The notes below the pieces were generated by a model that had not been told where the DNA came from, searched no databases, and saw nothing but the letters and a program-made list of their open reading frames with translations. Shown in pieces: positions 1 through 64,000 of a stretch of 64,000 nucleotides of DNA (position 1 is the stretch's first letter; the number at the start of each line of letters is the position of its first letter). Source of the stretch: an uncultured Spirochaetales bacterium (lineage in GTDB: Bacteria > Spirochaetota > Spirochaetia > Sphaerochaetales > Sphaerochaetaceae). A program made the position numbers and the translations under genes. Where the stretch lies: assembly GCA_949282255.1 (NCBI GenBank), contig CASDPA010000005.1, forward strand, positions 1-64,000. Reading direction: 5' to 3'.

Positions 1-62
1 CCTTATTTAGCTTCTCTGCGATTTCTGGTTATAGGTCTCGGCTTGCTTTTGGTTTATCGTGT

Positions 63-93
63 CGTCCCCGGTTGGTGTTTTGGTCCCGTCCCC
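63..93. repeat. Paired GGGGACG motifs
   Basis: On the minus strand the heptamer GGGGACG occurs twice, 24 bp apart, in the short non-coding stretch downstream of mobA. Such motifs are often seen in REP-like or miniature repeat elements, but only one copy pair is visible here. I cannot show that it is a family in this genome. Confidence 0.25.
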
Positions 94-160
94 AACAATC
101 TACAAGTAAAAGGATACTGCTTTATATAAAAAATGAGAATAGAATCGGCAATACCGCCTA

Positions 161-751
161 TTAATTAAAAAGCATGATAGTTCCATTTTCATCAATATAT
201 TCTTTTATTTTTTCAAAATCAGACATGGTATTGCAGTTAGAAAACAAAATATCATCACCATCATATCTATATGTAATGTAATCAACTTTGGAAAACAAGT
301 TTTTTACCGAGTAATTATCGGATAATAATATTCCCTTTATTGCATGGAGTGTTGCTTTATTATAAACCCCTATCAGCGGCTCAATCCTATTTCCATGCAA
401 AGCCAAAGTAACTAACGGCCTGCTTCTTGCATGCAAAGAAACAAGCTCCGACAGAAGTCCTGTCGGAATCAAAGGTGTATCAACGCTGACAACAAGACAA
501 TCATCATAAACAGCATTTAACAAAGCAGAATATATTCCACTTAAAGGCCCTTTTCCATGGTACACATCATTTACCATTTTTATTTCATTATCTGAAACAG
601 CATGACCGCTGACCATGATATCGCTGATATGCATATGCCTCAATTTCATTACCTGAAAATCAAGCATAGTCATACCAGCGATGCAAAGGGAAGCTTTATC
701 TGTTCCCATTCTTAAACTTTTTCCGCCCGAAAGTACAACAGCAGAAAGCAT
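161..751 (-). CDS. mobA: Molybdenum cofactor guanylyltransferase MobA
   Basis: MobA joins GMP to molybdopterin to make the guanine dinucleotide cofactor (MGD) used by DMSO-reductase-family enzymes. The 196-aa protein opens with the nucleotide-binding motif LSGGKSLRMGTDKA (residues 7-20), and a VDTPL motif follows near the middle. The ATG at 751 is preferred because GAGGA lies 8 nt upstream; a TTG 15 nt earlier has no such site. It is the last gene of a catabolic operon, 37 bp after an RraA-like gene. No other cofactor-synthesis gene is nearby, so its likely client is the molybdopterin oxidoreductase encoded divergently at 7.7-9.8 kb. This pairing is an inference from position. Confidence 0.9.
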   Translation of the reverse strand: MLSAVVLSGGKSLRMGTDKASLCIAGMTMLDFQVMKLRHMHISDIMVSGHAVSDNEIKMVNDVYHGKGPLSGIYSALLNAVYDDCLVVSVDTPLIPTGLLSELVSLHARSRPLVTLALHGNRIEPLIGVYNKATLHAIKGILLSDNYSVKNLFSKVDYITYRYDGDDILFSNCNTMSDFEKIKEYIDENGTIMLFN

Positions 752-788
752 TTGTCTCGTCCTCAATTAATTTTGAAAGTAATGTTTT

Positions 789-1490
789 TTACTTTCTTCC
801 AAGCATATCCAATACCCAATCAGGAGCAAGCTGCGGCAAAGGCATTCCTAAGTCTTTGGCCTTACGATAATCAAGAATAGTACCCTCTCTCTTTTTCTCG
901 TACTTGAGTTTTTCTTCTGCTTTATCCAAAACAATTTCAATATGTTTTCTTGGAATAACGCAAACTCCATCAGAATCGCCTACCACCAAATCTCCCGGAT
1001 TAACTTCAACTCCTGCACACATGATTGCAACATTGATATTTCCTATATTTTTTTTAATTGGTCCTCTTGGCATGAATCCTCGGCTATATACGGGGAACCC
1101 CAAATCTATATTTCCATCCCTATCTCTCGTGTATCCATCTACAACCATTCCTTCAAAGCCGGCTGCTTGGCAAGCGCCCATTATCAAATCACCAAAATAG
1201 GCACGCTCTGAAAAGCCTTTTCCATCGATAACCATGACATATCCGGTTCCTGGCTGACAGTAGCTGGCAACATGAATCGGGAAATTATCTCCATCGCCCG
1301 TTTCTACGGTAAGAGCAGTTCCAATGACCTTCATACCCCGTTCAACAGGATTAATGCAAGCATCCATACATCCATCATTAGGTATTTTGATTCCTGCAGA
1401 TTTTACCCCATCAAGAAGTAACGGAACGTTGAGGCTCTTACATCTGTCAATGATGCTCTTATCCAAAAGAGGTGCATTTTCATTTATCAT
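789..1490 (-). CDS. RraA-type HMG/CHA aldolase family protein
   Basis: The 233-aa protein belongs to the RraA-like fold that includes 4-hydroxy-4-methyl-2-oxoglutarate and 4-carboxy-4-hydroxy-2-oxoadipate (CHA) aldolases, which release pyruvate. Visible signatures are the GDL...A...G segment at about residues 100-115 and DGYTRD (118-123), with Arg122 and Asp123 in the positions used for substrate carboxylate and metal binding in the family. A Shine-Dalgarno AGGAG precedes the ATG. In this operon it sits with a PIG-L-fold protein of the oxalomesaconate hydratase type, which fits a role as the final C-C cleaving step. A non-catalytic RraA role (RNase E inhibitor) is unlikely in this setting. 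Confidence 0.75.
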   Translation of the reverse strand: MINENAPLLDKSIIDRCKSLNVPLLLDGVKSAGIKIPNDGCMDACINPVERGMKVIGTALTVETGDGDNFPIHVASYCQPGTGYVMVIDGKGFSERAYFGDLIMGACQAAGFEGMVVDGYTRDRDGNIDLGFPVYSRGFMPRGPIKKNIGNINVAIMCAGVEVNPGDLVVGDSDGVCVIPRKHIEIVLDKAEEKLKYEKKREGTILDYRKAKDLGMPLPQLAPDWVLDMLGRK

Positions 1491-1499
1491 AATTCACTC

Positions 1500-2291
1500 C
1501 TATCGTTTTACCATAGGCTTATATAAACCGCGTGTATTCAATCTCAAAGCTGCCAATCGTTTTAAAGAATCCTTATTGCTCATATGTCTGGACAAATCAA
1601 ATTTCTCCTCATGGACCAGATCATCAAGAGGAATTCTATATCCTCCAGGCGGCAGAGGCTTTTCAGGATAGCCTATAGGAATCAGCGTATGGATAATTAA
1701 AGGCTCCGGAATATCAAGAATCTCTTTAAATGGCGCTTGAGTATGGATGCTCATCCACTGGGATGTTAAGCCTAAAGACTGTGCAGCCAGATGAATGAGC
1801 AAAGAAGTATTTGAAAGGCTGTCAGTAAGGTGTGTTTGGTCCAAACCCATAGTATGCCCTCCTAAAACAGTTCCCCACTGCTTACGGCCATCGCCTACAA
1901 TTGCAATTACCACAGGCGCATCTCTCCATAAATGCCGAGTCTGTTTTATTCGTAACCCCTCATCTGGATCATCGCATTCAACAGAATATCCCCCATGCCT
2001 ATATTCTGGAGAACGCATCTGTTCCATCCACCACATGAGATCCATGTCAATTTGACAGTATGCCGTAAATAGTTTCTCCCTGATTTGTGCATCACGTATG
2101 ACTATGTAAGTCCAAGGCTGCGAATTCGCTCCTGAGGGCGCCCAGCGAGCAACCTCCAGGATTTTTCTTACTTGTTCATCTGATACAGGCTTATCACTGA
2201 AATTACGACAGGTACGCCGATGCTGAGCAATATCAAGGAGCACATCGTATTTTTCGTTTGAATGATCTTCCATTTCTATATCCCAGCTCAT
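1500..2291 (-). CDS. Nitroreductase-family FMN oxidoreductase
   Basis: A 263-aa protein of the FMN-dependent nitroreductase fold. The family N-terminal pattern RRTCRNF (about residues 26-32) binds the FMN phosphate, and APSGANSQPW (about 52-61) is the classical flavin-contact motif. It starts inside the stop of the upstream tctC gene (ATGA overlap at 2288-2291), so translation is probably coupled. Members reduce nitroaromatics, enones and quinones with NAD(P)H. Within this operon a reductive step on an unsaturated or aromatic acid is plausible, but the substrate cannot be read from sequence. Confidence 0.8.
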   Translation of the reverse strand: MSWDIEMEDHSNEKYDVLLDIAQHRRTCRNFSDKPVSDEQVRKILEVARWAPSGANSQPWTYIVIRDAQIREKLFTAYCQIDMDLMWWMEQMRSPEYRHGGYSVECDDPDEGLRIKQTRHLWRDAPVVIAIVGDGRKQWGTVLGGHTMGLDQTHLTDSLSNTSLLIHLAAQSLGLTSQWMSIHTQAPFKEILDIPEPLIIHTLIPIGYPEKPLPPGGYRIPLDDLVHEEKFDLSRHMSNKDSLKRLAALRLNTRGLYKPMVKR

Positions 2292-3235
2292 AAGAATTCG
2301 ATAAACTGCATCGCCGTATCATAATATTCTTCGTCGGCTTTTTTGTAATCATCGCCAAATAGCAGGTCTATGCTTACGCCAGACGATTCAGCAAACTCAA
2401 GGAAACCAGGATCAGATAATGCTTTTTTAAAACCATCTATCAGTTTCAGTACGATCTCATCGGGAGTATCTTTAGGTGCGACAATGCCTCTTCGCATAGC
2501 CATAAACGGGAAGGAATATCCTTCTTCTACAATGGTAGGAACATCAGGAAGGAATCCAATTCTTTCATCTGCCAGCACACACAAAACTTTGACCTCATCA
2601 TTGTTAACCGCTGAATCATAAGCAGCTACAGAAAAAGTCACATCTCCATTCATGACCGCAAGAGTGCATGGACTGGTGCCATTATAAGGAACCTCGTTAT
2701 AATCGATTCCCAAGGCATTAGCCATAATCCTGCTTTGCAAATACATTGCTCCACCTATGCCAGAATTAGAATTTGAAGCTTTATTGGTTTTGCAGTATTC
2801 AATCAAATCATCAATATCATTCAAAGGTGAATCGGCTTTCACCAATACCGCATAAGGAGTAATATCAAAAGATACGATATGCTTCATATCCTTTATGCTG
2901 TAATCACATTCTTTTGATATTTGGGTCACTGTCGTCAAAGGCGAGGAATGCGCCAACAATGTATACCCATCCGGATCGGCCTTCCATACATAATCGCACG
3001 CCAGCTTTCCGCCAGATCCGGCCTTGTTCTCCACAACAATAGAAGTACCTAATTCCTTTTGGAGCAACGGCTGCAATTCTCTAACGAATATATCAGGTCC
3101 CGAACCTGCTTCAGATTGGCCGATAATATGGATTGGCTGGTTTGGCCATTTGGATAAATCCTCGTTAGCTCCATTAGCAAACAAACTAATAACGCTTACA
3201 AACAAAACAAATAAAACAGCAAAAATTTTTTTCAT
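2288..3235 (-). CDS. tctC: TctC/Bug-type periplasmic substrate-binding protein
   Basis: A 315-aa extracytoplasmic receptor of the tripartite tricarboxylate transporter. A cleavable signal peptide (residues 1 to about 21) ends in the spirochaete-style LFANGANE, without a lipobox cysteine. The mature part begins WPNQPIHII and carries the Bug-family blocks GGKLACDYVWKADPDGYT and NGDVTFSVAAYDS. It overlaps both neighbours by ATGA junctions (tctA upstream at 3232-3235, nitroreductase downstream at 2288-2291). AGGAGG lies upstream of the ATG. Bug proteins bind carboxylic acids; the ligand here is probably the carboxylate degraded by the operon enzymes. Confidence 0.9.
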   Translation of the reverse strand: MKKIFAVLFVLFVSVISLFANGANEDLSKWPNQPIHIIGQSEAGSGPDIFVRELQPLLQKELGTSIVVENKAGSGGKLACDYVWKADPDGYTLLAHSSPLTTVTQISKECDYSIKDMKHIVSFDITPYAVLVKADSPLNDIDDLIEYCKTNKASNSNSGIGGAMYLQSRIMANALGIDYNEVPYNGTSPCTLAVMNGDVTFSVAAYDSAVNNDEVKVLCVLADERIGFLPDVPTIVEEGYSFPFMAMRRGIVAPKDTPDEIVLKLIDGFKKALSDPGFLEFAESSGVSIDLLFGDDYKKADEEYYDTAMQFIEFL

Positions 3236-4746
3236 TTCAGTCCTCCTTTTTCTGCATTATTTTCTGTTTTCGTTTTTTTGCACTTTGTGATCATTCTCTT
3301 TATATATGGATAGGCAATGACAAAGACCAGGAGAATTGCAAGAGCTGCAGTAATAGGCCTATTCCATATAAAAGAAAAATTACCATATATAATTAACGAT
3401 CTTCCAAGATTCGTTTCGGCCGTAGGCCCTAAAATCAGCCCAAGGACAAAACACACCATAGGATACCGAGCCTTCTTCATATAATATCCAAGTACGCCAA
3501 AGAAGACTGTTAAGATGACATCAAACAAATATCCTCTTATGCTGTAGGCACCTAACGAACATAGAATTACTATGGATGGAACCAATATCTGATAAGGCAC
3601 CACTGTTACTTTTGCAAAGAAACGTAAAAGAGGCAACCCAATTATCACTATTGCAATACAAGTCCATACAAGCCCCCAGAAGAAAGTATAGAGAACAGAG
3701 CCGGAATCCAAAAACAATCTTGGGCCAGGCACGATGTTATGAATCATCAGCAACCCCATTAAGACAGCAGCTGTCGGGCTGCCAGGTATACCAAATGCCA
3801 ATGTAGGTATAATTGCACTGCCGATTGTTCCATTATTGGCAGCTTCAGGAGCAATAACACCTTTTATATTACCGGTTCCAAATGTCTCCTTATCAGGTTC
3901 TGTTGTCTGCGTCGTCGTATATGCCAGCATGCTTGCGGCGCTACCACCCGCTCCGGGGGTAACCCCTAGCAAAACTCCCAGTAAAGAGGAACGTAAAGTT
4001 ATTTTCCAATACTTGAAACAAGCCAGGACACCATCAGACATTTTGCCGCTCAGTCTGGTATCACCAAAAATAGATTTTGCTTCTTCTGCTAAAATAATCG
4101 CTTGGGACAATCCGAAAATACCTACAGCGATTGTCATAAAATCTATTCCATCATCCAGATAAGAAATACCAAACGTAAAACGGTCATACCCGGTTAATGC
4201 ATCTCCGCCTATTGTTGCCAGCAATAATCCGAAAAAGCCGATCAACAAACCTTTGGAAAGTGATTCATGGGAAGAAGCGGCTATTATTCCTAGACCAACC
4301 ATAGCCATCATAAATTGTTCTGGAGCTCCGAAATATAAAATAATTTTTGACATGAGGGGCGTTAAGAACATCAGTGCAATACAAGAAAAGAATCCGCCTA
4401 TTGCAGAAGCTGTTAAAGAAGCCCCCAAAGCCTCTCGGCTATGCCCCTTTTTTGACATCGGAAAGCCATCGAAGCATGTCGCAGTATTGGTAGGCGTGCC
4501 TGGAATTCCCAACAAAACTGAAGTTATGGAACCACCATACATCGCACCTTGATATATTCCAGCGGCCAATAAAAGCGCATGTATAGCATCCATCCCATAT
4601 GTCAAGGGAATCAATAAGGCAATACCTGTAGTCGGTCCCAGTCCAGGAAGTGCACCAATGATGATTCCGGCAAAAGTTCCAATAAACATGTACAAAAGAT
4701 TAATCGGAGTTATTGAAGATAATAACCCACCTAATATTTCGGCCAT
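3232..4746 (-). CDS. tctA: TctA large membrane subunit of a tripartite tricarboxylate transporter
   Basis: A 504-aa polytopic protein with about 11-12 predicted membrane segments, the full length of the TctA family. The signature GALPGLGPTTGIALLIP appears near residue 33, and the second repeat carries LLGVTPGAGGSAA. TctA forms the ion-driven channel that accepts substrate from TctC. The gene follows tctB by 10 nt with AGGAGGTGAG before the ATG, and its stop overlaps the tctC start. The order tctB-tctA-tctC is unbroken, so the importer looks functional. Confidence 0.93.
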   Translation of the reverse strand: MAEILGGLLSSITPINLLYMFIGTFAGIIIGALPGLGPTTGIALLIPLTYGMDAIHALLLAAGIYQGAMYGGSITSVLLGIPGTPTNTATCFDGFPMSKKGHSREALGASLTASAIGGFFSCIALMFLTPLMSKIILYFGAPEQFMMAMVGLGIIAASSHESLSKGLLIGFFGLLLATIGGDALTGYDRFTFGISYLDDGIDFMTIAVGIFGLSQAIILAEEAKSIFGDTRLSGKMSDGVLACFKYWKITLRSSLLGVLLGVTPGAGGSAASMLAYTTTQTTEPDKETFGTGNIKGVIAPEAANNGTIGSAIIPTLAFGIPGSPTAAVLMGLLMIHNIVPGPRLFLDSGSVLYTFFWGLVWTCIAIVIIGLPLLRFFAKVTVVPYQILVPSIVILCSLGAYSIRGYLFDVILTVFFGVLGYYMKKARYPMVCFVLGLILGPTAETNLGRSLIIYGNFSFIWNRPITAALAILLVFVIAYPYIKRMITKCKKTKTENNAEKGGLK

Positions 4747-4756
4747 AACTCACCTC

Positions 4757-5224
4757 CTAGAAAAAAAGATTGAAAAGCATCCCCTTGGGCAGAAAAATGT
4801 AAAGAATTTTATTGAAAACAAAATATATGGCGATTATTGCTATTCCAGCACCAATATTTATCAAAACAGGTTTCTGTATTTTAAAAAGCACAGTAAAACA
4901 AATAGTCAGCGCTATTGAAGAAAACATGAACCCAAACAGCCACATAAGAATTACATATGCAATCAACATCCCAGCAACAAGGAAAAAGTTCTTTCTATTG
5001 TGATAAATGCTTTCTGTTTTCTCCTTTTTCTTTTGTCCTGCCAATGATTTCACTATTTCAATCATCGCCATGGCAAAAACCACAAGACAACAGACCAATG
5101 GATATTGAATCGCATCCCAAGAAAGCTTATGGATGAACATGCCATCAGTAATGATGGCTCCAGAAATAATCATCATCACAAAGGACATGATAGCTTCAAA
5201 AGGAATATGTCTTTTCTTTTCCAT
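4757..5224 (-). CDS. tctB: TctB small membrane subunit
   Basis: A 155-aa protein with four predicted hydrophobic segments, matching the small subunit of tripartite tricarboxylate transporters. The ATG at 5224 is chosen because AGGAG lies just upstream; a TTG at 5242 would overlap the preceding gene. TctB sequences are poorly conserved, and the assignment leans on size, topology and its place directly before tctA. A lysine/glutamate-rich loop (about residues 48-62) lies between the second and third segments. Confidence 0.85.
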   Translation of the reverse strand: MEKKRHIPFEAIMSFVMMIISGAIITDGMFIHKLSWDAIQYPLVCCLVVFAMAMIEIVKSLAGQKKKEKTESIYHNRKNFFLVAGMLIAYVILMWLFGFMFSSIALTICFTVLFKIQKPVLINIGAGIAIIAIYFVFNKILYIFLPKGMLFNLFF

Positions 5225-5238
5225 AATGCTCCTCTCGT

Positions 5239-5967
5239 TCAAAGTAATTCAGATGCAACTACAGGAAATACACGTGAAAAACTTTCTGCATATTTATAAT
5301 TCTGGCAGCCGGAAAGCCGTCTTGCATGATTCCCTCTCATAAAAGCTCTTTGGGTATAATACTCGATCAAATGAGATTGGGCCTTAAAGCATTTCATGGC
5401 AGCAACCTTTTTATCATAGACATCGGTTATATCGACGAATTGCCCAGGAACATAATGAGACAGTTCTGTTTGGTGCGGTTCGAAACCAAATATTTGCATC
5501 TGTTTTGTTGTTCTGGTCCCTTCGATACAGACCCCATTGGAATTTGAGATAACGCTGCATCTGAAAACAAAGTCACAAACTGCATTATGATCAGGATTCA
5601 GCACATCATATTTATCATGAGTGATTATGTAATCAGGAGCAAAATCCCTGATTTTTTTTACCATGCGTTCTTCCATCATGCGGTCTATGACCAATGGATA
5701 GTCATCATAATCCCAAAACTCAATATCCTTTAATTGCAAAATATCCGCAGCAGCCAAAGTCTCTTCTTTTCTTATTGATTTAACCTTATCCGCCGTAGCG
5801 CCGGCTTGCTTCCATAAATCATTAGACTCCCCACGGACACCAAAAGTCAGCACAACAACACAAACCTCAGCTCCACCCTGGATATACTTGGCAATTGTGC
5901 CGCCGCTTCTCCAGACATAATCTGCTGCATGAGCAGAGACCACAAGCAATTTTTTTCCAGCAATCAT
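5239..5967 (-). CDS. PIG-L/LmbE-fold protein, 4-oxalomesaconate hydratase-like
   Basis: A 242-aa protein of the PIG-L (LmbE) fold. Deacetylases of this fold carry AHPDD, with the first Asp as general base. Here the motif is SAHAADYVWRSGG (residues 11-23), so the base is Ala while His13 and Asp16 remain for metal. From family knowledge, GalB-type 4-oxalomesaconate hydratases share this AH.AD.VWR pattern. A later metal histidine is suggested by NPDHNAV. The ATG at 5967 has GGAGG 6 nt upstream; a GTG lies one codon earlier. The neighbouring RraA-type aldolase would take the hydratase product, supporting a hydratase over a sugar deacetylase. Confidence 0.7.
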   Translation of the reverse strand: MIAGKKLLVVSAHAADYVWRSGGTIAKYIQGGAEVCVVVLTFGVRGESNDLWKQAGATADKVKSIRKEETLAAADILQLKDIEFWDYDDYPLVIDRMMEERMVKKIRDFAPDYIITHDKYDVLNPDHNAVCDFVFRCSVISNSNGVCIEGTRTTKQMQIFGFEPHQTELSHYVPGQFVDITDVYDKKVAAMKCFKAQSHLIEYYTQRAFMRGNHARRLSGCQNYKYAESFSRVFPVVASELL

Positions 5968-5983
5968 CACTATCCTCCAATTA

Positions 5984-6868
5984 CTATTTTTTCAGCAACC
6001 AACGCGGATTAACGTTTACCATCTTATGTATCTCAATATCAGAAAAACCGTTCAGCTTGAGATCTTCACAATACTTCTGCAATCCCTCATCAGGGTACAA
6101 CGCATTCTTTTGGCCAAGATCTGTTGAAAGTACAATATGATCTGCACCTATTGCTTTTATTTGTTCTATTTCATTGCTAAGACATGACTTACCTGTTGCG
6201 TAGGTTGTGTAGCAGTGTTCCATGAATGCGCCAAAAGACACAAGTTTTTTCTGCTCTTCGATAGTGTAATATGTATTAGGAAATGTCACATGTGTGATTA
6301 TGATCCTTTTTACACCGCGATTTGCAGCTGCCTCCACCAAAGCAAAGGTTTCTTGATGCGATATATGGCTAGTGGCCAGAATAATATCGTATTTTGCAAT
6401 GATATCTAAAATCTGGAGGACACTCTGCTTTAATTCTCCATTTTTTTCCAAAAGGGAAATTGAAGGATTGATAATCCCATCTTCGCGCAATTGCATAACT
6501 ATTTTTGCCCAGTATGGCAGAATTTTGCATTTATCGCTAAAAACATATGTTCTTTCATTTTCACTGTCGCAAGTAGGAAACCATACAAGCTTTATTCCGG
6601 ATCTGCATGCCATTTCTAGCGCAGAAGGATTCATGCCTCCTACCGAGCTATTTAAAGTGATTGTACCTATGGCATCGCATTCTGGAAACATTTTATTAAT
6701 CAATTGAGCTCTTTCTGAAGTACAGAAGTAATGGGATTTTATTGCGTATCCAGCCATTTTGCTTTTTATAATCCGCTGTGCCATTTCAATATCATCCATC
6801 CTACGTTCCAAAACATCAGGGGCAGAATGGACATGCAAATCATAAGCTCCTTCAATATAGTTTTTCAT
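5984..6868 (-). CDS. DUF6282 amidohydrolase-like TIM-barrel protein
   Basis: First gene of the operon, 294 aa. The N-terminus carries DLHVHSAPDVL (residues 10-20) with the HxH metal pair typical of amidohydrolase and PHP barrels; further candidate ligands are SHISHQE and THVTFPNT in the second half and STDLGQ near the C-terminus. The pattern matches proteins annotated as DUF6282, whose reaction is unknown. Its place ahead of an oxalomesaconate-hydratase-like gene suggests a lactone or amide hydrolysis feeding that step, comparable to LigI acting before LigJ and LigK in other bacteria. That parallel is inference. GGAGAGG precedes the ATG. Confidence 0.7.
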   Translation of the reverse strand: MKNYIEGAYDLHVHSAPDVLERRMDDIEMAQRIIKSKMAGYAIKSHYFCTSERAQLINKMFPECDAIGTITLNSSVGGMNPSALEMACRSGIKLVWFPTCDSENERTYVFSDKCKILPYWAKIVMQLREDGIINPSISLLEKNGELKQSVLQILDIIAKYDIILATSHISHQETFALVEAAANRGVKRIIITHVTFPNTYYTIEEQKKLVSFGAFMEHCYTTYATGKSCLSNEIEQIKAIGADHIVLSTDLGQKNALYPDEGLQKYCEDLKLNGFSDIEIHKMVNVNPRWLLKK

Positions 6869-6902
6869 AGCACCTCTCCTAAACCAAAAGGATATTGTTT
6901 CT

Positions 6903-6923
6903 CAAAATTGTTCAACAATCTTG
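6903..6923. promoter_or_regulatory. 21-bp palindromic operator, likely GntR site
   Basis: An inverted repeat centred on C6913: arms CAAxATTGTT and AACAATxTTG match at 9 of 10 positions. The core TTGTTCAACAA fits the TNGTNNNACNA pattern of FadR/FCD-type GntR operators. It begins 7 bp downstream of the minus-strand -10 box, where a bound repressor would block initiation of the catabolic operon, and lies 152 bp before the divergent gntR start. Confidence 0.65.
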
Positions 6924-6929
6924 ATTTGC

Positions 6930-6957
6930 ATTTTAATACGAAAATAGCATATGTCAA
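6930..6957 (-). promoter_or_regulatory. Promoter of the catabolic operon
   Basis: TTGACA (6957-6952), a 16-nt spacer, then TAAAAT (6935-6930), reading toward the DUF6282 gene at 6868. The palindromic operator overlaps the expected transcription start. Confidence 0.6.
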
Positions 6958-7075
6958 GTTTTTTTTGAAGTCTCCTCTGTTTTTTCCCTTGACATCAAAA
7001 AGAAAGAGAATAAAAGTATTATATATGAATATTAGAATTGTTTAGCAAAATATCTCTACAATAATTGAGGAATAT

Positions 7076-7723
7076 ATGAAAGAAAACACTAAAAGTGACA
7101 AAATTTATGAAGACCTGAAAAACGAGATTATCAGAGGTGACTACCCCCCAGCTTTTGCTCTTACCGAAACTGAGCTCGCACGCAGATTTAACGTGACAAG
7201 AAACACGATAAAGAAAATATTGTTCATGTTGGAAGCTGACGGCCTTGTCACAATGGAAAATAATAAAAGCGCAAAAATAAAGACCTATTCAATTGAAGAA
7301 GTTTTAGAATTCCTTGAAGTGAGAGAAGAACTGGAAAGTTTCATCATCCGTAACGCAATCAGAAACATCAAAGGCGAACAAATTGAAGAATTGTCTCAGC
7401 TTCTTGACAAAATGAAAAAGCTGAAAGAGGAAAAAAATCTTATTGAATACAGCAATTGTAACAGATTATTTCATGATGTTATTTATAAAGCATGCAGCAA
7501 TAAGACAGCAGTAGATTTGACAATGCATCTCAAAAATCAAATGAAAAAATATAATGGAAAAACCATACTTGCTCCAGGTAGAGATGAAGCATCTTTAACA
7601 GAACACACGAAAATTCTTGAAGCAATTAAAAACAAAGATGAAAAAACAGCAGAATTATATATGCGCATACACATACGTAATGTTGCCAATACCTTTCAAA
7701 CTTACTACACATTGCTTTTTTAA
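7076..7723 (+). CDS. GntR-family regulator with FCD-type C-terminus
   Basis: A 215-aa repressor-type protein. Residues 1-70 form the winged helix (ETELARRFNVTRNTIKKIL), followed by an all-helical ligand domain of FCD type containing the conserved FHDVIYKACSN segment and a later HTKILEAI. It is divergent from the catabolic operon and 18 nt upstream of the molybdoenzyme gene, with GAGG before its ATG. It most likely controls both transcription units through the palindrome at 6903-6923, in response to a carboxylate. Confidence 0.85.
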   Translation: MKENTKSDKIYEDLKNEIIRGDYPPAFALTETELARRFNVTRNTIKKILFMLEADGLVTMENNKSAKIKTYSIEEVLEFLEVREELESFIIRNAIRNIKGEQIEELSQLLDKMKKLKEEKNLIEYSNCNRLFHDVIYKACSNKTAVDLTMHLKNQMKKYNGKTILAPGRDEASLTEHTKILEAIKNKDEKTAELYMRIHIRNVANTFQTYYTLLF

Positions 7724-7741
7724 TGTTTTCAGGAGAGGGAC

Positions 7742-9778
7742 ATGCAATACATAAGATCAATATGTACATTATGCCACTGTGGGTGTGGAATTATTATCGG
7801 AGTGCAAGACAATAAAATGGTCAGCATACAGTCGGATATCGACCATCCTGCAAATAGAAATTATCTTTGCAAAAAAATAAAAGCCATTGAAGAGTTTTGC
7901 AAATCCAGCGACAGGCTGAAAAAACCATTAATCAGGACAAAACATGGATTAAAAGAATCATCATGGGAAAATGCTTATGATTTTGCTGCAGAAAAAATAT
8001 CCACCATTATGAATAAATTCGGAGCAGATTCCATCATGCGATGTTCAGGGGCCCCTGTAAGCTATAATGCAAGAGACGGCTTTTCTTTTTTCATGAAAGC
8101 AATTGGAACTGCAAATGCAACCGGATCATCAACATACTGCATGGTTCCCAGAGTCACAGCATTTTCAAATATTATAGGAGGAAAACCTGAACCGGATTTT
8201 GATAACTCCAATTATATAATCATGTGGGGAAGCAACCCAAAAGCAACCAATCGGATGGGAGGATATTGCGCATTTAATGGTATTCAAAACGTGCTTGACA
8301 GGGCAAGAAAGAGAAATTCAACTATAATTTTCATCGATCCTGTAAAATGCGAATCCATAAAAGAGAATGATTTTTGGGTCAAAATTAATCCTGGTTCAGA
8401 CATTTACCTCGCATTAGGCATGATCAGGGAAATCATTAACAACGAATTACATGATAAGGAATTCGTTTCAAACTATGCTGCAGGCTTTGAGCAATTGAAG
8501 GAGTATGTTCAGGAGTTTACGCCGGAGAAAGTCGAGGAGCAGACGGGTATCAATCAAGAAACAATAAAAACTATCGCAACAGATTTTGCAAAATCCGATA
8601 CAGCGCTGATTTGTGAAGGAAATGGGCTAGATATGTATTGTAATACAGTTTATACAGTCGAGGCTATTGCAACATTGTGTGCGATAACAGGGCGTATAGA
8701 TAGAAAAGGAGGCTTGGTATTTCTTCCTTTTGTTCCTCAGAAAACAATTAATGATTTGAATCCAGCCAGCATGAAACAAAAATATAAATATCCTCTGTTT
8801 CGGGATATCCCCTTCCCTGCTGTAAAAGAGAGTTTGCTAAACGAAGAAGAAGACCGCCCAAGAGCAATGATTGTACATCATGCAAATCCTGCATTAATCA
8901 ATTCAAATCGTGCAAGAACAGCAGAGGCTTTGAGGAAATTGGATTTTCTCCTTGTCAGTGATATCTTCTTAACAGCTACAGGAAATGAGGCCGATTTGGT
9001 CTTGCCGGAAACAATCTCTTTTGAAAGTTTTGGTTATAAAGCATATACCAGTTTCGATAAGCCTTTTGTAGCATTGCAACAACCTATTTTTACCCCGCCA
9101 GAAGGAATGAGATCGGTTTTTGTCAATGAGTTTGAAATTGCCAAAAGAATCGGGATTGCAGAAAAATATCCTTATCATGATGAGATATCTTGGATAAATT
9201 ATGCGCTTTCTCCAGCCGGAATCACTTTTGAAGACTTAAAAAGCAAGCATATAATATTTTTTGACAAACAAATAGTTTATGAAAAATATAAAACAGCCGG
9301 ATTCCGTACAAAAAGCGGGAAAGCGGAATTATATTCAACAAAAAAATCAGAAAATGGATATTGCCCAGTTCCGCAAGCCTATTCAGGCATACCAAATAAA
9401 GACGAAGATGCTGAAGAGTATCCTTTCATTGCAATAAACTATAGGCCTGGAACATTTGTACATACAAAATTACATAATATAAAAGCACTTACAAACGAAC
9501 ATGATTTTCCAAAGGCTTGGCTTAATGAGAAAATGATGCATAAATATAATCTTCTAGAAAAGACTCACATAATAGTCGAATCTAAAAACGGTTCTGTTGA
9601 ATTTGAAACAAATTTGAAAAAGGATCTCGATGACAACCAAATTATGATTGAATTCGGCTGGGGCAATCCAACTGATGGCAAACAGGATATCAATACTCTT
9701 ACGAACGATACCTTCTTCGATCCTATTTCAGGCACAACATCAAATAGATCATATCGAGTAAAAATAACAAAGGCATAA
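7742..9778 (+). CDS. Molybdopterin oxidoreductase, DMSO reductase family
   Basis: A 678-aa catalytic subunit. The N-terminal [4Fe-4S] site is C8-x2-C11-x3-C15-x27-C43. Cys133 (in STYCMVPR) aligns by position with the Cys/SeCys that binds molybdenum in formate dehydrogenases. MWGSNPKATN (161-170) and GRIDRKGG are MGD-binding blocks, and the C-terminal dinucleotide-binding domain contains NYRPGTF. No signal peptide (no Tat twin-arginine) is seen, so it should be cytoplasmic. No electron-transfer partner is adjacent. It follows gntR closely (GGAGAGG before ATG) and the opposite operon ends in mobA. The substrate is unknown; formate, an aromatic or a hydroxylated acid are all possible. Confidence 0.85.
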   Translation: MQYIRSICTLCHCGCGIIIGVQDNKMVSIQSDIDHPANRNYLCKKIKAIEEFCKSSDRLKKPLIRTKHGLKESSWENAYDFAAEKISTIMNKFGADSIMRCSGAPVSYNARDGFSFFMKAIGTANATGSSTYCMVPRVTAFSNIIGGKPEPDFDNSNYIIMWGSNPKATNRMGGYCAFNGIQNVLDRARKRNSTIIFIDPVKCESIKENDFWVKINPGSDIYLALGMIREIINNELHDKEFVSNYAAGFEQLKEYVQEFTPEKVEEQTGINQETIKTIATDFAKSDTALICEGNGLDMYCNTVYTVEAIATLCAITGRIDRKGGLVFLPFVPQKTINDLNPASMKQKYKYPLFRDIPFPAVKESLLNEEEDRPRAMIVHHANPALINSNRARTAEALRKLDFLLVSDIFLTATGNEADLVLPETISFESFGYKAYTSFDKPFVALQQPIFTPPEGMRSVFVNEFEIAKRIGIAEKYPYHDEISWINYALSPAGITFEDLKSKHIIFFDKQIVYEKYKTAGFRTKSGKAELYSTKKSENGYCPVPQAYSGIPNKDEDAEEYPFIAINYRPGTFVHTKLHNIKALTNEHDFPKAWLNEKMMHKYNLLEKTHIIVESKNGSVEFETNLKKDLDDNQIMIEFGWGNPTDGKQDINTLTNDTFFDPISGTTSNRSYRVKITKA

Positions 9779-9841
9779 GATTGTTTAAAAATATAGTCCA
9801 TAAAATATGAAATCGGCCATAAAGCTTGAATAAAAATGTCA

Positions 9842-9870
9842 TTGACATTCCATCTTTTATATTTTATATG
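9842..9870 (+). promoter_or_regulatory. Promoter of the queuosine-transport pair
   Basis: TTGACA (9842-9847), 17-nt spacer, TATATG (9865-9870). The start would fall near 9877, leaving a leader of about 26 nt that includes AAAGGA before the ATG at 9903. Confidence 0.55.
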
Positions 9871-9902
9871 TTTTCTAGCCGAAAACAGGCAAAGGAAAAC
9901 AT

Positions 9903-10592
9903 ATGAAATACAAGGTACCGGAGCACCCTTCAAAAAACCGGATCGGGGATTTCAGCCCATTAGTGGTCGTCTCCGCGGTCCTGGTGATGCTTTACACTAC
10001 GGCGAACATCATGGCCGTCAAAGTCATTTCTATCGCAGGAATCTCACTTTTCGATGCAGGAACAATCACTTTCCCCTTAGCATACATGTTCGGAGATGTG
10101 CTGGCTGAGATATGGGGATATAAGATTGCCAAAAAGGTGATAATACTGACCTTTTTCTGTAATCTGCTGATGATAATCTTCTTATCAATAGGAATATATC
10201 TGCCCTATCCGGAATACATGCAATCCACGCAGGAAGCTTATGCGGCCATTTTCACATACGTCCCAAGAATCGTATTCTCATCGCTTCTTGCTTTCTTATC
10301 CGGCGAACTTGTCAATGCAAAGGTTCTTGTCAAAATCAAAGAAAGGCAGAAGGATGGAAGATATCTCTGGGTAAGGACGATATTCTCCTCGGTAGTCGGA
10401 TATCTTTTCGACACTGTCCTGTTTGTGATTCTCGCATTCTGGGGTACTGTGCCGGCAAAAGACATCCTTTCAATGATAGCTGTCCAATATGTTGCAAAAA
10501 CAGTGATCGAGGCGTGCCTGGGCACTCCGCTCGCCTACTCGCTCATATATTATTTGAGGAAGAAATATGCAGGATCTGATCAGATACAGTAA
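9903..10592 (+). CDS. yhhQ: Queuosine precursor transporter (YhhQ/VUT family)
   Basis: A 229-aa membrane protein with about six hydrophobic segments. It carries the family features LYTTANIMAVKV in the first helix, TFPLAYMFGDVLAEIWGY, the FLSGELVNAKVLVK block and a C-terminal ACLGTPLAY. The family takes up preQ0, preQ1 or queuine for tRNA modification. The downstream radical-SAM gene starts inside its 3' end (26-nt overlap), arguing for a joint queuosine salvage role. Confidence 0.88.
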   Translation: MKYKVPEHPSKNRIGDFSPLVVVSAVLVMLYTTANIMAVKVISIAGISLFDAGTITFPLAYMFGDVLAEIWGYKIAKKVIILTFFCNLLMIIFLSIGIYLPYPEYMQSTQEAYAAIFTYVPRIVFSSLLAFLSGELVNAKVLVKIKERQKDGRYLWVRTIFSSVVGYLFDTVLFVILAFWGTVPAKDILSMIAVQYVAKTVIEACLGTPLAYSLIYYLRKKYAGSDQIQ

Positions 10593-11256
10593 AATAGAAA
10601 AAGGCATGAAGCGGGAATTTTTGCTTTTGAGAGGCCTTGGCTGCAAATGGAGAAAATGCACGTTCTGCGACTATTATGAAGACAGGAGCGACGATCCGTT
10701 TCCATTGAATAAAAGCATCCTTGACAGGGTAACAGGGGAATTTGGAGTTCTTGACATAATCGATTCCGGTTCCTGCTTTGAACTGGATAAAGATACCATA
10801 GCCTACATCAGAAAGATTATAGAAGAAAAAAACATACACACCCTATGGCTTGAAACCCATTACATGTACAGGTCGCGTCTTAAAGAATTTGCAGCACTTT
10901 TTCCATGCAGAGTCAAATACAGAGCGGGAATTGAAACATTCAATCCTAGGCTGAGGAAAAGCTGGAACAAAGGCATACCGGACGAAGTGACAGCAGAAAT
11001 GATAAGCAAGGATTTTCAGGGAATCTGTCTTCTTACAGGCATCAAGGGACAAAGTAAAGAAGACATACTCAAAGATCTTGAACTTGCTGAAAAATATTTC
11101 GAATACTATTCCGTGAATCTCTTCTGTCCCAATTCAACAGCAACACAAAGGGATGAGGAACTTGCCGCTTTCGTATGCATAAGAGTTAAAGAAATCCTGA
11201 AAGACCGACCTAAAGCGGAACTGCTTATTGAAAATACGGATCTAGGGGTTGGTTAA
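10567..11256 (+). CDS. Small radical-SAM-like protein, candidate queuosine salvage lyase
   Basis: A 229-aa protein with a cysteine motif C26-x4-C31-x2-C34 (in GCKWRKCTFCDYY), one residue longer than the classical CX3CX2C of radical-SAM enzymes. Other visible blocks are DSGSCFELD, RAGIETFNP (like the GIE.. strand of SAM barrels) and LTGIKGQ. Clostridial queuosine salvage uses a radical-SAM lyase (QueL) encoded beside such transporters; I suggest the same role from context, not from a proven match. The start overlaps yhhQ by 26 nt. Confidence 0.6.
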   Translation: MQDLIRYSKIEKGMKREFLLLRGLGCKWRKCTFCDYYEDRSDDPFPLNKSILDRVTGEFGVLDIIDSGSCFELDKDTIAYIRKIIEEKNIHTLWLETHYMYRSRLKEFAALFPCRVKYRAGIETFNPRLRKSWNKGIPDEVTAEMISKDFQGICLLTGIKGQSKEDILKDLELAEKYFEYYSVNLFCPNSTATQRDEELAAFVCIRVKEILKDRPKAELLIENTDLGVG

Positions 11257-11291
11257 CACAATCACCCTCAAGGCTAGAGGCGGGGAAAATG

Positions 11292-11918
11292 CTAATCCAG
11301 ATCATGAGTTATATGTTCCCTCAATATTTTCTTACATTCATCGAAGTTTCCAACAAGAATACTTTGCAGGATCAAATTATGCTGGGCAATATAATGATTC
11401 AGATGTTCTTCCTTTGGACATTGTACGAATCTGACCAATTGGAACTGGGAATCCATCAGCTCATATATTCTTGATAAAGCCGAATTGTCCGAACAGCCTA
11501 TCAATGTACTATGAAATAAGCTGTCCAATTCCAAAACTTTTCCGCGTTCTCCATTCGCTTGGGCAATATTACAATCTGCAACAATTTTTGAAAGCTTGAG
11601 AAAATCGGCTTTGAATAAATCATCTTTCAGATTATCAATTGCCATGGACTCCAGATTATAACGTACCAGAACAATATCCCTTGCCTGCTTCTCATCAATG
11701 GAACAAACCCTTGCATTGCTATGCGGTTTCAAAGTAACAAGACCATATTCGGCCAAACGCCTCAAAGCCTCTCTTATCGGGGTACGGGATACACCAAATT
11801 GCGAAGCAATTGCCTCTTCTGATATCGGCATGCCGCTTTTCAACTCCCCGCTGAGAATTTTATCTTTCAACAAAAAATATATCTGCTCTGCAAGTGAATT
11901 ATGTAATTCGCTTCTCAT
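11292..11918 (-). CDS. GntR-family regulator with FCD domain
   Basis: A 208-aa protein: an N-terminal winged helix with EEAIASQFGVSRTPIREALR, then a helical FCD domain with LDSLFHSTLIGCSDN and the terminal HNLILQSIL and LREHI helix. It lies just downstream of the nucleoside/ABC operon on the same strand, separated from it by that operon's terminator. TTGTATAC-type dyads near the operon promoter at 18.8 kb are plausible targets. Upstream, TTATGAA-N6-TTCATAA at 11979-11998 could be an autoregulatory site. Confidence 0.85.
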   Translation of the reverse strand: MRSELHNSLAEQIYFLLKDKILSGELKSGMPISEEAIASQFGVSRTPIREALRRLAEYGLVTLKPHSNARVCSIDEKQARDIVLVRYNLESMAIDNLKDDLFKADFLKLSKIVADCNIAQANGERGKVLELDSLFHSTLIGCSDNSALSRIYELMDSQFQLVRFVQCPKEEHLNHYIAQHNLILQSILVGNFDECKKILREHITHDLD

Positions 11919-12002
11919 AGGCCCCTTCTAAATTACAATACCTAACAACATAAAATATTACAATCAAAAATAATAACATTATGAATTATTTTTCATAAAA
12001 TC

Positions 12003-12038
12003 ACAAAAAGAAAACCTTTACCAGCGATAAAGGTTTTC
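12003..12038 (-). terminator. Rho-independent terminator of the ABC/nucleoside operon
   Basis: A perfect 11-bp stem (GAAAACCTTTA, 12010-12020, with 12028-12038) and a 7-nt loop, followed on the minus strand by TTTTTGT. It begins 7 nt past the stop of the last operon gene. Confidence 0.85.
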
Positions 12039-12044
12039 TCATAC

Positions 12045-13037
12045 TCAAACACACATATCCATAGCCCAACGTCTCACCAGATCTTCGCCTTTCACAGAAT
12101 AGGCAAATTTAATATTAGGTGTTTTTCCGCATAGCCCCTTATAATCAATCACAGTCTCACCATCACATAATCCTCCAACTGCAATATCTGCATATACGTC
12201 AATAGTTTTAAACCAATCGGGTTCAATCAGATAAGCAGTGGCAGTCAGATCATTCAAGCCAATCCCTTGTCCCCTGGTTGGAACCTGCTCACTCGCTTTG
12301 ATTTTCTTTATCACCCTTCCTTCATTGTCCTTGACCAATTTTACGGCCTTCTCGCGCCGAAAAGCCAATATCGAAATGATAAAATCGGTTATTGCGGTTT
12401 TATTTTTTGCTATCTCATCAAGATCCTCAACCCTCTGAGTGACCAGGTCGCATACATCAAGCCCTATTTGAACAACAGGGATACCGCTTGAGTAGACAAT
12501 TTTTGCAGCCTCTGGATCAACAGCTGGATTGAAGCTTGCCTTTGGGGATTGATTTCCGGATACGCGAACAGCTCCTCCCATGAATATGATTTCCTTGACA
12601 TTATTCTTAAAATCCTTATCCAACAAAATAGCTAAAGCTATATTTGTCAAAGGGCCTAATGCAAGTATCGTAACAGGTTCAGGAGATGTTTTAACCATCC
12701 TTATCATTTCCACAGGAGCAAAACCAGGAGACACCTTTTTGGATGGCAAAGGCAAGCCCAGATCGCCCAATCCGTCATCACCATGAATCCAGGTGGCTTT
12801 GATTCCTTTTCTACATAAAGGCTTATAAGCACCTTTAAAAACTGGAATATCACTCCGACCCGCAATTTCGGTCACATGTAAGGCATTAACAGCACACTTG
12901 TCAACATCCACATTCCCATTAACCACCGTTATTGCCAGGACATCAATAATGTCAGAGTTTGCCAGAACCCACAAAATGGAGGTTGCATCATCATCACCGG
13001 GATCTGTATCAATAATCACTTTCTTCACATCAAGCAT
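12045..13037 (-). CDS. Nucleoside hydrolase (IunH family), copy 2
   Basis: A 330-aa inosine-uridine-preferring type hydrolase that cleaves the N-glycosidic bond of ribonucleosides. The calcium-binding signature IIDTDPGDDDA lies at the N-terminus, MGGAVRVSGN mid-protein, and the late Asp ligand in GLNDLTA. The ATG at 13037 is favoured over a GTG two codons earlier because AAGGCGG then sits at a usable distance. It is clearly a paralogue of the upstream gene: AKIVYSSGIPVVQIGLDVCD is shared. Base specificity is not readable. Confidence 0.85.
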   Translation of the reverse strand: MLDVKKVIIDTDPGDDDATSILWVLANSDIIDVLAITVVNGNVDVDKCAVNALHVTEIAGRSDIPVFKGAYKPLCRKGIKATWIHGDDGLGDLGLPLPSKKVSPGFAPVEMIRMVKTSPEPVTILALGPLTNIALAILLDKDFKNNVKEIIFMGGAVRVSGNQSPKASFNPAVDPEAAKIVYSSGIPVVQIGLDVCDLVTQRVEDLDEIAKNKTAITDFIISILAFRREKAVKLVKDNEGRVIKKIKASEQVPTRGQGIGLNDLTATAYLIEPDWFKTIDVYADIAVGGLCDGETVIDYKGLCGKTPNIKFAYSVKGEDLVRRWAMDMCV

Positions 13038-13049
13038 ATTCACCGCCTT

Positions 13050-14039
13050 TTATTGAAGCCTCGCTATGAACAGCTTCATATCATCAACCCACCGATCTAC
13101 AAGATCACGACCTTTAACATCAAAGGCAAACTCGGCATTAGGATTTTTACCTGTCAACCCATTGAGATCCGCAATTGTCTCCCCGCAGCAAATACCTTCA
13201 GTCTCGATATCAATATACGTCCTGAAAGTTTTAAACAATGAACTGTCAATCAAATATCCAGTTGCTGTTAAATCATTCAATCCTATCCCCTTGCGGCTCA
13301 TGATAAAGGGAAAATCACTATCATCCTGCCCCGGATATGATACATTCAAGATCCTGTCGCCCCTACGTCTAAGCAATTTGCCAATTATATCCCCCAAAAT
13401 GCCGCCACAACCGACTATGCTCTCAACATCTTCTTCATACTGTGTGACAAGATCGCATACATCAAGCCCTATCTGAACTACAGGAATACCGCTGGAATAA
13501 ACGATTTTTGCAGCATCTGGGTCCACCTTCAGATTATAGCTTGCCCTTGGGGATTCATTTCCTCCGCACCTTACGGCACCTCCCATAAAAATAATTTTCC
13601 CAATATGGGAGGCAACATCCGGATCAAACATCAACGAAAGGGCAATATTTGTCAAAGGGGCAAGGGACAATATCGTTACGGGCTCTGCGGATCTCATGGC
13701 CAGTTCAGCAATTCTTTGAGGTGCATAACCGGGAGAGACCTGAAGTCGAGACTTGGATAAGCCAATATCGCCCAATCCATCCTTGCCATGATACCAATCG
13801 GCATTTATAACCTCCTTTAAAAGAGGCCTATAAGAACCTTTATACACAGGTATATCATCCCTTCGGCAAAGTTCTACAGCCTTTAACGCATTCTCCACAC
13901 ATAAATCAATGCCGACATTTCCATTCGTCACCGTTATTGCCTTCAAATCGAATACTGGATTTGCTAATACCCAGAGAAGTGAGACAAAATCATCAACTCC
14001 GGGATCAGTATCTATTATCAAAGGTATTTTCGCACTCAT
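13050..14039 (-). CDS. Nucleoside hydrolase (IunH family), copy 1
   Basis: A 329-aa member with LIIDTDPGVDDFVSLLW at the N-terminus, MGGAVRCGGN in the middle and GLNDLTATG near residue 245, all metal/ribose-binding blocks of the family. Its ATG overlaps the stop of the rpiB-like gene (ATGA, 14036-14039). The tandem pair probably arose by duplication and may split purine and pyrimidine or normal and modified nucleosides. Confidence 0.85.
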   Translation of the reverse strand: MSAKIPLIIDTDPGVDDFVSLLWVLANPVFDLKAITVTNGNVGIDLCVENALKAVELCRRDDIPVYKGSYRPLLKEVINADWYHGKDGLGDIGLSKSRLQVSPGYAPQRIAELAMRSAEPVTILSLAPLTNIALSLMFDPDVASHIGKIIFMGGAVRCGGNESPRASYNLKVDPDAAKIVYSSGIPVVQIGLDVCDLVTQYEEDVESIVGCGGILGDIIGKLLRRRGDRILNVSYPGQDDSDFPFIMSRKGIGLNDLTATGYLIDSSLFKTFRTYIDIETEGICCGETIADLNGLTGKNPNAEFAFDVKGRDLVDRWVDDMKLFIARLQ

Positions 14040-14533
14040 ACCGATAACGCCCCTTTACCATCACCATTCCATCCAACAGGACGATCTGTGAAATTGGTTT
14101 TTTCAATATCCTGGATCAGATGTAAGGAAATGTCATGACGACCGCCTTCATACCCCATTGTCAACCAAGCTTTCAAAATGTCAATAGCTTCATTTTCTCC
14201 TATGCACTTTCCTCCAAAACACAACACATTGGATTTGTTATGTGCCGATGTGGCTTTTCCCTGATATGTCGAATAGCATAAAGCTGCTCTTATTCCCTTA
14301 TATTTATTTGCCGCAATCGACATGCCTATGCCTGTACTGCATATCAGGATACCCCTGTCAGCCATTCCCTTCTGTATGGCACAACATACTTTTGCAGCAT
14401 AATAAGGATACCTCACTATCTCTTCAGAGTCGGAACCATAATTGATAACCTCATAGCCGTTTTCTTCAAGAAAGCGTATCAATGCCTTTTTCAGACAATA
14501 TCCACCATGGTCATTGCCTATTGCAATTCTCAT
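14036..14533 (-). CDS. RpiB/LacAB-family sugar-phosphate isomerase
   Basis: A 165-aa protein with IAIGNDHGGYCLK at the N-terminus, the active-site loop ICSTGIGMSIAANK and SAHNKSNVLCFGG. RpiB interconverts ribose-5-P and ribulose-5-P; relatives act on allose- or galactose-phosphates. The ATG at 14533 has GGAGG 7 nt upstream; an in-frame TTG five codons earlier is rejected. With nucleoside hydrolases downstream, a role in handling the released pentose is natural, although no kinase is present in the operon. Confidence 0.8.
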   Translation of the reverse strand: MRIAIGNDHGGYCLKKALIRFLEENGYEVINYGSDSEEIVRYPYYAAKVCCAIQKGMADRGILICSTGIGMSIAANKYKGIRAALCYSTYQGKATSAHNKSNVLCFGGKCIGENEAIDILKAWLTMGYEGGRHDISLHLIQDIEKTNFTDRPVGWNGDGKGALSV

Positions 14534-14551
14534 TTCAAACCTCCGCAAAAG

Positions 14552-15649
14552 CTACTTATCCATACGGTAATAATCCAATTTGTCATCATCTATCTCCACT
14601 CCAAGGCCTATCCCTTCCGGAACATGGAGATAACCATCCTTATATGTCAATGGTGTTGTTACAATATCATCAACAAGCAATGTCGGTCCTGTAATATCGG
14701 AGGTATCGACAAAATCACGCATACTGGCAGCCAAGTGAGCACATGCGGCCGTACCTACCCCCATCTCCAGCATCGTACCTATACAAACAGGCAGACCGGC
14801 ACCAATGGCAACAGCCTCTATCTGTTTCGAACCAATAAAGCCGCAAGGACGCCCGATTTTGATATTGATGATATCCGCCGCATCGTTTCTAGCCAGCTCG
14901 AAAACACTTTCAGGTGTCGTAGCACTTTCACAGGCAAGCAAAGGAGTATGCAATGATTTCCTGATGTTTCTCATCGCAGATGGATGCATATGCGAGCTTG
15001 GCTGCTCAATCAGTGTAAGGCCATATTTTTCCATTTCCTGCAATGCAGCGATGCACGTCGTACCAAAATATCCTTCATTAGCATCTACCCTGAGCTGGAT
15101 GTCCGGCCCTACAAACTCTCTTATCATGCGTACCAATTTCACATCAAAATCATAGTCGAGCCCTATTTTGATCTTGAAAGCCTTGAAACCCATTTCCATA
15201 TACATTTCCAGATCCTTCTGCACTGTCTTGAAATCTTTGATCCCAATGCTCTGGCATACAGGAATCTTCGTGCGATAGGCCCCTCCCAGAAGCTGATAAA
15301 CAGGGACTCCCAGTTTTTTCGCTTTCAGGTCATGTAATGCGATATCGACCAAAGCCTTTGAGAAGCGGCGTTCCCTGATGCATCTGAATTTATTCATTAT
15401 TGCATTTATGTTTAGGGGATCCGGCTCCTCCATCAATATCGGAGCAAAAAACTTCAAGCAAGTATTTACGATATCCGAAGGACATTCACCCTCAAACCAC
15501 CTTCCAATCTCGCCAATACCGACAATCCCCTCATCGGTATGCAACTTCATAACAACATATCCGCCACCAAAATCATTAATGGTTGAAATCTTCCATTCCG
15601 TATTGAATGGAATGATTACCGGGATAGCCTCGACTTTTGTAATTCTCAT
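14552..15649 (-). CDS. Enolase-superfamily enzyme (muconate cycloisomerase subgroup)
   Basis: A 365-aa protein with an N-terminal capping domain and a modified TIM barrel. Catalytic features are the KxK pair in FKAFKIKIG, the first metal Asp in RVDANEG, Glu in LIEQP, the third metal ligand in ACESATT, and the opposing Lys in INIKIG. This Lys/Lys arrangement defines the MLE subgroup, which contains dipeptide epimerases, N-acylamino acid racemases and cycloisomerases. It is unusual beside nucleoside hydrolases; specificity is unknown. It lies 31 bp after the second permease gene. Confidence 0.82.
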   Translation of the reverse strand: MRITKVEAIPVIIPFNTEWKISTINDFGGGYVVMKLHTDEGIVGIGEIGRWFEGECPSDIVNTCLKFFAPILMEEPDPLNINAIMNKFRCIRERRFSKALVDIALHDLKAKKLGVPVYQLLGGAYRTKIPVCQSIGIKDFKTVQKDLEMYMEMGFKAFKIKIGLDYDFDVKLVRMIREFVGPDIQLRVDANEGYFGTTCIAALQEMEKYGLTLIEQPSSHMHPSAMRNIRKSLHTPLLACESATTPESVFELARNDAADIINIKIGRPCGFIGSKQIEAVAIGAGLPVCIGTMLEMGVGTAACAHLAASMRDFVDTSDITGPTLLVDDIVTTPLTYKDGYLHVPEGIGLGVEIDDDKLDYYRMDK

Positions 15650-15680
15650 ATATATCTCCTCCTAAAAAAACTATCTTTTC

Positions 15681-16550
15681 TCAGCCCTTCACTCCGGAGC
15701 TGCTGATGCCTTCTACAAAACCACGTTGAAATATAAAATATAGAATCAATACAGGTAGACAGGATAATAGAGTAGCCGCCATCATCAGATGCCAGTCTGT
15801 AAAATACTGCCCCTGATACTGGCTGAGTCCCAACTGGATCGTTTTCATTTCCGGTGTTATCGTCATAATCAACGGCCAAAGGAAGTCATTCCAGGAATTG
15901 GTGAAATTAAATATTCCAGAAGCAATCAATCCCGGACCCGAAAGCGGCAAGCAGATTTGGAAGAAGGTCCTGTATTCGGATGCTCCGTCAACCCTTGAAG
16001 CCTGCAAAAGCTCCGATGGAACGCTTTTGAAGAATTCCCGCAGCAGATATATTCCCATAGTCGTCGCCATGTTAGGAAGAATCAAAGCCATGAATGTATC
16101 GATCAGGCCTGTACCGCCAATACCGAATATGTCATTGCCACCAACCAAAGGAAATTTCTTAAACATTATGAACATCGGTATCATGGTCACCTGAACAGGA
16201 ATCATTATCGTACCCAGGATAAAAAGGAAAACAATTTTCTTTCCTGGAAAACGCAATTTAGCCAATGCATATCCGGCAGCAGAATTCAAAATCAATGAAA
16301 TAATGGTGGCCGAACAAGTAACAATCACGCTGTTCAAAAAATATCTTCCAAAATCAATTGCCCTAACCGCTTCCAAATAGTTTGAAAACATTATCTTTGA
16401 AGGAATCAATTTTGGAGGCCATGCAAACACTTCAGCTGCCGGAGTCAAAGATGTGGATAACATCACGACAAACGGCAACAGGACTATTACGCTTCCAACC
16501 CCAAGAATAAAATAGCAGAAACAATGTAATAAGGTATTTCTCTTCCGCAT
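15681..16550 (-). CDS. ABC sugar-type permease (MalG-like)
   Basis: A 289-aa inner-membrane subunit with six predicted helices. The EAA loop is visible as ELLQASRVDGASEYRTFFQI, and the C-terminus ends with FQRGFVEGISSSGVKG, typical of carbohydrate uptake CUT1 permeases. It follows the partner permease by 10 nt. No ATPase is encoded in the operon, so a shared MsmK-like ATPase elsewhere must energise it. Confidence 0.9.
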   Translation of the reverse strand: MRKRNTLLHCFCYFILGVGSVIVLLPFVVMLSTSLTPAAEVFAWPPKLIPSKIMFSNYLEAVRAIDFGRYFLNSVIVTCSATIISLILNSAAGYALAKLRFPGKKIVFLFILGTIMIPVQVTMIPMFIMFKKFPLVGGNDIFGIGGTGLIDTFMALILPNMATTMGIYLLREFFKSVPSELLQASRVDGASEYRTFFQICLPLSGPGLIASGIFNFTNSWNDFLWPLIMTITPEMKTIQLGLSQYQGQYFTDWHLMMAATLLSCLPVLILYFIFQRGFVEGISSSGVKG

Positions 16551-16560
16551 ACGTCACTCC

Positions 16561-17454
16561 TTAATCATCGTCCTTGAATCCACCTGTAATTTTCAGGGAA
16601 ATTCCAGAAAGAAGGAAAATAGCAATAAAAAGGACAAAAGCGAGAGCACATGCATATCCCATCTGTCCAAACTGGAAAGACTGTCTGTATATCTGCATCA
16701 CAACAGTGATGGTCGCATCAGCCGGACCTCCTGCCGTCAATTGGAAAATCTGGTCAAAAGCCTGCAAAGAGAAAATTGTCGTCATCACGAAAATATATGT
16801 GGTCGTAGGTACCAGCAGTTTCCATGTAATGTTTTTAAATTGTTGGAAACTGTTGGCTCCATCAATCTCTGCAGCCTCATATAACGAGGGTTGTATACCC
16901 TGCAATGCAGCAAGATAGATCACGACATCGTATCCTACATTTCTCCATACCGCAATCATTATTATCGTTGGCATGGCCATCGATGGAGAACTCAGCCACG
17001 GGGCTTTTCCAATGTTGAACAGGCTCAAAATATAATTCACAAGTCCATAAGGCGGATTCAATAAATAGGTCCAAATCATGGATAAAGCTATCCATGATGC
17101 AATTTGAGGAGCATAAAACACAGCCCGGAAAAAGCCAACGCCCCTGATTTTCTTATTCAACAGGATTGCAAGCATCATTGCAATTGCCGCGCTTATGAAA
17201 ACATTGAAAACGGTGTAAACCAATGTATTCTTCATTGCCACAAAGAATTCATGATCGGAAAACATCTTCAAATAGTTTCCGGTTCCTACAAACACAGGTG
17301 CTTTTACCATGTTAAATTGTGTAAAACTTAAGAAAAATGCATAAATGGTCGGAACAAGCCTGATGAAAATAAATAACAGCACAGCAGGAGCAACAAGAAC
17401 TATTCCTGCCTGAGCTTCCCTTTTTGTCAACCCATATCCTTTTGTCTTTTTCAT
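16561..17454 (-). CDS. ABC sugar-type permease (MalF-like)
   Basis: A 297-aa partner permease with about six helices and the EAA loop (SLYEAAEIDGANSFQQFKNI). The conserved LTAGGPADATITVV segment that marks CUT1 MalF-like subunits is present. A stem-loop sits in the 66 nt separating it from the binding-protein gene, and only a weak ribosome-binding site is visible. Confidence 0.9.
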   Translation of the reverse strand: MKKTKGYGLTKREAQAGIVLVAPAVLLFIFIRLVPTIYAFFLSFTQFNMVKAPVFVGTGNYLKMFSDHEFFVAMKNTLVYTVFNVFISAAIAMMLAILLNKKIRGVGFFRAVFYAPQIASWIALSMIWTYLLNPPYGLVNYILSLFNIGKAPWLSSPSMAMPTIIMIAVWRNVGYDVVIYLAALQGIQPSLYEAAEIDGANSFQQFKNITWKLLVPTTTYIFVMTTIFSLQAFDQIFQLTAGGPADATITVVMQIYRQSFQFGQMGYACALAFVLFIAIFLLSGISLKITGGFKDDD

Positions 17455-17471
17455 TTGAACACCATAATCCC

Positions 17472-17501
17472 GACAGGGGCAACCGAACAGGCTCCCCCGT
17501 C
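17472..17501 (-). promoter_or_regulatory. Intercistronic stem-loop between binding protein and permeases
   Basis: GAC-GGGG...CCCC-GTC arms with one mismatch and a small upper stem enclose the space between two ABC genes. There is no U-tract. Such hairpins commonly protect the binding-protein mRNA or reduce downstream expression, giving excess receptor over permease. Confidence 0.45.
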
Positions 17502-17520
17502 ATGTAAAAATCCAAGAAAA

Positions 17521-18813
17521 CTACTCGCCCATCGCAGGTCCGGATTCTGTGATTATCTTGTCAACCTGTGTTGTTGCATCATCCAATACTTTCTGTACAT
17601 CCGCGCCTGGTTCCAGATAAATAACATCGAGTGCTTTTGTCATTATTGCTTGTATCTCACCCCATCTGGGATGCAATGGTTGAACCCTGACGTTTCCATT
17701 TGCCAATTCATTCCAAGTTTGCGCATAACCACTTTGTTCCTTAAACAGATCTACGGCAGAAATTAAAGCAGGAGGTCCAAATGATTCCAAACAAGATTGG
17801 GTGACAAGTTCCGGAGTTTCCACTAGAAATTTCAATACCTTTGCAGCCGCATCACGATTTTTGCAGGTTTCAGAGATACCAAGATAATCTCCACCTATTT
17901 CACAATACCCAACATGCTGGTCATCAATAGGTGGTACCGGTATCATTCTTACATATTTAACATCCTCAGGATTTGTCAGTTCCATACCACGTGGTGCATT
18001 ATTACAAACACCACTCACCATCTTTCCCTGAGCGAAATCAGTACTCTCATTTTGTATCGATCCAGCTTCATCAACCTTGTAAACATTCAACAGATCCCTT
18101 ATATAGGTGGCTGTTGTAACAGCCTCAGGAGAATTGAATGTGCACTTCGTACCATCTTCAGAGAACAAACGCCCACCTGCAGACCAAAGAAATGTGACAA
18201 ATTGTCCCAATGTCTTATAAGGATGGCTTGTGACAATCCAAAATCCTGATTGCACCAACTGTCCATTTTCATCCCTTTTTGTAAGTCTTTGAGAATATTC
18301 TATGAGTTCATCCCAATTTTCAGGAGGATCATCGGGATCCAACCCTGCCTCTATATACTTATCAGCTCTGTAATAATAGCCTAAGAGCTTTGATTGCAAA
18401 GGAACTGCATAAAGCTTATCGTTCCATTTCCCCATTTCAAATGGCACCTTCACAAACATATCCGGATCAAAATATTCATCAATCGGACTCAAAGCCCCAT
18501 ATTCTATCCATTGAGGTATATCGGAACCATATACCATAACAATATCCGAGCCAACACCACCGGCAAAAGAGGATAAAATTTTTGTCTTGCCAGTCCCCCA
18601 GTCCAAGACATTATATTGAACATCAATTTCTGGATTTTGCTCTTCAAACACAGGTATCCATTTGTCAAGGAAATCCTGTTGCACCTGATTGCCTAAGAAA
18701 GTAAGAGTCACAACAGTCTTGTCTGATTGGCTTGCACTTTGCCCCTTTCCACAAGAAACCAAAAGTATCAATACCAAAACAAGAAATGCTAATAAAATAA
18801 ACTTCCTTTTCAT
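17521..18813 (-). CDS. Lipoprotein sugar-type solute-binding protein (family 1)
   Basis: A 430-aa extracytoplasmic receptor. The lipoprotein signal ends LILLVSCGKG, a clear lipobox with Cys at about residue 21. The ATG at 18813 has AAAGGAG 7 nt upstream; codons further 5' belong to the promoter. The mature protein has the two-lobe family-1 pattern (VTLTFLGNQV, GSDIVMVYGSDIPQW). First gene of the operon. The ligand is likely a nucleoside-like or glycosylated compound, given the enzymes behind it. Confidence 0.9.
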   Translation of the reverse strand: MKRKFILLAFLVLVLILLVSCGKGQSASQSDKTVVTLTFLGNQVQQDFLDKWIPVFEEQNPEIDVQYNVLDWGTGKTKILSSFAGGVGSDIVMVYGSDIPQWIEYGALSPIDEYFDPDMFVKVPFEMGKWNDKLYAVPLQSKLLGYYYRADKYIEAGLDPDDPPENWDELIEYSQRLTKRDENGQLVQSGFWIVTSHPYKTLGQFVTFLWSAGGRLFSEDGTKCTFNSPEAVTTATYIRDLLNVYKVDEAGSIQNESTDFAQGKMVSGVCNNAPRGMELTNPEDVKYVRMIPVPPIDDQHVGYCEIGGDYLGISETCKNRDAAAKVLKFLVETPELVTQSCLESFGPPALISAVDLFKEQSGYAQTWNELANGNVRVQPLHPRWGEIQAIMTKALDVIYLEPGADVQKVLDDATTQVDKIITESGPAMGE

Positions 18814-18826
18814 TTTTCTGCTCCTT

Positions 18827-18862
18827 TTGTATCCAGTATACAATATAAAATACACAAGTCAA
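18827..18862 (-). promoter_or_regulatory. ABC operon promoter with overlapping dyad
   Basis: TTGACT (18862-18857), 16-nt spacer, TATACT (18840-18835). The dyad TTGTAT-N5-ATACAA (18827-18843) covers the -10 box. A second, tighter palindrome TTGTATACAA lies at 18938-18947, about 76 bp upstream of the -35. Both resemble GntR operators and could serve the regulator at 11.3-11.9 kb. Confidence 0.6.
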
Positions 18863-19374
18863 TAAAAAAAATTACATATTTATTTTTTACAACAAAATAA
18901 ATTATAAAATTAAGTTTTTATAATCATCACTTATTAATTGTATACAAAAGAATAGCATTAACGAAAGTAATGATAGAATATTTAATCCTAATATTCATAT
19001 ATATTATCATATAATATAAAGAATTAAATAAGCAAATCAATTAATTAAATTTTAAATATATAATTTTACAGATTTGGATACAGTATTCTAATAACATTAT
19101 TTTTGAATTTTTCATTAAGAAATGGTAAAGAGAACAAAAAGCATCAAAAAGTCTTTCAAGAAACGAATTGGGGAGAAAAACTTGAGAAATTTGTCGCTCC
19201 TATCACGGAAAATGATTTTGGTGTGATTGCACTCCTGGAAGTCAACCAGATAAACAACGTACCGGCAGCAGATGAATCCAGACTTGTAGGATTCGATTCT
19301 GACGGAAATCAATGAAGATAACGGACCTGTTGTTTCCGATCTTTTCGAAATTGAAGTGGAACTTTGAACAGCAA
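18863..19374. other. AT-rich spacer with no confident gene
   Basis: About 500 bp, extremely AT-rich from 18863 to 19100. It holds the TTGTATACAA dyad at 18938-18947 and one doubtful plus-strand reading frame (19103-19315, listed separately). No RNA gene was recognised. Confidence 0.5.
19103..19315 (+). pseudogene. Possible remnant of a periplasmic-binding-fold protein
   Basis: A 70-codon frame beginning with TTG, without a ribosome-binding site. Its second half reads GVIALLEVNQINNVP and SRLVGFDSDG, which resembles the C-lobe strand-turn (xLVGFD) of LacI-type regulators and sugar-binding proteins. If real it is only a fragment of such a gene. A plus-strand hairpin with a T-run at 19382-19408 would terminate its transcript. 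A chance frame is also possible. Confidence 0.25.
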
Positions 19375-20682
19375 TCAGGGTATGCACGGGGTGCATGCTT
19401 TTTCTTTTATCCGGCAATTGATGGAAAACTCGATGGAAAATATTCCGCATTGGTTCTCATGATGCAAGAACCCGCCCTTTTCCCTCACCACATGTTCCAT
19501 GCTCATATACCCTATCCCATATTCGCTGCAATCACTTTTTTGTGAAATAAGCCTACCTTCCTTATCGTATTTCAATTCCCCTTCAAATCCATTTGCAATC
19601 CTGCAATAAATGCTGCTTCCTCTCAATTTGGCATGCAATCTGACAAAGCGTTTTTTTCCTTGACACCTTGAAGCTGCGTAAACTGCATTATCCAAAGCAT
19701 TTGAAAAAAGGTAGAAAATGCCTAAATCCCATTCTATGATATCACCCGGAATATCGCAGACGGCATCATAGTATATATTCCGGAAATCCGCCTTGCGGGC
19801 AAAATAAGAAAAAAAAGTATTAGCGTCATCGTCTGATGCATATCTTTTCTCCCTAACCTCATAATGTTCCACAGGCATACCGGATGAATATTTTTCAAGT
19901 CCAATCAAAACAGCATCACACTCTGCCAACACCCGGTTGCATTCATTTAATATTGATTGATAAGAGCTTATTCTTTCTTTTGCATCTAGCCTGATCATGA
20001 AGATCGAATCCATATACCGCATCTTTCTTTTTTTTGTACCTTCAAGCACATGCATCTTACATATTGTCAGTATCTGGAGAAGAAATACGGCAAAAAAGAT
20101 TAAATTGAAAAACAGACAAAGCCGCAGAACCGTTCCATCTTCATTTTTTATTGGAAGAATAAGAACAGCAACACTAAGCATTATGGCGGACATCCCCATC
20201 CATGCCCAACTGGGAGATTCTCCAAACACGAGCACAGCCCTGATTCTCTTTGAGAGATTACAGAGAAAGAATATTGTGAAGATGACATTTGAAAATATCA
20301 TCGACACTGTAAAGAATATAAGCATCTCCGAAGCATCTGAAAGCTTCATCACCAAATAACAGAATGAATTGAAACTTTTTATTGAAAAATCCGAAAAAAA
20401 GTAAATAAACACATACCGCCATCCGCCATAAAGCGAAATGCGCAGGCCTAAAAAGAAAAACGGTATGAAGAATATCGCCTCTTGAAGTGATGTCGATGGT
20501 ATTTCCAGACCGGAATAGGACACGGCAAAAGAATACGCTACAAAACAAACTGTAATCATGGCCGCCAGCATGGTCCAGCTCTGACGCAGACTGTATCGGG
20601 AATTGGCTATAGAACAGAAAATAATGACCTGACATACAAAAAGAGCACATCGTTCGAGCATATCAAAAAAGAGGATCATCAT
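19375..20682 (-). CDS. GHKL sensor histidine kinase (AgrC-like)
   Basis: A 435-aa membrane kinase: about six N-terminal helices (residues 1-200), then a cytoplasmic GHKL ATPase. The N-box is LGIFYLFSNALDNAVYAA and the G-box YGIGYMSMEHVV, both intact. The phospho-acceptor region around residues 255-285 lacks an obvious canonical H-box. The start overlaps the stop of the companion sensor (ATGA, 20679-20682). It should pass phosphate to the LytTR regulator at the head of the operon. Confidence 0.8.
   Translation of the reverse strand: MMILFFDMLERCALFVCQVIIFCSIANSRYSLRQSWTMLAAMITVCFVAYSFAVSYSGLEIPSTSLQEAIFFIPFFFLGLRISLYGGWRYVFIYFFSDFSIKSFNSFCYLVMKLSDASEMLIFFTVSMIFSNVIFTIFFLCNLSKRIRAVLVFGESPSWAWMGMSAIMLSVAVLILPIKNEDGTVLRLCLFFNLIFFAVFLLQILTICKMHVLEGTKKRKMRYMDSIFMIRLDAKERISSYQSILNECNRVLAECDAVLIGLEKYSSGMPVEHYEVREKRYASDDDANTFFSYFARKADFRNIYYDAVCDIPGDIIEWDLGIFYLFSNALDNAVYAASRCQGKKRFVRLHAKLRGSSIYCRIANGFEGELKYDKEGRLISQKSDCSEYGIGYMSMEHVVREKGGFLHHENQCGIFSIEFSINCRIKEKACTPCIP
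19382..19408 (+). terminator. Plus-strand hairpin with T-run inside the kinase 3' end
   Basis: ATGCAC-GGG-GTGCAT (19382-19396) followed by GCTTTTTCTTTT on the plus strand. It lies in the last codons of the minus-strand kinase gene and has no T-run on that strand. It may be a leftover terminator of the adjacent plus-strand remnant. Confidence 0.35.
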
Positions 20683-21932
20683 AACATTTCCTCCATTATG
20701 GACATCTCATAGACGGCCATATCCTTATCCCGTGCGCAATTAATGATCCCGCCATTTTCTTCTACCAGGCCCTTCATCTCAGCCAAACTCACAGAATCAG
20801 AGAAGCTGCTTGCAAAAGAAAGACGCAACACGACAACGCCCCTCTGGCTGATGATGCTCAAAGAAACTGATTTCCTATCCTTTTTATAGCATATGTTGTT
20901 TATGACCATCATGCATACTGAAGAGAGGATCATCGCCAACTTGCATGAATGGACACAGATGTTTTTTGAAACATACAAAGAAGGTTCAAAGCCGCTTGCT
21001 TCAAGATATTGAACAAAGCTATCAAGTATTTCGGAAATATCGGAATAAGATGAGAATATATCACCTCTCAAAGTGCAGATACGCTTTTCAATCTGTTTTT
21101 TATATCCAGGCTCTTGATTCACATTCACAGAAGCAAAGTCCAAATAATGACCAAATCCACTCTTCAGCTGTCTTATTTCATGCTCCGAACGTCTTATGGC
21201 TTCAAATACCTTCTTAAAATTCCCAATCCTGATGATAGCCGCCTCGACATCTTTCTCCTGGCTGACACTTTTGTTGGAAGTTTCAGAATCATCAATAAAG
21301 CTTCGGACAGCATAAAGAAAAAAAAGAAATAAAAACAGCAAGAAAGAAGAGATCAGGGCAAAGGAATATGCGTTTTCAGGCTTGGATTCAAACATTTTTC
21401 TGTTTATGGCTACATGGATCAGATAAAAATAGATCGCGATCATAACTAAAATCAGTGAAGAAATGAAATACCAGGAATACTCTTTGACCCCTGCAACCCT
21501 TTTGATACATTTTGCAAAACATATTCTGCAGAGAAACACAAAAAACATATTCGCAATAAACATGAAAACCAAGCACGACAGCTTATCTTCAAGATTTCCA
21601 AACGACATATAAAAGGAAAATATCGCAACATCCAGTGTCGAGAGGAAAAAATATGGAACTCCAAAAAGAAAGACTTTTTCATACACTCCCCTCCTATCAC
21701 TTTTCAAAAAGAATATGAACTGAGGAATTGTGATTACAAAAAAATCCAAATTTGTTGCAAACAAAGCAGAAACATGGAACAAAACAAAGCAATAAACAGA
21801 AAAACAAAAGGATGCAAGGAGCCAATAAAACAAAAGATTTTTCCTGTCTTTGAAACCGAATACATCATTTAACACGATTGAAAAAGGGATCATATAGATG
21901 AGTTTTCCAATCACGTTAAGATAATTTTGCAT
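20679..21932 (-). CDS. AgrC-like sensor with degenerate ATPase domain
   Basis: A 417-aa protein with the same plan as the next kinase: six or seven membrane segments, then a coiled dimerisation region with an H-box-like SEHEIRQLKSGFGHYL. The ATPase half retains only a weak N-box (LSSVCMMVINNICYKK) and no glycine-rich G-box, so ATP binding is unlikely. It could be a receptor or modulator paired with the intact kinase. Its start overlaps the regulator stop by one base (TGATG). Confidence 0.7.
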   Translation of the reverse strand: MQNYLNVIGKLIYMIPFSIVLNDVFGFKDRKNLLFYWLLASFCFSVYCFVLFHVSALFATNLDFFVITIPQFIFFLKSDRRGVYEKVFLFGVPYFFLSTLDVAIFSFYMSFGNLEDKLSCLVFMFIANMFFVFLCRICFAKCIKRVAGVKEYSWYFISSLILVMIAIYFYLIHVAINRKMFESKPENAYSFALISSFLLFLFLFFLYAVRSFIDDSETSNKSVSQEKDVEAAIIRIGNFKKVFEAIRRSEHEIRQLKSGFGHYLDFASVNVNQEPGYKKQIEKRICTLRGDIFSSYSDISEILDSFVQYLEASGFEPSLYVSKNICVHSCKLAMILSSVCMMVINNICYKKDRKSVSLSIISQRGVVVLRLSFASSFSDSVSLAEMKGLVEENGGIINCARDKDMAVYEMSIMEEML

Positions 21933-22663
21933 CAGAGCATACCTTTCAGCGTCTTATCCAAAACAAACCTTTCATATAATCTGACGATATACCCTGCATC
22001 CCTCTGGCGAATCGAAACACGTACACCGTTAGAGAGAAAAAAACATCCATTCCCTATTTTATTTATATACCCCATGTTCACAAGATAGCTTTTGTGGCAA
22101 CGAAGAAAATTTTGATTGGACATGCGCTTTTCCATATCATCAAGCTTTTCATTGGTTTTATAAAGCTCACCATCGCAGCAATGGATCAAAAGTGTTCTTC
22201 CCATACTCTCGATGAACATTATCTTCTCCATATCAAGCTCAACTATCTGACGTTTGCAGGAAAAACGGATTGCGCCTTCCTTGACAGCAGATGAAAAGAT
22301 ACGATCCAGCATCAAGAAAAGCTTTTCCCTGTCAATCGGCTTCATAAGATATCCGGAAGCCTCAACCTCATAACCCTCCAAAGCATAATCATCGGAATTG
22401 GTTATAAAAACAATCGGGACCAACCTGTTTTCCTTTCTTATACAGCGCGCCACATCCATACCGTTCATAAAATCCATATAGATATCCAAAACAATAAGAT
22501 CGTATTTAAAGCCCTCTGAATCAGCTAGAAAATCCTCCCCGTTTGAAAAACAATAATACATTACCGATCCCTGCCCCATGAGCCTTGAGGAAAAGTATAT
22601 CTCCAATTCTTGCCGCAGCACCAACAGATCGGCTTCATTATCTTCACAAACGGCTATCTTCAT
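21932..22663 (-). CDS. LytTR-family response regulator
   Basis: A 243-aa regulator starting MKIAVCEDNEADLL. The receiver has acidic EDN, the phosphorylatable Asp in YDLIVLDIYM, conserved Thr/Ser in FITNSD and Lys in LMKPID. The C-terminal LytTR DNA-binding domain carries IMFIESMGR, FLRCHKSYLVNMGYI and VSIRQRDA. GGAG lies 5 nt before the ATG at 22663; the longer frame upstream would run through the promoter. It leads a three-gene, translationally coupled operon with the two sensors, similar to AgrA/AgrC, but no peptide pheromone or AgrB gene was found. Confidence 0.87.
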   Translation of the reverse strand: MKIAVCEDNEADLLVLRQELEIYFSSRLMGQGSVMYYCFSNGEDFLADSEGFKYDLIVLDIYMDFMNGMDVARCIRKENRLVPIVFITNSDDYALEGYEVEASGYLMKPIDREKLFLMLDRIFSSAVKEGAIRFSCKRQIVELDMEKIMFIESMGRTLLIHCCDGELYKTNEKLDDMEKRMSNQNFLRCHKSYLVNMGYINKIGNGCFFLSNGVRVSIRQRDAGYIVRLYERFVLDKTLKGML

Positions 22664-22768
22664 ATGCTCTCCAATCTCTGATTCAATGATATATGTAAAA
22701 AGAAACAGAAACAAATGCTTTATATCCAAAAGCAAATAAAATGTAATAAACAACCATAAAAATGTAAA

Positions 22769-22801
22769 AACAGGCCATTGCTCTTTACACATCGGCCTGT
22801 T
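22769..22801 (-). terminator. Terminator of the surface-protein operon
   Basis: An 8-bp perfect stem AACAGGCC/GGCCTGTT with a 17-nt loop, followed on the minus strand by TTTTTACATTTTT. It separates the lipoprotein gene from the LytTR operon. Confidence 0.65.
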
Positions 22802-22853
22802 AAAAGAATTTTTGCTATTTGCTCAAAGCTTACCTTTTTCATACTCCTGAGCA

Positions 22854-23981
22854 TCAGCGTTCGATTCTGAACGTGGACATATATGATCCCCAACAATCCG
22901 ATGAGTACTCAGGAGGTGAAATGAACAACGGCTTTATAAAAACTATTTCGACATCGTATGTATAATCAAATGCATAGCGGTCAATAGAGCTTATCTGAGA
23001 GCCTTCCAAGAAAACTATTTGAGAAACCGAGGAAGGGCCGATGATGCTTCGTCCGATGCTTTCAACAGAAGAAGGGATTTCCAGCACATCCAGAGGATAG
23101 CCTGTGAAGGCATTCGGTCCTATGGTTTTCAAGCCAGGATCATCCTCCCAAATTATCCTCTTAAGATTGGAGACCATGCTGAAAGCCGAATTCTTGATCT
23201 CCACCAAGGAAGAAGGCATCTCAAAATACTCCAAAGATGAGAAATAGAAGACAAACTCTCCTATTGAGCTCAATGTCGAACCGTTCTCAAAAGCCATGGC
23301 CTTGACTGTTCCATTCTTATAAAAGAGGTTGTCACCAAAAGCGGTTATGGAAGCTGGAATACCATAGAATTCATAATATGGCTCAAGCAGTTTCACCGCA
23401 GCCCCCGATTCATCCAGTTCAAACACCTGTGAAACAGGCTTGAACACAGGGGTAATCACCATCGTTTCTTCATAACTTTCATTGAGAAGCGGAAATTCAA
23501 GCACTTCATCACTTCCAGCCTCAGCCCACCCGACAAAAACCTTATCTTCATTATCAGGTCCAAAAACTTCTGGTATGAAGAAATCATTATCGATACCTCG
23601 CGGGCCGATTGAGACGGTATAGGATGAATAGTCGATGCTCAGACTTTCGGTAAATTCCTGATAACTGATTGTTACGGTATTTTCTCCGACATTGTCAAAC
23701 GGAAGCCCCGAGTAGGATACTTTTGTGCTCACATTCTCCGTCGATCCGTCATCGTAAACAAGCAATGCCTCTATTCCCGATAGGGTATATCCATCATTAA
23801 GATTGTATGACATCGACACCGGAGCTGTAGTTGAAACCGATAATCCAACAGCTTTCTTTTCCGTATCCGTATTCTTTTTCACAAACTCATCGAGAATTGT
23901 TCCTTCGGTATAATGCATATCGCAGGACGGGAAAAGGAAAAAGAAAGGAATAAGAAGCAACAATATAGAATACTTTTTCAT
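22854..23981 (-). CDS. Surface lipoprotein with Ig-like region and BspA-type leucine-rich repeats
   Basis: A 375-aa lipoprotein: signal LLIPFFFLFPSCDMH with the lipobox Cys near residue 20. Residues about 40-130 look like bacterial Ig-type folds (LVYDDGSTENVST, YSGLPFDNVGENTVTISY). The C-terminal half holds five or six BspA-like LRR_5 units with LSSIGEFVFY, LVEIKNSAF, LKTIGPNAF and VESIGRSI. Such proteins sit on the cell surface and may bind host or partner cells. The second of two adjacent ATGs (23981) is best spaced from AGGAG. Confidence 0.75.
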   Translation of the reverse strand: MKKYSILLLLIPFFFLFPSCDMHYTEGTILDEFVKKNTDTEKKAVGLSVSTTAPVSMSYNLNDGYTLSGIEALLVYDDGSTENVSTKVSYSGLPFDNVGENTVTISYQEFTESLSIDYSSYTVSIGPRGIDNDFFIPEVFGPDNEDKVFVGWAEAGSDEVLEFPLLNESYEETMVITPVFKPVSQVFELDESGAAVKLLEPYYEFYGIPASITAFGDNLFYKNGTVKAMAFENGSTLSSIGEFVFYFSSLEYFEMPSSLVEIKNSAFSMVSNLKRIIWEDDPGLKTIGPNAFTGYPLDVLEIPSSVESIGRSIIGPSSVSQIVFLEGSQISSIDRYAFDYTYDVEIVFIKPLFISPPEYSSDCWGSYMSTFRIER

Positions 23982-23989
23982 CATAACTC

Positions 23990-24562
23990 CTAGAAATAGC
24001 TTCTCATTCCAACAGAAAACGGAATCAAATATGTCTGGTAGGAAACCCGATCATCATTTGTGAACTGGATCATGGTATGCAACTGGGTACCACCGTATAC
24101 AGCGAAATGACTGTTTACATCCATAACAATTCCCAAAGAGGCACCGAAAGCTGGTCCTCCCTTGAACTCATGTCCCAACATCTGCATATGTCCGCCACCC
24201 ATGAGTGTTATCGGGAATGATACCGGACCTGAATACGGGGAAAATCTTAAAGCCGCCATAGCGGGCGACGAAAGGAGATATTTCGTCCCTCCATCCTCCA
24301 CCTTGATTATATCAGTGACCGTAACAAGGCCGACCGAAAACCATCTGGCAGGGCTATAGAAGAATCCCGAGGTAGTAGCAACTCCCCCATCCATATAATC
24401 ATGAAGATTTACATCTTCTATCGAACCATCACCAGCTATGACCGATGATAGAGGATACACAGGACCTATGCCCGTCTCCAATTGAATCTTGCCTTCGGAA
24501 GCATAAAGCCCACCGAAAATCATACTTATTAATAACACAAGAGTTATAGCTTTCTTTTTCAT
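23990..24562 (-). CDS. Predicted outer-membrane beta-barrel protein
   Basis: A 190-aa exported protein: signal peptide MKKKAITLVLLISMIFGGLYA, then alternating hydrophobic strands rich in Gly and aromatics, ending in the terminal Phe (VGMRSYF) expected of barrel proteins. AGGAGG lies 9 nt before the ATG at 24562; an ATG two codons earlier is also possible. It precedes the lipoprotein gene by 8 nt and probably shares its transcript. Specific function is not recognisable. Confidence 0.6.
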   Translation of the reverse strand: MKKKAITLVLLISMIFGGLYASEGKIQLETGIGPVYPLSSVIAGDGSIEDVNLHDYMDGGVATTSGFFYSPARWFSVGLVTVTDIIKVEDGGTKYLLSSPAMAALRFSPYSGPVSFPITLMGGGHMQMLGHEFKGGPAFGASLGIVMDVNSHFAVYGGTQLHTMIQFTNDDRVSYQTYLIPFSVGMRSYF

Positions 24563-24701
24563 TGCCATGCCCCTCCTACACCACAAATATAAGCAGGCAA
24601 CATGGTTGTGCAGTGGCTCAGATATTGAAATACATGCACATTACATCCTGGGTCAAAACGATACTATATTTCATCCGGCCTTCACACCAAACATATAATT
24701 C

Positions 24702-24929
24702 TCATTCATCCGTATTCCTTTCATATTTTTCAAACAATATGGAAACCAGGAAAAAAAGAATTCCTATCAATATCAGGATGAAAATAATTACAATAGCGAA
24801 TATCCTCATCACAAGAGTAAGATTGAACGCCAGGTCGAACACTCCGATGCTTGGAAGAAGCACAAAAGCGGCTATACCGCCTATAAAAGATAATGAAGCA
24901 AGGATTATCCCGAACCATTTCAAGAACAT
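24702..24929 (-). CDS. Small two- to three-helix membrane protein
   Basis: A 75-aa, strongly hydrophobic protein ending in a charged tail (FEKYERNTDE). No family is recognised. No Shine-Dalgarno sequence is seen, but TAAAAT (24941-24936) stands exactly 6 nt before the ATG, the spacing expected of a leaderless mRNA. That raises confidence in both gene and start. Confidence 0.5.
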   Translation of the reverse strand: MFLKWFGIILASLSFIGGIAAFVLLPSIGVFDLAFNLTLVMRIFAIVIIFILILIGILFFLVSILFEKYERNTDE

Positions 24930-25027
24930 ACATCCATTTTAACATGATAGCTGGAAGGAATAAACACAGCTTGAACCTTTCTGACTTTTATCCTACACTC
25001 AACTCAGCATAAAAAAAGAAGGCTGAA

Positions 25028-25978
25028 ATGGATAATAAAAGCAAGCTCAACAACATTTGGGTGGTGTTCTTTCTAGCGATGCTCTGCTGCTTTTTGTGGG
25101 GTAGCGCAACACCTGCGATCAAAACCGGTTACAGGATTTTCTCAATTAATCCAGATGATACCTGGGCAATCATCCTTTTTGCCGGATTGAGGTTTTTCCT
25201 TGCAGGATTATTAGTGATCATTTTCCAGTCTCTGATGGAAAAAAAGTTTATAAAACCGGAAAAGAAAGCTTTCCCCTCTATTTTCAAATTATGCCTGGCC
25301 CAAACGGTAGTCCAATATTACTGCTATTATGTCGGGCTTGCCCATACCAGCGGGGTTACAGGAACAATCCTTTCAGGAGCTGGAGGATTCTGCTCCATTA
25401 TTCTTGCATGCCTTGTTTTCAGACAGGAGAAATTCACCAGTAACAAGATAATCGGTGTTCTGATGGGCCTTTTTGGAATCATTATCATGAACATATCTTT
25501 TTCTGGTAAAACTACGATACATTTTTCCTTTATGGGAGAAGGGCTCATCCTGCTTGCCCAGATAAGCTATGCGCTTTCCGGCATTCTTGTCAAAAAATAT
25601 TCCAAAGACTTCAGCGTTGTCATGCTCAGCGGATACCAGTTCATTCTCGGAGGACTGATAATGATTGCATCCGCACTCGCGGCAGGAGCAAGAATAGACA
25701 TGAATGTGGGTTTTTCTTCTTATGTGCTTCTATTGTACATGGCTCTTATTTCCGCAGTGGCTTATTCGCTTTGGGGTGTGCTTCTGAAATATAACCCGGT
25801 AAGCCGCGTCACAATATTCCATTTCATGGTTCCACTTTTTGGAGTGTTGCTGTCTGCGATATTCCTCAATGAAATCGACCAAGCACTTCAGCTCAACAAG
25901 CTCCTTGCGCTTTTGCTCGTATCACTTGGAATCTATACAGTAAATAGAAAGAATTCAAAAGAACCGTCAAATTTATGA
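25028..25978 (+). CDS. EamA-family (DMT) transporter
   Basis: A 316-aa protein with ten predicted helices in two EamA repeats, beginning FFLAMLCCFLWGSATPAIK, with the repeat-two counterpart LLAQISYALSGILVKKY. Drug/metabolite transporters of this type usually export amino acids or metabolites. AAGG precedes the ATG. Its 3' end overlaps the convergent glycosylase gene by 6 bp. Confidence 0.88.
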   Translation: MDNKSKLNNIWVVFFLAMLCCFLWGSATPAIKTGYRIFSINPDDTWAIILFAGLRFFLAGLLVIIFQSLMEKKFIKPEKKAFPSIFKLCLAQTVVQYYCYYVGLAHTSGVTGTILSGAGGFCSIILACLVFRQEKFTSNKIIGVLMGLFGIIIMNISFSGKTTIHFSFMGEGLILLAQISYALSGILVKKYSKDFSVVMLSGYQFILGGLIMIASALAAGARIDMNVGFSSYVLLLYMALISAVAYSLWGVLLKYNPVSRVTIFHFMVPLFGVLLSAIFLNEIDQALQLNKLLALLLVSLGIYTVNRKNSKEPSNL

Positions 25979-26461
25979 GCGGGCCTCGTCCCTGACCACG
26001 CTCCAAGCCTCCAATAAATGATCAAAAGACCAGGAGGCGTTTGCAGGAGAGGTCGAAGGAAGAACAAATGGTTTTATTCCAAAGGACGGATAACAGTATT
26101 TCATATAAAGATTGAATGCCCTGCTCCCATTTGTATAAACAGCTTTTATATCAGAAGAAGAGAATATAAGCGACAGATCATTTACAACCACATCCTTTAT
26201 GGAAGAATCGGACGAACCTACTATACGGCATGACCGCACCACATCCCACAGCGCAATATGCTCCTTATGTAAAAACTCCTTCTTATCCTCTATGCTCTCG
26301 AACTCATAGTCAAACAAAGCTTCCATTACCTTCCAAAAACGATTCTGCCGATGATGGTAAAAAAATCCGCCCTCCCTCGATTTAACAGATGGAAAAGAAC
26401 CTAAAATCAACACCTTGGATTGTCCGTCGAACACCGGAGGTATGTTATGAAAGACATTCAT
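25973..26461 (-). CDS. DNA-deoxyinosine glycosylase (UDG family 6)
   Basis: A 162-aa repair glycosylase that removes hypoxanthine from deaminated adenine in DNA. Family motifs are VLILGSFPSVKSREGG near the N-terminus, QNRFWKVM, LWDVV and the C-terminal LPSTSPANASW. The start at 26461 is required to keep the conserved N-terminus; no Shine-Dalgarno exists, but TATAAT sits 7 nt upstream. The 5' end therefore overlaps the divergent carboxypeptidase gene by 15 bp. Confidence 0.83.
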   Translation of the reverse strand: MNVFHNIPPVFDGQSKVLILGSFPSVKSREGGFFYHHRQNRFWKVMEALFDYEFESIEDKKEFLHKEHIALWDVVRSCRIVGSSDSSIKDVVVNDLSLIFSSSDIKAVYTNGSRAFNLYMKYCYPSFGIKPFVLPSTSPANASWSFDHLLEAWSVVRDEARS

Positions 26462-27358
26462 ATGCATGATTATATGCAAAAAAACTGGTTGTTTCATAGG
26501 TTGTTCTGTTATTATTATCAGGTGGAAAGAAAACAAAAGATCGCCCTAACCTGCTGTTCCAATGCAAGAAAAGAAAGTGAAAAGGATGAAATCGGAAAAC
26601 TTATAAGATGTCTGGAATCCATGGGATTGGAAACCGTTCAAAGTTCTTTCTTGTATTCTCAAGGCTCATATGAACTGAAAGCAAAAGAACTGATGGAATT
26701 TTATGAAAACAATAACATTTCAGATATCTTTGACATATCCGGTGGAAATTTATCCAATACCCTACTGCCCCTGCTTGATTATAAAACAATAGAAGAAAGT
26801 GAAAAAAGGCTATGGGGGTATAGCGATCTGACAGCTCTCATAAACGGAATATACCAAAAGACAGGAAGATCCTCGATGCTCTATCAAATCAGAAACTTGG
26901 TCAGGGATATGGAAGGCAGGCAAGAAAAAGAATTCAAAGACTATTATTTTGAAAATAAAAAGGATCTGCTTGATTTCTCTTTCTCGTTCATCCAAGGAGA
27001 CGGGATGCATGGTATTGTCGTTGGGGGCAATGTCAGATGTCTTTTAAAACTTGCAGGTACCCCATATTTTCCTGATATGAACGGATGTATACTCTTTTTG
27101 GAATCGTTACATGGAAATCCAGCACTAATTGAATCTTTTTTCTCCCAGCTTGAACAGATGGAGGTGTTTGAAAAAGCATCTGGAATTATCCTTGGCACTT
27201 TTACAGAAATGGAGGAAAAGAAATATTCCCCCAGTACGGCATCCTTGCTATCCCGGCATATCAGAAAGCCAATGCCTGTTGCAAAAACCTATGAAATAGG
27301 ACATGCATGCACCTCTAAGGCTTTAAGGATTGGAGAATATTTAAGCATAGAAAAATAA
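26447..27358 (+). CDS. LD-carboxypeptidase (peptidase S66)
   Basis: A 303-aa serine peptidase that trims tetrapeptide stems in murein recycling or cleaves related amide conjugates. The nucleophile Ser lies in WGYSDLTALI, the acidic residue in GGCILFLES-like NGCILFLESL, and the His in EIGHACTSKALRIG. GGAGG is 6 nt before the ATG, giving an extra N-terminal stretch of about 25 residues ahead of the usual KIALTCCSNA strand. A downstream GTG (26522) could yield the shorter form but lacks a binding site. Confidence 0.83.
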   Translation: MKDIHMHDYMQKNWLFHRLFCYYYQVERKQKIALTCCSNARKESEKDEIGKLIRCLESMGLETVQSSFLYSQGSYELKAKELMEFYENNNISDIFDISGGNLSNTLLPLLDYKTIEESEKRLWGYSDLTALINGIYQKTGRSSMLYQIRNLVRDMEGRQEKEFKDYYFENKKDLLDFSFSFIQGDGMHGIVVGGNVRCLLKLAGTPYFPDMNGCILFLESLHGNPALIESFFSQLEQMEVFEKASGIILGTFTEMEEKKYSPSTASLLSRHIRKPMPVAKTYEIGHACTSKALRIGEYLSIEK

Positions 27359-27379
27359 AGGTTGCCAATCCGGCAACCT
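27359..27379. terminator. Hairpin terminator after the carboxypeptidase gene
   Basis: AGGTTGCC-AATCC-GGCAACCT forms a perfect 8-bp stem immediately after the stop. The T-rich side (TTATTTTTCT) is on the minus strand, so it may also stop transcripts from the MATE gene. Confidence 0.55.
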
Positions 27380-27564
27380 CTACATCGATATGTTCATATT
27401 TTCTGAAATGCACCTATCCTGATTCTCTTACATGCCTGATGGCTTACACTTTATATTCCACCTCGTACTTTCGTTTCGTATGCGACCTCTTATAAAAGGG
27501 CAAAATTCCTTCGAACATTTAATATGTACAAAACCGATTCAAAAAGGATTGAGTAATGAAATAC

Positions 27565-28938
27565 TCAGGCTTTACACTTCTTTTGTCCAGCAAGGGTTTT
27601 CCTTTCGCTTAAAAGAAATAATATGGAAAGGATGCCTACAAAAAAAGCAGACGAAGGACCTGAATACAAAACACCTTCCACTCCGAAAAACTTTGGTAGA
27701 AACAGAACCAACGGAATCTGTATGACAATCTGACGGAGTACGACTAAAACAGAAGCTTTTACAGGTCTTGCGACAGATTGCAGAAAATAGGATGCAGCCA
27801 TCTGCACACCATCGAGAACCAAAAACATCAGAAAAATCCGCAGACATATCACCGAGAACCTGTTGTACAAAGGATCAGAGGAGCCGAATATGCTTACCAC
27901 AGCCATAGGGGCAAATTGGAAAACGACGGTTGCCAATCCTGTTATGACAATTGTTACGGCCAAAACATAGTAAAAGGTTTTCTTCACTCTGTCATAAAGT
28001 CCACAGCCGTAATTGAAACTGAAGATGGGCTGTGCGCCGGTCACCAATCCGGTAACGGCACATTGGATCAGAGTAAACACCTTCATGGTAACGCCAAGTG
28101 AGGTCATAGGAATTTCCGCCCCATAGCTGCTTTTTGCACCATAGTACACAAGAACATTGTTTTGTACGGCAACAACGACGACTATGGCAATCTGTGTGAA
28201 AAAACTGGACAGGCCGGATTTCGCAATTTGAAAAAGATGGGGAAAACAATCCATGAAAAACTTTTTCTCCAGACGTACCGACCTGGTCTTGCAAACCAGA
28301 TAATAAGCATTGATCAATGAATTTACCGCCATACCTGCAACGGTGGCCCATGCGGCTCCGGCAACACCCAAATCAAGTACGAATATTGCAAGAGGATCCC
28401 CAACGAGATTCACCACACAACCGGTAACCATTCCCATCATCGCATAAAACGGGCTGCCGTCCGCCCGTATGATGCTCATTGTGGCTCCGCAGAATACGCT
28501 GAAAACCATCCCGAGGCTTACTATCCTACCGTATTCGAGCGAATAACCGATGGTAAGCTCGGTCGCACCGAATAGCCAACATAACGGCTCAAGAAATATG
28601 TTATATACCATAGTTATAATAAGACCTGAGCCTAGAGCCCCGACAATACCGGAGGCCATGCCACGGGCAGCCATTTTCTTATCGCCGAGACCCATTTTGA
28701 TATTCATGTAGTTGGCAGTTCCATCACCAAAAAGGAGCGCAAAGGCTATTGCGAGCTGCATCATAGGGACGATGACATTTGTAGCCCCGTTGCCCAGATA
28801 TCCAACTCCTTGCCCTATGAATATCTGATCCACCATGTTATATACAGCATTCAAAACAAGAGAAATGATGCTGGGTACTGAAAACTTGATTAAAAGCCGG
28901 ACTATACTCCCACTTGCTAGCAGATTATTATCATTCAT
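27565..28938 (-). CDS. MATE-family efflux transporter
   Basis: A 457-aa protein with twelve predicted helices in two repeats. The MATE pattern is seen in NMVDQIFIGQGVG, GDGTANYMNIKMG and the second-repeat TGAQPIFSFNYG. Such pumps extrude cationic drugs or metabolites with Na+ or H+. The divergent LysR regulator 152 bp away probably controls it. GGAG lies 9 nt before the ATG. Confidence 0.9.
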   Translation of the reverse strand: MNDNNLLASGSIVRLLIKFSVPSIISLVLNAVYNMVDQIFIGQGVGYLGNGATNVIVPMMQLAIAFALLFGDGTANYMNIKMGLGDKKMAARGMASGIVGALGSGLIITMVYNIFLEPLCWLFGATELTIGYSLEYGRIVSLGMVFSVFCGATMSIIRADGSPFYAMMGMVTGCVVNLVGDPLAIFVLDLGVAGAAWATVAGMAVNSLINAYYLVCKTRSVRLEKKFFMDCFPHLFQIAKSGLSSFFTQIAIVVVVAVQNNVLVYYGAKSSYGAEIPMTSLGVTMKVFTLIQCAVTGLVTGAQPIFSFNYGCGLYDRVKKTFYYVLAVTIVITGLATVVFQFAPMAVVSIFGSSDPLYNRFSVICLRIFLMFLVLDGVQMAASYFLQSVARPVKASVLVVLRQIVIQIPLVLFLPKFFGVEGVLYSGPSSAFFVGILSILFLLSERKTLAGQKKCKA

Positions 28939-29057
28939 ATGCTACAACTCCATATATCTTATTGCTTTCAAAGAAATTGATTTGAAAATACTTCAAACCG
29001 GACGCAATAGAATATACATAAACTGCAAATATTTTTGAATTACAAAATCTTTAAATG

Positions 29058-29078
29058 ACATTAGATATTATCTAATGT
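29058..29078. promoter_or_regulatory. 21-bp perfect palindrome in the lysR promoter
   Basis: ACATTAGATA-T-TATCTAATGT is a perfect dyad. It fills the space between the lysR -35 (ATGACA, 29055-29060) and -10 (TATATT, 29079-29084), and a further half-site ATTAGATA follows at 29082-29089. Typical of an autoregulatory LysR site shared with the divergent MATE gene. Confidence 0.65.
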
Positions 29079-29090
29079 TATATTAGATAT

Positions 29091-29981
29091 ATGAATACAC
29101 AACAGCTTCTTTGCTTCATCGCCGCCGCAGACAAACTCAATTTCACGAAAGCCGCCGAAGAGCTTTATCTCACCCCACCAACAGTTACGCATCATATAAG
29201 AAAATTGGAGGAAGAGCTTGGGACCGAACTATTTGTACGAAATTCAAAGTATGTGAAGCTTACAGAGAAAGGCGAACTCTTTTATGAATATGCAAAGGAT
29301 ATAGTTGAAAAAGAACGGCTCGCGAAACGTCAGATGGATGAAATTAAAAATCCAGATTTGGATTTCATCAACATAGGATGTACAAGCGTTATGGAACTTA
29401 ATCTGCTGAAAAAGGTTTTGTCAGCATTCAGAAGCGCTTATCCCTCAATTTATCCCAAAATCACCATAAACAACTACTTCCAGATCTCAACGCTGTTCAA
29501 AAACGGACAGATAGACCTTTTCTTTGCCACCAGGGAAATGGTATTCAACAATCCGGACTGCACATTCCGAAAAATATATCAGGACAGGAATTATGCAATA
29601 ATCCCAAAAAGCTCACCTCTGTTTGGAAAAGCAGAAGTCTCCTTTGGCGATATGGAGAATGAGGTATTGATTACGCTCGATCACAAGCTTATTCCACATG
29701 AGCTCAGAAGCAATGTAAAAGACGTTCTTTCAAGCCATGCAAACAGACATTTCGATATAATCTGTGCAAGTGAATCCGAAAGTATCCTTCTTGCTGAATC
29801 AGGATATGGAATAACCATCCTTCCGGGTTATATGCTGCCAAATGACATTATCGATGTGCATATAGCCAGAATAAAAGAGGCAGACAGTTTGGATTACGGT
29901 ATTGCATACAATCCAAAATCCAGGGATCCTAAACTCAGAAAGCTGATACAGATCGTGCAAGATGAAACATCAGGGATGTAA
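29091..29981 (+). CDS. LysR-family transcriptional regulator
   Basis: A 296-aa regulator. The N-terminal helix-turn-helix reads FTKAAEELYLTPPTVTHHIRKLEEELG and the C-terminal part is the two-lobe inducer domain (INIGCTSVMEL, LAESGYGITILPGYM). No Shine-Dalgarno; the -10 ends 6 nt before the ATG, so the mRNA is probably leaderless. The 3' end overlaps the convergent HAD gene by 12 bp. Confidence 0.88.
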   Translation: MNTQQLLCFIAAADKLNFTKAAEELYLTPPTVTHHIRKLEEELGTELFVRNSKYVKLTEKGELFYEYAKDIVEKERLAKRQMDEIKNPDLDFINIGCTSVMELNLLKKVLSAFRSAYPSIYPKITINNYFQISTLFKNGQIDLFFATREMVFNNPDCTFRKIYQDRNYAIIPKSSPLFGKAEVSFGDMENEVLITLDHKLIPHELRSNVKDVLSSHANRHFDIICASESESILLAESGYGITILPGYMLPNDIIDVHIARIKEADSLDYGIAYNPKSRDPKLRKLIQIVQDETSGM

Positions 29982-30758
29982 AAGATTTCTTTCTATCCAG
30001 GCCGCAAGCCCATCTTCATCGTTAGTCAGGCATACCTCGTCGGCAGCATTTTTAACATGCTCCGGCGCATTTCCCATAGCAACCGCATAGCCGGAAGCAG
30101 CAAACATCGCCAGATCATTATCATAATCGCCAAAACAGATCGAATCGGAAATATCAATACCAAGATAGGAGCATATCGTCCGGACTGCAAACCCCTTATC
30201 AATGCCAGGGGCGTTGACTTCCACATAACGGGAAGAAGAGGGTGCAATGGAATAGGACGGAAGAAGTTTTTTCGCTTCCACCAGGAATTTATGGCAGCAG
30301 GAAGGGTCTCCGACTGCAAGAAACTTGTGCACATCCGTTTTTTGCGACATCATATCCGCCGGTTCTGCAGCACCAGCAGCCCCGACAATCCTCTTTTCCA
30401 AATCATAACAGCTGTTGAAGCTGTCTGCTCCCCAATGGGATGAATAGAAATACAAATAATCCATCCCGATACGTCTTGTAAGATTAAGACAAGTGGAAAC
30501 CGCACTTGGCAAAAGGGGTGTTGATGAGATTATCCTGCAATCATCGTCGAATATGCAGGCCCCGTTCAATGAGGAAACATACATGGGAAATCCAAGCTCA
30601 TCCATTATCGGAGAGAGCCCATCAAGGCATCGGCCGGAACACAGCACAGTAATACAGCCTTTTTCAGAAGCCTTCCTCAAAGCGTTTTTAGTCCTTTCGC
30701 TTACAATATTGCTGCTGTTCAAAAGGGTTCCATCTATGTCAATAAAAAGCACTTTCAT
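29970..30758 (-). CDS. HAD-superfamily Cof-type phosphatase
   Basis: A 262-aa hydrolase with motif I FIDIDGTLL (Asp nucleophile), motif II VLCSGR, a conserved Lys and motif IV ICFGDYDNDLAMF. The cap is of the Cof/type IIB class acting on sugar phosphates or flavin/pyridoxal phosphates. The ATG at 30758 has GGAGGG 5 nt upstream; a start five codons earlier lacks it. Confidence 0.87.
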   Translation of the reverse strand: MKVLFIDIDGTLLNSSNIVSERTKNALRKASEKGCITVLCSGRCLDGLSPIMDELGFPMYVSSLNGACIFDDDCRIISSTPLLPSAVSTCLNLTRRIGMDYLYFYSSHWGADSFNSCYDLEKRIVGAAGAAEPADMMSQKTDVHKFLAVGDPSCCHKFLVEAKKLLPSYSIAPSSSRYVEVNAPGIDKGFAVRTICSYLGIDISDSICFGDYDNDLAMFAASGYAVAMGNAPEHVKNAADEVCLTNDEDGLAAWIERNLLHP

Positions 30759-30840
30759 ATTTTCCCTCCGCATTTAGGAAAAAGCTTTTACCCCGCCCTA
30801 CTTTACAGTTTTTCTAATTCAATGGAAAGAGGGTCCGCTA

Positions 30841-31404
30841 CTATAAGATACCCTGCTTCCACTCCCTTCTTAAAATCGAGTAGATAGCACAATCGCATAT
30901 GCCCATGTTGTTTTTCCCATATTGCCTTAAAATTCCTTCTCTCGTCATGCCGCACCTTTCCATAACCCTTCCGCTTCTGGCATTTGCCACATCATGAAGA
31001 GCCTCTATTCTTAGGGCGCCAACATCAGAGAAGAGAAAACCAATTACAGCAGAAAGCGCTTCGCTCATATACCCGCAGTTCCATGATCCATGAGAGAGAC
31101 AGTAACCAATTTGAAAAGAACTGCTTTCTTCTTTTATTTCCACAACGCTTATGTTTCCAAGAAGCCTATCTGTACCTTTTTCGGCAATCGCCCAGTTGTA
31201 GTAATCCTTTTTCTGATAGCAAGGAATCCAGGAAGAAAGGATATCACGAGTGACAGAGCTGTCTTTATGACTAGGCCATGTAAGATACTTTGTAACTCTG
31301 TCGTCATTAGCCCACGACGAAAACATCTCCTCTGCATCTGAAATAGCAAAAGGCCTGAGAAGAAGTCTTTCAGTCTCTATTTTCTTTGTGCCCATATGCT
31401 CCAT
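30841..31404 (-). CDS. GNAT acetyltransferase (RimJ/RimL type)
   Basis: A 187-aa protein opening ETERLLLRPF, with the acceptor-side W and the acetyl-CoA block QIGYCLSHGSWNCGYMSEAL. ARSGRVMERCGM is the family C-terminal motif. It probably acetylates an N-terminal or small-molecule amine. AAGGAG lies 6 nt before the ATG. Confidence 0.82.
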   Translation of the reverse strand: MEHMGTKKIETERLLLRPFAISDAEEMFSSWANDDRVTKYLTWPSHKDSSVTRDILSSWIPCYQKKDYYNWAIAEKGTDRLLGNISVVEIKEESSSFQIGYCLSHGSWNCGYMSEALSAVIGFLFSDVGALRIEALHDVANARSGRVMERCGMTREGILRQYGKNNMGICDCAIYSILRREWKQGIL

Positions 31405-31481
31405 TGTTTGCTCCTTATTTATAGGACATATAGCATTCTCTAAAAGACATATCAAGAGAGAGAAAAAACTTGCTCAAAGTT

Positions 31482-31498
31482 AGTTTATATTATAAACT
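31482..31498. promoter_or_regulatory. 17-bp palindromic operator
   Basis: AGTTTATA-T-TATAAACT is a perfect dyad overlapping the promoter region of the membrane protein/winged-helix operon. Autoregulation by the small winged-helix protein encoded in that operon is the simplest reading. Confidence 0.5.
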
Positions 31499-31524
31499 TA
31501 TTTATACTAAAAAGGAGAAAAGAT

Positions 31525-32163
31525 ATGCCTCATAGTGAAACCGAAATCAAAAAAGCATTGGAAGATATAAAGGAAATGAAAAACATCCTTGAACGCGGTC
31601 TTCCCAGACTCAGAAAAATATTTCTTACCCCTGCTTTCGGATGGCTTTGCATCTCACAAGCTGTTTTCTTCATCCTCATAATGACAATATACGGCCTTTT
31701 CAAAGGGGTAAAAAATATTGGAATAATCATCGCTATCCTGATTGTAATTGACTGTATTGCAGCAGGCAAATGGAAGTTGGACATATTCCGCCATGGCGCA
31801 AAGAATGAGGAATACGATGGGAGCATCCTCTCTTTCTTCAAGCTTCCTTTTATAAAGGAACTGTTAAACGTAGGATATATTCTTGTCGGTAATACAATAA
31901 TTATCTCGCTGCTTGTTGCACTAAGGATGAACAGCTTATGGCTCCTCTATCCCCTGCTATTTTCCGGCATCGGTGTGACTTTCCTTTCCTACGGAGCAAT
32001 ACTCAAATCCTATTCCTACAAACTGGCAGGAATTGCTGGTATGCTTATTTCTTTCATTTCTGTAATGCTGTATGATGGCAGAATGGAGCTATGGGTTGCA
32101 GGAGGATCAGCAATACTTCTTTTGACCTGCGGGCTAGCAATACTGAAGGAAGGAAAATCCTGA
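31525..32163 (+). CDS. Polytopic membrane protein of unknown function
   Basis: A 212-aa protein: a charged amphipathic N-terminus (residues 1-30), then five or six hydrophobic segments. I do not recognise a named family. The next gene, a winged-helix regulator, starts on its stop codon (TGATG), a pairing seen in regulator-sensor couples where the membrane protein modulates the repressor. AAAGGAG precedes the ATG. Confidence 0.6.
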   Translation: MPHSETEIKKALEDIKEMKNILERGLPRLRKIFLTPAFGWLCISQAVFFILIMTIYGLFKGVKNIGIIIAILIVIDCIAAGKWKLDIFRHGAKNEEYDGSILSFFKLPFIKELLNVGYILVGNTIIISLLVALRMNSLWLLYPLLFSGIGVTFLSYGAILKSYSYKLAGIAGMLISFISVMLYDGRMELWVAGGSAILLLTCGLAILKEGKS

Positions 32164-32459
32164 TGGATGAGAGACTATTCAAGACGATCCACGAGAGGGC
32201 AAGATTAAAAATACTTACGTATCTTGCCTCAAAGGAAAATCTGTCAGCTTCCTTCAATGAAATAAAAGAGCAGTTTTCATTTACTTCGGGAAACCTTTCC
32301 ATACAGTTGAAGAATCTAGAGGAAGCCAACCTGATAACCGTGGACAAATCATTTTCAAACAGACGGCCACTGACATGCATCACGCTCACAGAAAATGGCA
32401 GGAAGGCGCTGCTTGACTATGTGGATGAAATGGAGAAGCTCTTTAAAAGCCTCAAATGA
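32163..32459 (+). CDS. Small winged-helix transcriptional regulator
   Basis: A 98-aa one-domain DNA-binding protein: KTIHERARLKILTYLAS, then FNEIKEQFSFTSGNLSIQL as recognition region and the beta wing with RRPLTCITLTENGRKAL. It resembles HTH_34/MarR-like single-domain repressors. The start ATG shares one base with the stop of the membrane-protein gene. Confidence 0.75.
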   Translation: MDERLFKTIHERARLKILTYLASKENLSASFNEIKEQFSFTSGNLSIQLKNLEEANLITVDKSFSNRRPLTCITLTENGRKALLDYVDEMEKLFKSLK

Positions 32460-32507
32460 AACACCAAGCTGATTGCAAAATCATTTCACCGGCTATACAA
32501 TCTTTGC

Positions 32508-33020
32508 ATGGATGAACTTTTAATAAGAAAAGCATCGGCAGACGATGCAAAATCCCTTGTAACCGAATTTCTTCCGCTTTTAGGAAGCCAAACTGATAAT
32601 CTCTCATTCGGCAAAGAAGGCCTTTCAGTAAGCATTGAAGATGAGGCACGCTACCTTGAGCAAAGCAATGATGAAAAGAATATCTATCTTGTTGCCGTTT
32701 TAAATGGAAAGATCATCGGAACCTGCCAGGCAAACCAGATGAGAAGGAGATTTAAGCACCGGTCGGAAATAGCCATTGGACTTCTAAAAGAATACTGGGG
32801 CAGAGGCTATGCCTCAAAGATGCTTGAACAATTGATCAAGCTGGCAAAAGAGAAAGGCACAGAAATCCTGCAGCTGGAAGTGCTGTCGGACAACACCAGG
32901 GCTATTAAACTCTATACCCGTCATGGCTTTTCCATTGTAGGGCATTATAGAAATTTCTCATTTACAAATGGCTCATATCATGATGCTGAGATTATGGAGC
33001 TTATGCTTTGTCAAAGCTGA
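32508..33020 (+). CDS. GNAT acetyltransferase
   Basis: A 170-aa protein with the acetyl-CoA loop LLKEYWGRGYASKML and the terminal RAIKLYTRHGFSIVG motif. TTGCAA-N17-TACAAT sits 6 nt before the ATG and there is no Shine-Dalgarno, so it appears leaderless. Its 3' end overlaps another acetyltransferase gene by 20 bp in convergent orientation. Confidence 0.82.
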   Translation: MDELLIRKASADDAKSLVTEFLPLLGSQTDNLSFGKEGLSVSIEDEARYLEQSNDEKNIYLVAVLNGKIIGTCQANQMRRRFKHRSEIAIGLLKEYWGRGYASKMLEQLIKLAKEKGTEILQLEVLSDNTRAIKLYTRHGFSIVGHYRNFSFTNGSYHDAEIMELMLCQS

Positions 33021-33525
33021 CGGCATAAATAGTGTGCGGCATTACAAAACCGTAATAATGCTTGACAAAGCGTCCGATGGGTTTCATCCCATTTTTCAAG
33101 GCCACATTAATCGAAGGGAGGTTATTATCTCTTATTATTGAGCATACACTTTTCAAGGAAAGCTTTTCAAATGCGAACTCCTTTACCGCTTTTGCCGCTT
33201 CAGATGCATACCCGTTATGCCAATATCTGCGGTTGAAGAGATAACCTATTTCCGATACCTTCCCGTACGGAGTATCCTGCCATGAGAGCCCGCACTGCCC
33301 GATAAGAACACCATCCTCTTTTCTTATCACGGCAAGCAATCCGTATCCATATTCCGAATATGTGGCAATCTGACGGGATATCCAATCATCCACCTCGATA
33401 TCGGAAAATGCATGCTCATACGCATACATCGTCTCTTTATCCTGCAGTATCGCTGCTATATCAGCTCGATCAGAAAAAGACATCTTACGCAGATAAAGCC
33501 TTTCGGTCTCAATTAAGTTTTCCAT
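33001..33525 (-). CDS. GNAT acetyltransferase (RimJ/RimL type)
   Basis: A 174-aa protein beginning IETERLYLRKMS, with EIGYLFNRRYWHNGYASEA as CoA-binding block and NLPSINVALKNGMK near the end. TATACT lies 12 nt before the ATG, so any leader would be only a few bases. Substrate unknown. Confidence 0.8.
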   Translation of the reverse strand: MENLIETERLYLRKMSFSDRADIAAILQDKETMYAYEHAFSDIEVDDWISRQIATYSEYGYGLLAVIRKEDGVLIGQCGLSWQDTPYGKVSEIGYLFNRRYWHNGYASEAAKAVKEFAFEKLSLKSVCSIIRDNNLPSINVALKNGMKPIGRFVKHYYGFVMPHTIYAVSFDKA

Positions 33526-33583
33526 ATTCTATCTCATAGTATAAATTACATTCCGAAATTAGAATGATATATTCCATATCAGA

Positions 33584-34999
33584 TTATATAGTTGTAATCT
33601 GGATAGTATCGGAACTGATACTTCCAGTCATAGATCCAGAGATAAATATAGCGAGCTCCCCTTTATTGATTATTCCAGAAGAAAGCGAAAGTGATACTGA
33701 CTGGGCCTTCATCTCCTCCCTGTCTTCAGTGAATTTAGCCTTAATCGGATACACACCATAATCGAGACGAAGCTGACGAGCAGCCTTGTCATCAGTAACA
33801 CATGCAACCACAGGGGCAGACGGCCTGTAGAAAGAGACATAATGGGCAGTCCGGCCTGTTACGGTCATGCATATTATAGCCTTTGCATCTAAAAAGAATG
33901 CGGCATCGACAGAGGAAGAAGCTATGGTGTTCACAACATCCGAGCCCAACTTGAGCTGCTTGTCTATGAACCTTTCCCTGTAATCAATCTGGTTTTCGGT
34001 GAATTCTGCAATCTCGCTCATGGTTCTGACAGCCTCTATGGGATATTTTCCAGCCGCAGTCTCCCCTGAAAGCATTATGCAGGTCGTACCATCATATATC
34101 GCATTTGCAACATCTGACACCTCTGCCCTGGTCGGACGCGGATGTTCTGTCATGGATTCAAGCATCTGTGTCGCTGTGACCACAATCTTGCCCTTTTCAT
34201 AGCATTTCTTGATTATCCCCTTTTGTATTGATGGAAGTTCCCTGAAGGGTATTTCAACACCCATATCTCCGCGGGCAACCATAACCCCGTCTACTATGTC
34301 GATGATCTTATCAAGATTGTCGACTCCGCTGCGGTTTTCGATCTTGGCAATTATCAAAATCTTCTCTCCGCCATTCGCATTCAAGAATTTGCGAAGCTTT
34401 TTCACATCACCCTCTGTCCTTACAAAGGAAGCGGCTATGAAATCGATATCCATGCTTATGCCAAAAAGCAGGTCAGCTCTATCATTTTCCGAAATATAAG
34501 GCTGATCTATGTCCACTCCAGGAATATTTATGGATTTATGATTCGAAACCTTGCCTGCATTCATCACACGGCATATGAGATCCCGACCTTTTATTTGCTC
34601 GACCTTCATTGAAACAAGCCCGTCGTCTATCAAAATGTTATCGCCGATCTTCACATCTTCCGATAAATATGGATATGTGACAGGAACACCATCCTTCCCA
34701 CCCTGCATGGACGGATCTGCATATAAAGTGAACAACTGGCCTTTTTCAAGCATCACAGAGCCGGTCGAAAAATCCTTTACTCGGATTTCAGGTCCCTTTG
34801 TATCGAGAATAATCGGAATCCGAACCCCCATTTCGGATGCCACCTTACGCACCATCTCGATTCTGGCTTTGTGCTCATCATGCGTTCCATGCGAAAAATT
34901 CAACCTTGCCGCATCCATGCCATTGGATATCAACTCCCTGATGCCATCCTCTGAGTCAACTGCGGGCCCAAGCGTGCATATTATCTTAGTTTTCCTCAT
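33584..34999 (-). CDS. pyk: Pyruvate kinase
   Basis: Final glycolytic step, PEP plus ADP to pyruvate plus ATP. A full-length 471-aa enzyme starting MRKTKIICTLGPA, with ARLNFSHGTHDEH, LDTKGPEIR, the catalytic Lys segment IIAKIENRSG, the divalent-metal motif VMVARGDMGVEIP and MLESMTEHPRPTRAE. The C-terminal allosteric domain is complete. AAGGA precedes the ATG. Confidence 0.96.
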   Translation of the reverse strand: MRKTKIICTLGPAVDSEDGIRELISNGMDAARLNFSHGTHDEHKARIEMVRKVASEMGVRIPIILDTKGPEIRVKDFSTGSVMLEKGQLFTLYADPSMQGGKDGVPVTYPYLSEDVKIGDNILIDDGLVSMKVEQIKGRDLICRVMNAGKVSNHKSINIPGVDIDQPYISENDRADLLFGISMDIDFIAASFVRTEGDVKKLRKFLNANGGEKILIIAKIENRSGVDNLDKIIDIVDGVMVARGDMGVEIPFRELPSIQKGIIKKCYEKGKIVVTATQMLESMTEHPRPTRAEVSDVANAIYDGTTCIMLSGETAAGKYPIEAVRTMSEIAEFTENQIDYRERFIDKQLKLGSDVVNTIASSSVDAAFFLDAKAIICMTVTGRTAHYVSFYRPSAPVVACVTDDKAARQLRLDYGVYPIKAKFTEDREEMKAQSVSLSLSSGIINKGELAIFISGSMTGSISSDTIQITTI

Positions 35000-35223
35000 A
35001 TTCCTTGCAATCCTTATATTTTAAAATTAAAGGACGTGTTGTTTTTAATCAAGAACAAATATCCACAAAATAGTATCTGCTCAAATTTTATTCATCAAAA
35101 AACAGGGCTCCTTGGGACTTGATGCATTTGCTTTACTTTCATGCAAGAAAAACTATCAACAATATATTACTTATCAGATGCTACTATGAAGAGATTGTCA
35201 TTAATACATTACTGAAAAAGCTT

Positions 35224-35276
35224 AGTAGGGGCTACTGCCCCCTCCAAATAAGTGTGAAAAATCACTTTATAAGGAG
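35224..35276 (+). promoter_or_regulatory. Leader with mutually exclusive hairpins ahead of the Lon-like gene
   Basis: AGTAG/CTACT (35224-35236) and GGGGC/GCCCC (35228-35241) share bases and cannot form together. Next come a CTCC tetramer (35242-35245) complementary to the GGAG of the ribosome-binding site (35273-35276) and an AAGTG/CACTT hairpin (35250-35267) between them. This could gate translation; unproven. Confidence 0.35.
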
Positions 35277-35283
35277 ATAATCG

Positions 35284-36813
35284 ATGAGCGATTACACAAC
35301 TGCTTACCAATCGGAAAACAACGCAGAAGACATGAGCACAGCTTTTGATGATGAAAAAGTTGCAATCAGAAATCAACTGACACGGCTCAAAACGATCCCT
35401 TTTACCAGAGAAGATTATATAAGAGTCAAACCGGCATTGGATCACAGTCACGATGGGCTTGAAGAGATAAAAAAGCACATACTCTCACAAATCGCATTAA
35501 TTATTGTAAACAAGCAGATGCCAAAACCATTACTCCTTGTTGGCAAGCCAGGTACAGGTAAAACCATACTGCTTGAGAGCCTCGCCGATTCGCTCGGCAA
35601 AGGCAAAGCCATAATACAACTTGCGGGCATGACCGGAAGCTTTATCCTAAACGGCAATGACGAAGGATACAAGAACGCGACCATCGGCAAAATACTTAAA
35701 GCTTTCTTAACTTCGGAATCGAAAAATCCTGTAATCATTCTCGATGAGCTTGATAAGGTCGGATCCAGCAACTATAACGGCAAAACAACAGATGCTCTTC
35801 TGGACATACTTGATAAGCAAAGGGCCGTGCATTTTGTGGACAACTATCTTGAAACATCGTTTGACGCATCAAAAGCCTGGTATCTGCTGACGGCAAATTC
35901 CTTGGAAGGAATTCCAGAAACAATAATAGACAGATGCGATTTAATGTTCATGCCTGAGTATTCGTTCATGGAAAAAAGGATGATCTGTGAAAAAACCATA
36001 AAAAATCACAATGATTCTTCCCTTTTTTATACAATCCGGTTCACAGAAAAACAGATCAACACACTTGTATTTAAATACGGTACAAGCATAAGAAATCTGA
36101 AGAGGACCGTGGAGAGCGCATTCTCCTTGTATGCAATGAACATCCTCGAAGGCACGGAGACTGGTGGCAACAAGTTTTATCCATACGATCTTTTCAAGCA
36201 GATTACAGAAGAGAAACAGCCGTCCCCGTTTACCTACAAAATCAGGAACGAGCCAGGAATAGCGCCAGCTCTTGCCGTAAACGAGAGTATAAATTCAGGC
36301 TTAGTCCTGCCAATAGAAACCAAAATAAGAAAAAAAAGTACGTGTTCAGTCTCGATAACAGGAAGAATAGGAGTAACAATGATGGAAAGCGTGGAGGTGG
36401 CGATAAACGTGCTTACAAATATTTTGAATTTGCCACAGCTCGGACAGGTGATGATCAACATACCATATCCCATACCCAAGGAGGGTGAATCTGCAGGGCT
36501 TGCAATCCTGCTTGCTCTTCTTTCCTCATACTTTCAGATACCGCTTCATAAGCATACGGCAATTACTAGAGCTCTCACACTTAATGGAGAAATCCTTCCA
36601 ATCGGAGGAGTTATATTAAAGATAAGGACGGCAATGGAAAATGGATATAATAAGGTTTTGATACCCGCTCATAACTATAACGAGGTAAAACAATATCCAC
36701 AATCGCTTTTTAGGGGTATTGAAATCATTGCAGTCGAATCAATAGATCAAGCAATTGCACATGCTTTACCAAAGCTTATGAAAAAGAAAACGGAAAAAGA
36801 AAATATGATATAA
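35284..36813 (+). CDS. Short Lon-like ATP-dependent protease
   Basis: A 509-aa protease lacking the large N-terminal substrate domain of LonA. The AAA+ part has Walker A GKPGTGKT (about 87-94) and Walker B IILDELDK (about 151-158); an arginine-finger type IDRCD follows. The protease domain has Ser403 in GESAG and Lys446 in GGVILK, the same 43-residue spacing as the E. coli Lon dyad. No membrane segment is evident, which separates it from archaeal-type LonB. AAGGAG precedes the ATG. It likely degrades a limited set of substrates. Confidence 0.85.
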   Translation: MSDYTTAYQSENNAEDMSTAFDDEKVAIRNQLTRLKTIPFTREDYIRVKPALDHSHDGLEEIKKHILSQIALIIVNKQMPKPLLLVGKPGTGKTILLESLADSLGKGKAIIQLAGMTGSFILNGNDEGYKNATIGKILKAFLTSESKNPVIILDELDKVGSSNYNGKTTDALLDILDKQRAVHFVDNYLETSFDASKAWYLLTANSLEGIPETIIDRCDLMFMPEYSFMEKRMICEKTIKNHNDSSLFYTIRFTEKQINTLVFKYGTSIRNLKRTVESAFSLYAMNILEGTETGGNKFYPYDLFKQITEEKQPSPFTYKIRNEPGIAPALAVNESINSGLVLPIETKIRKKSTCSVSITGRIGVTMMESVEVAINVLTNILNLPQLGQVMINIPYPIPKEGESAGLAILLALLSSYFQIPLHKHTAITRALTLNGEILPIGGVILKIRTAMENGYNKVLIPAHNYNEVKQYPQSLFRGIEIIAVESIDQAIAHALPKLMKKKTEKENMI

Positions 36814-37162
36814 TCCATATCATACATGTTCAGAAAGGATTTAAAAAGGTATTATTCTTACTGGACCGGGCTTATCCGGTCCAGTTTGTCGGATAAGAAA
36901 AACCCAAATAGAGTAAAAGCCGCAAAGGCCTCTTTGATCTGCATACCCGAAGCTAAAAAAAACTATATAAATTGATTCCTGCCACTCTGAGAGATTACCG
37001 TAGATTCTCACTTTTTATTAAAAAGGAAATACCGCTTGTTTTAAGAGCATGCGGTAAAAAGTATTTTACAGTTCTGCAGATGAAAATAAGGAAAACAGAT
37101 ATTTTACTGCGTCCATATATAATTTCAAAATTACATACAACAGGAAATTCTTTTTTCATCCA
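36814..37162. other. Intergenic region after the Lon-like gene
   Basis: About 350 bp holding the hairpin terminator at 36860-36885. Beyond it the sequence is AT-rich with short runs of open frame that lack ribosome-binding sites. No gene or RNA is recognised. Confidence 0.5.
36860..36885 (+). terminator. Terminator of the Lon-like gene
   Basis: A perfect 10-bp stem ACTGGACCGG/CCGGTCCAGT with a 6-nt loop, 46 bp after the stop. The following T-run is short (TTTGTC), so it may be only partly efficient. Confidence 0.65.
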
Positions 37163-37411
37163 ATGGAATCCACACTAGGAAAAATCATCTTGGATATAAT
37201 AAGAGATGGCTACCCCATTATTGACAAATCGGAATCTGTAAAGGCACTTTTAATGCTTTTAAGAGATGAGAAGGAACTATCCTGGCAAGAGCGGGTTGCC
37301 AATATAAAGAATGCATATTCATACCCGATAAATTTCATATGGGGGCCACCAGGGTCCGGGAAATCGACTTGGGAAAATAAAAACACTGTTAGAATATTAT
37401 ATGAAGAATAA
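37163..37411 (+). pseudogene. Frameshifted N-terminal fragment of a P-loop helicase/ATPase
   Basis: Eighty-two codons ending soon after a perfect Walker A (IWGPPGSGKST). The frame then reads a nonsensical tail, while the next frame continues plausibly as LGKIKTLLEYYMKNKIYF before a TAG. A single-base lesion near 37368-37372 and loss of the rest best explain this. The layout (short N-terminus, PINFIWGPPGSGKS) resembles superfamily-1 DNA2/UPF1-type helicases. Not expected to be functional. Confidence 0.55.
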
Positions 37412-37415
37412 AATA

Positions 37416-37462
37416 TACTTTTAGTTTATTTATATAATTAATTTTTTACTTTTAGGTTGTTT
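37416..37462. promoter_or_regulatory. Two TACTTTTAG sites upstream of the Xre gene
   Basis: TACTTTTAGTTT (37416-37427) and TACTTTTAGGTTGTTT (37447-37462) are 31 bp apart, about three helical turns. The second overlaps the expected promoter of the Xre gene. The same motif pair recurs downstream of the gene. Confidence 0.6.
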
Positions 37463-37497
37463 GCCTATTACAACAAAGAAATCATACTTAAAGTAAT

Positions 37498-37839
37498 ATG
37501 GAACAGGCAAAACTAACAAAAGAAGATCTTGCCGCCGTTGTAGGCGGGAATATTAAGAAATTGCGGACAGCCTCAAAATTGTCCCAAGAAGAACTTGCTG
37601 AAAAGCTTGGATTATCCAAAAATTTTGTTTCTTTGATGGAAACAGGAGTAAAATTTCCATCCGCAGAAACAATTGTAAAGCTATGCAATATATTTGAAAT
37701 CGAGTTTTTTGAGCTGTTTTATGATAATGAAAAACTTCTTCCAGAGGATATGAAAAAGAAAATAGTCGACTCATTTTCCTCTCAGTTTGCCGAGTTCATG
37801 AGCAAGCAGATGGATGAAATAAAACAATTTAAACTATAA
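37498..37839 (+). CDS. Xre-family helix-turn-helix regulator
   Basis: A 113-aa protein: a Cro/CI helix-turn-helix at about residues 17-72 (RTASKLSQEELAEKLGLSKN, FVSLMETGVKFPS) and a helical C-terminal tail for oligomerisation. No strong Shine-Dalgarno. Matching TACTTTTAG sites lie on both sides, suggesting that it represses itself and the lipoprotein gene that follows. It stands next to a degraded helicase fragment, so the locus may derive from a mobile or defence element. Confidence 0.85.
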   Translation: MEQAKLTKEDLAAVVGGNIKKLRTASKLSQEELAEKLGLSKNFVSLMETGVKFPSAETIVKLCNIFEIEFFELFYDNEKLLPEDMKKKIVDSFSSQFAEFMSKQMDEIKQFKL

Positions 37840-37842
37840 TCA

Positions 37843-37892
37843 TATTTTTAGTTTGTTTCTTTACTTGACAATGATACTTTTAGTTGTAAAAT
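37843..37892 (+). promoter_or_regulatory. Lipoprotein promoter with two TACTTTTAG-type sites
   Basis: TTGACA (37865-37870), 16-nt spacer, TAAAAT (37887-37892). One site (TATTTTTAGTTTGTTT, 37843-37858) lies just upstream of the -35, and another (TACTTTTAGTTGT, 37875-37887) fills the spacer. The two are 32 bp apart, mirroring the pair upstream of the Xre gene. Confidence 0.6.
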
Positions 37893-37932
37893 TATCCGTA
37901 ATAAAAAACACAAGCATTATCAAGAGAAACAA

Positions 37933-38499
37933 ATGAAAAGAAAGCTTGTTCTTATCAGTCTTTCTGTTGTGATGGTAGTATGCCTTGCAAGTTGCTCATC
38001 ACTGTTCGGTGGTGGAGACAGGAAAGCATCAGCACAGGACACTATTGTAGTGGAAAAGGATGAATTCACACTCGAAACCGAGTGCTGCATGAAAGAATCG
38101 GGGCTTCTTTATAGCATGCTGCTTATAAAACTCAAATACAAGGACGGTCCGGATACAGCCAAACGTTGGGGAGTTTATGTGACACATTAACATTACTCAA
38201 GCATGGGCGGAAGCGGAATTGTAACCGAATTCATGCTTTTAAACAGCAGAGGAGACCGCTATGCAAATAAATCACTAGGCTCAATGGTTTGGGAATACAC
38301 CGATAATCCTTATTGCTATTTCTCAATCACAAACGAGGAAATCGATCAGATCTACAAGGTCCTTTCAAATACGGAAGAACTTGATTACATCCGCCTGCGC
38401 TACAACAGCGAAGATGAATACCAGCTGACACAAGCACAGGCATATGCGGTGACAAACTTCATCGACTTTATCAGAGCAAACGTAGATTTCGAAAACTGA
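37933..38499 (+). pseudogene. Lipoprotein gene interrupted by an in-frame TAA
   Basis: The N-terminus is a lipoprotein signal (VVMVVCLASCSSLF). Translation stops at TAA 38188-38190 (GVYVTH-stop), yet the same frame continues as HYSSMGGSGIVTEFMLLN and on to a natural end at 38499. The intact product would be about 188 aa. No family is recognised. The interruption may be a recent mutation, a strain variant or a base-call error; an ATG at 38203 could only restart an unexported fragment. Confidence 0.6.
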
Positions 38500-38508
38500 A
38501 AGCAGATG

Positions 38509-38533
38509 AAAAAGCCGGGACCTCCGGCTTTTT
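38509..38533. terminator. Bidirectional terminator
   Basis: AAAAAGCCGG-GACCT-CCGGCTTTTT forms a perfect 10-bp stem with T-runs on both strands, between the convergent lipoprotein gene and the sugar ABC operon. Confidence 0.9.
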
Positions 38534-39363
38534 CTATTCTTTTACGGCTCCGCTGGTAAGTCCTGCGATAAAATACCTTTGAAGGAACACAAAATGATTG
38601 TGACGGGGATTGCAGCAACAACACTGGCACTCATCATGGCGGCCCAGTTCGTGCTTGCCTCTCCCAAAAACGTCATCACTAGTCCAGGTGCGAGAGTGCG
38701 CCGTGCTGGATCTGTCACAAGCGTCATGGAATATAGAAGATCGTTCCAAGACCAGACAAAACCGTAAATGGCGATTGAAATCATGCCAGGAACTGCCATC
38801 GGGAATATAATCCTTGCCATGATCAAAAGATTTCCAGCCCCATCCATCTTCGCACTTTCTATAAGGGAATCAGGGAGGGCGTCAAAATAGCTTTTTAACG
38901 TCCATGTTCCTACAGGAAGGGTGAACACAACATAGCTTATGAGCAATGACCAGTATGATCCGAGCAGTCCAAGTTTCTGCATAAGCAGATAAATGGAAAG
39001 AAGAAGAATCGCCTGGGGAAAGGCCTGGCTCATCAAAAACGCACCCATTATGAGTTTCCGCCCACGATATCTGAATTTTGAAAAGCTGTATGCAGCAAAC
39101 GAACTGACAAGAGTTGCAGCGGCGCTGCTTAAAAAGGATACCAACAAACTGTTTTTAAGGTAGTTCATTATCGTCTTATTGGTAAGAATCGATATTATAT
39201 TATCCAGCGTCAGCTTCCCTGTAAAAAAGTAAAGGGTGAATGTACTGTCGGAAGGTTTTAAAGCCGTATTTATAAGCCAAAGGAGAGGAAGGAAAACAAA
39301 GGCTCCGATGAAGATGGTGAAAAACCAGAAGAAAATCCTGAATGCAAGTGTTTTCTGAAACAT
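38534..39363 (-). pseudogene. ABC sugar permease (MalG-like) with a 3' frameshift
   Basis: Starts at ATG 39363 (AGGAGG 7 nt upstream) as MFQKTLAFRIFFWFF and shows six helices with the EAA loop SLIESAKMDGAGNLLIMARI. After AAIPVTII the frame changes: the expected C-terminus VFLQRYFIAGLTSGAVKE is encoded in the neighbouring frame and ends at 38534. The break lies at a run of four A (38591-38594, T on the coding strand); one extra base restores a 276-aa permease. As read, the product ends as LCSFKGILSQDLPAEP instead, altering only the last helix end and tail. A homopolymer sequencing error is quite possible. Confidence 0.7.
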
Positions 39364-39374
39364 CTGAAATCCTC

Positions 39375-40265
39375 CTAATCCGATTCGTTGACCTGTCTGA
39401 GATAAACGAAACTGAAGCAGGCAAGAAGCACAGCCCACACGGTTCCAACGGTCGCAGCCTGCCCAAGCTTCCAGTTTTTGAATGCTGTCCGATATACCTC
39501 CAAAGATAGTGTTGTGGTAGCTCTTGCGGGACCACCCTGAGTCATGGTCCATGGAATATCGAAATGCTGGAGATTTCCTATCGCACCGAGGGCCAGCACC
39601 AGGAAAGCTATCTGCTTCATGGATGGAAGAATAATCAGACGGAAACATTGCCAGTTGTTTGCACCATCTATTCTTGATGCCTCTATCCTATCCATCGGCA
39701 CGCTCTGCAGACCACCGAGAAGGAATGCCATATACCACGGAAGCATCTGCCAGGTCCTCGCAATCACAACAGCAAGAAGCGCCGTCCCGGTCTGGCCTAA
39801 AAAGGAGATGCCGTTATCTATTATGCCAAGCTTCATCAACAGTCCGTTCAAGATTCCATACTGTCCGTTGAATATCCACGACCAAAGAAAACCGATTGCT
39901 GTTCCAGGGATTATCCAGTTGACAAGGGTCACACCGCGCAGGAATTCAGATGCTTTGAACTTCTGGTTTAAAATTATCGCCCAGATCAAGCCTAAGGTAA
40001 AAGGAAAAATAGTGGATAAGACAACGAATACAGATGTCACCCATAACGTCTTAAAAAAGTACGGATCTGTAAAAATACGGATATAGTTAGCAAGGCCAAC
40101 AAATTTAGAATCCGGCATCAACAGCGATTTATCGGTGAAAGACATCAATATTGCACTGATGAAAGGATACAGAATGATCCCGCAAAATACCGCCAGTCCC
40201 GGCACAACCAGTAAAAATCCAACCTGAGGGTCGGTGAGCCTTCCCTGTCTTCTAATTCCGGCCAT
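39375..40265 (-). CDS. ABC sugar permease (MalF-like)
   Basis: A 296-aa protein with six predicted helices, the CUT1 EAA loop (MDRIEASRIDGANNWQCFRL) and MTQGGPARATTTLSLEVY. It pairs with the downstream permease (11-nt gap) and the binding protein upstream. No ATPase is encoded here. Confidence 0.9.
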   Translation of the reverse strand: MAGIRRQGRLTDPQVGFLLVVPGLAVFCGIILYPFISAILMSFTDKSLLMPDSKFVGLANYIRIFTDPYFFKTLWVTSVFVVLSTIFPFTLGLIWAIILNQKFKASEFLRGVTLVNWIIPGTAIGFLWSWIFNGQYGILNGLLMKLGIIDNGISFLGQTGTALLAVVIARTWQMLPWYMAFLLGGLQSVPMDRIEASRIDGANNWQCFRLIILPSMKQIAFLVLALGAIGNLQHFDIPWTMTQGGPARATTTLSLEVYRTAFKNWKLGQAATVGTVWAVLLACFSFVYLRQVNESD

Positions 40266-40294
40266 TCTGCATCCTCCTATCCAACAAATATATC

Positions 40295-41563
40295 TTAAAG
40301 GCTCTCAAGCCTCTTTCTCATACTCTCCACAGCATCTTCCGCGCTCTTACTTCCAAGAAGAGCTGCCTGGAGTTCTTCAACCACTATGGTTTTGATCTCG
40401 CTTGCGTTCGCCATTCTTGCTGTTTCATCCAGCCTTGCTGTCTTGGTGCTGTCCATGAAGCCTTTGAGATAGGCATCGTTTTTGACAGCCTCGCTTTCTC
40501 CTGCACTGATTGTAACCGGTGGCATGCCGTTCTTTTCAAAATATTCCAATGCCATATCGTCTGCGATAAGAGATTTCGCAAATTCGGCTGCAGCATCCTT
40601 ATGCTTGCTTGAATCGAATATCACAAGCATATGGCCCCACATCGTTGACTGAGCTGGATCGCCTTCTTTAAGCACAGGACGCTCCATGGCCGAGCATACG
40701 TTTACAACCTCGTCCGGTGCAACACCATTGCTTACAGCCTGCCCCTTTGCGACAACGGCATCATCATAGAACGCCATCTTGCCCTGTGCAAACAGCTGAC
40801 GGGCATCCCCTCTTCCGATATCCATCTGGATATAACCTTTTTTAAGCATATCCTGATACCACTTAATCGTCTCCACTGCTTCAGGACCGAGATTGACAGA
40901 CCCATCATCATTGAAGATGCTGGTTCCAAATGTCCAAAGCCAAGGCATCAAATCACCTGCTGCAGTATCATCTTTTGTCGAGACACCGTATGGAACGATA
41001 TCCCCGCCGAGAGCTTTGACATCTGCAAGGCACTGCTCAAACTCATCAAGTGTTTTCGGAACGGTATCCCAGCCCGCTTTGGCAAGGATTTCAGGATTGT
41101 AGACCATTGTTATTGCAGCCATCGACCAGGGAAGACCAAGCTGTTTGCCATCCACATTTCCGACCTCCAAAGAAGATGCAGGGAATGTCGATGAAAGGTA
41201 TTCAGCTCCAAACACATCTTCCAGATCTGCAAGAGTTCCTGTCTGTGCGATTGTGTTGAAAATGCCGATATCCACCTGCGCTATGTCAAGCTGTTCTCCG
41301 CCCTGGAGACGGATGAGAAGCTGTTGCGCGGTATCAGCCCAAGTCCAACCGACCCATGACACATCATTTCCACTAGAGGTTTCATACTGTTGCATCATCT
41401 TCTGAAAGATATCCTTGCCGGCCTCTTCTTCTCCAGACCATCCGGCCCAAACTATGGTTTCCGGTCCATCCTGTACTGCAGAGGCTTCCTCTTTTGTACC
41501 TCCGGCAAAGATGCCGGTGCATACGATCAACAGACTTAGAAATAATACCAAACCCTTTTTCAT
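40295..41563 (-). CDS. Carbohydrate solute-binding protein (family 1)
   Basis: A 422-aa exported receptor starting MKKGLVLFLSLLIVCTGIFAGGTKEE, i.e. residues 1-20 hydrophobic and the spirochaete-style AGGTKEE at the mature start. Lobe features include WAGWSGEEEAG, LDIAQVDIG and LGLPWSMAAITMVYNPEIL. The ATG at 41563 has AAAGGAG 6 nt upstream. Together with an FAD enzyme and AraC regulator it probably takes up an oligosaccharide. Confidence 0.88.
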   Translation of the reverse strand: MKKGLVLFLSLLIVCTGIFAGGTKEEASAVQDGPETIVWAGWSGEEEAGKDIFQKMMQQYETSSGNDVSWVGWTWADTAQQLLIRLQGGEQLDIAQVDIGIFNTIAQTGTLADLEDVFGAEYLSSTFPASSLEVGNVDGKQLGLPWSMAAITMVYNPEILAKAGWDTVPKTLDEFEQCLADVKALGGDIVPYGVSTKDDTAAGDLMPWLWTFGTSIFNDDGSVNLGPEAVETIKWYQDMLKKGYIQMDIGRGDARQLFAQGKMAFYDDAVVAKGQAVSNGVAPDEVVNVCSAMERPVLKEGDPAQSTMWGHMLVIFDSSKHKDAAAEFAKSLIADDMALEYFEKNGMPPVTISAGESEAVKNDAYLKGFMDSTKTARLDETARMANASEIKTIVVEELQAALLGSKSAEDAVESMRKRLESL

Positions 41564-41600
41564 ATTTCGCTCCTTTATGTTTTTAATATATTCCAAGCCT

Positions 41601-43382
41601 TCACACAATCGTGTTTCCAGCCTTGAAAACTTCCTTATTTTCAAAGCTCTTCAATAGAGCAATGAATTCATCAAGATGCTTCTGATAAACATCCCTGGGT
41701 AAACAACCGTATTTTTTACATATGGAGGATGCATATCCAACCACCTCACCCATCATGCCACAGGTGCGCATGACCCTGGCAGTTCCGGACGCATCATGGC
41801 TCAAGCTGGCGCATCGTCCGGCCATGAACATGTTCTTCACGTTTCTCGAATACATTATCCTGTATGGGAGAAAGTAACAGTCGCCTGGAACCTCCTCCCT
41901 GCAATCCATCGTCAAAAAGGCATCCCCTTCATGAAAGCAGGAATAAAACGCCTTATCTGGATAATGGACATCGAAATTCCAGGTGGTGGCGCAGCAGGCA
42001 TCAGGGAAGGAATATTTGAAATCCGCCTTAGTAAGAACAAGATCGCCAAGCAACCTGCGGGACTCTCTTTTTCCTCCGAGAGGAGAGCAGAATGTCAGAT
42101 CATAATCCTTATAATCCCCATCATGATTTCTCAAGGTATCCCAAGCACCATACATTGCACGGAAGTTCATATCCCTGGAGCGCTCTGCATAATTGATTGG
42201 ATCTTCGGTCATTCCGCTTTCCCAAAACCAGCATCCAAGTGAGAACTCCCTGCTGTTGCCATATATGTCCTTTGTTTCGCCTCGTCCTGGAAAATTGCAA
42301 TTCTTTAGGTCCACAGCCCATGGACATGAAGGGAACGGAGATGGATTATCGACTTTCTCAATATGCCATAGATTGCTCATACCCATATGACCGTTAGTGG
42401 TCACTTCGTAATCAGCTCCGGACATGGCACCAAGATTTCCGTCTCCGGTACAATCTGCAAAAAGAGGAGAAGAAATCGAGAAAAACCTGTCGTTGAGGAA
42501 ATCCCAACACAATGCGGAGGTTATGATGCCATCCTTCACTTCAGAATCTACAAGGCTGCAATTCATGAAAAGAGTCAGATTATCCTCCTTTTCAAGCACA
42601 GCCATCTTCTTCTCATCCTCATAAAGCTCCGCCTTGTTCACGGAACCATAGTGGCCGATTTTTTTCTGCTCAAACTCCCCTACTATGTTTCCGATTCCAC
42701 CGAAAGGTTCATAATTCGTCCCCCCTCCAAGCCAGACACGGATTTCGGAGCTGTTATTGCCTCCGACTACTGAGCGGTCCTGCACCAGACAGGTCTTGAG
42801 CCCGCTGCGGGAAGCGGCAACTGCGGCACACATGCCGGCAAAGCCACCGCCAAAGACCGTGAAATCAAATGTCTTTTCTTCAATTTCACAAGTTCCAGAG
42901 ATACTTTTCTTATAAAAACCAAACACCTCCGACGGCCCTTCAGGAAGGATGGCATTCTCATCTTCAGTCAGAAATATGTATGCACACCTGCCCTCAAAAC
43001 CCGTCATGTCCTCAAGCTCAAGAGCCACATCACCTTTTGTTAGAAAAAATGCTCCTGCATATTCCCATGCCCAATGATCGTTTTTTGCACCCAATATGGA
43101 TGAAACTCCATCTTCAAGCCTAATACGAAAGATTCCCGGAGCCATATCCTTATGCCATGGGCTCACCCAGTTGTACGTATAGGCATAAACATGATATCTG
43201 CCGCTTTTTTCCACATGTATTGCAGTTTTTGCATTACCGACTTTTTTTCCAAGCCCATGGGCAAGAAGGTATGTCCCACCCATTGTAAGGATGAACTCCG
43301 TATCCAGAGTCCAACCGCCAAAATCATCAAAAGACGCGGTATTTATCAGCAACGAATGATTTAACACTCTCTTATCCACCAT
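41601..43382 (-). CDS. FAD-dependent oxidoreductase with N-terminal accessory domain
   Basis: A 593-aa protein. Residues 1-165 form a beta-rich segment like carbohydrate-binding accessory domains (GRYHVYAYTYNWVSPWHKDM). Then a Rossmann dinucleotide motif VFGGGFAGMCAAVAASRSG, followed by VVGGNNSSEIRVWLGGG and the later FMAGRCASLSHDASGTARVM, which mark the FAD_oxidored (PF12831-like) family. Members occur in polysaccharide-utilisation loci and probably oxidise a sugar. ATG 43382 has GGAGG 7 nt upstream. First gene of the ABC operon. Confidence 0.78.
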   Translation of the reverse strand: MVDKRVLNHSLLINTASFDDFGGWTLDTEFILTMGGTYLLAHGLGKKVGNAKTAIHVEKSGRYHVYAYTYNWVSPWHKDMAPGIFRIRLEDGVSSILGAKNDHWAWEYAGAFFLTKGDVALELEDMTGFEGRCAYIFLTEDENAILPEGPSEVFGFYKKSISGTCEIEEKTFDFTVFGGGFAGMCAAVAASRSGLKTCLVQDRSVVGGNNSSEIRVWLGGGTNYEPFGGIGNIVGEFEQKKIGHYGSVNKAELYEDEKKMAVLEKEDNLTLFMNCSLVDSEVKDGIITSALCWDFLNDRFFSISSPLFADCTGDGNLGAMSGADYEVTTNGHMGMSNLWHIEKVDNPSPFPSCPWAVDLKNCNFPGRGETKDIYGNSREFSLGCWFWESGMTEDPINYAERSRDMNFRAMYGAWDTLRNHDGDYKDYDLTFCSPLGGKRESRRLLGDLVLTKADFKYSFPDACCATTWNFDVHYPDKAFYSCFHEGDAFLTMDCREEVPGDCYFLPYRIMYSRNVKNMFMAGRCASLSHDASGTARVMRTCGMMGEVVGYASSICKKYGCLPRDVYQKHLDEFIALLKSFENKEVFKAGNTIV

Positions 43383-43467
43383 CTTGCATCCTCCGGATTT
43401 TTTTCTTTTCCTGATTTCATATTCACCCCATAAATAGGTTTTTAAAATGTTGTTTTGGACCCAAAAC

Positions 43468-43495
43468 TTGTCAAATTTGATATTTGAGCTATAAT
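43468..43495 (+). promoter_or_regulatory. araC-type gene promoter, leaderless
   Basis: TTGTCA (43468-43473), 16-nt spacer containing the palindrome TCAAATTTGA (43471-43480), then TATAAT (43490-43495). The ATG at 43502 is 6 nt beyond the -10 box, so transcription should begin at the start codon. Confidence 0.65.
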
Positions 43496-43501
43496 ACGGA
43501 C

Positions 43502-44314
43502 ATGACAGATTATTCATGGCTTGATAAATATAAAGGCCTTTATGCCCAGCTTATTGAAGGAAAGGTGTTCATAGGAATAAGCAGCAACACGGAAAGCATC
43601 CACAGAAGCACGAAGATGAAAGAAGGGATGCTTTTGACGTGGGTTATAACAGGAAAAGGGATCCTGAAAACCCCAAATAACGAATATGAGATAAAGAATG
43701 ATTCGATAATGTTCAGACATCCTCTTCTCGATTATCAGCTCACATTGTTTCCCCAGCAAAAACACCGTAGGTGTTACCTCTCACTTCCTATGGAGTTTTT
43801 TTCTCTTTTTCTGGGAATGCATCCAGAACTCATAAACGTTCCTCCTGTATTTGATATAGAGCCTAACAAAGCCCATTTGGATGAATTTCTACTTCTTTTT
43901 GATAAGATACATAATAGCGAGGACCAGGATTTCTTCCAAATACTTCCTTACATAGAAAGATATCTATTGCATTTTCTAGAGCCATATCTGGCTCAAAGCC
44001 GCGCTGGCGTGCTGAAAAAAGCAAAGGCTGTTTTGGAAGAGGATTTCACTTCAAGCCTTCCGGCTATTGCTGAAAAAATCGGGATGAGCTACAACACCTT
44101 CAGAAAAGAATTCACCAGGGTCTACGGGATGAGCCCCTCCCAATATAGGGTCAAATCCAGATGTGAGAATGCAAAGCAGCTTCTGTCCATGGGCTACAGC
44201 TGCAAAGAGACGGCGGACAGGCTTTCCTACCCGGATCTCTATTCCTTCTCGCACCAGTTCAAGCTCACGACCGGCATAAATCCAAGAGCCTACAGAAAAG
44301 ATCATATCCTCTGA
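43502..44314 (+). CDS. AraC-family regulator
   Basis: A 270-aa regulator with an N-terminal cupin-like sensing domain (ITGKGILKTPNNEYEIKND) and two C-terminal helix-turn-helix units: LPAIAEKIGMSYNTFRKEFT and CKETADRLSYPDLYSFSHQF, ending in the conserved GINPRAYRK. It is divergent from the FAD/ABC operon and probably activates it when sugar is present. No Shine-Dalgarno; start chosen from the promoter position. Confidence 0.88.
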   Translation: MTDYSWLDKYKGLYAQLIEGKVFIGISSNTESIHRSTKMKEGMLLTWVITGKGILKTPNNEYEIKNDSIMFRHPLLDYQLTLFPQQKHRRCYLSLPMEFFSLFLGMHPELINVPPVFDIEPNKAHLDEFLLLFDKIHNSEDQDFFQILPYIERYLLHFLEPYLAQSRAGVLKKAKAVLEEDFTSSLPAIAEKIGMSYNTFRKEFTRVYGMSPSQYRVKSRCENAKQLLSMGYSCKETADRLSYPDLYSFSHQFKLTTGINPRAYRKDHIL

Positions 44315-44346
44315 CACACTATTGTTTTTTCTGCTACACTGAAGCC

Positions 44347-44835
44347 ATGTTCATCAGAAAAGCGGAAAATATAGACATCCCTAAGTGCTTGGAAATATAC
44401 GATATTGCAAGAAGACATATGAGAGCCGAAGGGAATATGATGCAATGGATAAACGGCTATCCTTCAAAAAACATCTTGGAAAAGGATGTGGATGAAGGCG
44501 TTCTGTACCTGATGGAAGATGGCGGATTATGTCACGGGGTCTTCATGTGCAAGATGGGCCCTGATCCCACTTACAGCAAAATCTACGACGGCTCATGGCC
44601 AGATGACAGAGAATATGCTGTGATCCACAGGATCGCAGGGGATGGTAAAGTGAAAGGGCTTTTGAAAGAAGCTGTCGCTTTTGCATCATCTATGGCGCCT
44701 TCAATCAGGATAGACACCCACAAAGACAATATCTCCATGCAGAAGGCTCTGGAGAAAAATGGTTTTTCATACTGCGGCATGGTGATCATCGAGGATGGGA
44801 CAAAGCGGCTGGCTTATCAGAAAAAAAGTAATTGA
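44347..44835 (+). CDS. GNAT acetyltransferase
   Basis: A 162-aa protein starting MFIRKAENIDIPKCLEIY, with VIHRIAGDGKVKGLLKEAV as the CoA region and SMQKALEKNGFSYCG at the end. TACACT stands 6 nt before the ATG and no Shine-Dalgarno is seen. The 3' end overlaps the convergent Fic-like fragment by 19 bp. Confidence 0.78.
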   Translation: MFIRKAENIDIPKCLEIYDIARRHMRAEGNMMQWINGYPSKNILEKDVDEGVLYLMEDGGLCHGVFMCKMGPDPTYSKIYDGSWPDDREYAVIHRIAGDGKVKGLLKEAVAFASSMAPSIRIDTHKDNISMQKALEKNGFSYCGMVIIEDGTKRLAYQKKSN

Positions 44836-45473
44836 ACATCTTTGTTCAGCCTGAATCTGTACTTTCCTTTTCCAAATCCAGCAACCGGTTCGACAAAGCC
44901 TTTATCCAACAGCTCATTTAACAGGGCTGTGTTTCTGGTTGGCTTCAGACCGAGAATTTTCTGGACATCCGATCTTCCAAAGACTGTTTGAAACCCAAAT
45001 TCCTCAAATAATTTACAAACATGCTCAGCCGTTTTAGCGGTGAACGAATTTTGTATGTTCGCTTTTTCACTTTCAATGTTCGCTTTTCGTTTCTCAATGT
45101 TCGCTTTTTCCGGAGCCTTGAAGACACCGCTGATATGCAATGTACGGTTATGGAGCGGATGGTTTTCATTCAGAAGGAGGTTTCTTAAGAACAATTCAAG
45201 AAATTCCGGCGTGGACAAATGTAGCCATTTTGGTACAACCAAACGAGGATAAAGATCCCTCTGGAATGGTAAGAGCCTTCTTGAATATAGATTGAAGAGC
45301 AAGGAAAAAAATCTTTTGCTCAGATCCTGAAAAACGTCCGCATCCCAATTTTGGGAAAACCTCTTGATAAAACACAAGGAGTCGGTTGGTTTCTAATATT
45401 CTTCACAGTACATTTCACCTATAAGTCTTGAACCGCCAAGGTAGGAGCAAAGATTCTTTGATTTGTATGGCAT
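44817..45473 (-). pseudogene. Fic-related fragment interrupted by an in-frame TAG
   Basis: A start with AAGGA 6 nt upstream (ATG 45473, MPYKSKNLCSYLGG) runs to TAG at 45395-45393; the same frame then continues to 44817. The C-terminal part (HVCKLFEEFGFQTVFGRSDV, then ALLNELLDKGFVEPV and GKGKYRFRL) is the winged-helix tail often found behind Fic AMPylation domains, but the catalytic HPFx(D/E)GNGR motif is absent. A 21-bp tandem repeat encodes KANIE units in the middle. Probably a decayed gene; origin as a Fic protein is tentative. Confidence 0.45.
45055..45117. repeat. 21-bp tandem repeat, three copies
   Basis: Three in-frame units beginning ATGTTCGCTTTT (45055, 45076, 45097) encode, on the minus strand, repeated KANIE blocks in the Fic-related fragment. 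Copy number could vary between strains without breaking the frame. Confidence 0.8.
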
Positions 45474-45527
45474 GCTCCATCCTTAAAAGGAAAAGACCAT
45501 TGGAATATACCTCAAGTCTCCATAATA

Positions 45528-46709
45528 TTATTCTTCTATATCATAGTATTTGAGCAATTCATCCAACGAAATATTGATTTCAGCCATGGCAAGTATGTTT
45601 TTCCTATTATTGTAAAGTTGCTCAATTAAATCCTTTCTTTTTACTCCGTAATGTATTTCATTATGGCAATTGCTACAGAGGCAGACTATATTTTCTGTTA
45701 CATCCAAAGATACGTCAAAATCATCTTGTGCACTCATTGGAACCAAATGATGTGGTTCCATATATGGTTTATTATCTAATTTCCGCTCAAAAGAAGTATG
45801 CTCACTATTTCTTTCACATTTATATCCTGCAATATTTAAAGCATTGCGGGAGGTAGTTATACTTCTCTTATATACCTTGACACCATTTGATATAAAAGAA
45901 TCCGGCTTTTTCTTTGGTTTATAATCATGGTCTGTTTTTAGATTCCCACTATATGCATATTTATTTATATAACCAGCAACACTTGAATCTTGCATTTCCT
46001 CTTGTTCTTCTATTTCATCATATCTATTCTTTTCATAACTCGGAATGGTTATGCATGAATAAAGGAAACCAACAAGGATATAATTAGACCATTGCTTTGT
46101 TTTTTCATTATTGTTTCTCCAGCTCATAAGTTTTTTTTGCTTATCAAGCATCGATGCTTTTTCACATTGAATATTCAAAGCTTCAAGGAATTCATCAACA
46201 TGATTCTCGCTAAATATACACATATATTTATTCGGATAATAAACTGATAGGATTTTATACTTGTATGTTGGATAAAGTGGCAATGCTAAGATTTTTTCAT
46301 ATTCATCATTTTCACCGGATTGTATAAGTGTACATATTGTTTTCTTGACATTTTCAAAAGCAATATCTATATCAGCCCCAAATCGTTTTACATCTGATTC
46401 CAGCTTCCTTCTTTGTACACTGTAATAGACTCCAAACTTGGGCACTCTTACACCTCTGAAATCCCCCATATCCTTGAGATCCAGTTCTATTCTATAACAA
46501 AATGTTTTATAGTCTTTTTCCCGGCCGGATGTCTTCAATCCTGATACGTATTTCCATATATCCATTTTTGAAATAACATCTATCGAATAATCTGAAACAA
46601 ATTTCTTTCTTGCTTTCTCTGATGACTTCTCTCTTTGTTCATATTCTTCTAGAAACATTGAATTGAAGATATCAATTCTCTTATCTATGTTTTTTTCTGG
46701 TAAATGCAC
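45528..46709 (-). CDS. HNH endonuclease, probable restriction-type
   Basis: A 393-aa protein. The C-terminal HNH nuclease is clear: YKCERNSEH, MEPHHLVPM, then ENIVCLCSNCHNEIHYG, giving two zinc CxxC-like pairs and the catalytic HH. The N-terminal 270 residues are unassigned and charged; they may recognise DNA or a modification, as in McrA-like type IV enzymes. It starts with GTG 46709 after AAGGGGGG. No methylase is adjacent, which favours a stand-alone, modification-dependent defence role. Confidence 0.7.
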   Translation of the reverse strand: MHLPEKNIDKRIDIFNSMFLEEYEQREKSSEKARKKFVSDYSIDVISKMDIWKYVSGLKTSGREKDYKTFCYRIELDLKDMGDFRGVRVPKFGVYYSVQRRKLESDVKRFGADIDIAFENVKKTICTLIQSGENDEYEKILALPLYPTYKYKILSVYYPNKYMCIFSENHVDEFLEALNIQCEKASMLDKQKKLMSWRNNNEKTKQWSNYILVGFLYSCITIPSYEKNRYDEIEEQEEMQDSSVAGYINKYAYSGNLKTDHDYKPKKKPDSFISNGVKVYKRSITTSRNALNIAGYKCERNSEHTSFERKLDNKPYMEPHHLVPMSAQDDFDVSLDVTENIVCLCSNCHNEIHYGVKRKDLIEQLYNNRKNILAMAEINISLDELLKYYDIEE

Positions 46710-47284
46710 ATGCCCCCCTTTTGATAGTTTAATATACCACGGAATAACATGTTTACAAAATGAATTTCAATTTAATATTAAACACCCGGAAAAGGAAAAT
46801 AAACTACATAGGATCGAATTCTTTATTTTGATAAAAAGTCTAAATCTGCTCTTTCTTATACACCCAGGAAAGAAAGAGTTTTCAAGGTAACATAAAAAAC
46901 GAACGGACTCGTCGCCGCTCGTTTGTACTTTTTAAAGTCTATCATATTACTTATCTGGAACTATTATCTATAGTATCGACACAACAATAAACTATAACGT
47001 GCTTACTCTTTTTCGATGGAATGGGAGGTATGGGAATGCACCTTTTCGTTTTATCCGTATTGCTCTCTCCTCCACATGATAATAGATAACGTTCTTTGAC
47101 TATTGTTCATTATAGGCTAATCAACATTACTATGCTTTTGTATATGATAATCAGCCTTTTTACAATCATTCAATATTCACTCCCCTATCCTCTGGATATG
47201 TTCAAAAGAAAAGATTGAATAGACCTCAACCTGGAAAACTGTGTCAAATCACATTAAATATCTGTAAAAAAGCGTTAAAAAGCC
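46710..47284. other. 575-bp non-coding region
   Basis: No convincing gene. It contains the hairpin at 46897-46924 and, near 47114-47164, imperfect arms GGCTAATCA...TCAGCC followed by TTTTT on the plus strand, which could end a small RNA or be chance. AT-rich elsewhere. Confidence 0.45.
46897..46924. terminator. Hairpin with T-runs on both sides
   Basis: AAACGAACGG and CCGCTCGTTT pair with one mismatch around an 8-nt loop. The minus strand continues TTTTTTATG, and the plus strand has TTTTT nearby. It may insulate the HNH gene from the rRNA methyltransferase transcript. Confidence 0.5.
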
Positions 47285-48448
47285 CTATTTATCCTCGATT
47301 CTTGTAATCAAGACTACAGTCTCAACATGCATTGCCCTTGGGAACATGTCCACCGGCTGGACTGCAACAAGGCGGTACGGACCAAATCGCTCTAAATACC
47401 TGCAGTCTCTTTCCTGGGTTTCCGGGTTGCAGCTTATATATACAATCCTCTTCGGACCAAGCTTTATGAGAGAAGAGAGGAAGCGCTCGTCCGAACCAGC
47501 TCTCGGAGGATCGAGGAAAGCCACGTCGAACGACTCCTTGTCTTTGGCCATCTGCTTGCAGAATACGGAGGCATCGGCATTTACGAATGAGACATTCAAA
47601 ATTCCGTTTTCCTTAGCATTCTCTTTTGCATTTTCAATTGCAGCCGGATTAAGCTCCACACCTGTTACAGAAGAGGCTCTTTTGCTTGCGACAAGCGCAA
47701 TGGTACCGGTGCCGCAATAGGCGTCAAGGACCTTTTCTCTTCCAGACAAACCCGCCATTTTCATCGCCATGGAATAAAGCACCTCGGTCTGCTTTACATT
47801 TACTTGGAAAAAAGACGAGGGCGAAATCTTGAAATCAAGATCAAACAGGCGGTCTGTTATATATCCCGGTCCCTTGAGTATCTCGATCGGTGCCTCAGAA
47901 AGAACCATGCTGGTCTTTTCTCCATTAATCTGACTTGCAACTGTCTTGATCTCCGGATGCATGTTCATAAGCGAATTGGCAAAATCCTTTGAAGTCTTGA
48001 ATCTTGGAGTTCCAAATACGAGGATAACCATCACTTCCCCGTTCTTTTGCGATCTTCTCATCAGAACATGCCTGAGATCCCCTGTGAACCTATCCTCGTC
48101 ATAAGGTCTAATATGATAGCTTTTCATAAGGCCTTTGATCGATGACATGATCTTCTCCGCATCCAGGAATTCCAAGCGGCAAGAGCGTACGGCGATCAAA
48201 TCATGGGTCCCTTTCCTATATAATCCGGAAACCGTTTTCCCGTTCCTGTCCTCCCCTATGACCGCCTGGACCTTATTCCTGTAGTGCTCGGGCCTCCTCA
48301 TGCCCATCACATCATAAACGGTGCAATATTTTGAAAAAAGCGAATGGACATAATAGAACTTATCCTCAAGCTCCTCATAATATGGGACAGAAGCATAATC
48401 ACAGCCTCCGCATTTGTAACTGATTGGGCACCAGATTTCTTTTTTCAT
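47285..48448 (-). CDS. RlmD/RumA-type 23S rRNA (uracil-5)-methyltransferase
   Basis: A 387-aa SAM-dependent methyltransferase. The N-terminal CPISYKCGGCDY cysteines match the [4Fe-4S] site of RumA-type enzymes, but the usual TRAM domain is missing. Catalytic features are VLDAYCGTGTIAL (SAM), VAFLDPPRAG, and the nucleophile in YISCNPETQERD. AGGTGA precedes the ATG. Target could be U747 or U1939 equivalents; tRNA U54 methylation is an alternative. Confidence 0.85.
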   Translation of the reverse strand: MKKEIWCPISYKCGGCDYASVPYYEELEDKFYYVHSLFSKYCTVYDVMGMRRPEHYRNKVQAVIGEDRNGKTVSGLYRKGTHDLIAVRSCRLEFLDAEKIMSSIKGLMKSYHIRPYDEDRFTGDLRHVLMRRSQKNGEVMVILVFGTPRFKTSKDFANSLMNMHPEIKTVASQINGEKTSMVLSEAPIEILKGPGYITDRLFDLDFKISPSSFFQVNVKQTEVLYSMAMKMAGLSGREKVLDAYCGTGTIALVASKRASSVTGVELNPAAIENAKENAKENGILNVSFVNADASVFCKQMAKDKESFDVAFLDPPRAGSDERFLSSLIKLGPKRIVYISCNPETQERDCRYLERFGPYRLVAVQPVDMFPRAMHVETVVLITRIEDK

Positions 48449-48483
48449 AAATCACCTAAAAACATTCCAATTATGGTATGATA

Positions 48484-49425
48484 TTATTCCAATACTCTTA
48501 TACCATTCTTTTGCCAGAACTTTTCGACAACAGATGAGGAAAAACCAGCATCCTCCATCGCCTGCCTTAACATGGGAAGGCACTCCACACCAGGAATTTC
48601 CAAAGTTCCCCCTATTCCATCAAAATCGGTTCCTAAAGCAAGCACATCTTCTCCCGCCACCTCGTATATATGCCTGATATGTGTAATCATATCGCATATG
48701 CGCGAATAATGCTCAGCTTTCGGGGTTTCCTCAGGATAGGATGATAAGAACGAAGGACAGAAATTGAGTCCGACGATACCACCCCTATCGGCAATAGCCC
48801 GAATCATCTCATCGGTAAGATTTCTGGTGCAATCGGTGATGGATCTTGAATTGCTATGCGTTGCTACGACTTTGACTCCGCTATTTACAACATCCCAAAA
48901 GCCACCGTCATTAAGGTGGGATACATCGCAGATCAGGTCTTCCTCCTTCATCCTCTCAAGTATCTCAAAACCCTTTTTCTTCAAGCCTTTTTCCATTATC
49001 GCAGGATCGGAAGAATTGGGATAACCATATTCATTCTCCCAGTTCCAGGTAAGGGAGGCTATGCGCGGCCTCCAAGACAATACCTCTTCAAACCTGTCCA
49101 TCCTTCCCTCAAGCGGTCCGAGATCTTCTATTGTGAGGACGGCTGAAACCCTGTCATCAGACATATCGGAACTTCTAGTGGCCTGCTTGACAGCATCCCC
49201 TGCTTTTTCCAATTCAAAAACAAACCTTTCATGAATGGCTTTCATCCTGTCCCAAAACGGAATTTCCGTATGGCTGTCAAATGGGGTGAAAATGGCAAAA
49301 CACTGCGCCTTGGCACCTATTTCATTCAGCCTGCTTATATCCACGCTGAAGCTGTTCTTCAAAAGCGATTCCCTGCTGTCCTTTTCCCAAAGCTTATAAA
49401 CCGTGTCACAATGGAAATCAATCAT
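48484..49425 (-). CDS. Membrane-dipeptidase-type zinc peptidase
   Basis: A 313-aa amidohydrolase-fold enzyme of peptidase family M19. Metal residues appear in MIDFHCDTV, LTIEDLGPLEG (bridging Glu), VATHSNSR and ALGTDFDGIGG. It cleaves dipeptides, including D-residue forms. The ATG at 49425 has GGAGG 5 nt upstream; an ATG six codons earlier is not supported. Confidence 0.87.
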   Translation of the reverse strand: MIDFHCDTVYKLWEKDSRESLLKNSFSVDISRLNEIGAKAQCFAIFTPFDSHTEIPFWDRMKAIHERFVFELEKAGDAVKQATRSSDMSDDRVSAVLTIEDLGPLEGRMDRFEEVLSWRPRIASLTWNWENEYGYPNSSDPAIMEKGLKKKGFEILERMKEEDLICDVSHLNDGGFWDVVNSGVKVVATHSNSRSITDCTRNLTDEMIRAIADRGGIVGLNFCPSFLSSYPEETPKAEHYSRICDMITHIRHIYEVAGEDVLALGTDFDGIGGTLEIPGVECLPMLRQAMEDAGFSSSVVEKFWQKNGIRVLE

Positions 49426-49480
49426 CACATCCTCCGGATACATCTCCCATTTTAATCGTTTTCATGCTAGCATTGATAGG

Positions 49481-50242
49481 GTGTTTGAAAATCAAAACCC
49501 AACAAATAAGAAATTCGTAATTGTGGAATGTCTTTTTTATATCCTGCTGTTCATTCTTCTTCTGCAGCTTATAGGAAGATTCATCCCGAAGACATCGACC
49601 CTTTCATGGCAATCCTTATCAGCTGGAGCATTCATGTGCGCATCGTCATTTGCCATGCTTTCCCTGAACAAGAAGGCTGTCCTATTCATCAAGCCAAGTT
49701 TAAAAGGATTCTTTTCAACAGGCTGGTATCTGCTTTTGACAGCAACGGTATTCTTCTTTCTTCAGCTTATTTTCTCGGATGACCTTCCAAGTGGAAAAGG
49801 ATTCATGATGTTTGCCATTTCCTCGTTGTTGACCGCCATATCTGAGGAGCTGCTGTTCAGGGGCGTGGTTTCATGCAGGCTGGAAGAAGAAATGGGAAAA
49901 AAGGAGAGCACTATCATGCTCTCTGCAGCCTTTTTTGCCCTGGCCCACCTGGCGAACCTTATTTCAGTACCAGCCATGATCATATCTTCATTTGTGCAGG
50001 TTATCTATACATTCTCACTTGGCATGATGCTGACATATTCTTATTTCAAGACAAAAAACCTGCTTGTTCCGATAGCACTTCATTTCTTATTCAATACGCT
50101 TTCCTCGTTCTCCAAGGCAGTGAACACGGCAGGATCTGAAATTCAGGATATCGGAACAGCAGAGGTCATAATACTTCTTGCAATAATGGTTCCAGGAATA
50201 TTTTGTACACATTTGATGATCAAGAGGGCGCAAAAAATATAA
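49481..50242 (+). CDS. CPBP-family intramembrane protease
   Basis: A 253-aa, seven- to eight-helix protein with the CPBP/Abi signatures SEELLFRGVVSCRLEEE (EExxxR) and FFALAHLANL, and a third His in ALHFLFNT. Members cleave membrane substrates or help in self-immunity. The start is uncertain: GTG 49481 is in frame with TAGCAT 7 nt upstream, and no Shine-Dalgarno or better start is visible. Confidence 0.75.
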   Translation: MFENQNPTNKKFVIVECLFYILLFILLLQLIGRFIPKTSTLSWQSLSAGAFMCASSFAMLSLNKKAVLFIKPSLKGFFSTGWYLLLTATVFFFLQLIFSDDLPSGKGFMMFAISSLLTAISEELLFRGVVSCRLEEEMGKKESTIMLSAAFFALAHLANLISVPAMIISSFVQVIYTFSLGMMLTYSYFKTKNLLVPIALHFLFNTLSSFSKAVNTAGSEIQDIGTAEVIILLAIMVPGIFCTHLMIKRAQKI

Positions 50243-50253
50243 TAAGCCCTCTT
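50222..50253 (+). terminator. Hairpin at the end of the CPBP gene
   Basis: AAGAGGGC and GCCCTCTT form a perfect 8-bp stem around the stop codon. The loop is long and no T-run follows, so it may act in mRNA stability rather than termination. Confidence 0.4.
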
Positions 50254-50329
50254 AACTATTTCCAAAGATAAATGTATGTATCCCTTACAAAGCTATCAAT
50301 TCATTATATTTTAAAAAGTAAATACCGCA

Positions 50330-51700
50330 TCACGTCTGGCTCTCCATACCTCTGAGAGCTTTTCTGAACTGAAAGAAGAAAAGAATTGCAGTAAAAGATA
50401 CGGCAATCACATCCGCAACCGGCTCGGCAAGATATACAGCCATTGTCTTGTTGTCGGTGAAAATCATTGGCATGATGAAGATAAGCGGCATCAGAAGCAC
50501 GAATTTCCTCATTACCGCAACTATTATTGACGAGGTTGCATTACCTATGCTGGTGAATGTCATCTGGCATGCCATCTGTATTCCGAAGAGAAGCGAGACA
50601 GCCATATAAATCCTCAATGCAGGAACCGTGAACGAAATAAGTGCTTCATCCGAGGTGAACATGGAGACGAACATGGATGGGAAAAGCTGCACCAAAAGCC
50701 ACAAAAGAGTTGAAAATCCCATGGTCACGGCAAGCAGATGGAAGTAAGCGCTTTTGACCCTCTGTTTCATTCCCGCTCCGAAATTATAGCTTATGATGGG
50801 CTGGGCCCCTTGTCCAAGTCCCTGCAAAGGAAGCATCGCAAACTGCATCACCGAGGAGAGGATGGTCATCGCTCCGACAGCTATGTCCCCTCCATATTTC
50901 AAAAGCGAAGAATTGAAGCATACGGATATCACGCTCTCGCTTGCCTGCATGATGAACGTGGCTGTACCAAGGGCAAGGGATGGTAGGATTATGGATTTTT
51001 TTAGTTTGAGGTCCTTCCTTCTTATTGCAAGCAGAGTCTTTTTGCCAGTGAGGAACTTCAGCACCCAAATGCATGAAACCGCCTGGCTTATGATCGTGGC
51101 AAGTGCAGCCCCCCTTACGCCGAGGCCGAACGCGAAGATGAATACAGGATCGAGGATGATGTTGCATACAGCACCGATGAGGACCGACAGCATCCCAGTC
51201 TTTGCAAACCCCTGGGCGGTTATGAAAGCATTCATTCCAAGTGTCAGCTGAACAAAGATCGTACCTACGGCATAGATATCCATATATGATGTAGCATAAC
51301 CTATGGTGTTTTCACTCGCCCCGAAAGCAAGAAGGAAAGTCTCGTTTCCTAAAAGGAGGACTACAGTAAGAACAACAGAGATCACTATCTGGGTTGTAAA
51401 ACAGTTTCCAAGCGTTTTCTGTGCGCTTTCATAATCACCGCGCCCCATGTAGATAGAAGCCCTCGGTGCACCTCCGCTGCTTATCAAGGCGGCAAACGCG
51501 GATACGATCATGATGATCGGCAGACATACTCCAACTCCGGTCAGCGCCATTGCTCCGACTTCCGGTATATGGCCTATGTATATCCGGTCCACAATATTGT
51601 AAAGCATGTTTATGAGCTGGGCGGTGACAGTAGGAAGAGCCAGACGCAAAAGAAGCCTGCCCACAGGCTCCGTGCCTAAGAATTTCTTATCGTTTTCCAT
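50330..51700 (-). CDS. MATE-family efflux transporter
   Basis: A 456-aa, twelve-helix transporter (NMLYNIVDRIYIGH near the N-terminus, GLGQGAQPIISYNFGAG in repeat two). It overlaps the upstream MarR gene by 14 bp and so belongs to a MarR-controlled efflux operon. GGAGG lies 6 nt before the ATG at 51700. Confidence 0.9.
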   Translation of the reverse strand: MENDKKFLGTEPVGRLLLRLALPTVTAQLINMLYNIVDRIYIGHIPEVGAMALTGVGVCLPIIMIVSAFAALISSGGAPRASIYMGRGDYESAQKTLGNCFTTQIVISVVLTVVLLLGNETFLLAFGASENTIGYATSYMDIYAVGTIFVQLTLGMNAFITAQGFAKTGMLSVLIGAVCNIILDPVFIFAFGLGVRGAALATIISQAVSCIWVLKFLTGKKTLLAIRRKDLKLKKSIILPSLALGTATFIMQASESVISVCFNSSLLKYGGDIAVGAMTILSSVMQFAMLPLQGLGQGAQPIISYNFGAGMKQRVKSAYFHLLAVTMGFSTLLWLLVQLFPSMFVSMFTSDEALISFTVPALRIYMAVSLLFGIQMACQMTFTSIGNATSSIIVAVMRKFVLLMPLIFIMPMIFTDNKTMAVYLAEPVADVIAVSFTAILFFFQFRKALRGMESQT

Positions 51701-52139
51701 TCTTATCCTCCAAAAACCTTGCGATATTTTCACGTATTTTAGTATTCAAGCTTTTAAAGCATTCTTCCTCTTCTTTCGTAAACCCATCAAAAACAACGGA
51801 TAAAAGCTGATCAGTGCAATAGGATATCTCTTTTTCTATGGGAAAAGCCTTTGCTGTGAGTATCAAATGGTCCTTCCTCCGGTCGCTTTCATACGTTCTT
51901 GAGATCAAAAGCCCCTTGGCACATAACGAGGAGACCGCTTTCGACACATTACTTTTCGAAAGCCTGCGAAGCTCCACGATATCCGCAGCCGTATCCAGAC
52001 GCGGATTGTTGTGGAGAAAGGCTATTATGTTTATTTCCATATCGGAAAGACCGAATCTGTCGGATATTTCCTTAAGCATCAGGCTATGGAACTTTGAAAC
52101 ATATCTGAAGGAGACAAGCTGATCCGTTATTATTCCCAT
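51687..52139 (-). CDS. MarR-family regulator
   Basis: A 150-aa repressor: winged helix with DIVELRRLSKSNVSKAVSSL and the wing RTYESDRRKDHLILT, flanked by dimerisation helices. Three alternating GTTCTA/TAGAAC half-sites lie just upstream. It is translationally overlapped with the MATE gene, which it should repress. Confidence 0.85.
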   Translation of the reverse strand: MGIITDQLVSFRYVSKFHSLMLKEISDRFGLSDMEINIIAFLHNNPRLDTAADIVELRRLSKSNVSKAVSSLCAKGLLISRTYESDRRKDHLILTAKAFPIEKEISYCTDQLLSVVFDGFTKEEEECFKSLNTKIRENIARFLEDKNGKR

Positions 52140-52163
52140 TTGACCCACCACACTAAAATAAAA

Positions 52164-52184
52164 GTTCTAAATAGAACTGTTCTA
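52164..52184. promoter_or_regulatory. MarR operator: three alternating half-sites
   Basis: GTTCTA-AA-TAGAAC-T-GTTCTA makes two overlapping palindromes, 25 bp upstream of the marR start. Such overlapping dyads suit one or two MarR dimers. Confidence 0.6.
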
Positions 52185-52273
52185 AAAAGAATAATTTATA
52201 CGCAGATAGTCAATAAGCCGATGAAAAAAACATGAAATATACACACAAGAAGAAAAATATTGATTTGCTCGCA

Positions 52274-53170
52274 TCACAGATCCAATAAAAGCTGGGAGGA
52301 ACAATCATGAAAGACTATCCTGTCACCAGGCATCTGATAGCCGATAAGGAACGGGGAGATCGGATCATGTTCTTCATTATCCTGAGAACCAGAAAAACCG
52401 GAATCCGCATAACAATACAGACAGCCATGGCGGCATGTGCCATAAGCACCGATATCCCTGTTTTCCACACATAGGCATCCAGGACGGGATCTTTTCAGGA
52501 TTCCGCAAGCCTGAAGACCGAGCACCTCACAAGAAATGCAGCCGGCCTGCCTGATCGAATATTTTGAATAATCATCTCCTATGGCGCAGCTTTGGAGATA
52601 TATTCCATATCGTTTTGCTTCTTCCTGCATATGAGAAAGCATCTCCTGCTTATTCTCAAAGGAAACAGGCCTTATTCCGGGCATGCGGACGCTCATGCCC
52701 CTGTACAAGCTGATGAAGCTGAAAATACATAGCCCGGTATAGGATGACAAACAATTGCAAAGATAAGAAAACGCCCTTTTATGAAATGATACATCATAGT
52801 TCCCGTACACCATCACAGGATCATAACGCCAGCTTATGTTGTCCTTTCCGACAATCTTCGAGGCCTCACTAAAAGACGACACACGATCTTTTATCGACGG
52901 CACGTTCCTTTCAATGTCCCTTCCATACCCTGTAACCGTATAATACAAATGGATCTTGAAGCGTTTTGCGATATCCTCCAGATATGGAATCAATGGAGAA
53001 AAGTCCTTTGACACAAAACAGAGGATATCGTTTTCATGAAAATCGTATCTGATGACACACTTCATGTCATACGGGTTACGAACAAGAACATATCCTTCAG
53101 ACAGCCGGTTCAAAAGCCATGGCGTATAAAAAGCAGGTATGTCCGTACGCGATGAGATATTGAAAATCAT
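52274..53170 (-). CDS. DUF1848 protein with C-terminal cysteine cluster
   Basis: A 298-aa protein of the DUF1848 family. It begins IFNISSRTDIPAFY, and near the end has CLCVENRDIGAYGTC, then RHGCLYCYAD, a cysteine array suggestive of an iron-sulfur or radical-SAM-like site placed at the C-terminus instead of the N-terminus. Function unknown. It follows copA by 44 bp on the same strand; no Shine-Dalgarno is evident. Confidence 0.75.
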   Translation of the reverse strand: MIFNISSRTDIPAFYTPWLLNRLSEGYVLVRNPYDMKCVIRYDFHENDILCFVSKDFSPLIPYLEDIAKRFKIHLYYTVTGYGRDIERNVPSIKDRVSSFSEASKIVGKDNISWRYDPVMVYGNYDVSFHKRAFSYLCNCLSSYTGLCIFSFISLYRGMSVRMPGIRPVSFENKQEMLSHMQEEAKRYGIYLQSCAIGDDYSKYSIRQAGCISCEVLGLQACGILKRSRPGCLCVENRDIGAYGTCRHGCLYCYADSGFSGSQDNEEHDPISPFLIGYQMPGDRIVFHDCSSQLLLDL

Positions 53171-53214
53171 AGTATCGTTTCAAGACTGCCCGATATGGGA
53201 GCAAACGAGGCAAA

Positions 53215-53424
53215 TCACTCCAGCGACAAGACCTCGTAACCGGCATCCTCCACGGCTTTTTTGAGCACATCCCCGTCAAGGGCTGAATCGGAAGTGACAA
53301 CAGCTGTTTTCTTTTCAAGATCGACAGACGCATCCGAAACCCCCGCAACAGATTTAAGGGCATTTTCAACTCTTGCTCTGCAGTGCATGCAGCTCATGCC
53401 TTCAACAACCAATACTTTCTTCAT
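53215..53424 (-). CDS. Internal CopZ-like copper chaperone inside copA
   Basis: In frame with copA, the last 69 codons begin [20 protein letters not shown]. They are preceded by AAAGGAG with a 7-nt spacing to ATG 53424, as for an independent gene. The segment is the size and fold pattern of CopZ. Either copA and copZ fused by loss of a stop codon, or the same mRNA yields both the pump and a free chaperone. Translation from this site is unproven. Confidence 0.5.
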
Positions 53425-56028
53425 AAGTCTTCTCCTTTCAAAATTCTTTATCCCAACCGGTTCATATCCGGCTTTTTCCACCACAGCAATAAGGACATCA
53501 TCCTGAACAGCGTGTCCGCATGAGACATATGCACACCCTTCAGATAGATCCACTTCCACGCTTTCTACCCCAAAAACAGAAGAGAGAGCCTTTTCAACGG
53601 CCGCTTTACAGTGAGCGCAGCTCATACCGGAAATACGTAAGACCTTGTCATATTCTTTCTGCTCCTCAGGAGGCGTCTCCTTTAAAAGAGGCTCATTCTC
53701 CTTTTCAGCATCATCCTCTATTGGCTCTTGAATATTCTCAGGATTGAAAAATCTCAGACGTAGTGCGTTTGATACAACACACACGCTTGACAGGCTCATT
53801 GCCGCGCTTCCTATCATCGGACTCAATAAGATCCTGAAAAACGGATAAAACACCCCCGCAGCGAGAGGAATTCCGATGATATTATAAAAGAAAGCCCAAA
53901 ACAGGTTCTGATGTATGTTTCTTATCACCTTGCGGCTCAAACGGATCGCATTCACAACATCCATAAGAGAGTCCTTCATCAGAACAATATCCGCGCTCTC
54001 AATGGCAATATCGGTTCCAGCACCTATCGCGATGCCCACATCGGCCCTTGTAAGCGCAGGCGCATCGTTTATTCCATCTCCGACCATGGCAACCCTTTTG
54101 CCATCTGCCTGGAGCTTTCTCACATAAGCTTCCTTATCCTGAGGAAGGACATCGGAGGCGGCTTCATCAAGAAGGAGATCTTTCGCTATTGCAGAGGCAG
54201 TGATCTTATTATCTCCTGTAAGCATCACGGTCTTAATCCCCATCTCATGTAGAAGCCTTATCGCCAGCCTGCTTTCGCTTCGGATCGGGTCAGCCACAGC
54301 AATAAGACCCAAAAGCGTTTTGTCACGGGAAAAAAGAAGGGGTGTTTTGCCTTTTTCGGCATAAGGCGGAATAAGAGAATCAACCTCGCTTTCAGCTATT
54401 CCGTTTTCTTTCATGAACCTGGCATTTCCGGCAAAGCACCATTGCCCCTCAAAACGGGCTTTTATCCCACGACCTGGGACAATCTCAAAATCATCAACCT
54501 CGGGATATCTTATCGACAAAGCATCGGCTTTCTCCAGTATTGCAGCTGAAATAGGATGTCCGCTGGGTTTCTCAAGCATCGCTGCAAACGCAAGAAGCTT
54601 TTCCTCGTCCATATCCTTGGATACCGCCACTATATCCGTAACAGCCGGCTTTCCTTCTGTTATGGTGCCTGTTTTATCAAGAACGACCGTATCGACTTCA
54701 TGCAGTATTTCCAAGGCTTCGGCCGATTTTATCAAAATTCCATATTCAGCGGCCTTTCCCGTTGCTACCATGATTGCAACAGGAGTTGCGAGTCCAAGTG
54801 CGCATGGACAGGAAATCACCAGAACGGAAATCGCACAATTTAAAGCAAAGGTAAATCCATATCCTGCAAAAAGCCAGACCAAGGCAGTGATTATGGCAAT
54901 GGATATCACCACAGGAACGAACACGCCGCTGACCTTGTCGGCCATACGGGCAATCGGCGCCTTGCTGTTTCCAGCATCGTCAACAAGACGGATGATCTTC
55001 GACAGCGTGGTGTCCTCCCCCACGGAGACTGCACGGAATGTGAAGCTTCCATTCTTATTTATCGTGGCGCCGACAACAGTATCTCCAACCTGTTTGCCGA
55101 CAGGAATGCTTTCTCCTGTTATCGCACTCTGATCCACAGACCCTGCACCGGATAATACGATTCCGTCCACAGGGATGCTGTCACCCGGGCGTATGACCAC
55201 AATATCGTCCTTGACAACCTGTTCAGATGGTATCTCGATTTCAATTCCGCCTCTTATGACCCTTGCCGTTTTCGGTGCAAGATCGACAAGCTTTCCCAAC
55301 GCATCACCAGTCCGGCTCTTGCTTTTGGCCTCCAGATACTTACCGACAGTCACAAGAGTGACTATCATGGCACTGGATTCGAAATAAAGCTGATGCATAT
55401 AACCGTGTACAAGGTCCATATCTGATATGGAAAGTCCGTACATCATCATATAAATTGAAAAGATGCCATATATGAAAGACGCAAAAGAACCGATTGCAAC
55501 AAGGCTATCCATGTTAGGAGCCTTTTTTACGAGGGCCCTGAAACCATTTATGAAGAAATGCTTGTTTATCAGCAATATCGGACATGTCAGCAGAAGCTGT
55601 GTAAATGCGGATATAAGCGCGTTAGACTCCCCTTTTAATATAGGGATCTCCGGTAGGCCGAGCATGCCGGACATCGCAATATACATCAAAGGAATGAGAA
55701 TCGATATGGATGAAAACAGCCTCCGCCTCATACTCTCCATACCTTTTTGGGCATTCTTTTTCCTCTCCTCCCATTCTCCTCTGAAACCTCCTTTTTGCAA
55801 AGAAGCCGAATCGTCGTTCATTGCTACGGCGCCATAGCCGGCATCATTCACAGCCTTGATTATATCCTCCCTTGTAAGTCTCTTCTCGTCATAAGAGCAG
55901 CTCATCTGGTTGGCAAGCAGACTCACATTGCAGCTTGAGACACCTTCAAGCTTCTTAACACCCTTCTCCACATGGGCTTGACAAGCGGCGCAGGTCATTC
56001 CCGTTATATTGAATTTTTCGGATTTCAT
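53215..56028 (-). CDS. copA: Copper-exporting P1B-type ATPase
   Basis: A 937-aa pump moving Cu+ out of the cytoplasm. One N-terminal metal-binding domain (GMTCAAC, Cys13 and Cys16), eight membrane helices with SCPCALG near residue 405, phosphorylation DKTGT near 452 and [10 protein letters not shown]. After the last helices, two further heavy-metal domains follow at the C-terminus (GMSCAHC near 800, GMSCMHC near 878), an unusual position. The last one has its own start signals and is listed separately. Divergent from an Rrf2 regulator whose palindromic site covers the -35. AGGAGG precedes the ATG. Confidence 0.93.
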
Positions 56029-56063
56029 GAATCCTCCTGAAAGTTTGGCTTATACAACAATAG

Positions 56064-56104
56064 AAGATATACCCCATCTGTTGTAATGTCAAGATTTACA
56101 ACAG
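56064..56104. promoter_or_regulatory. copA promoter with 27-bp dyad
   Basis: CTGTTGTAA-N9-TTACAACAG (56078-56104) is a perfect inverted repeat. The copA -35 TTGACA (56092-56087) lies in its centre, with -10 TATATC or TATCTT just downstream. On the other strand TATAAT (56107-56112) serves the Rrf2 gene. A repressor here would control both. Confidence 0.65.
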
Positions 56105-56144
56105 GATATAATGATGCTATACTTCGACGAAGGAGAAATAAAAA

Positions 56145-56633
56145 ATGAGGCTCAACACAAAGTGTTCTGTGGCGATACACATGCTTTTATTCATAAACAG
56201 GTACGGTGAGACCAGGAAAGTCACAAGCGAGGTGCTTTCAAGCAGCACAGGATGCAATGCGGTCATAATCAGAAACCTGCTGTCAAGGCTGCAAAAAGCG
56301 GATATGATATCGGTGAAAAGAGGCTCTGGAGGAGCTGTCATGAAAATGAGCATGGATGATATAACCTTTTATGATGTACAGCAGGCCGTGGATCCTGATG
56401 CGCTTAAAAACTTCATCGCCGTCCATCCCGAACCCAATTCAGGCTGTCCCATAGGTAAGAACATCGTAAAAATCCTTTCTGCACCTTCAAAGCAGCTGGA
56501 AGATACGATAATAAGGGAAATGAGAGAAATCAAGCTTTCAGCTTTGGTTGAAAGCCTGCAAATTGCAGCAGATGAGGAATGTACATGCTTCGATAAGCTC
56601 AAGGGCAAAAAGATGAAAAACGAACATGCATAA
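56145..56633 (+). CDS. Rrf2-family regulator
   Basis: A 162-aa regulator with the Rrf2 winged helix (residues 1-70: EVLSSSTGCNAVIIRNLLSR, wing VKRGSGGAVMKM). Cysteines occur at TKCSV, TGCNAV, SGCPIG and a C-terminal ECTCFDK pair, offering possible Cu+ or redox sensing sites; the canonical three-Cys cluster of IscR is not matched. Divergent from copA, so copper control is likely but would be unusual for this family. AGGAG precedes the ATG. Confidence 0.8.
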   Translation: MRLNTKCSVAIHMLLFINRYGETRKVTSEVLSSSTGCNAVIIRNLLSRLQKADMISVKRGSGGAVMKMSMDDITFYDVQQAVDPDALKNFIAVHPEPNSGCPIGKNIVKILSAPSKQLEDTIIREMREIKLSALVESLQIAADEECTCFDKLKGKKMKNEHA

Positions 56634-56637
56634 TAAA

Positions 56638-56874
56638 CTAGAACCGCTGCTTAAAAAGCCAGCTTCTTCCGTAGTTTGTGGAATAGCAGATCCCCTTCTC
56701 CGTATCCGCTTCAAGCCTGCCGTTTTCAATCCCAATGCTGATGAACGCACCGATCTGGGTTGCATGATACCTTGTGGAAAAGGTTTTTCCACCGTCCAGT
56801 GACACTTCCAATTTTCTGCTGTCAAAGGGACAGATCCTGAAAATTTCACCATTTAATTCCAAAACATCATCCAT
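56638..56874 (-). CDS. Small protein with Asp-box-like motifs
   Basis: A 78-aa predicted soluble protein containing SLDGGKTFS and STNYGRSW, which look like two Asp-box turns (SxDxGxxW) of beta-propeller proteins. Too short for a propeller, so it may be a relic or a free-standing module. GATAAT (with TTGGAC 16 nt earlier) stands 8 nt before the ATG; no Shine-Dalgarno. Confidence 0.45.
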   Translation of the reverse strand: MDDVLELNGEIFRICPFDSRKLEVSLDGGKTFSTRYHATQIGAFISIGIENGRLEADTEKGICYSTNYGRSWLFKQRF

Positions 56875-56968
56875 GCCAAAATATTATCAAAATATGGAAA
56901 ATATGTCCAAATATCATCGTAAACCATTATATTGAATATTACTTTACAATTAATTATACTCTATTTTC

Positions 56969-57700
56969 ATGGACAAAACCTTGGCTGTGGAAAACCTATC
57001 ATTCTCAATCGGGGGAAAAAAGATCCTCGATGACGTATCCTTTTCTTTGAAAAAAGGAACAATGACCCTTCTTGCAGGAAAAAATGGGAGTGGAAAATCC
57101 ATTCTCCTCAAGCTTATCAAGGGACTTGAGAAGCCAAACAGCGGAAAAATTCTCATTGATGGAATAGAATGCACAGCAAAGGAGAGAATGAGAAAGATAG
57201 CTTTGGTTTTCCAGGAATCGATGCTGCAGATCGTAGGACAAAGCGTTGAAAAGGATATTTCCTTCGGTCTTGAGAATCAGAAAAGAAGCAGAGAGGAAAC
57301 AGAAGAGATAACGGAAGAATATCTCAAGCTTTTTGATCTCGGGGATTTGAGGAGTGAAAATCCGAGGGTGCTTTCAGGTGGAGAAAGAAGAAAGGTGATA
57401 ATCGCCGGGGTGTTGGCAATGGGGCCTGAAATACTTCTTTTGGACGAACCGCTTGCAAATCTGGACTATCCATCGATAAAGACCGTATTGAATCTGCTGG
57501 TAAGGCTTAAAGAGATGGGAAAAACCCTTTTGATCGTATCCCATGAAGCGGAGAAGATGCTCGCCCTTACAGAACAAGCTTTGGTGCTTTCAAAAGGAAG
57601 GCTTGTTTATGATGGAATAAGTGAAAAAAGCCTGATTCCGCTAGCGGAAAACGGGGTCCATATTCCGCCTCTTTCTTTCAAGGAGCTTTCATGGCTCTGA
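56969..57700 (+). CDS. ECF-type ABC transporter ATPase
   Basis: A 243-aa ATPase: Walker A AGKNGSGKSILL, Q-loop LVFQES, signature VLSGGERRKV, Walker B ILLLDEPLANLD and switch His IVSHE. Sequence style is EcfA/CbiO. TTGAAT-N17-TATACT precedes the ATG by 8 nt, with no Shine-Dalgarno. The next gene, EcfT, overlaps by 10 nt. The S (substrate) component is not nearby, so it may serve vitamin carriers encoded elsewhere. Confidence 0.88.
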   Translation: MDKTLAVENLSFSIGGKKILDDVSFSLKKGTMTLLAGKNGSGKSILLKLIKGLEKPNSGKILIDGIECTAKERMRKIALVFQESMLQIVGQSVEKDISFGLENQKRSREETEEITEEYLKLFDLGDLRSENPRVLSGGERRKVIIAGVLAMGPEILLLDEPLANLDYPSIKTVLNLLVRLKEMGKTLLIVSHEAEKMLALTEQALVLSKGRLVYDGISEKSLIPLAENGVHIPPLSFKELSWL

Positions 57701-58398
57701 TGATCTTCTCCCCTCGGAGCGATAAGAATATCCTTTCAAGGCTGAACCCGCTTGTCAAGCTCATATGCCTGATTCTCTTTTGTGCGGCATCCACAGCATC
57801 AAGCAGCCTGCAGCTTGCTGCGATGCTGGCATTCATACTTATCCTGGCATTGATCATACATATGCCTTTTTTCCAGTATCTCATAAAAACCCCATCCCTT
57901 CTTATTCTTACGGCATTCATATTCCTTACGGAGCTTGCAGTCTCGAAAAACATGCAAAACGCGCTGTTCGAAGCATCAAAATTCTTTTTTCTGATAATGC
58001 TGGGCATGGTCATGATGGATACGACATCTCCAGACGACCTTGCAGCATCAATCGGAACCATCCTCTCCAAAGCATTTGGGGAAAAAGCGTGGTCGTTCTC
58101 ATCCGATGTGATGCTTACACTATCCATGATCCCAAGAATCTTCTCAACCAGCAGAGCCATGTTTCAGGCAAGAAGAGCCCGGGGCGGAAGCTTTCTCTCC
58201 CATCCAATAAAAAACCTTTCCTCCTACACGCTTTCGCTTTTTCTGATGCTGCTGGACGATCTGAAAAATTTCGATCTTGCATTGAAATGCAGGCTCTATG
58301 ATCCCCTTGCCCCAAGGAGGGGGCCCGGCTATCGCATATCGGACATATTTGCTATCATTATTACCCTGGGATGCTTCTTATGGACAAAGCTGTTTTGA
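57691..58398 (+). CDS. ECF transporter transmembrane T component
   Basis: A 235-aa membrane protein with about five helices and the EcfT coupling sequence MFQARRARGG (Ala-Arg-x motif contacting the ATPases), in the CbiQ/EcfT fold. A second coupling motif is unclear. Overlaps both neighbours, indicating one transcript with the folate gene. Confidence 0.8.
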   Translation: MALMIFSPRSDKNILSRLNPLVKLICLILFCAASTASSSLQLAAMLAFILILALIIHMPFFQYLIKTPSLLILTAFIFLTELAVSKNMQNALFEASKFFFLIMLGMVMMDTTSPDDLAASIGTILSKAFGEKAWSFSSDVMLTLSMIPRIFSTSRAMFQARRARGGSFLSHPIKNLSSYTLSLFLMLLDDLKNFDLALKCRLYDPLAPRRGPGYRISDIFAIIITLGCFLWTKLF

Positions 58399-58886
58399 GA
58401 AAAGAAATAGAGCGAAGGCTTAAAGCTTTCAAAGAACAGGATCGGGAAAGTCATGAAATAACCTCCAAGCTGTTGGCAATGGAGGAATATAGGAATGCAG
58501 ATGTGATCCTTGCATACGCGCCCATGAGAAACGAAGTTGACATAAGCATTCTGTTTGAGGACAAACGACTGCTTTTCCCATACATAGAAGGAAAGGAAAT
58601 GTTCTTCGCTCCCCCTCCGTTGAAAAAGGGAGCGCATGGTTTTTTTGAACCAGAAAAAAGAATCCCCTCATATTTCAAAAACGCAGTAATCCTCGTTCCG
58701 GCAAGGGCCCTGACATTAGATGGCTTGAGACTCGGAAGAGGAGGAGGATATTACGACAGGTTCCTTGAAAAAAACAAGGCGGACCTTTTTTCCATAGGCC
58801 TCGCCTTTTCTGTACAGATAGTCGATGAGCTTCCTGTGGAAAACCATGACAGGAGGCTGGATGTGGTGATCACGGCCGGGCGATGA
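58380..58886 (+). CDS. 5-formyltetrahydrofolate cyclo-ligase
   Basis: A 168-aa enzyme converting 5-formyl-THF to 5,10-methenyl-THF with ATP. Motifs: KAVLRKEIERRLKA at the start, VILAYAPMRNEVDI, LVPARALTLDGLRLGRGGGY and YYDRFL. The ATG at 58380 lies within the ecfT end; an ATG three codons earlier is possible. Convergent 17-bp overlap with the PTS-like gene. Confidence 0.9.
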   Translation: MDKAVLRKEIERRLKAFKEQDRESHEITSKLLAMEEYRNADVILAYAPMRNEVDISILFEDKRLLFPYIEGKEMFFAPPPLKKGAHGFFEPEKRIPSYFKNAVILVPARALTLDGLRLGRGGGYYDRFLEKNKADLFSIGLAFSVQIVDELPVENHDRRLDVVITAGR

Positions 58887-59337
58887 ATTGCTGAGCTGAA
58901 AGATGCTCAAGAAACTCGGTCACAGGGGCCGAATAGTTTCCATCCATGAGGCTTTTTCTGAATTCCGAATCATATACCCAGCTCAGGATATTTGATACCG
59001 CATGCAGATATTCAGCCTGCTTAGTCCTGCTGCTGGCAATCACAAAAATAAGCTTGACCGGTTCGGGATATTTCTCGTCGAACACTATACCCTCCCTCGA
59101 ACATCCGAGGGCTATATGGCATTTGTCTAGATGTGATATCTTGCCATGCGCAATAGCGACCCCATGTCCTATTCCCGTTGATTGCAGCTTTTCCCGTCTA
59201 TGCACGGATTTTGCAAAACAATCTTTATCAGGAAGGTCGTCGAATATTGCGCACTTGGCGATAATCTCATCAAAAGCCTCAAACTTATCCCGGCTGGAAA
59301 CATAAGTGAAAACCCTGTCCAGATTCTCTATTGCCAC
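58870..59337 (-). CDS. PTS EIIA (PtsN/fructose-type) domain protein
   Basis: A 155-aa single EIIA domain with the active-site block STGIGHGVAIAHG, including both conserved histidines. No EIIB/EIIC is linked, so a regulatory EIIA-Ntr-like role is more likely than sugar uptake. It starts with GTG one base after the stop of the Nfn large-subunit gene, whose last codons carry its GAGGGG ribosome-binding site: tight translational coupling. Confidence 0.83.
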   Translation of the reverse strand: MAIENLDRVFTYVSSRDKFEAFDEIIAKCAIFDDLPDKDCFAKSVHRREKLQSTGIGHGVAIAHGKISHLDKCHIALGCSREGIVFDEKYPEPVKLIFVIASSRTKQAEYLHAVSNILSWVYDSEFRKSLMDGNYSAPVTEFLEHLSAQQFIARP

Positions 59338-59338
59338 A

Positions 59339-60811
59339 TCAACCCCTCAAATACTCGTTGATCGCTTTTGCTGCCTTCCTACCCTGTCCCATTGCAAGTA
59401 TTACGGTAGCGGCACCTAAAACGATATCACCGCCAGCAAACACGCCTTTGATGCTGGTCTCCCCTGTCTGCTCATCAACAATGAAATTGCCACGCTTATT
59501 CACTTCTATTTCCGGAGTGGTGAGCTTGATAAGCGGATTCGAGGCGTTTCCGATGGCAACGATCACCGCATCATACGGTTTTTCAAAATCGCTGCCGGGA
59601 ATCTCCACAGGACTCCTTCTGCCGCTGGAATCAGGTTCCCCCAATTCACATTTGCGTATTCTAAGTCCGCAAACCCTGCCATTCTCATCGCCGATGACCG
59701 CCACAGGCTGGCTGAGCATCATTATGTTACACCCTTCCTCTATGGCATGCTCCACCTCTTCCTTCCTGGCGGGCATTTCAGCCTGTGTACGCCTGTATAC
59801 GATATCGACACTCTCGGCTCCGAGCCTGAGGGCTGTCCTTGCGGCATCCATTGCAACGTTTCCTCCTCCGAGGACTGCAACATGCTTAGCAAGATACTGC
59901 GGCGTATGTGAATGACCAGAATCATAGGCTTTCATCAAATTGCTCCTGGTAAGATACTCGTTCGCACTCAAAACACCGACATAGTTCTCACCCGGGATTC
60001 CCATGAACTTCGGCAATCCGGCTCCGGTACCGATGAATATGGCATCAAAACCATCTTCCTCCATGAGTTCCTTGATCGTCCTGGTCCTTCCAACAAGAAC
60101 ATTGGTCATGATCTTGACGCCCATCTTCTCAAGCTTGGAAATCTCCTTCTCCACCAGCTTCTTTGGAAGACGGAACTCAGGAATGCCATAGCTGAGAACA
60201 CCGCCTGTCTTATGCAGCGCCTCGTACATCACAACCTCATGCCCGGCTCTGCGGACATCGGCGGCACAAGCAATGGAAGCAGGACCGCTTCCGACTATGC
60301 AGACCTTCTTTTTAGTATCGGGAGATACCTCAGGAACAGTCTCGTCGGCAAAATTATAATCTGCAACGAATCTTTCAAGGCGTCCGATCGCCACAGCCTG
60401 GTCAACAGATTTCATGGCCTTGCCAACAGTGCAGAATTTCTGGCACTGAGCCTCCTGGGGACATACACGTCCGCAGATGCTGGGCAATATGGAAGACTGC
60501 TGTATCACATCCAGCGCTCCCCTGAAATCCTTCTTCTGCACATGGGAAATGAAGCCGGGGATGTCGATTGACACCGGACAACCCTGTATGCATGGCTTAT
60601 TTTTGCAATTGAGACATCTCTGGGCCTCGACAACCGCAATATTCTCGGTATAGCCCAGCGCAACCTCATCCATGTTATGTATGCGCTCTTTAGCATCCTG
60701 GCTTGGCATATCCTGATGAGGTATGGCCAAGCGGGCCTTCATATCCAGACTCTCCGGAAGAGATGCCAGAATTTCCGATGCTTTCTTGTCGAGTTCTTCC
60801 CTATTGGACAT
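59339..60811 (-). CDS. NfnB/GltD-like flavoprotein, large Nfn subunit
   Basis: A 490-aa protein of the NADPH glutamate-synthase small-chain family. N-terminal cysteine clusters (CLNCKNKPCIQGCP and CGRVCPQEAQCQKFC) bind two [4Fe-4S] centres; GSGPASIACAADV and LGGGNVAMDAART are the FAD and NADPH Rossmann motifs; AGGDIVLGAATVILAMG closes the FAD site. Coupled with the PyrK-like gene just upstream, it most likely forms NfnAB, the electron-bifurcating NAD-dependent ferredoxin:NADP oxidoreductase. Without GltB here, glutamate synthesis is unlikely. Confidence 0.87.
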   Translation of the reverse strand: MSNREELDKKASEILASLPESLDMKARLAIPHQDMPSQDAKERIHNMDEVALGYTENIAVVEAQRCLNCKNKPCIQGCPVSIDIPGFISHVQKKDFRGALDVIQQSSILPSICGRVCPQEAQCQKFCTVGKAMKSVDQAVAIGRLERFVADYNFADETVPEVSPDTKKKVCIVGSGPASIACAADVRRAGHEVVMYEALHKTGGVLSYGIPEFRLPKKLVEKEISKLEKMGVKIMTNVLVGRTRTIKELMEEDGFDAIFIGTGAGLPKFMGIPGENYVGVLSANEYLTRSNLMKAYDSGHSHTPQYLAKHVAVLGGGNVAMDAARTALRLGAESVDIVYRRTQAEMPARKEEVEHAIEEGCNIMMLSQPVAVIGDENGRVCGLRIRKCELGEPDSSGRRSPVEIPGSDFEKPYDAVIVAIGNASNPLIKLTTPEIEVNKRGNFIVDEQTGETSIKGVFAGGDIVLGAATVILAMGQGRKAAKAINEYLRG

Positions 60812-60812
60812 A

Positions 60813-61661
60813 TCAGGCCTCCCCTTCTTTTATCTGATTTGTAAGATGGCACACATGGTGAGCGTTGGCTTCCGCATCCCTGTATGTCCTCTGGCGGATC
60901 ATCATATTGTCCCAATCGACCTCATGCCCGTCAAACTCAGGACCATCGACACACACAAATTTGGTCTCTCCCCCTACGGACACACGGCAGCCTCCGCACA
61001 TTCCGGTGCCGTCTATCATGATCGTATTCAGCGAGACAAGGGTCTTGATTCCATATGGCTTGGTGGTTGCGGCACAAAACTTCATCATCACCGTCGGACC
61101 GATCGCCACCACAAAATCCGGCTTATCATTCTCGCACAGCTCCTTGAGAGGCTCTGTGACAACCCCTTTCCTTCCATAAGAACCATCATCGGTGATTACG
61201 ATAAGATCCTTATCAAGGGCTCTCATCTCAGCTTCTTCGATTATAAGTCCCTTGTTTCTCGCGCCAATGATTATCCTGACATCGTTTCCGGCATCCTTCA
61301 AAGCTTTTGCGATCGGATAAAGCGGAGCCACACCTATTCCTCCACCGACGCAGACCACCTTTCCAAACTTTTCTATATGGGTCGGCCGGCCAAGCGGTCC
61401 TAGAACGTTTTCAATATAATCCCCTTCGTTCATCAATGCCAAAAGATGCGTACCTTCCCCTACGGCCTGAAAAACGATTGTTATCGTCCCTTTATTTGGA
61501 TCGGCATCAGCGATCGTAAGCGGGATCCTCTCATTGAAATCCCCTCCTTTCTGGACGACCACAAACTGTCCGGCCTTCCTTTCCCTGGCGATCATGGGGG
61601 CTTCGAGCGTGAACCTGAAAACCTCCGCCGATAGCTTTTCCTTCTTAACTATCTTGAACAT
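60813..61661 (-). CDS. NfnA/PyrK-like FAD/[2Fe-2S] subunit
   Basis: A 282-aa ferredoxin-NADP reductase-fold protein. FAD contacts in ERIPLTIADAD, NAD(P) site CVGGGIGVAPLYPI, and a C-terminal [2Fe-2S] cluster formed by MCGGCRV and KFVCVDGPEFDG. Stop and next start are nearly adjacent (1-nt gap), consistent with an obligate complex with the large subunit. Confidence 0.88.
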   Translation of the reverse strand: MFKIVKKEKLSAEVFRFTLEAPMIARERKAGQFVVVQKGGDFNERIPLTIADADPNKGTITIVFQAVGEGTHLLALMNEGDYIENVLGPLGRPTHIEKFGKVVCVGGGIGVAPLYPIAKALKDAGNDVRIIIGARNKGLIIEEAEMRALDKDLIVITDDGSYGRKGVVTEPLKELCENDKPDFVVAIGPTVMMKFCAATTKPYGIKTLVSLNTIMIDGTGMCGGCRVSVGGETKFVCVDGPEFDGHEVDWDNMMIRQRTYRDAEANAHHVCHLTNQIKEGEA

Positions 61662-61751
61662 TGCTGGTTAAACTCCCTAAGGTTCTCTTGATATACATGG
61701 TGAAATATAGCCGAATTGCCAAAAAGATGAAAGGACAGAGAGGATAAAAGC

Positions 61752-61787
61752 AAAAAAAATACGGCACATCCTCTTCTGGACATGCCG
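61752..61787 (-). terminator. Terminator of the hsp20 operon
   Basis: On the minus strand CGGCATGTCC pairs with GGATGTGCCG (two G-U pairs) around AGAAGA, followed by TATTTTTTTT. It lies 27 bp beyond the second hsp20 stop. Confidence 0.85.
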
Positions 61788-61814
61788 CAATATGTGTGTT
61801 GACCGTCTTCCAGT

Positions 61815-62219
61815 CTAGTTGATTTTTACCTCGATCCTCTTAGGCTCGGCCTTCTTCATCTTGTTGATCACAACAGTAAGGATACCGTTCTTGCTTGAGG
61901 CACTCATGCCATCTTCATCCGCATCATCAGGAAGCTGGAAGCTTCTCTGGAAAGCAGGAAGGCAGATTTCCTTGGCGATATACTCTTCCTTGGGGCTTTC
62001 CACTCCATCGCTGGAGATTGTGAGAACCTTGTGATTGCAGAGAACCTTTATCGATTCCTCATTATAGCCTGCGACTTCCGCCTCAAGCACGTACGAATCC
62101 TTTGTCTCATACACATCCACCGGTGGGAACTTGTCCTGAGTGGAAGACGCAAAGAAATCATTGAAAAAATTGTCAAAGACAAAAAGACTTGGATAAGTTC
62201 TGTTGATTATGTATCTCAT
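61815..62219 (-). CDS. Small heat shock protein Hsp20, second copy
   Basis: A 134-aa alpha-crystallin chaperone that holds unfolding proteins. The domain runs from FPPVDVYETKDSYVLEAEV to the C-terminal GILTVVINK, followed by KRIEVKIN (I-x-I/V tail). The ATG at 62219 is 13 bp after the first hsp20 stop. Confidence 0.9.
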   Translation of the reverse strand: MRYIINRTYPSLFVFDNFFNDFFASSTQDKFPPVDVYETKDSYVLEAEVAGYNEESIKVLCNHKVLTISSDGVESPKEEYIAKEICLPAFQRSFQLPDDADEDGMSASSKNGILTVVINKMKKAEPKRIEVKIN

Positions 62220-62232
62220 TTCATTTTCTTCC

Positions 62233-62643
62233 TTAGTTTTCGCCGTTTGCACCGACTTTCACTTCAATCCTCTTCGGCTGGGCCTTCTCTGTTTTTGGAA
62301 GGGTTATATCGAGAACACCGTTCTTGAACGATGCACTGACCTTTTCCTCATCAAGATCGTCAGGAAGCGTGAAGCTTCTTGAGAAATTCCTTACAGCTCT
62401 TTCCTTGACAAGGTACTTCCTGTCATCCACCTTCTCCTCTTCCTTCTTGCCTTCGATAGTCAGAACATGCTTTTCCACGAATACCGAGATATCCTTCTCC
62501 TCAAAGCCGGGAATCTCTGCACTTATCTTATAATTCTCCTGGTCTTCCCTGATGTCCACAGCAGGAATCTTGACTCCGGAGAATACGGAATCCAGAAGAC
62601 TGTCCAGATCGTTGTAGTGTTTGTGATATTTCATAATTGCCAT
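62233..62643 (-). CDS. Small heat shock protein Hsp20, first copy
   Basis: A 136-aa chaperone with PAVDIREDQENYKISAEIPG, VEKHVLTIEG, and GVLDITLPK before the tail KRIEVKVG. AAGGAGG lies 7 nt before the ATG. The two copies are diverged paralogues that may co-assemble. Transcription appears to start from a sigma54-type promoter. Confidence 0.92.
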   Translation of the reverse strand: MAIMKYHKHYNDLDSLLDSVFSGVKIPAVDIREDQENYKISAEIPGFEEKDISVFVEKHVLTIEGKKEEEKVDDRKYLVKERAVRNFSRSFTLPDDLDEEKVSASFKNGVLDITLPKTEKAQPKRIEVKVGANGEN

Positions 62644-62688
62644 TTTAGGGCCTCCTTAAATTACTTTTTTGTTTGCACTTACAATATA

Positions 62689-62704
62689 GCAAAAGACGTG
62701 CCAA
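62689..62704 (-). promoter_or_regulatory. Sigma54 (RpoN) promoter of hsp20 operon
   Basis: TTGGCACG-N4-TTGCT on the minus strand matches the -24/-12 consensus at every key position. Start would be near 62677, giving a leader of about 34 nt with the AAGGAGG site. Confidence 0.75.
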
Positions 62705-62770
62705 GTTAATTAAATTATTATAATACAAAGAATTAATTTTTTCCAAAAAAGGAAGATACCCATATTCAAA

Positions 62771-62869
62771 GTGTCAAAATGACACAATTTTACAGAACCA
62801 CCTTCATGATGTGTCATTTTTGAACGGGTGTGTTTTTACAAAGTTATCATTTTTGTATCATTTTGACAC
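62771..62869. promoter_or_regulatory. Three GTGTCA-N3-TGACAC dyads, likely activator sites
   Basis: Site A 62771-62785 is perfect (GTGTCAAAATGACAC). Site B 62811-62825 has one good arm. Site C 62855-62869 has one mismatch. They are spaced 40 and 44 bp and lie about 80-180 bp upstream of the -12, the usual range for sigma54 enhancer-binding proteins. Confidence 0.6.
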
Positions 62870-62971
62870 ATGCATCAATATAATTATTTATAATACAATA
62901 AATTAATAAAATATAACAATATTGCTTAAATAGCATGCATCACCATTTCGAGTATATTATAATCAACAGGT

Positions 62972-63382
62972 ATGAAAGGCATACGGGAATACAAGGACTT
63001 CATCATCTACTGCATCTTCGGTGCAATGGCCACCGGGGTAAACATGGTAAGTTACCATCTTTTATACAATATTGCAGGAATGGGAAATGTCATCTCCACC
63101 TTTCTTGCTTGGCTTTTTGCTGTGACTTTTGCATTCTTCACCAATAAGTTCTTCGTATTCGTTTCATTCGACAGGTCCTTGAAAACCGTAATGATGGAGC
63201 TTATTGGCTTTTTCAGCTGCAGGATTTCGACAGGGGTTTTGGACATCATCTTCATGTATATTACGGTTGACCTGCTCAGTCTGAGGCCTGTGCTGTTTAA
63301 ATTCATATCAAACCTCATTGTCGGAATAATAAACTACCTGGTAGGAAAGCTTGTAATATTCAAAAAGAGGAAAAAAAGATAA
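62972..63382 (+). CDS. GtrA-family membrane protein
   Basis: A 136-aa four-helix protein with IIYCIFGAMATGVNMVSYHL and VTFAFFTNKFFVF, the GtrA pattern. Members help flip undecaprenyl- or dolichyl-linked sugars for cell-surface glycans. TATAAT ends 8 nt before the ATG and no proper Shine-Dalgarno is present. Confidence 0.85.
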   Translation: MKGIREYKDFIIYCIFGAMATGVNMVSYHLLYNIAGMGNVISTFLAWLFAVTFAFFTNKFFVFVSFDRSLKTVMMELIGFFSCRISTGVLDIIFMYITVDLLSLRPVLFKFISNLIVGIINYLVGKLVIFKKRKKR

Positions 63383-63729
63383 ATAAGGCTCAACATAACC
63401 TCTAGTACTCGGACTTTTCAATCGCAGCCTTGGCTTTCCATATAAAATAGCTTTGCCCCTTTTTGAGGCTCCATCAAAGCTAAAGATGATGAGCTTACGT
63501 GAAAACCTTGGGACTGTTTTTGAACCGATAGGTACTGAAAGACCTGTCGAGAAAATATCCTGTTTCACAGAAATTGGATGCTATCTCCATTTCCATAAAG
63601 CAGTCAAAAACCAGTATTATATTATATAGGACGGTAATTCCGTTTTCGATGTGGGCAGCCGGACGGAGCAGGCATTACCGATGGATGCGGAGCAAAAAGG
63701 GACCGTGATACTTTGACAAGGAGAAAAGG
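63383..63729. other. Non-coding region before the GH2 gene
   Basis: No intact gene. Minus-strand fragments around 63400-63540 (RFSRKLIIFSF in one frame, KAKAAIEKSE in another) faintly recall transposase tails, but stops and frame changes prevent a firm call. AGGAGAAAAGG before 63730 is the ribosome-binding site of the next gene. Confidence 0.35.
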
Positions 63730-64000
63730 ATGAGGATCATCAAAAACATCAGCAATGGATGGCTTTTTAAAAAAGGTGCATGGCAGAATGAGAAGGATTT
63801 CAAGGATTTCACAATGGTCGATCTTCCCCATACCTGGAACGCATATGACGGACAGGATGGAGGAGCCGACTACTACAGGGGAAAAGGGACCTATGTTTAT
63901 AAGCTTTTCAGACCAGATACCCCAGAAGGCTATCTCCACTATCTTGAATTCAAAGGTGCAAATGCAATAGCCCAGGTATTCCTGGATGGAAAAGAAGTGT
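63730..64000 (+). CDS. Glycoside hydrolase family 2 protein, 5' part
   Basis: The window ends inside this gene. The visible 90 residues begin MRIIKNISNGWLFKKG and include VDLPHTWNAYDGQDGG, YYRGKGTYVY and the sandwich strand AIAQVFLDGKEV. This is the N-terminal jelly-roll of GH2 beta-galactosidases and beta-glucuronidases. AGGAG precedes the ATG. No signal peptide, so a cytoplasmic enzyme. Confidence 0.85.
   Translation, partial: MRIIKNISNGWLFKKGAWQNEKDFKDFTMVDLPHTWNAYDGQDGGADYYRGKGTYVYKLFRPDTPEGYLHYLEFKGANAIAQVFLDGKEV

Follow-up and report, generated by a model that had tools for sequence, protein, structure and literature searches.

The closest described counterpart of the locus reported here is the lower pathway of gallate and protocatechuate 4,5-cleavage (LigI, GalB and GalC/LigK; Pseudomonas, Azospirillum and others). 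In aerobes, GalB adjoins a CHA aldolase in the company of gallate or protocatechuate dioxygenase genes; the gallate clusters hold an oxalomesaconate tautomerase next to GalB, and the LigI clusters that we read carry one too. LigI itself is present in the Azospirillum cluster (4d8l match, E 8e-108) and has a counterpart of 67% identity in that of Nitratireductor. A different arrangement is found on plasmid pTHEOS01 of Thermus oshimai, where GntR, DUF6282, GalB and aldolase genes (the last a CHA aldolase, then a DUF1932 dehydrogenase) follow one another on an island that also has a TctCBA set. On this plasmid DUF6282 takes the place held in other aerobes by LigI, the hydrolase of 2-pyrone-4,6-dicarboxylate (PDC), and neither LigI nor a tautomerase is annotated in the 45 kb read.

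Gene content and organization of the locus

The window (the whole stretch analysed, 64,000 nucleotides from an uncultured Spirochaetales bacterium) contains at positions 161-9778 a locus that shares with the 4,5-cleavage pathway an amidohydrolase-fold enzyme, a predicted GalB-clade hydratase and an RraA-fold aldolase, but has neither a ring-cleavage dioxygenase nor an oxalomesaconate tautomerase, replaces LigI with DUF6282 and draws its aldolase from another RraA clade. Its gene order GntR, DUF6282, GalB, aldolase is that of the Thermus plasmid (37% identity for DUF6282, 45% for GalB), whereas the hydroxybenzoate hydroxylase and extradiol dioxygenases found nearby in Thermus are missing, and the Thermus aldolase falls on the GalC/LigK side of the tree, the window aldolase in the other clade.

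All ten open reading frames are present, each with a named Pfam family above cut-off: MobA-like NTP transferase, RraA-like, nitroreductase, TctC, TctA, TctB, PIG-L, DUF6282, GntR/FCD and molybdopterin oxidoreductase (Table 1). The genes named by the initial annotation thus lie where it had placed them, and its remark that the locus holds no oxygenase stands, none of the ten encoding a ring-cleavage dioxygenase. Eight minus-strand genes are close-set, overlapping or lying no more than 22 bases apart, with the widest gap between the RraA and MobA genes; on the plus strand, the GntR and molybdoenzyme genes run divergently from them as a pair separated by 18 bases. Since the window begins at base 1 of its contig (C5), the region past MobA is unassembled. 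TctA, TctB and TctC occur together, as in a tripartite tricarboxylate transporter.

Table 1. Features of the locus, in window coordinates
Feature	Position	Strand	Basis
MobA-like nucleotidyltransferase	161..766	-	Pfam NTP_transf_3 93.9 bits; 22 bases after aldolase gene
RraA-family class II pyruvate aldolase (predicted)	789..1490	-	3noj match, residues, tree
Nitroreductase-family flavoprotein	1500..2291	-	Pfam Nitroreductase 87.7 bits
TctC substrate-binding protein, tripartite tricarboxylate-type importer	2288..3235	-	Pfam TctC 164 bits
TctA large membrane subunit	3232..4746	-	Pfam TctA 465 bits
TctB small membrane subunit	4757..5242	-	Pfam TctB 44.8 bits
GalB-like PIG-L-fold hydratase (predicted)	5239..5970	-	5cgz match, motif, tree
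DUF6282 amidohydrolase-fold enzyme, predicted lactone (PDC-type) hydrolase	5984..6868	-	Pfam DUF6282 222 bits, AlphaFold2 model
13-bp palindrome ATTGTTCAACAAT, predicted operator	6907..6919	.	Conserved in core loci
Predicted DUF6282 operon promoter	6930..6957	-	-35 TTGACA 6952-6957; -10 TAAAAT 6930-6935; spacing 16
GntR/FCD transcriptional regulator	7076..7723	+	Pfam FCD + GntR; divergent from catabolic operon
Molybdopterin oxidoreductase, DMSO-reductase superfamily	7742..9778	+	Pfam PF00384, PF04879, PF01568; 18 bases after GntR

Predicted enzymes of the core

Structure match, motif and tree agree that the PIG-L protein is GalB-like. Its best solved structure is 5cgz, a 4-oxalomesaconate hydratase (E 3e-51, residues 6-241), and its motif, SAHAADYVWRSGG, is of the SAH-x-ADFVWR type that replaces the deacetylase AHPDD, the Asp-Asp pair being absent. 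It groups with 5cgz and annotated galB genes in a clade of 23 rows (support 97/97, in a tree several of whose outgroup branches are long), apart from the deacetylases; placement among the latter, which would have spoken against the GalB assignment, did not occur. Within this clade the anaerobes' proteins form a sub-clade of their own (97/98), and Thermus shares a branch with spirochaete locus L025 inside the aerobic group. Plasmid matches separate in the same manner, with 37-57% identity for the GalB-like group vs 26-34% for the deacetylase group. Motif and tree lead us to reject an ordinary deacetylase, and we predict a hydratase that converts 4-oxalomesaconate to 4-carboxy-4-hydroxy-2-oxoadipate.

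The closest solved relative of the RraA protein is 3noj, an HMG/CHA aldolase (E 5e-31), a type for which D-X20-R-D is the motif name. The window protein retains D101-X20-R122-D123 along with N69, H73 and E198. The aldolase residues of 3noj are N71, H75, R123, D124 and E199 (PMC5065237), which align to N69, H73, R122, D123 and E198 of the window protein. In the aldolase tree it lies in a clade of eight rows (99/97), GalC/LigK forming a separate one (95/96), and its scores reach neither of the two CHA-aldolase cut-offs (141.9 bits against 179; 131.2 bits against 304.5). The identification as an aldolase, made in the initial annotation, therefore holds as far as the pyruvate-aldolase residues go but does not extend to membership of GalC, which the tree rejects; a degradosome regulator is disfavoured by the motif. 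The protein is predicted to cleave 4-carboxy-4-hydroxy-2-oxoadipate, or a closely homologous compound, into pyruvate and oxaloacetate.

The hydrolase that had been placed upstream of these two steps is present as DUF6282, whose gene precedes those of PIG-L and RraA and whose AlphaFold2 model (pLDDT 90, pTM 0.90) has the amidohydrolase fold, as hydrolases do: a structure search relates it to amidohydrolase-superfamily barrels with Z about 20. Homology to LigI finds no support from sequence, with an hhalign probability of 0.5% (shallow profiles) and no LigI among the PDB entries listed by phmmer and profile searches. LigI is likewise absent among the structural matches listed, an observation that is compatible with kinship. 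A branch (78/92) has the GalB-linked DUF6282 proteins together on one side, and other DUF6282 proteins are found in GalB-free clusters. The open-licence literature searched makes no mention of DUF6282.

Conservation, control and lineage-specific genes

The gene grouping is not chance. The set is conserved elsewhere: GntR, DUF6282, GalB, the aldolase and an importer co-occur in spirochaetes and Lachnospiraceae. Compared with the gallate/protocatechuate pathway, the anaerobes' core is accompanied by Tct or TRAP-TAXI uptake, and its hosts are mostly gut-type anaerobes. GntR also diverges beside DUF6282 in loci L003-L005 and L008-L010. The 13-bp palindrome, which sits 10 bases downstream of the -10 element, is exact in 10 of the 14 core loci, with one mismatch in L004 and two in L006, and occurs as a single exact copy in its own 2.35-Mb genome. 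Near matches are no more frequent than chance and were left out as evidence; a palindrome of this type was not found in Thermus oshimai pTHEOS01. It is a predicted operator for the GntR-type regulator, which is probably a repressor of the DUF6282 operon. Conservation of the palindrome does not in itself point to a particular binding protein.

The molybdoenzyme behaves differently. The initial annotation had given it the other half of the pathway, with its own cofactor gene, yet a close relative is found in none of the eight other core-bearing genomes, relatives above 32% identity are absent from 393 spirochaete genomes, and other core loci showed no MobA-like gene next to the core. In 344 Lachnospirales genomes its relatives reach only 29% identity; three of the four such loci read adjoin ferredoxin-like genes (L054, L056, L057), and Moco-type gene runs, judged by eye, lie beside the relatives in L054 and L056. 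The MobA-like protein has the MobA-like NTP transferase Pfam domain and scores below the NCBIfam MobA cut-offs (113.8 vs 164 bits; 86.7 vs 151.85 bits). Neither MoaC nor MoeA/MogA turned up in this assembly, so that cofactor synthesis by the cell is doubtful; the lone PF00994 match in the genome is CinA, not MoeA.

The molybdoenzyme has no N-terminal signal-like extension, and its best solved match is 2e7z (E 5e-51). It shares domain layout and Fe-S motif with acetylene hydratase and formate dehydrogenase, but key residues argue against either identity. The catalytic Asp13 of acetylene hydratase aligns with His12; where formate dehydrogenase has a His after the metal-binding residue, the window protein has Met134 after Cys133, and it misses the formate dehydrogenase alpha family cut-off (265.6 vs 666 bits). 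Not being conserved, it is rejected as part of the core and looks like a private add-on. Beyond the window, the nitroreductase appears in just one of the loci read, that of the nearest relative, L003 (82% identity). The molybdoenzyme, MobA and the nitroreductase are lineage-specific additions that perhaps feed in further substrates.

Proposed route and alternatives

We posit that the locus is a self-regulated module that imports PDC or a close lactone acid and cleaves it to pyruvate and oxaloacetate, a reading that we hold at even chances. TctBAC would bring in a small di- or tricarboxylic acid, which DUF6282 would open by hydrolysis, the substrate most likely being PDC or a close lactone acid and the product 4-oxalomesaconate; the GalB-like protein would add water to form 4-carboxy-4-hydroxy-2-oxoadipate, and the aldolase would cut this to pyruvate and oxaloacetate. 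The GntR-type protein would bind the palindrome at the promoter and repress the operon until the substrate or an intermediate frees it. We infer the substrate, the order and direction of the steps and the repression. Neither oxygen nor molybdenum would be needed, because the imported compound, if this is right, is already a pyrone or a ring-opened acid; the net reaction would also be redox-neutral and would therefore suit a fermenter that takes up ring-cleavage products made elsewhere. Of the route first proposed, the oxalomesaconate half is thus supported and the molybdenum half is not. Searches of open-licence papers gave nothing useful on the use of PDC or oxalomesaconate by anaerobes and nothing on PDC serving as a nutrient in the anoxic gut. 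Running counter to a PDC pathway are this silence on PDC in guts, the position of the aldolase outside GalC/LigK and below the CHA-aldolase cut-offs, the undetectable sequence similarity of DUF6282 to LigI (shallow profiles), the only 37% identity of the Thermus DUF6282, the place of the Thermus aldolase in the other clade and the absence of a tautomerase.

The last two steps could be the same while DUF6282 takes an open-chain acid, as a tautomerase or an amide or ester hydrolase, or else some lactone besides PDC, the imported substrate then being another polycarboxylic acid. DUF6282 could stand in for the tautomerase because Thermus and the window, unlike aerobic gallate clusters, have none annotated near GalB, and the lack of sequence similarity to LigI and the DUF6282 proteins of GalB-less clusters point the same way; the fold, however, is of the hydrolase type, and a Thermus cluster with a hydroxybenzoate hydroxylase fits the protocatechuate/PDC route, leaving this possible but somewhat unlikely. 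That the substrate of the GalB-like and RraA-like proteins is a homologous one, another 2-oxo-enoate acid to be hydrated and then cut by a pyruvate aldolase in an aldol pathway outside the oxalomesaconate route, we regard as unlikely: the anaerobes' own GalB sub-clade and an aldolase outside GalC/LigK would allow the whole set to shift substrate together, but the catalytic residues are retained, as is the pairing of hydratase with aldolase, and the branch shared by Thermus and L025 lies inside the aerobic group.

A role for molybdenum has its own evidence. The molybdoenzyme and MobA genes, so close behind GntR and RraA, respectively, may share the control region, no protein in the genome other than the molybdoenzyme belongs to PF00384, and in two congeneric species the core is followed by a TauE gene and then a molybdenum enzyme of a different kind, XDH-like. 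It is quite unlikely, but conceivable, that two molybdenum-enzyme superfamilies have been joined to the core in different species of this gut spirochaete genus, leading ring compounds such as pyridine or pyrone dicarboxylates through oxalomesaconate to pyruvate and oxaloacetate without oxygen. The version of the initial annotation, in which the molybdoenzyme, needing no oxygen, turns an aromatic, a pyrone or a similar acid into the DUF6282 substrate and MobA supplies the cofactor, is very unlikely given the scarcity of relatives and the missing cofactor genes. Least credible of all is that ordinary deacetylase and RNA-regulator genes lie next to an importer with no joint pathway; automatic annotation does name the relatives PIG-L deacetylase and RraA family, but the GalB clade and lost Asp-Asp motif, the aldolase motif, and the conserved set and palindrome speak against it.

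The operator sequence offers a handle for finding more members of the gene set, and part of the DUF6282 family gains a testable function. If the locus does import and cleave PDC or a closely related lactone acid, gut anaerobes would ferment the ring-cleavage products of others, or lactone acids, with the final half of an "aerobic" pathway, and the breakdown of lignin and tannin at oxic margins would be tied to anoxic fermenters.

Organization and recurrence of the locus

Ten ORFs at the start of the contig carry the families named in the initial annotation. On the minus strand, MobA, RraA, nitroreductase, TctC, TctA, TctB, PIG-L, and DUF6282 genes follow one another almost without gaps; the GntR and molybdoenzyme genes run in the opposite direction, starting from a common gap of 207 bases. 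Because the window and its 114,282-base contig share their first base, the sequence past MobA is lost.

The GntR/DUF6282/PIG-L/RraA/importer set, the part of the proposed pathway that a genome search upheld, recurs elsewhere. DUF6282 is followed by PIG-L in loci of Spirochaetaceae, Treponema, other spirochaetes, Hungatella, Lachnospiraceae, and one Dehalococcoidales bin. Where contigs extend far enough, importer and RraA genes come next (nearest relative L003, Hungatella hathewayi L004, L005, and L009), with part of a more distant such continuation in L006. L003-L005 and L008-L010 also carry a related GntR gene, placed next to DUF6282 and transcribed divergently. Importer type varies: the window and L003 have Tct, L004 and same-genus L023 have TRAP-TAXI, and L025 has both; three genomes of the same genus or family (G381, G004, and G402) hold DUF6282, TAXI-TRAP, PIG-L, GntR, RraA, and a TauE-type gene. 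The PIG-L protein was found at E 1e-40 in 5/393 genomes of the phylum sample, its own included, one of which (G400) has no DUF6282 nearby; DUF6282 occurs in 6/139 genomes of the family, the copy in G019 being distant and without GalB, and among 392 genomes of Hungatella's order the DUF6282 set is confined to Hungatella. This sparse distribution would fit horizontal movement.

The palindrome ATTGTTNAACAAT lies upstream of DUF6282, exact in the window, L003, L005, L008, L009, L010, L023, L024, L044, and Alicyclobacillus L038, with one mismatch in L004 and two in L006; it is absent from these upstream regions in L025 and Thermus. All twelve carriers have TTGACA (TTGACT in L003) as -35 and a -10-like hexamer immediately upstream of it, the hexamers being the best-matching pair chosen by script near the palindrome, a search that somewhat favours a promoter match. 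The own genome holds a single exact copy, and we take the palindrome as the predicted operator of the GntR protein.

Features and their coordinates
Feature	Locus	Coordinates
Ten-ORF locus	Window	161-9778
XDH-like gene	L044, same genus	922-3570
XDH-like gene	L023, same genus	12985-13581
Molybdenum-enzyme row	L028, G006	4695-14676
DUF1932 dehydrogenase with DUF6282-GalB-aldolase	L037, Thermus	11348-12115
DUF1932 dehydrogenase with DUF6282-GalB-aldolase	L025, spirochaete	16215-17099
GntR and PIG-L each in two pieces, perhaps frameshifted	L038, Alicyclobacillus dauci	11163-13588
Two related GntR genes in tandem upstream of DUF6282	L004, Hungatella	8311-9700
Apparent second Tct importer adjoining an oxidoreductase gene (by eye)	L058, own contig C4	1010-4141
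Second RraA-family protein with D-X20-R-D	L001, own contig C29	1420-2094

Predicted hydratase, aldolase, and hydrolase

Across almost its full length, the PIG-L protein aligns with 5cgz, a 4-oxalomesaconate hydratase of solved structure (E 3e-51), and it has SAHAADYVWR at the position of the deacetylase AHPDD. As the initial annotation anticipated, a 28-protein tree places it in a clade (97/97) that also holds 5cgz and annotated galB genes, with deacetylases outside and several outgroup members on long branches; its plasmid matches form two groups, GalB-like (37-57%) and deacetylases (26-34%).

The aldolase role suggested for the RraA protein is supported in part. Among solved structures, the HMG/CHA aldolase 3noj matches it best, and the residues discussed for 3noj, N71, H75, R123, D124, and E199 (PMC5065237), correspond to N69, H73, R122, D123, and E198, but the protein falls in a clade distinct from GalC/LigK and does not reach the family cut-offs; a pyruvate aldolase is thus likely, and the narrower assignment to GalC is not supported.

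Sequence searches found no solved relative of DUF6282. Its predicted model (pLDDT 90, pTM 0.90) resembles barrels of the amidohydrolase superfamily, among them PTE-like lactonases and dipeptidases (Z ~20). In aerobic Azospirillum and Nitratireductor clusters, an amidohydrolase accompanies GalB, CHA aldolase, tautomerase, and protocatechuate-type dioxygenase genes; that of Azospirillum is LigI, the PDC hydrolase, by match to 4d8l, and that of Nitratireductor is 67% identical to it. The Thermus oshimai plasmid pTHEOS01, in contrast, has DUF6282 there, in the order extradiol dioxygenase, GntR, DUF6282, PIG-L, CHA aldolase, and DUF1932 dehydrogenase, with 4-hydroxybenzoate hydroxylase nearby, a TctCBA set farther along, and no LigI annotation in the 45 kb examined. 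Sequence comparison gives no support for kinship between DUF6282 and LigI; from gene position, we infer that DUF6282 may take over LigI's job in Thermus and the window.

Molybdenum enzymes and the reading of the module

The molybdoenzyme, which the initial annotation had made integral to the pathway, is not a constant partner of the core: none of eight core-bearing genomes has a close relative, and identity peaks at 32% in the phylum sample and 29% in Lachnospirales. It is the only PF00384 protein in its genome. No MoaC was found in the assembly (completeness rating 96.75%), and the sole PF00994 protein is CinA, so cofactor synthesis is not seen there; its genes could lie beyond the contig end, beside MobA. 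In two same-genus genomes, the core operon ends in a TauE-type permease gene directly followed by one for an XDH-like molybdenum hydroxylase, which is truncated by the contig end in L023 and scores under the Se-dependent XDH cut-off. Same-genus G006, from which the core is absent, has a run of genes for TRAP-TAXI, GntR, a DMSO-reductase-superfamily molybdoenzyme, a MobA-like protein, and an XDH-like large subunit. In this genus, molybdenum enzymes accompany such clusters, yet none is constant.

The locus forms one conserved unit, under regulation, that joins an importer to a predicted hydrolase, hydratase, and aldolase. Most likely, it represents the oxygen-independent end of an oxalomesaconate pathway, with PDC or a close lactone acid as its predicted substrate.
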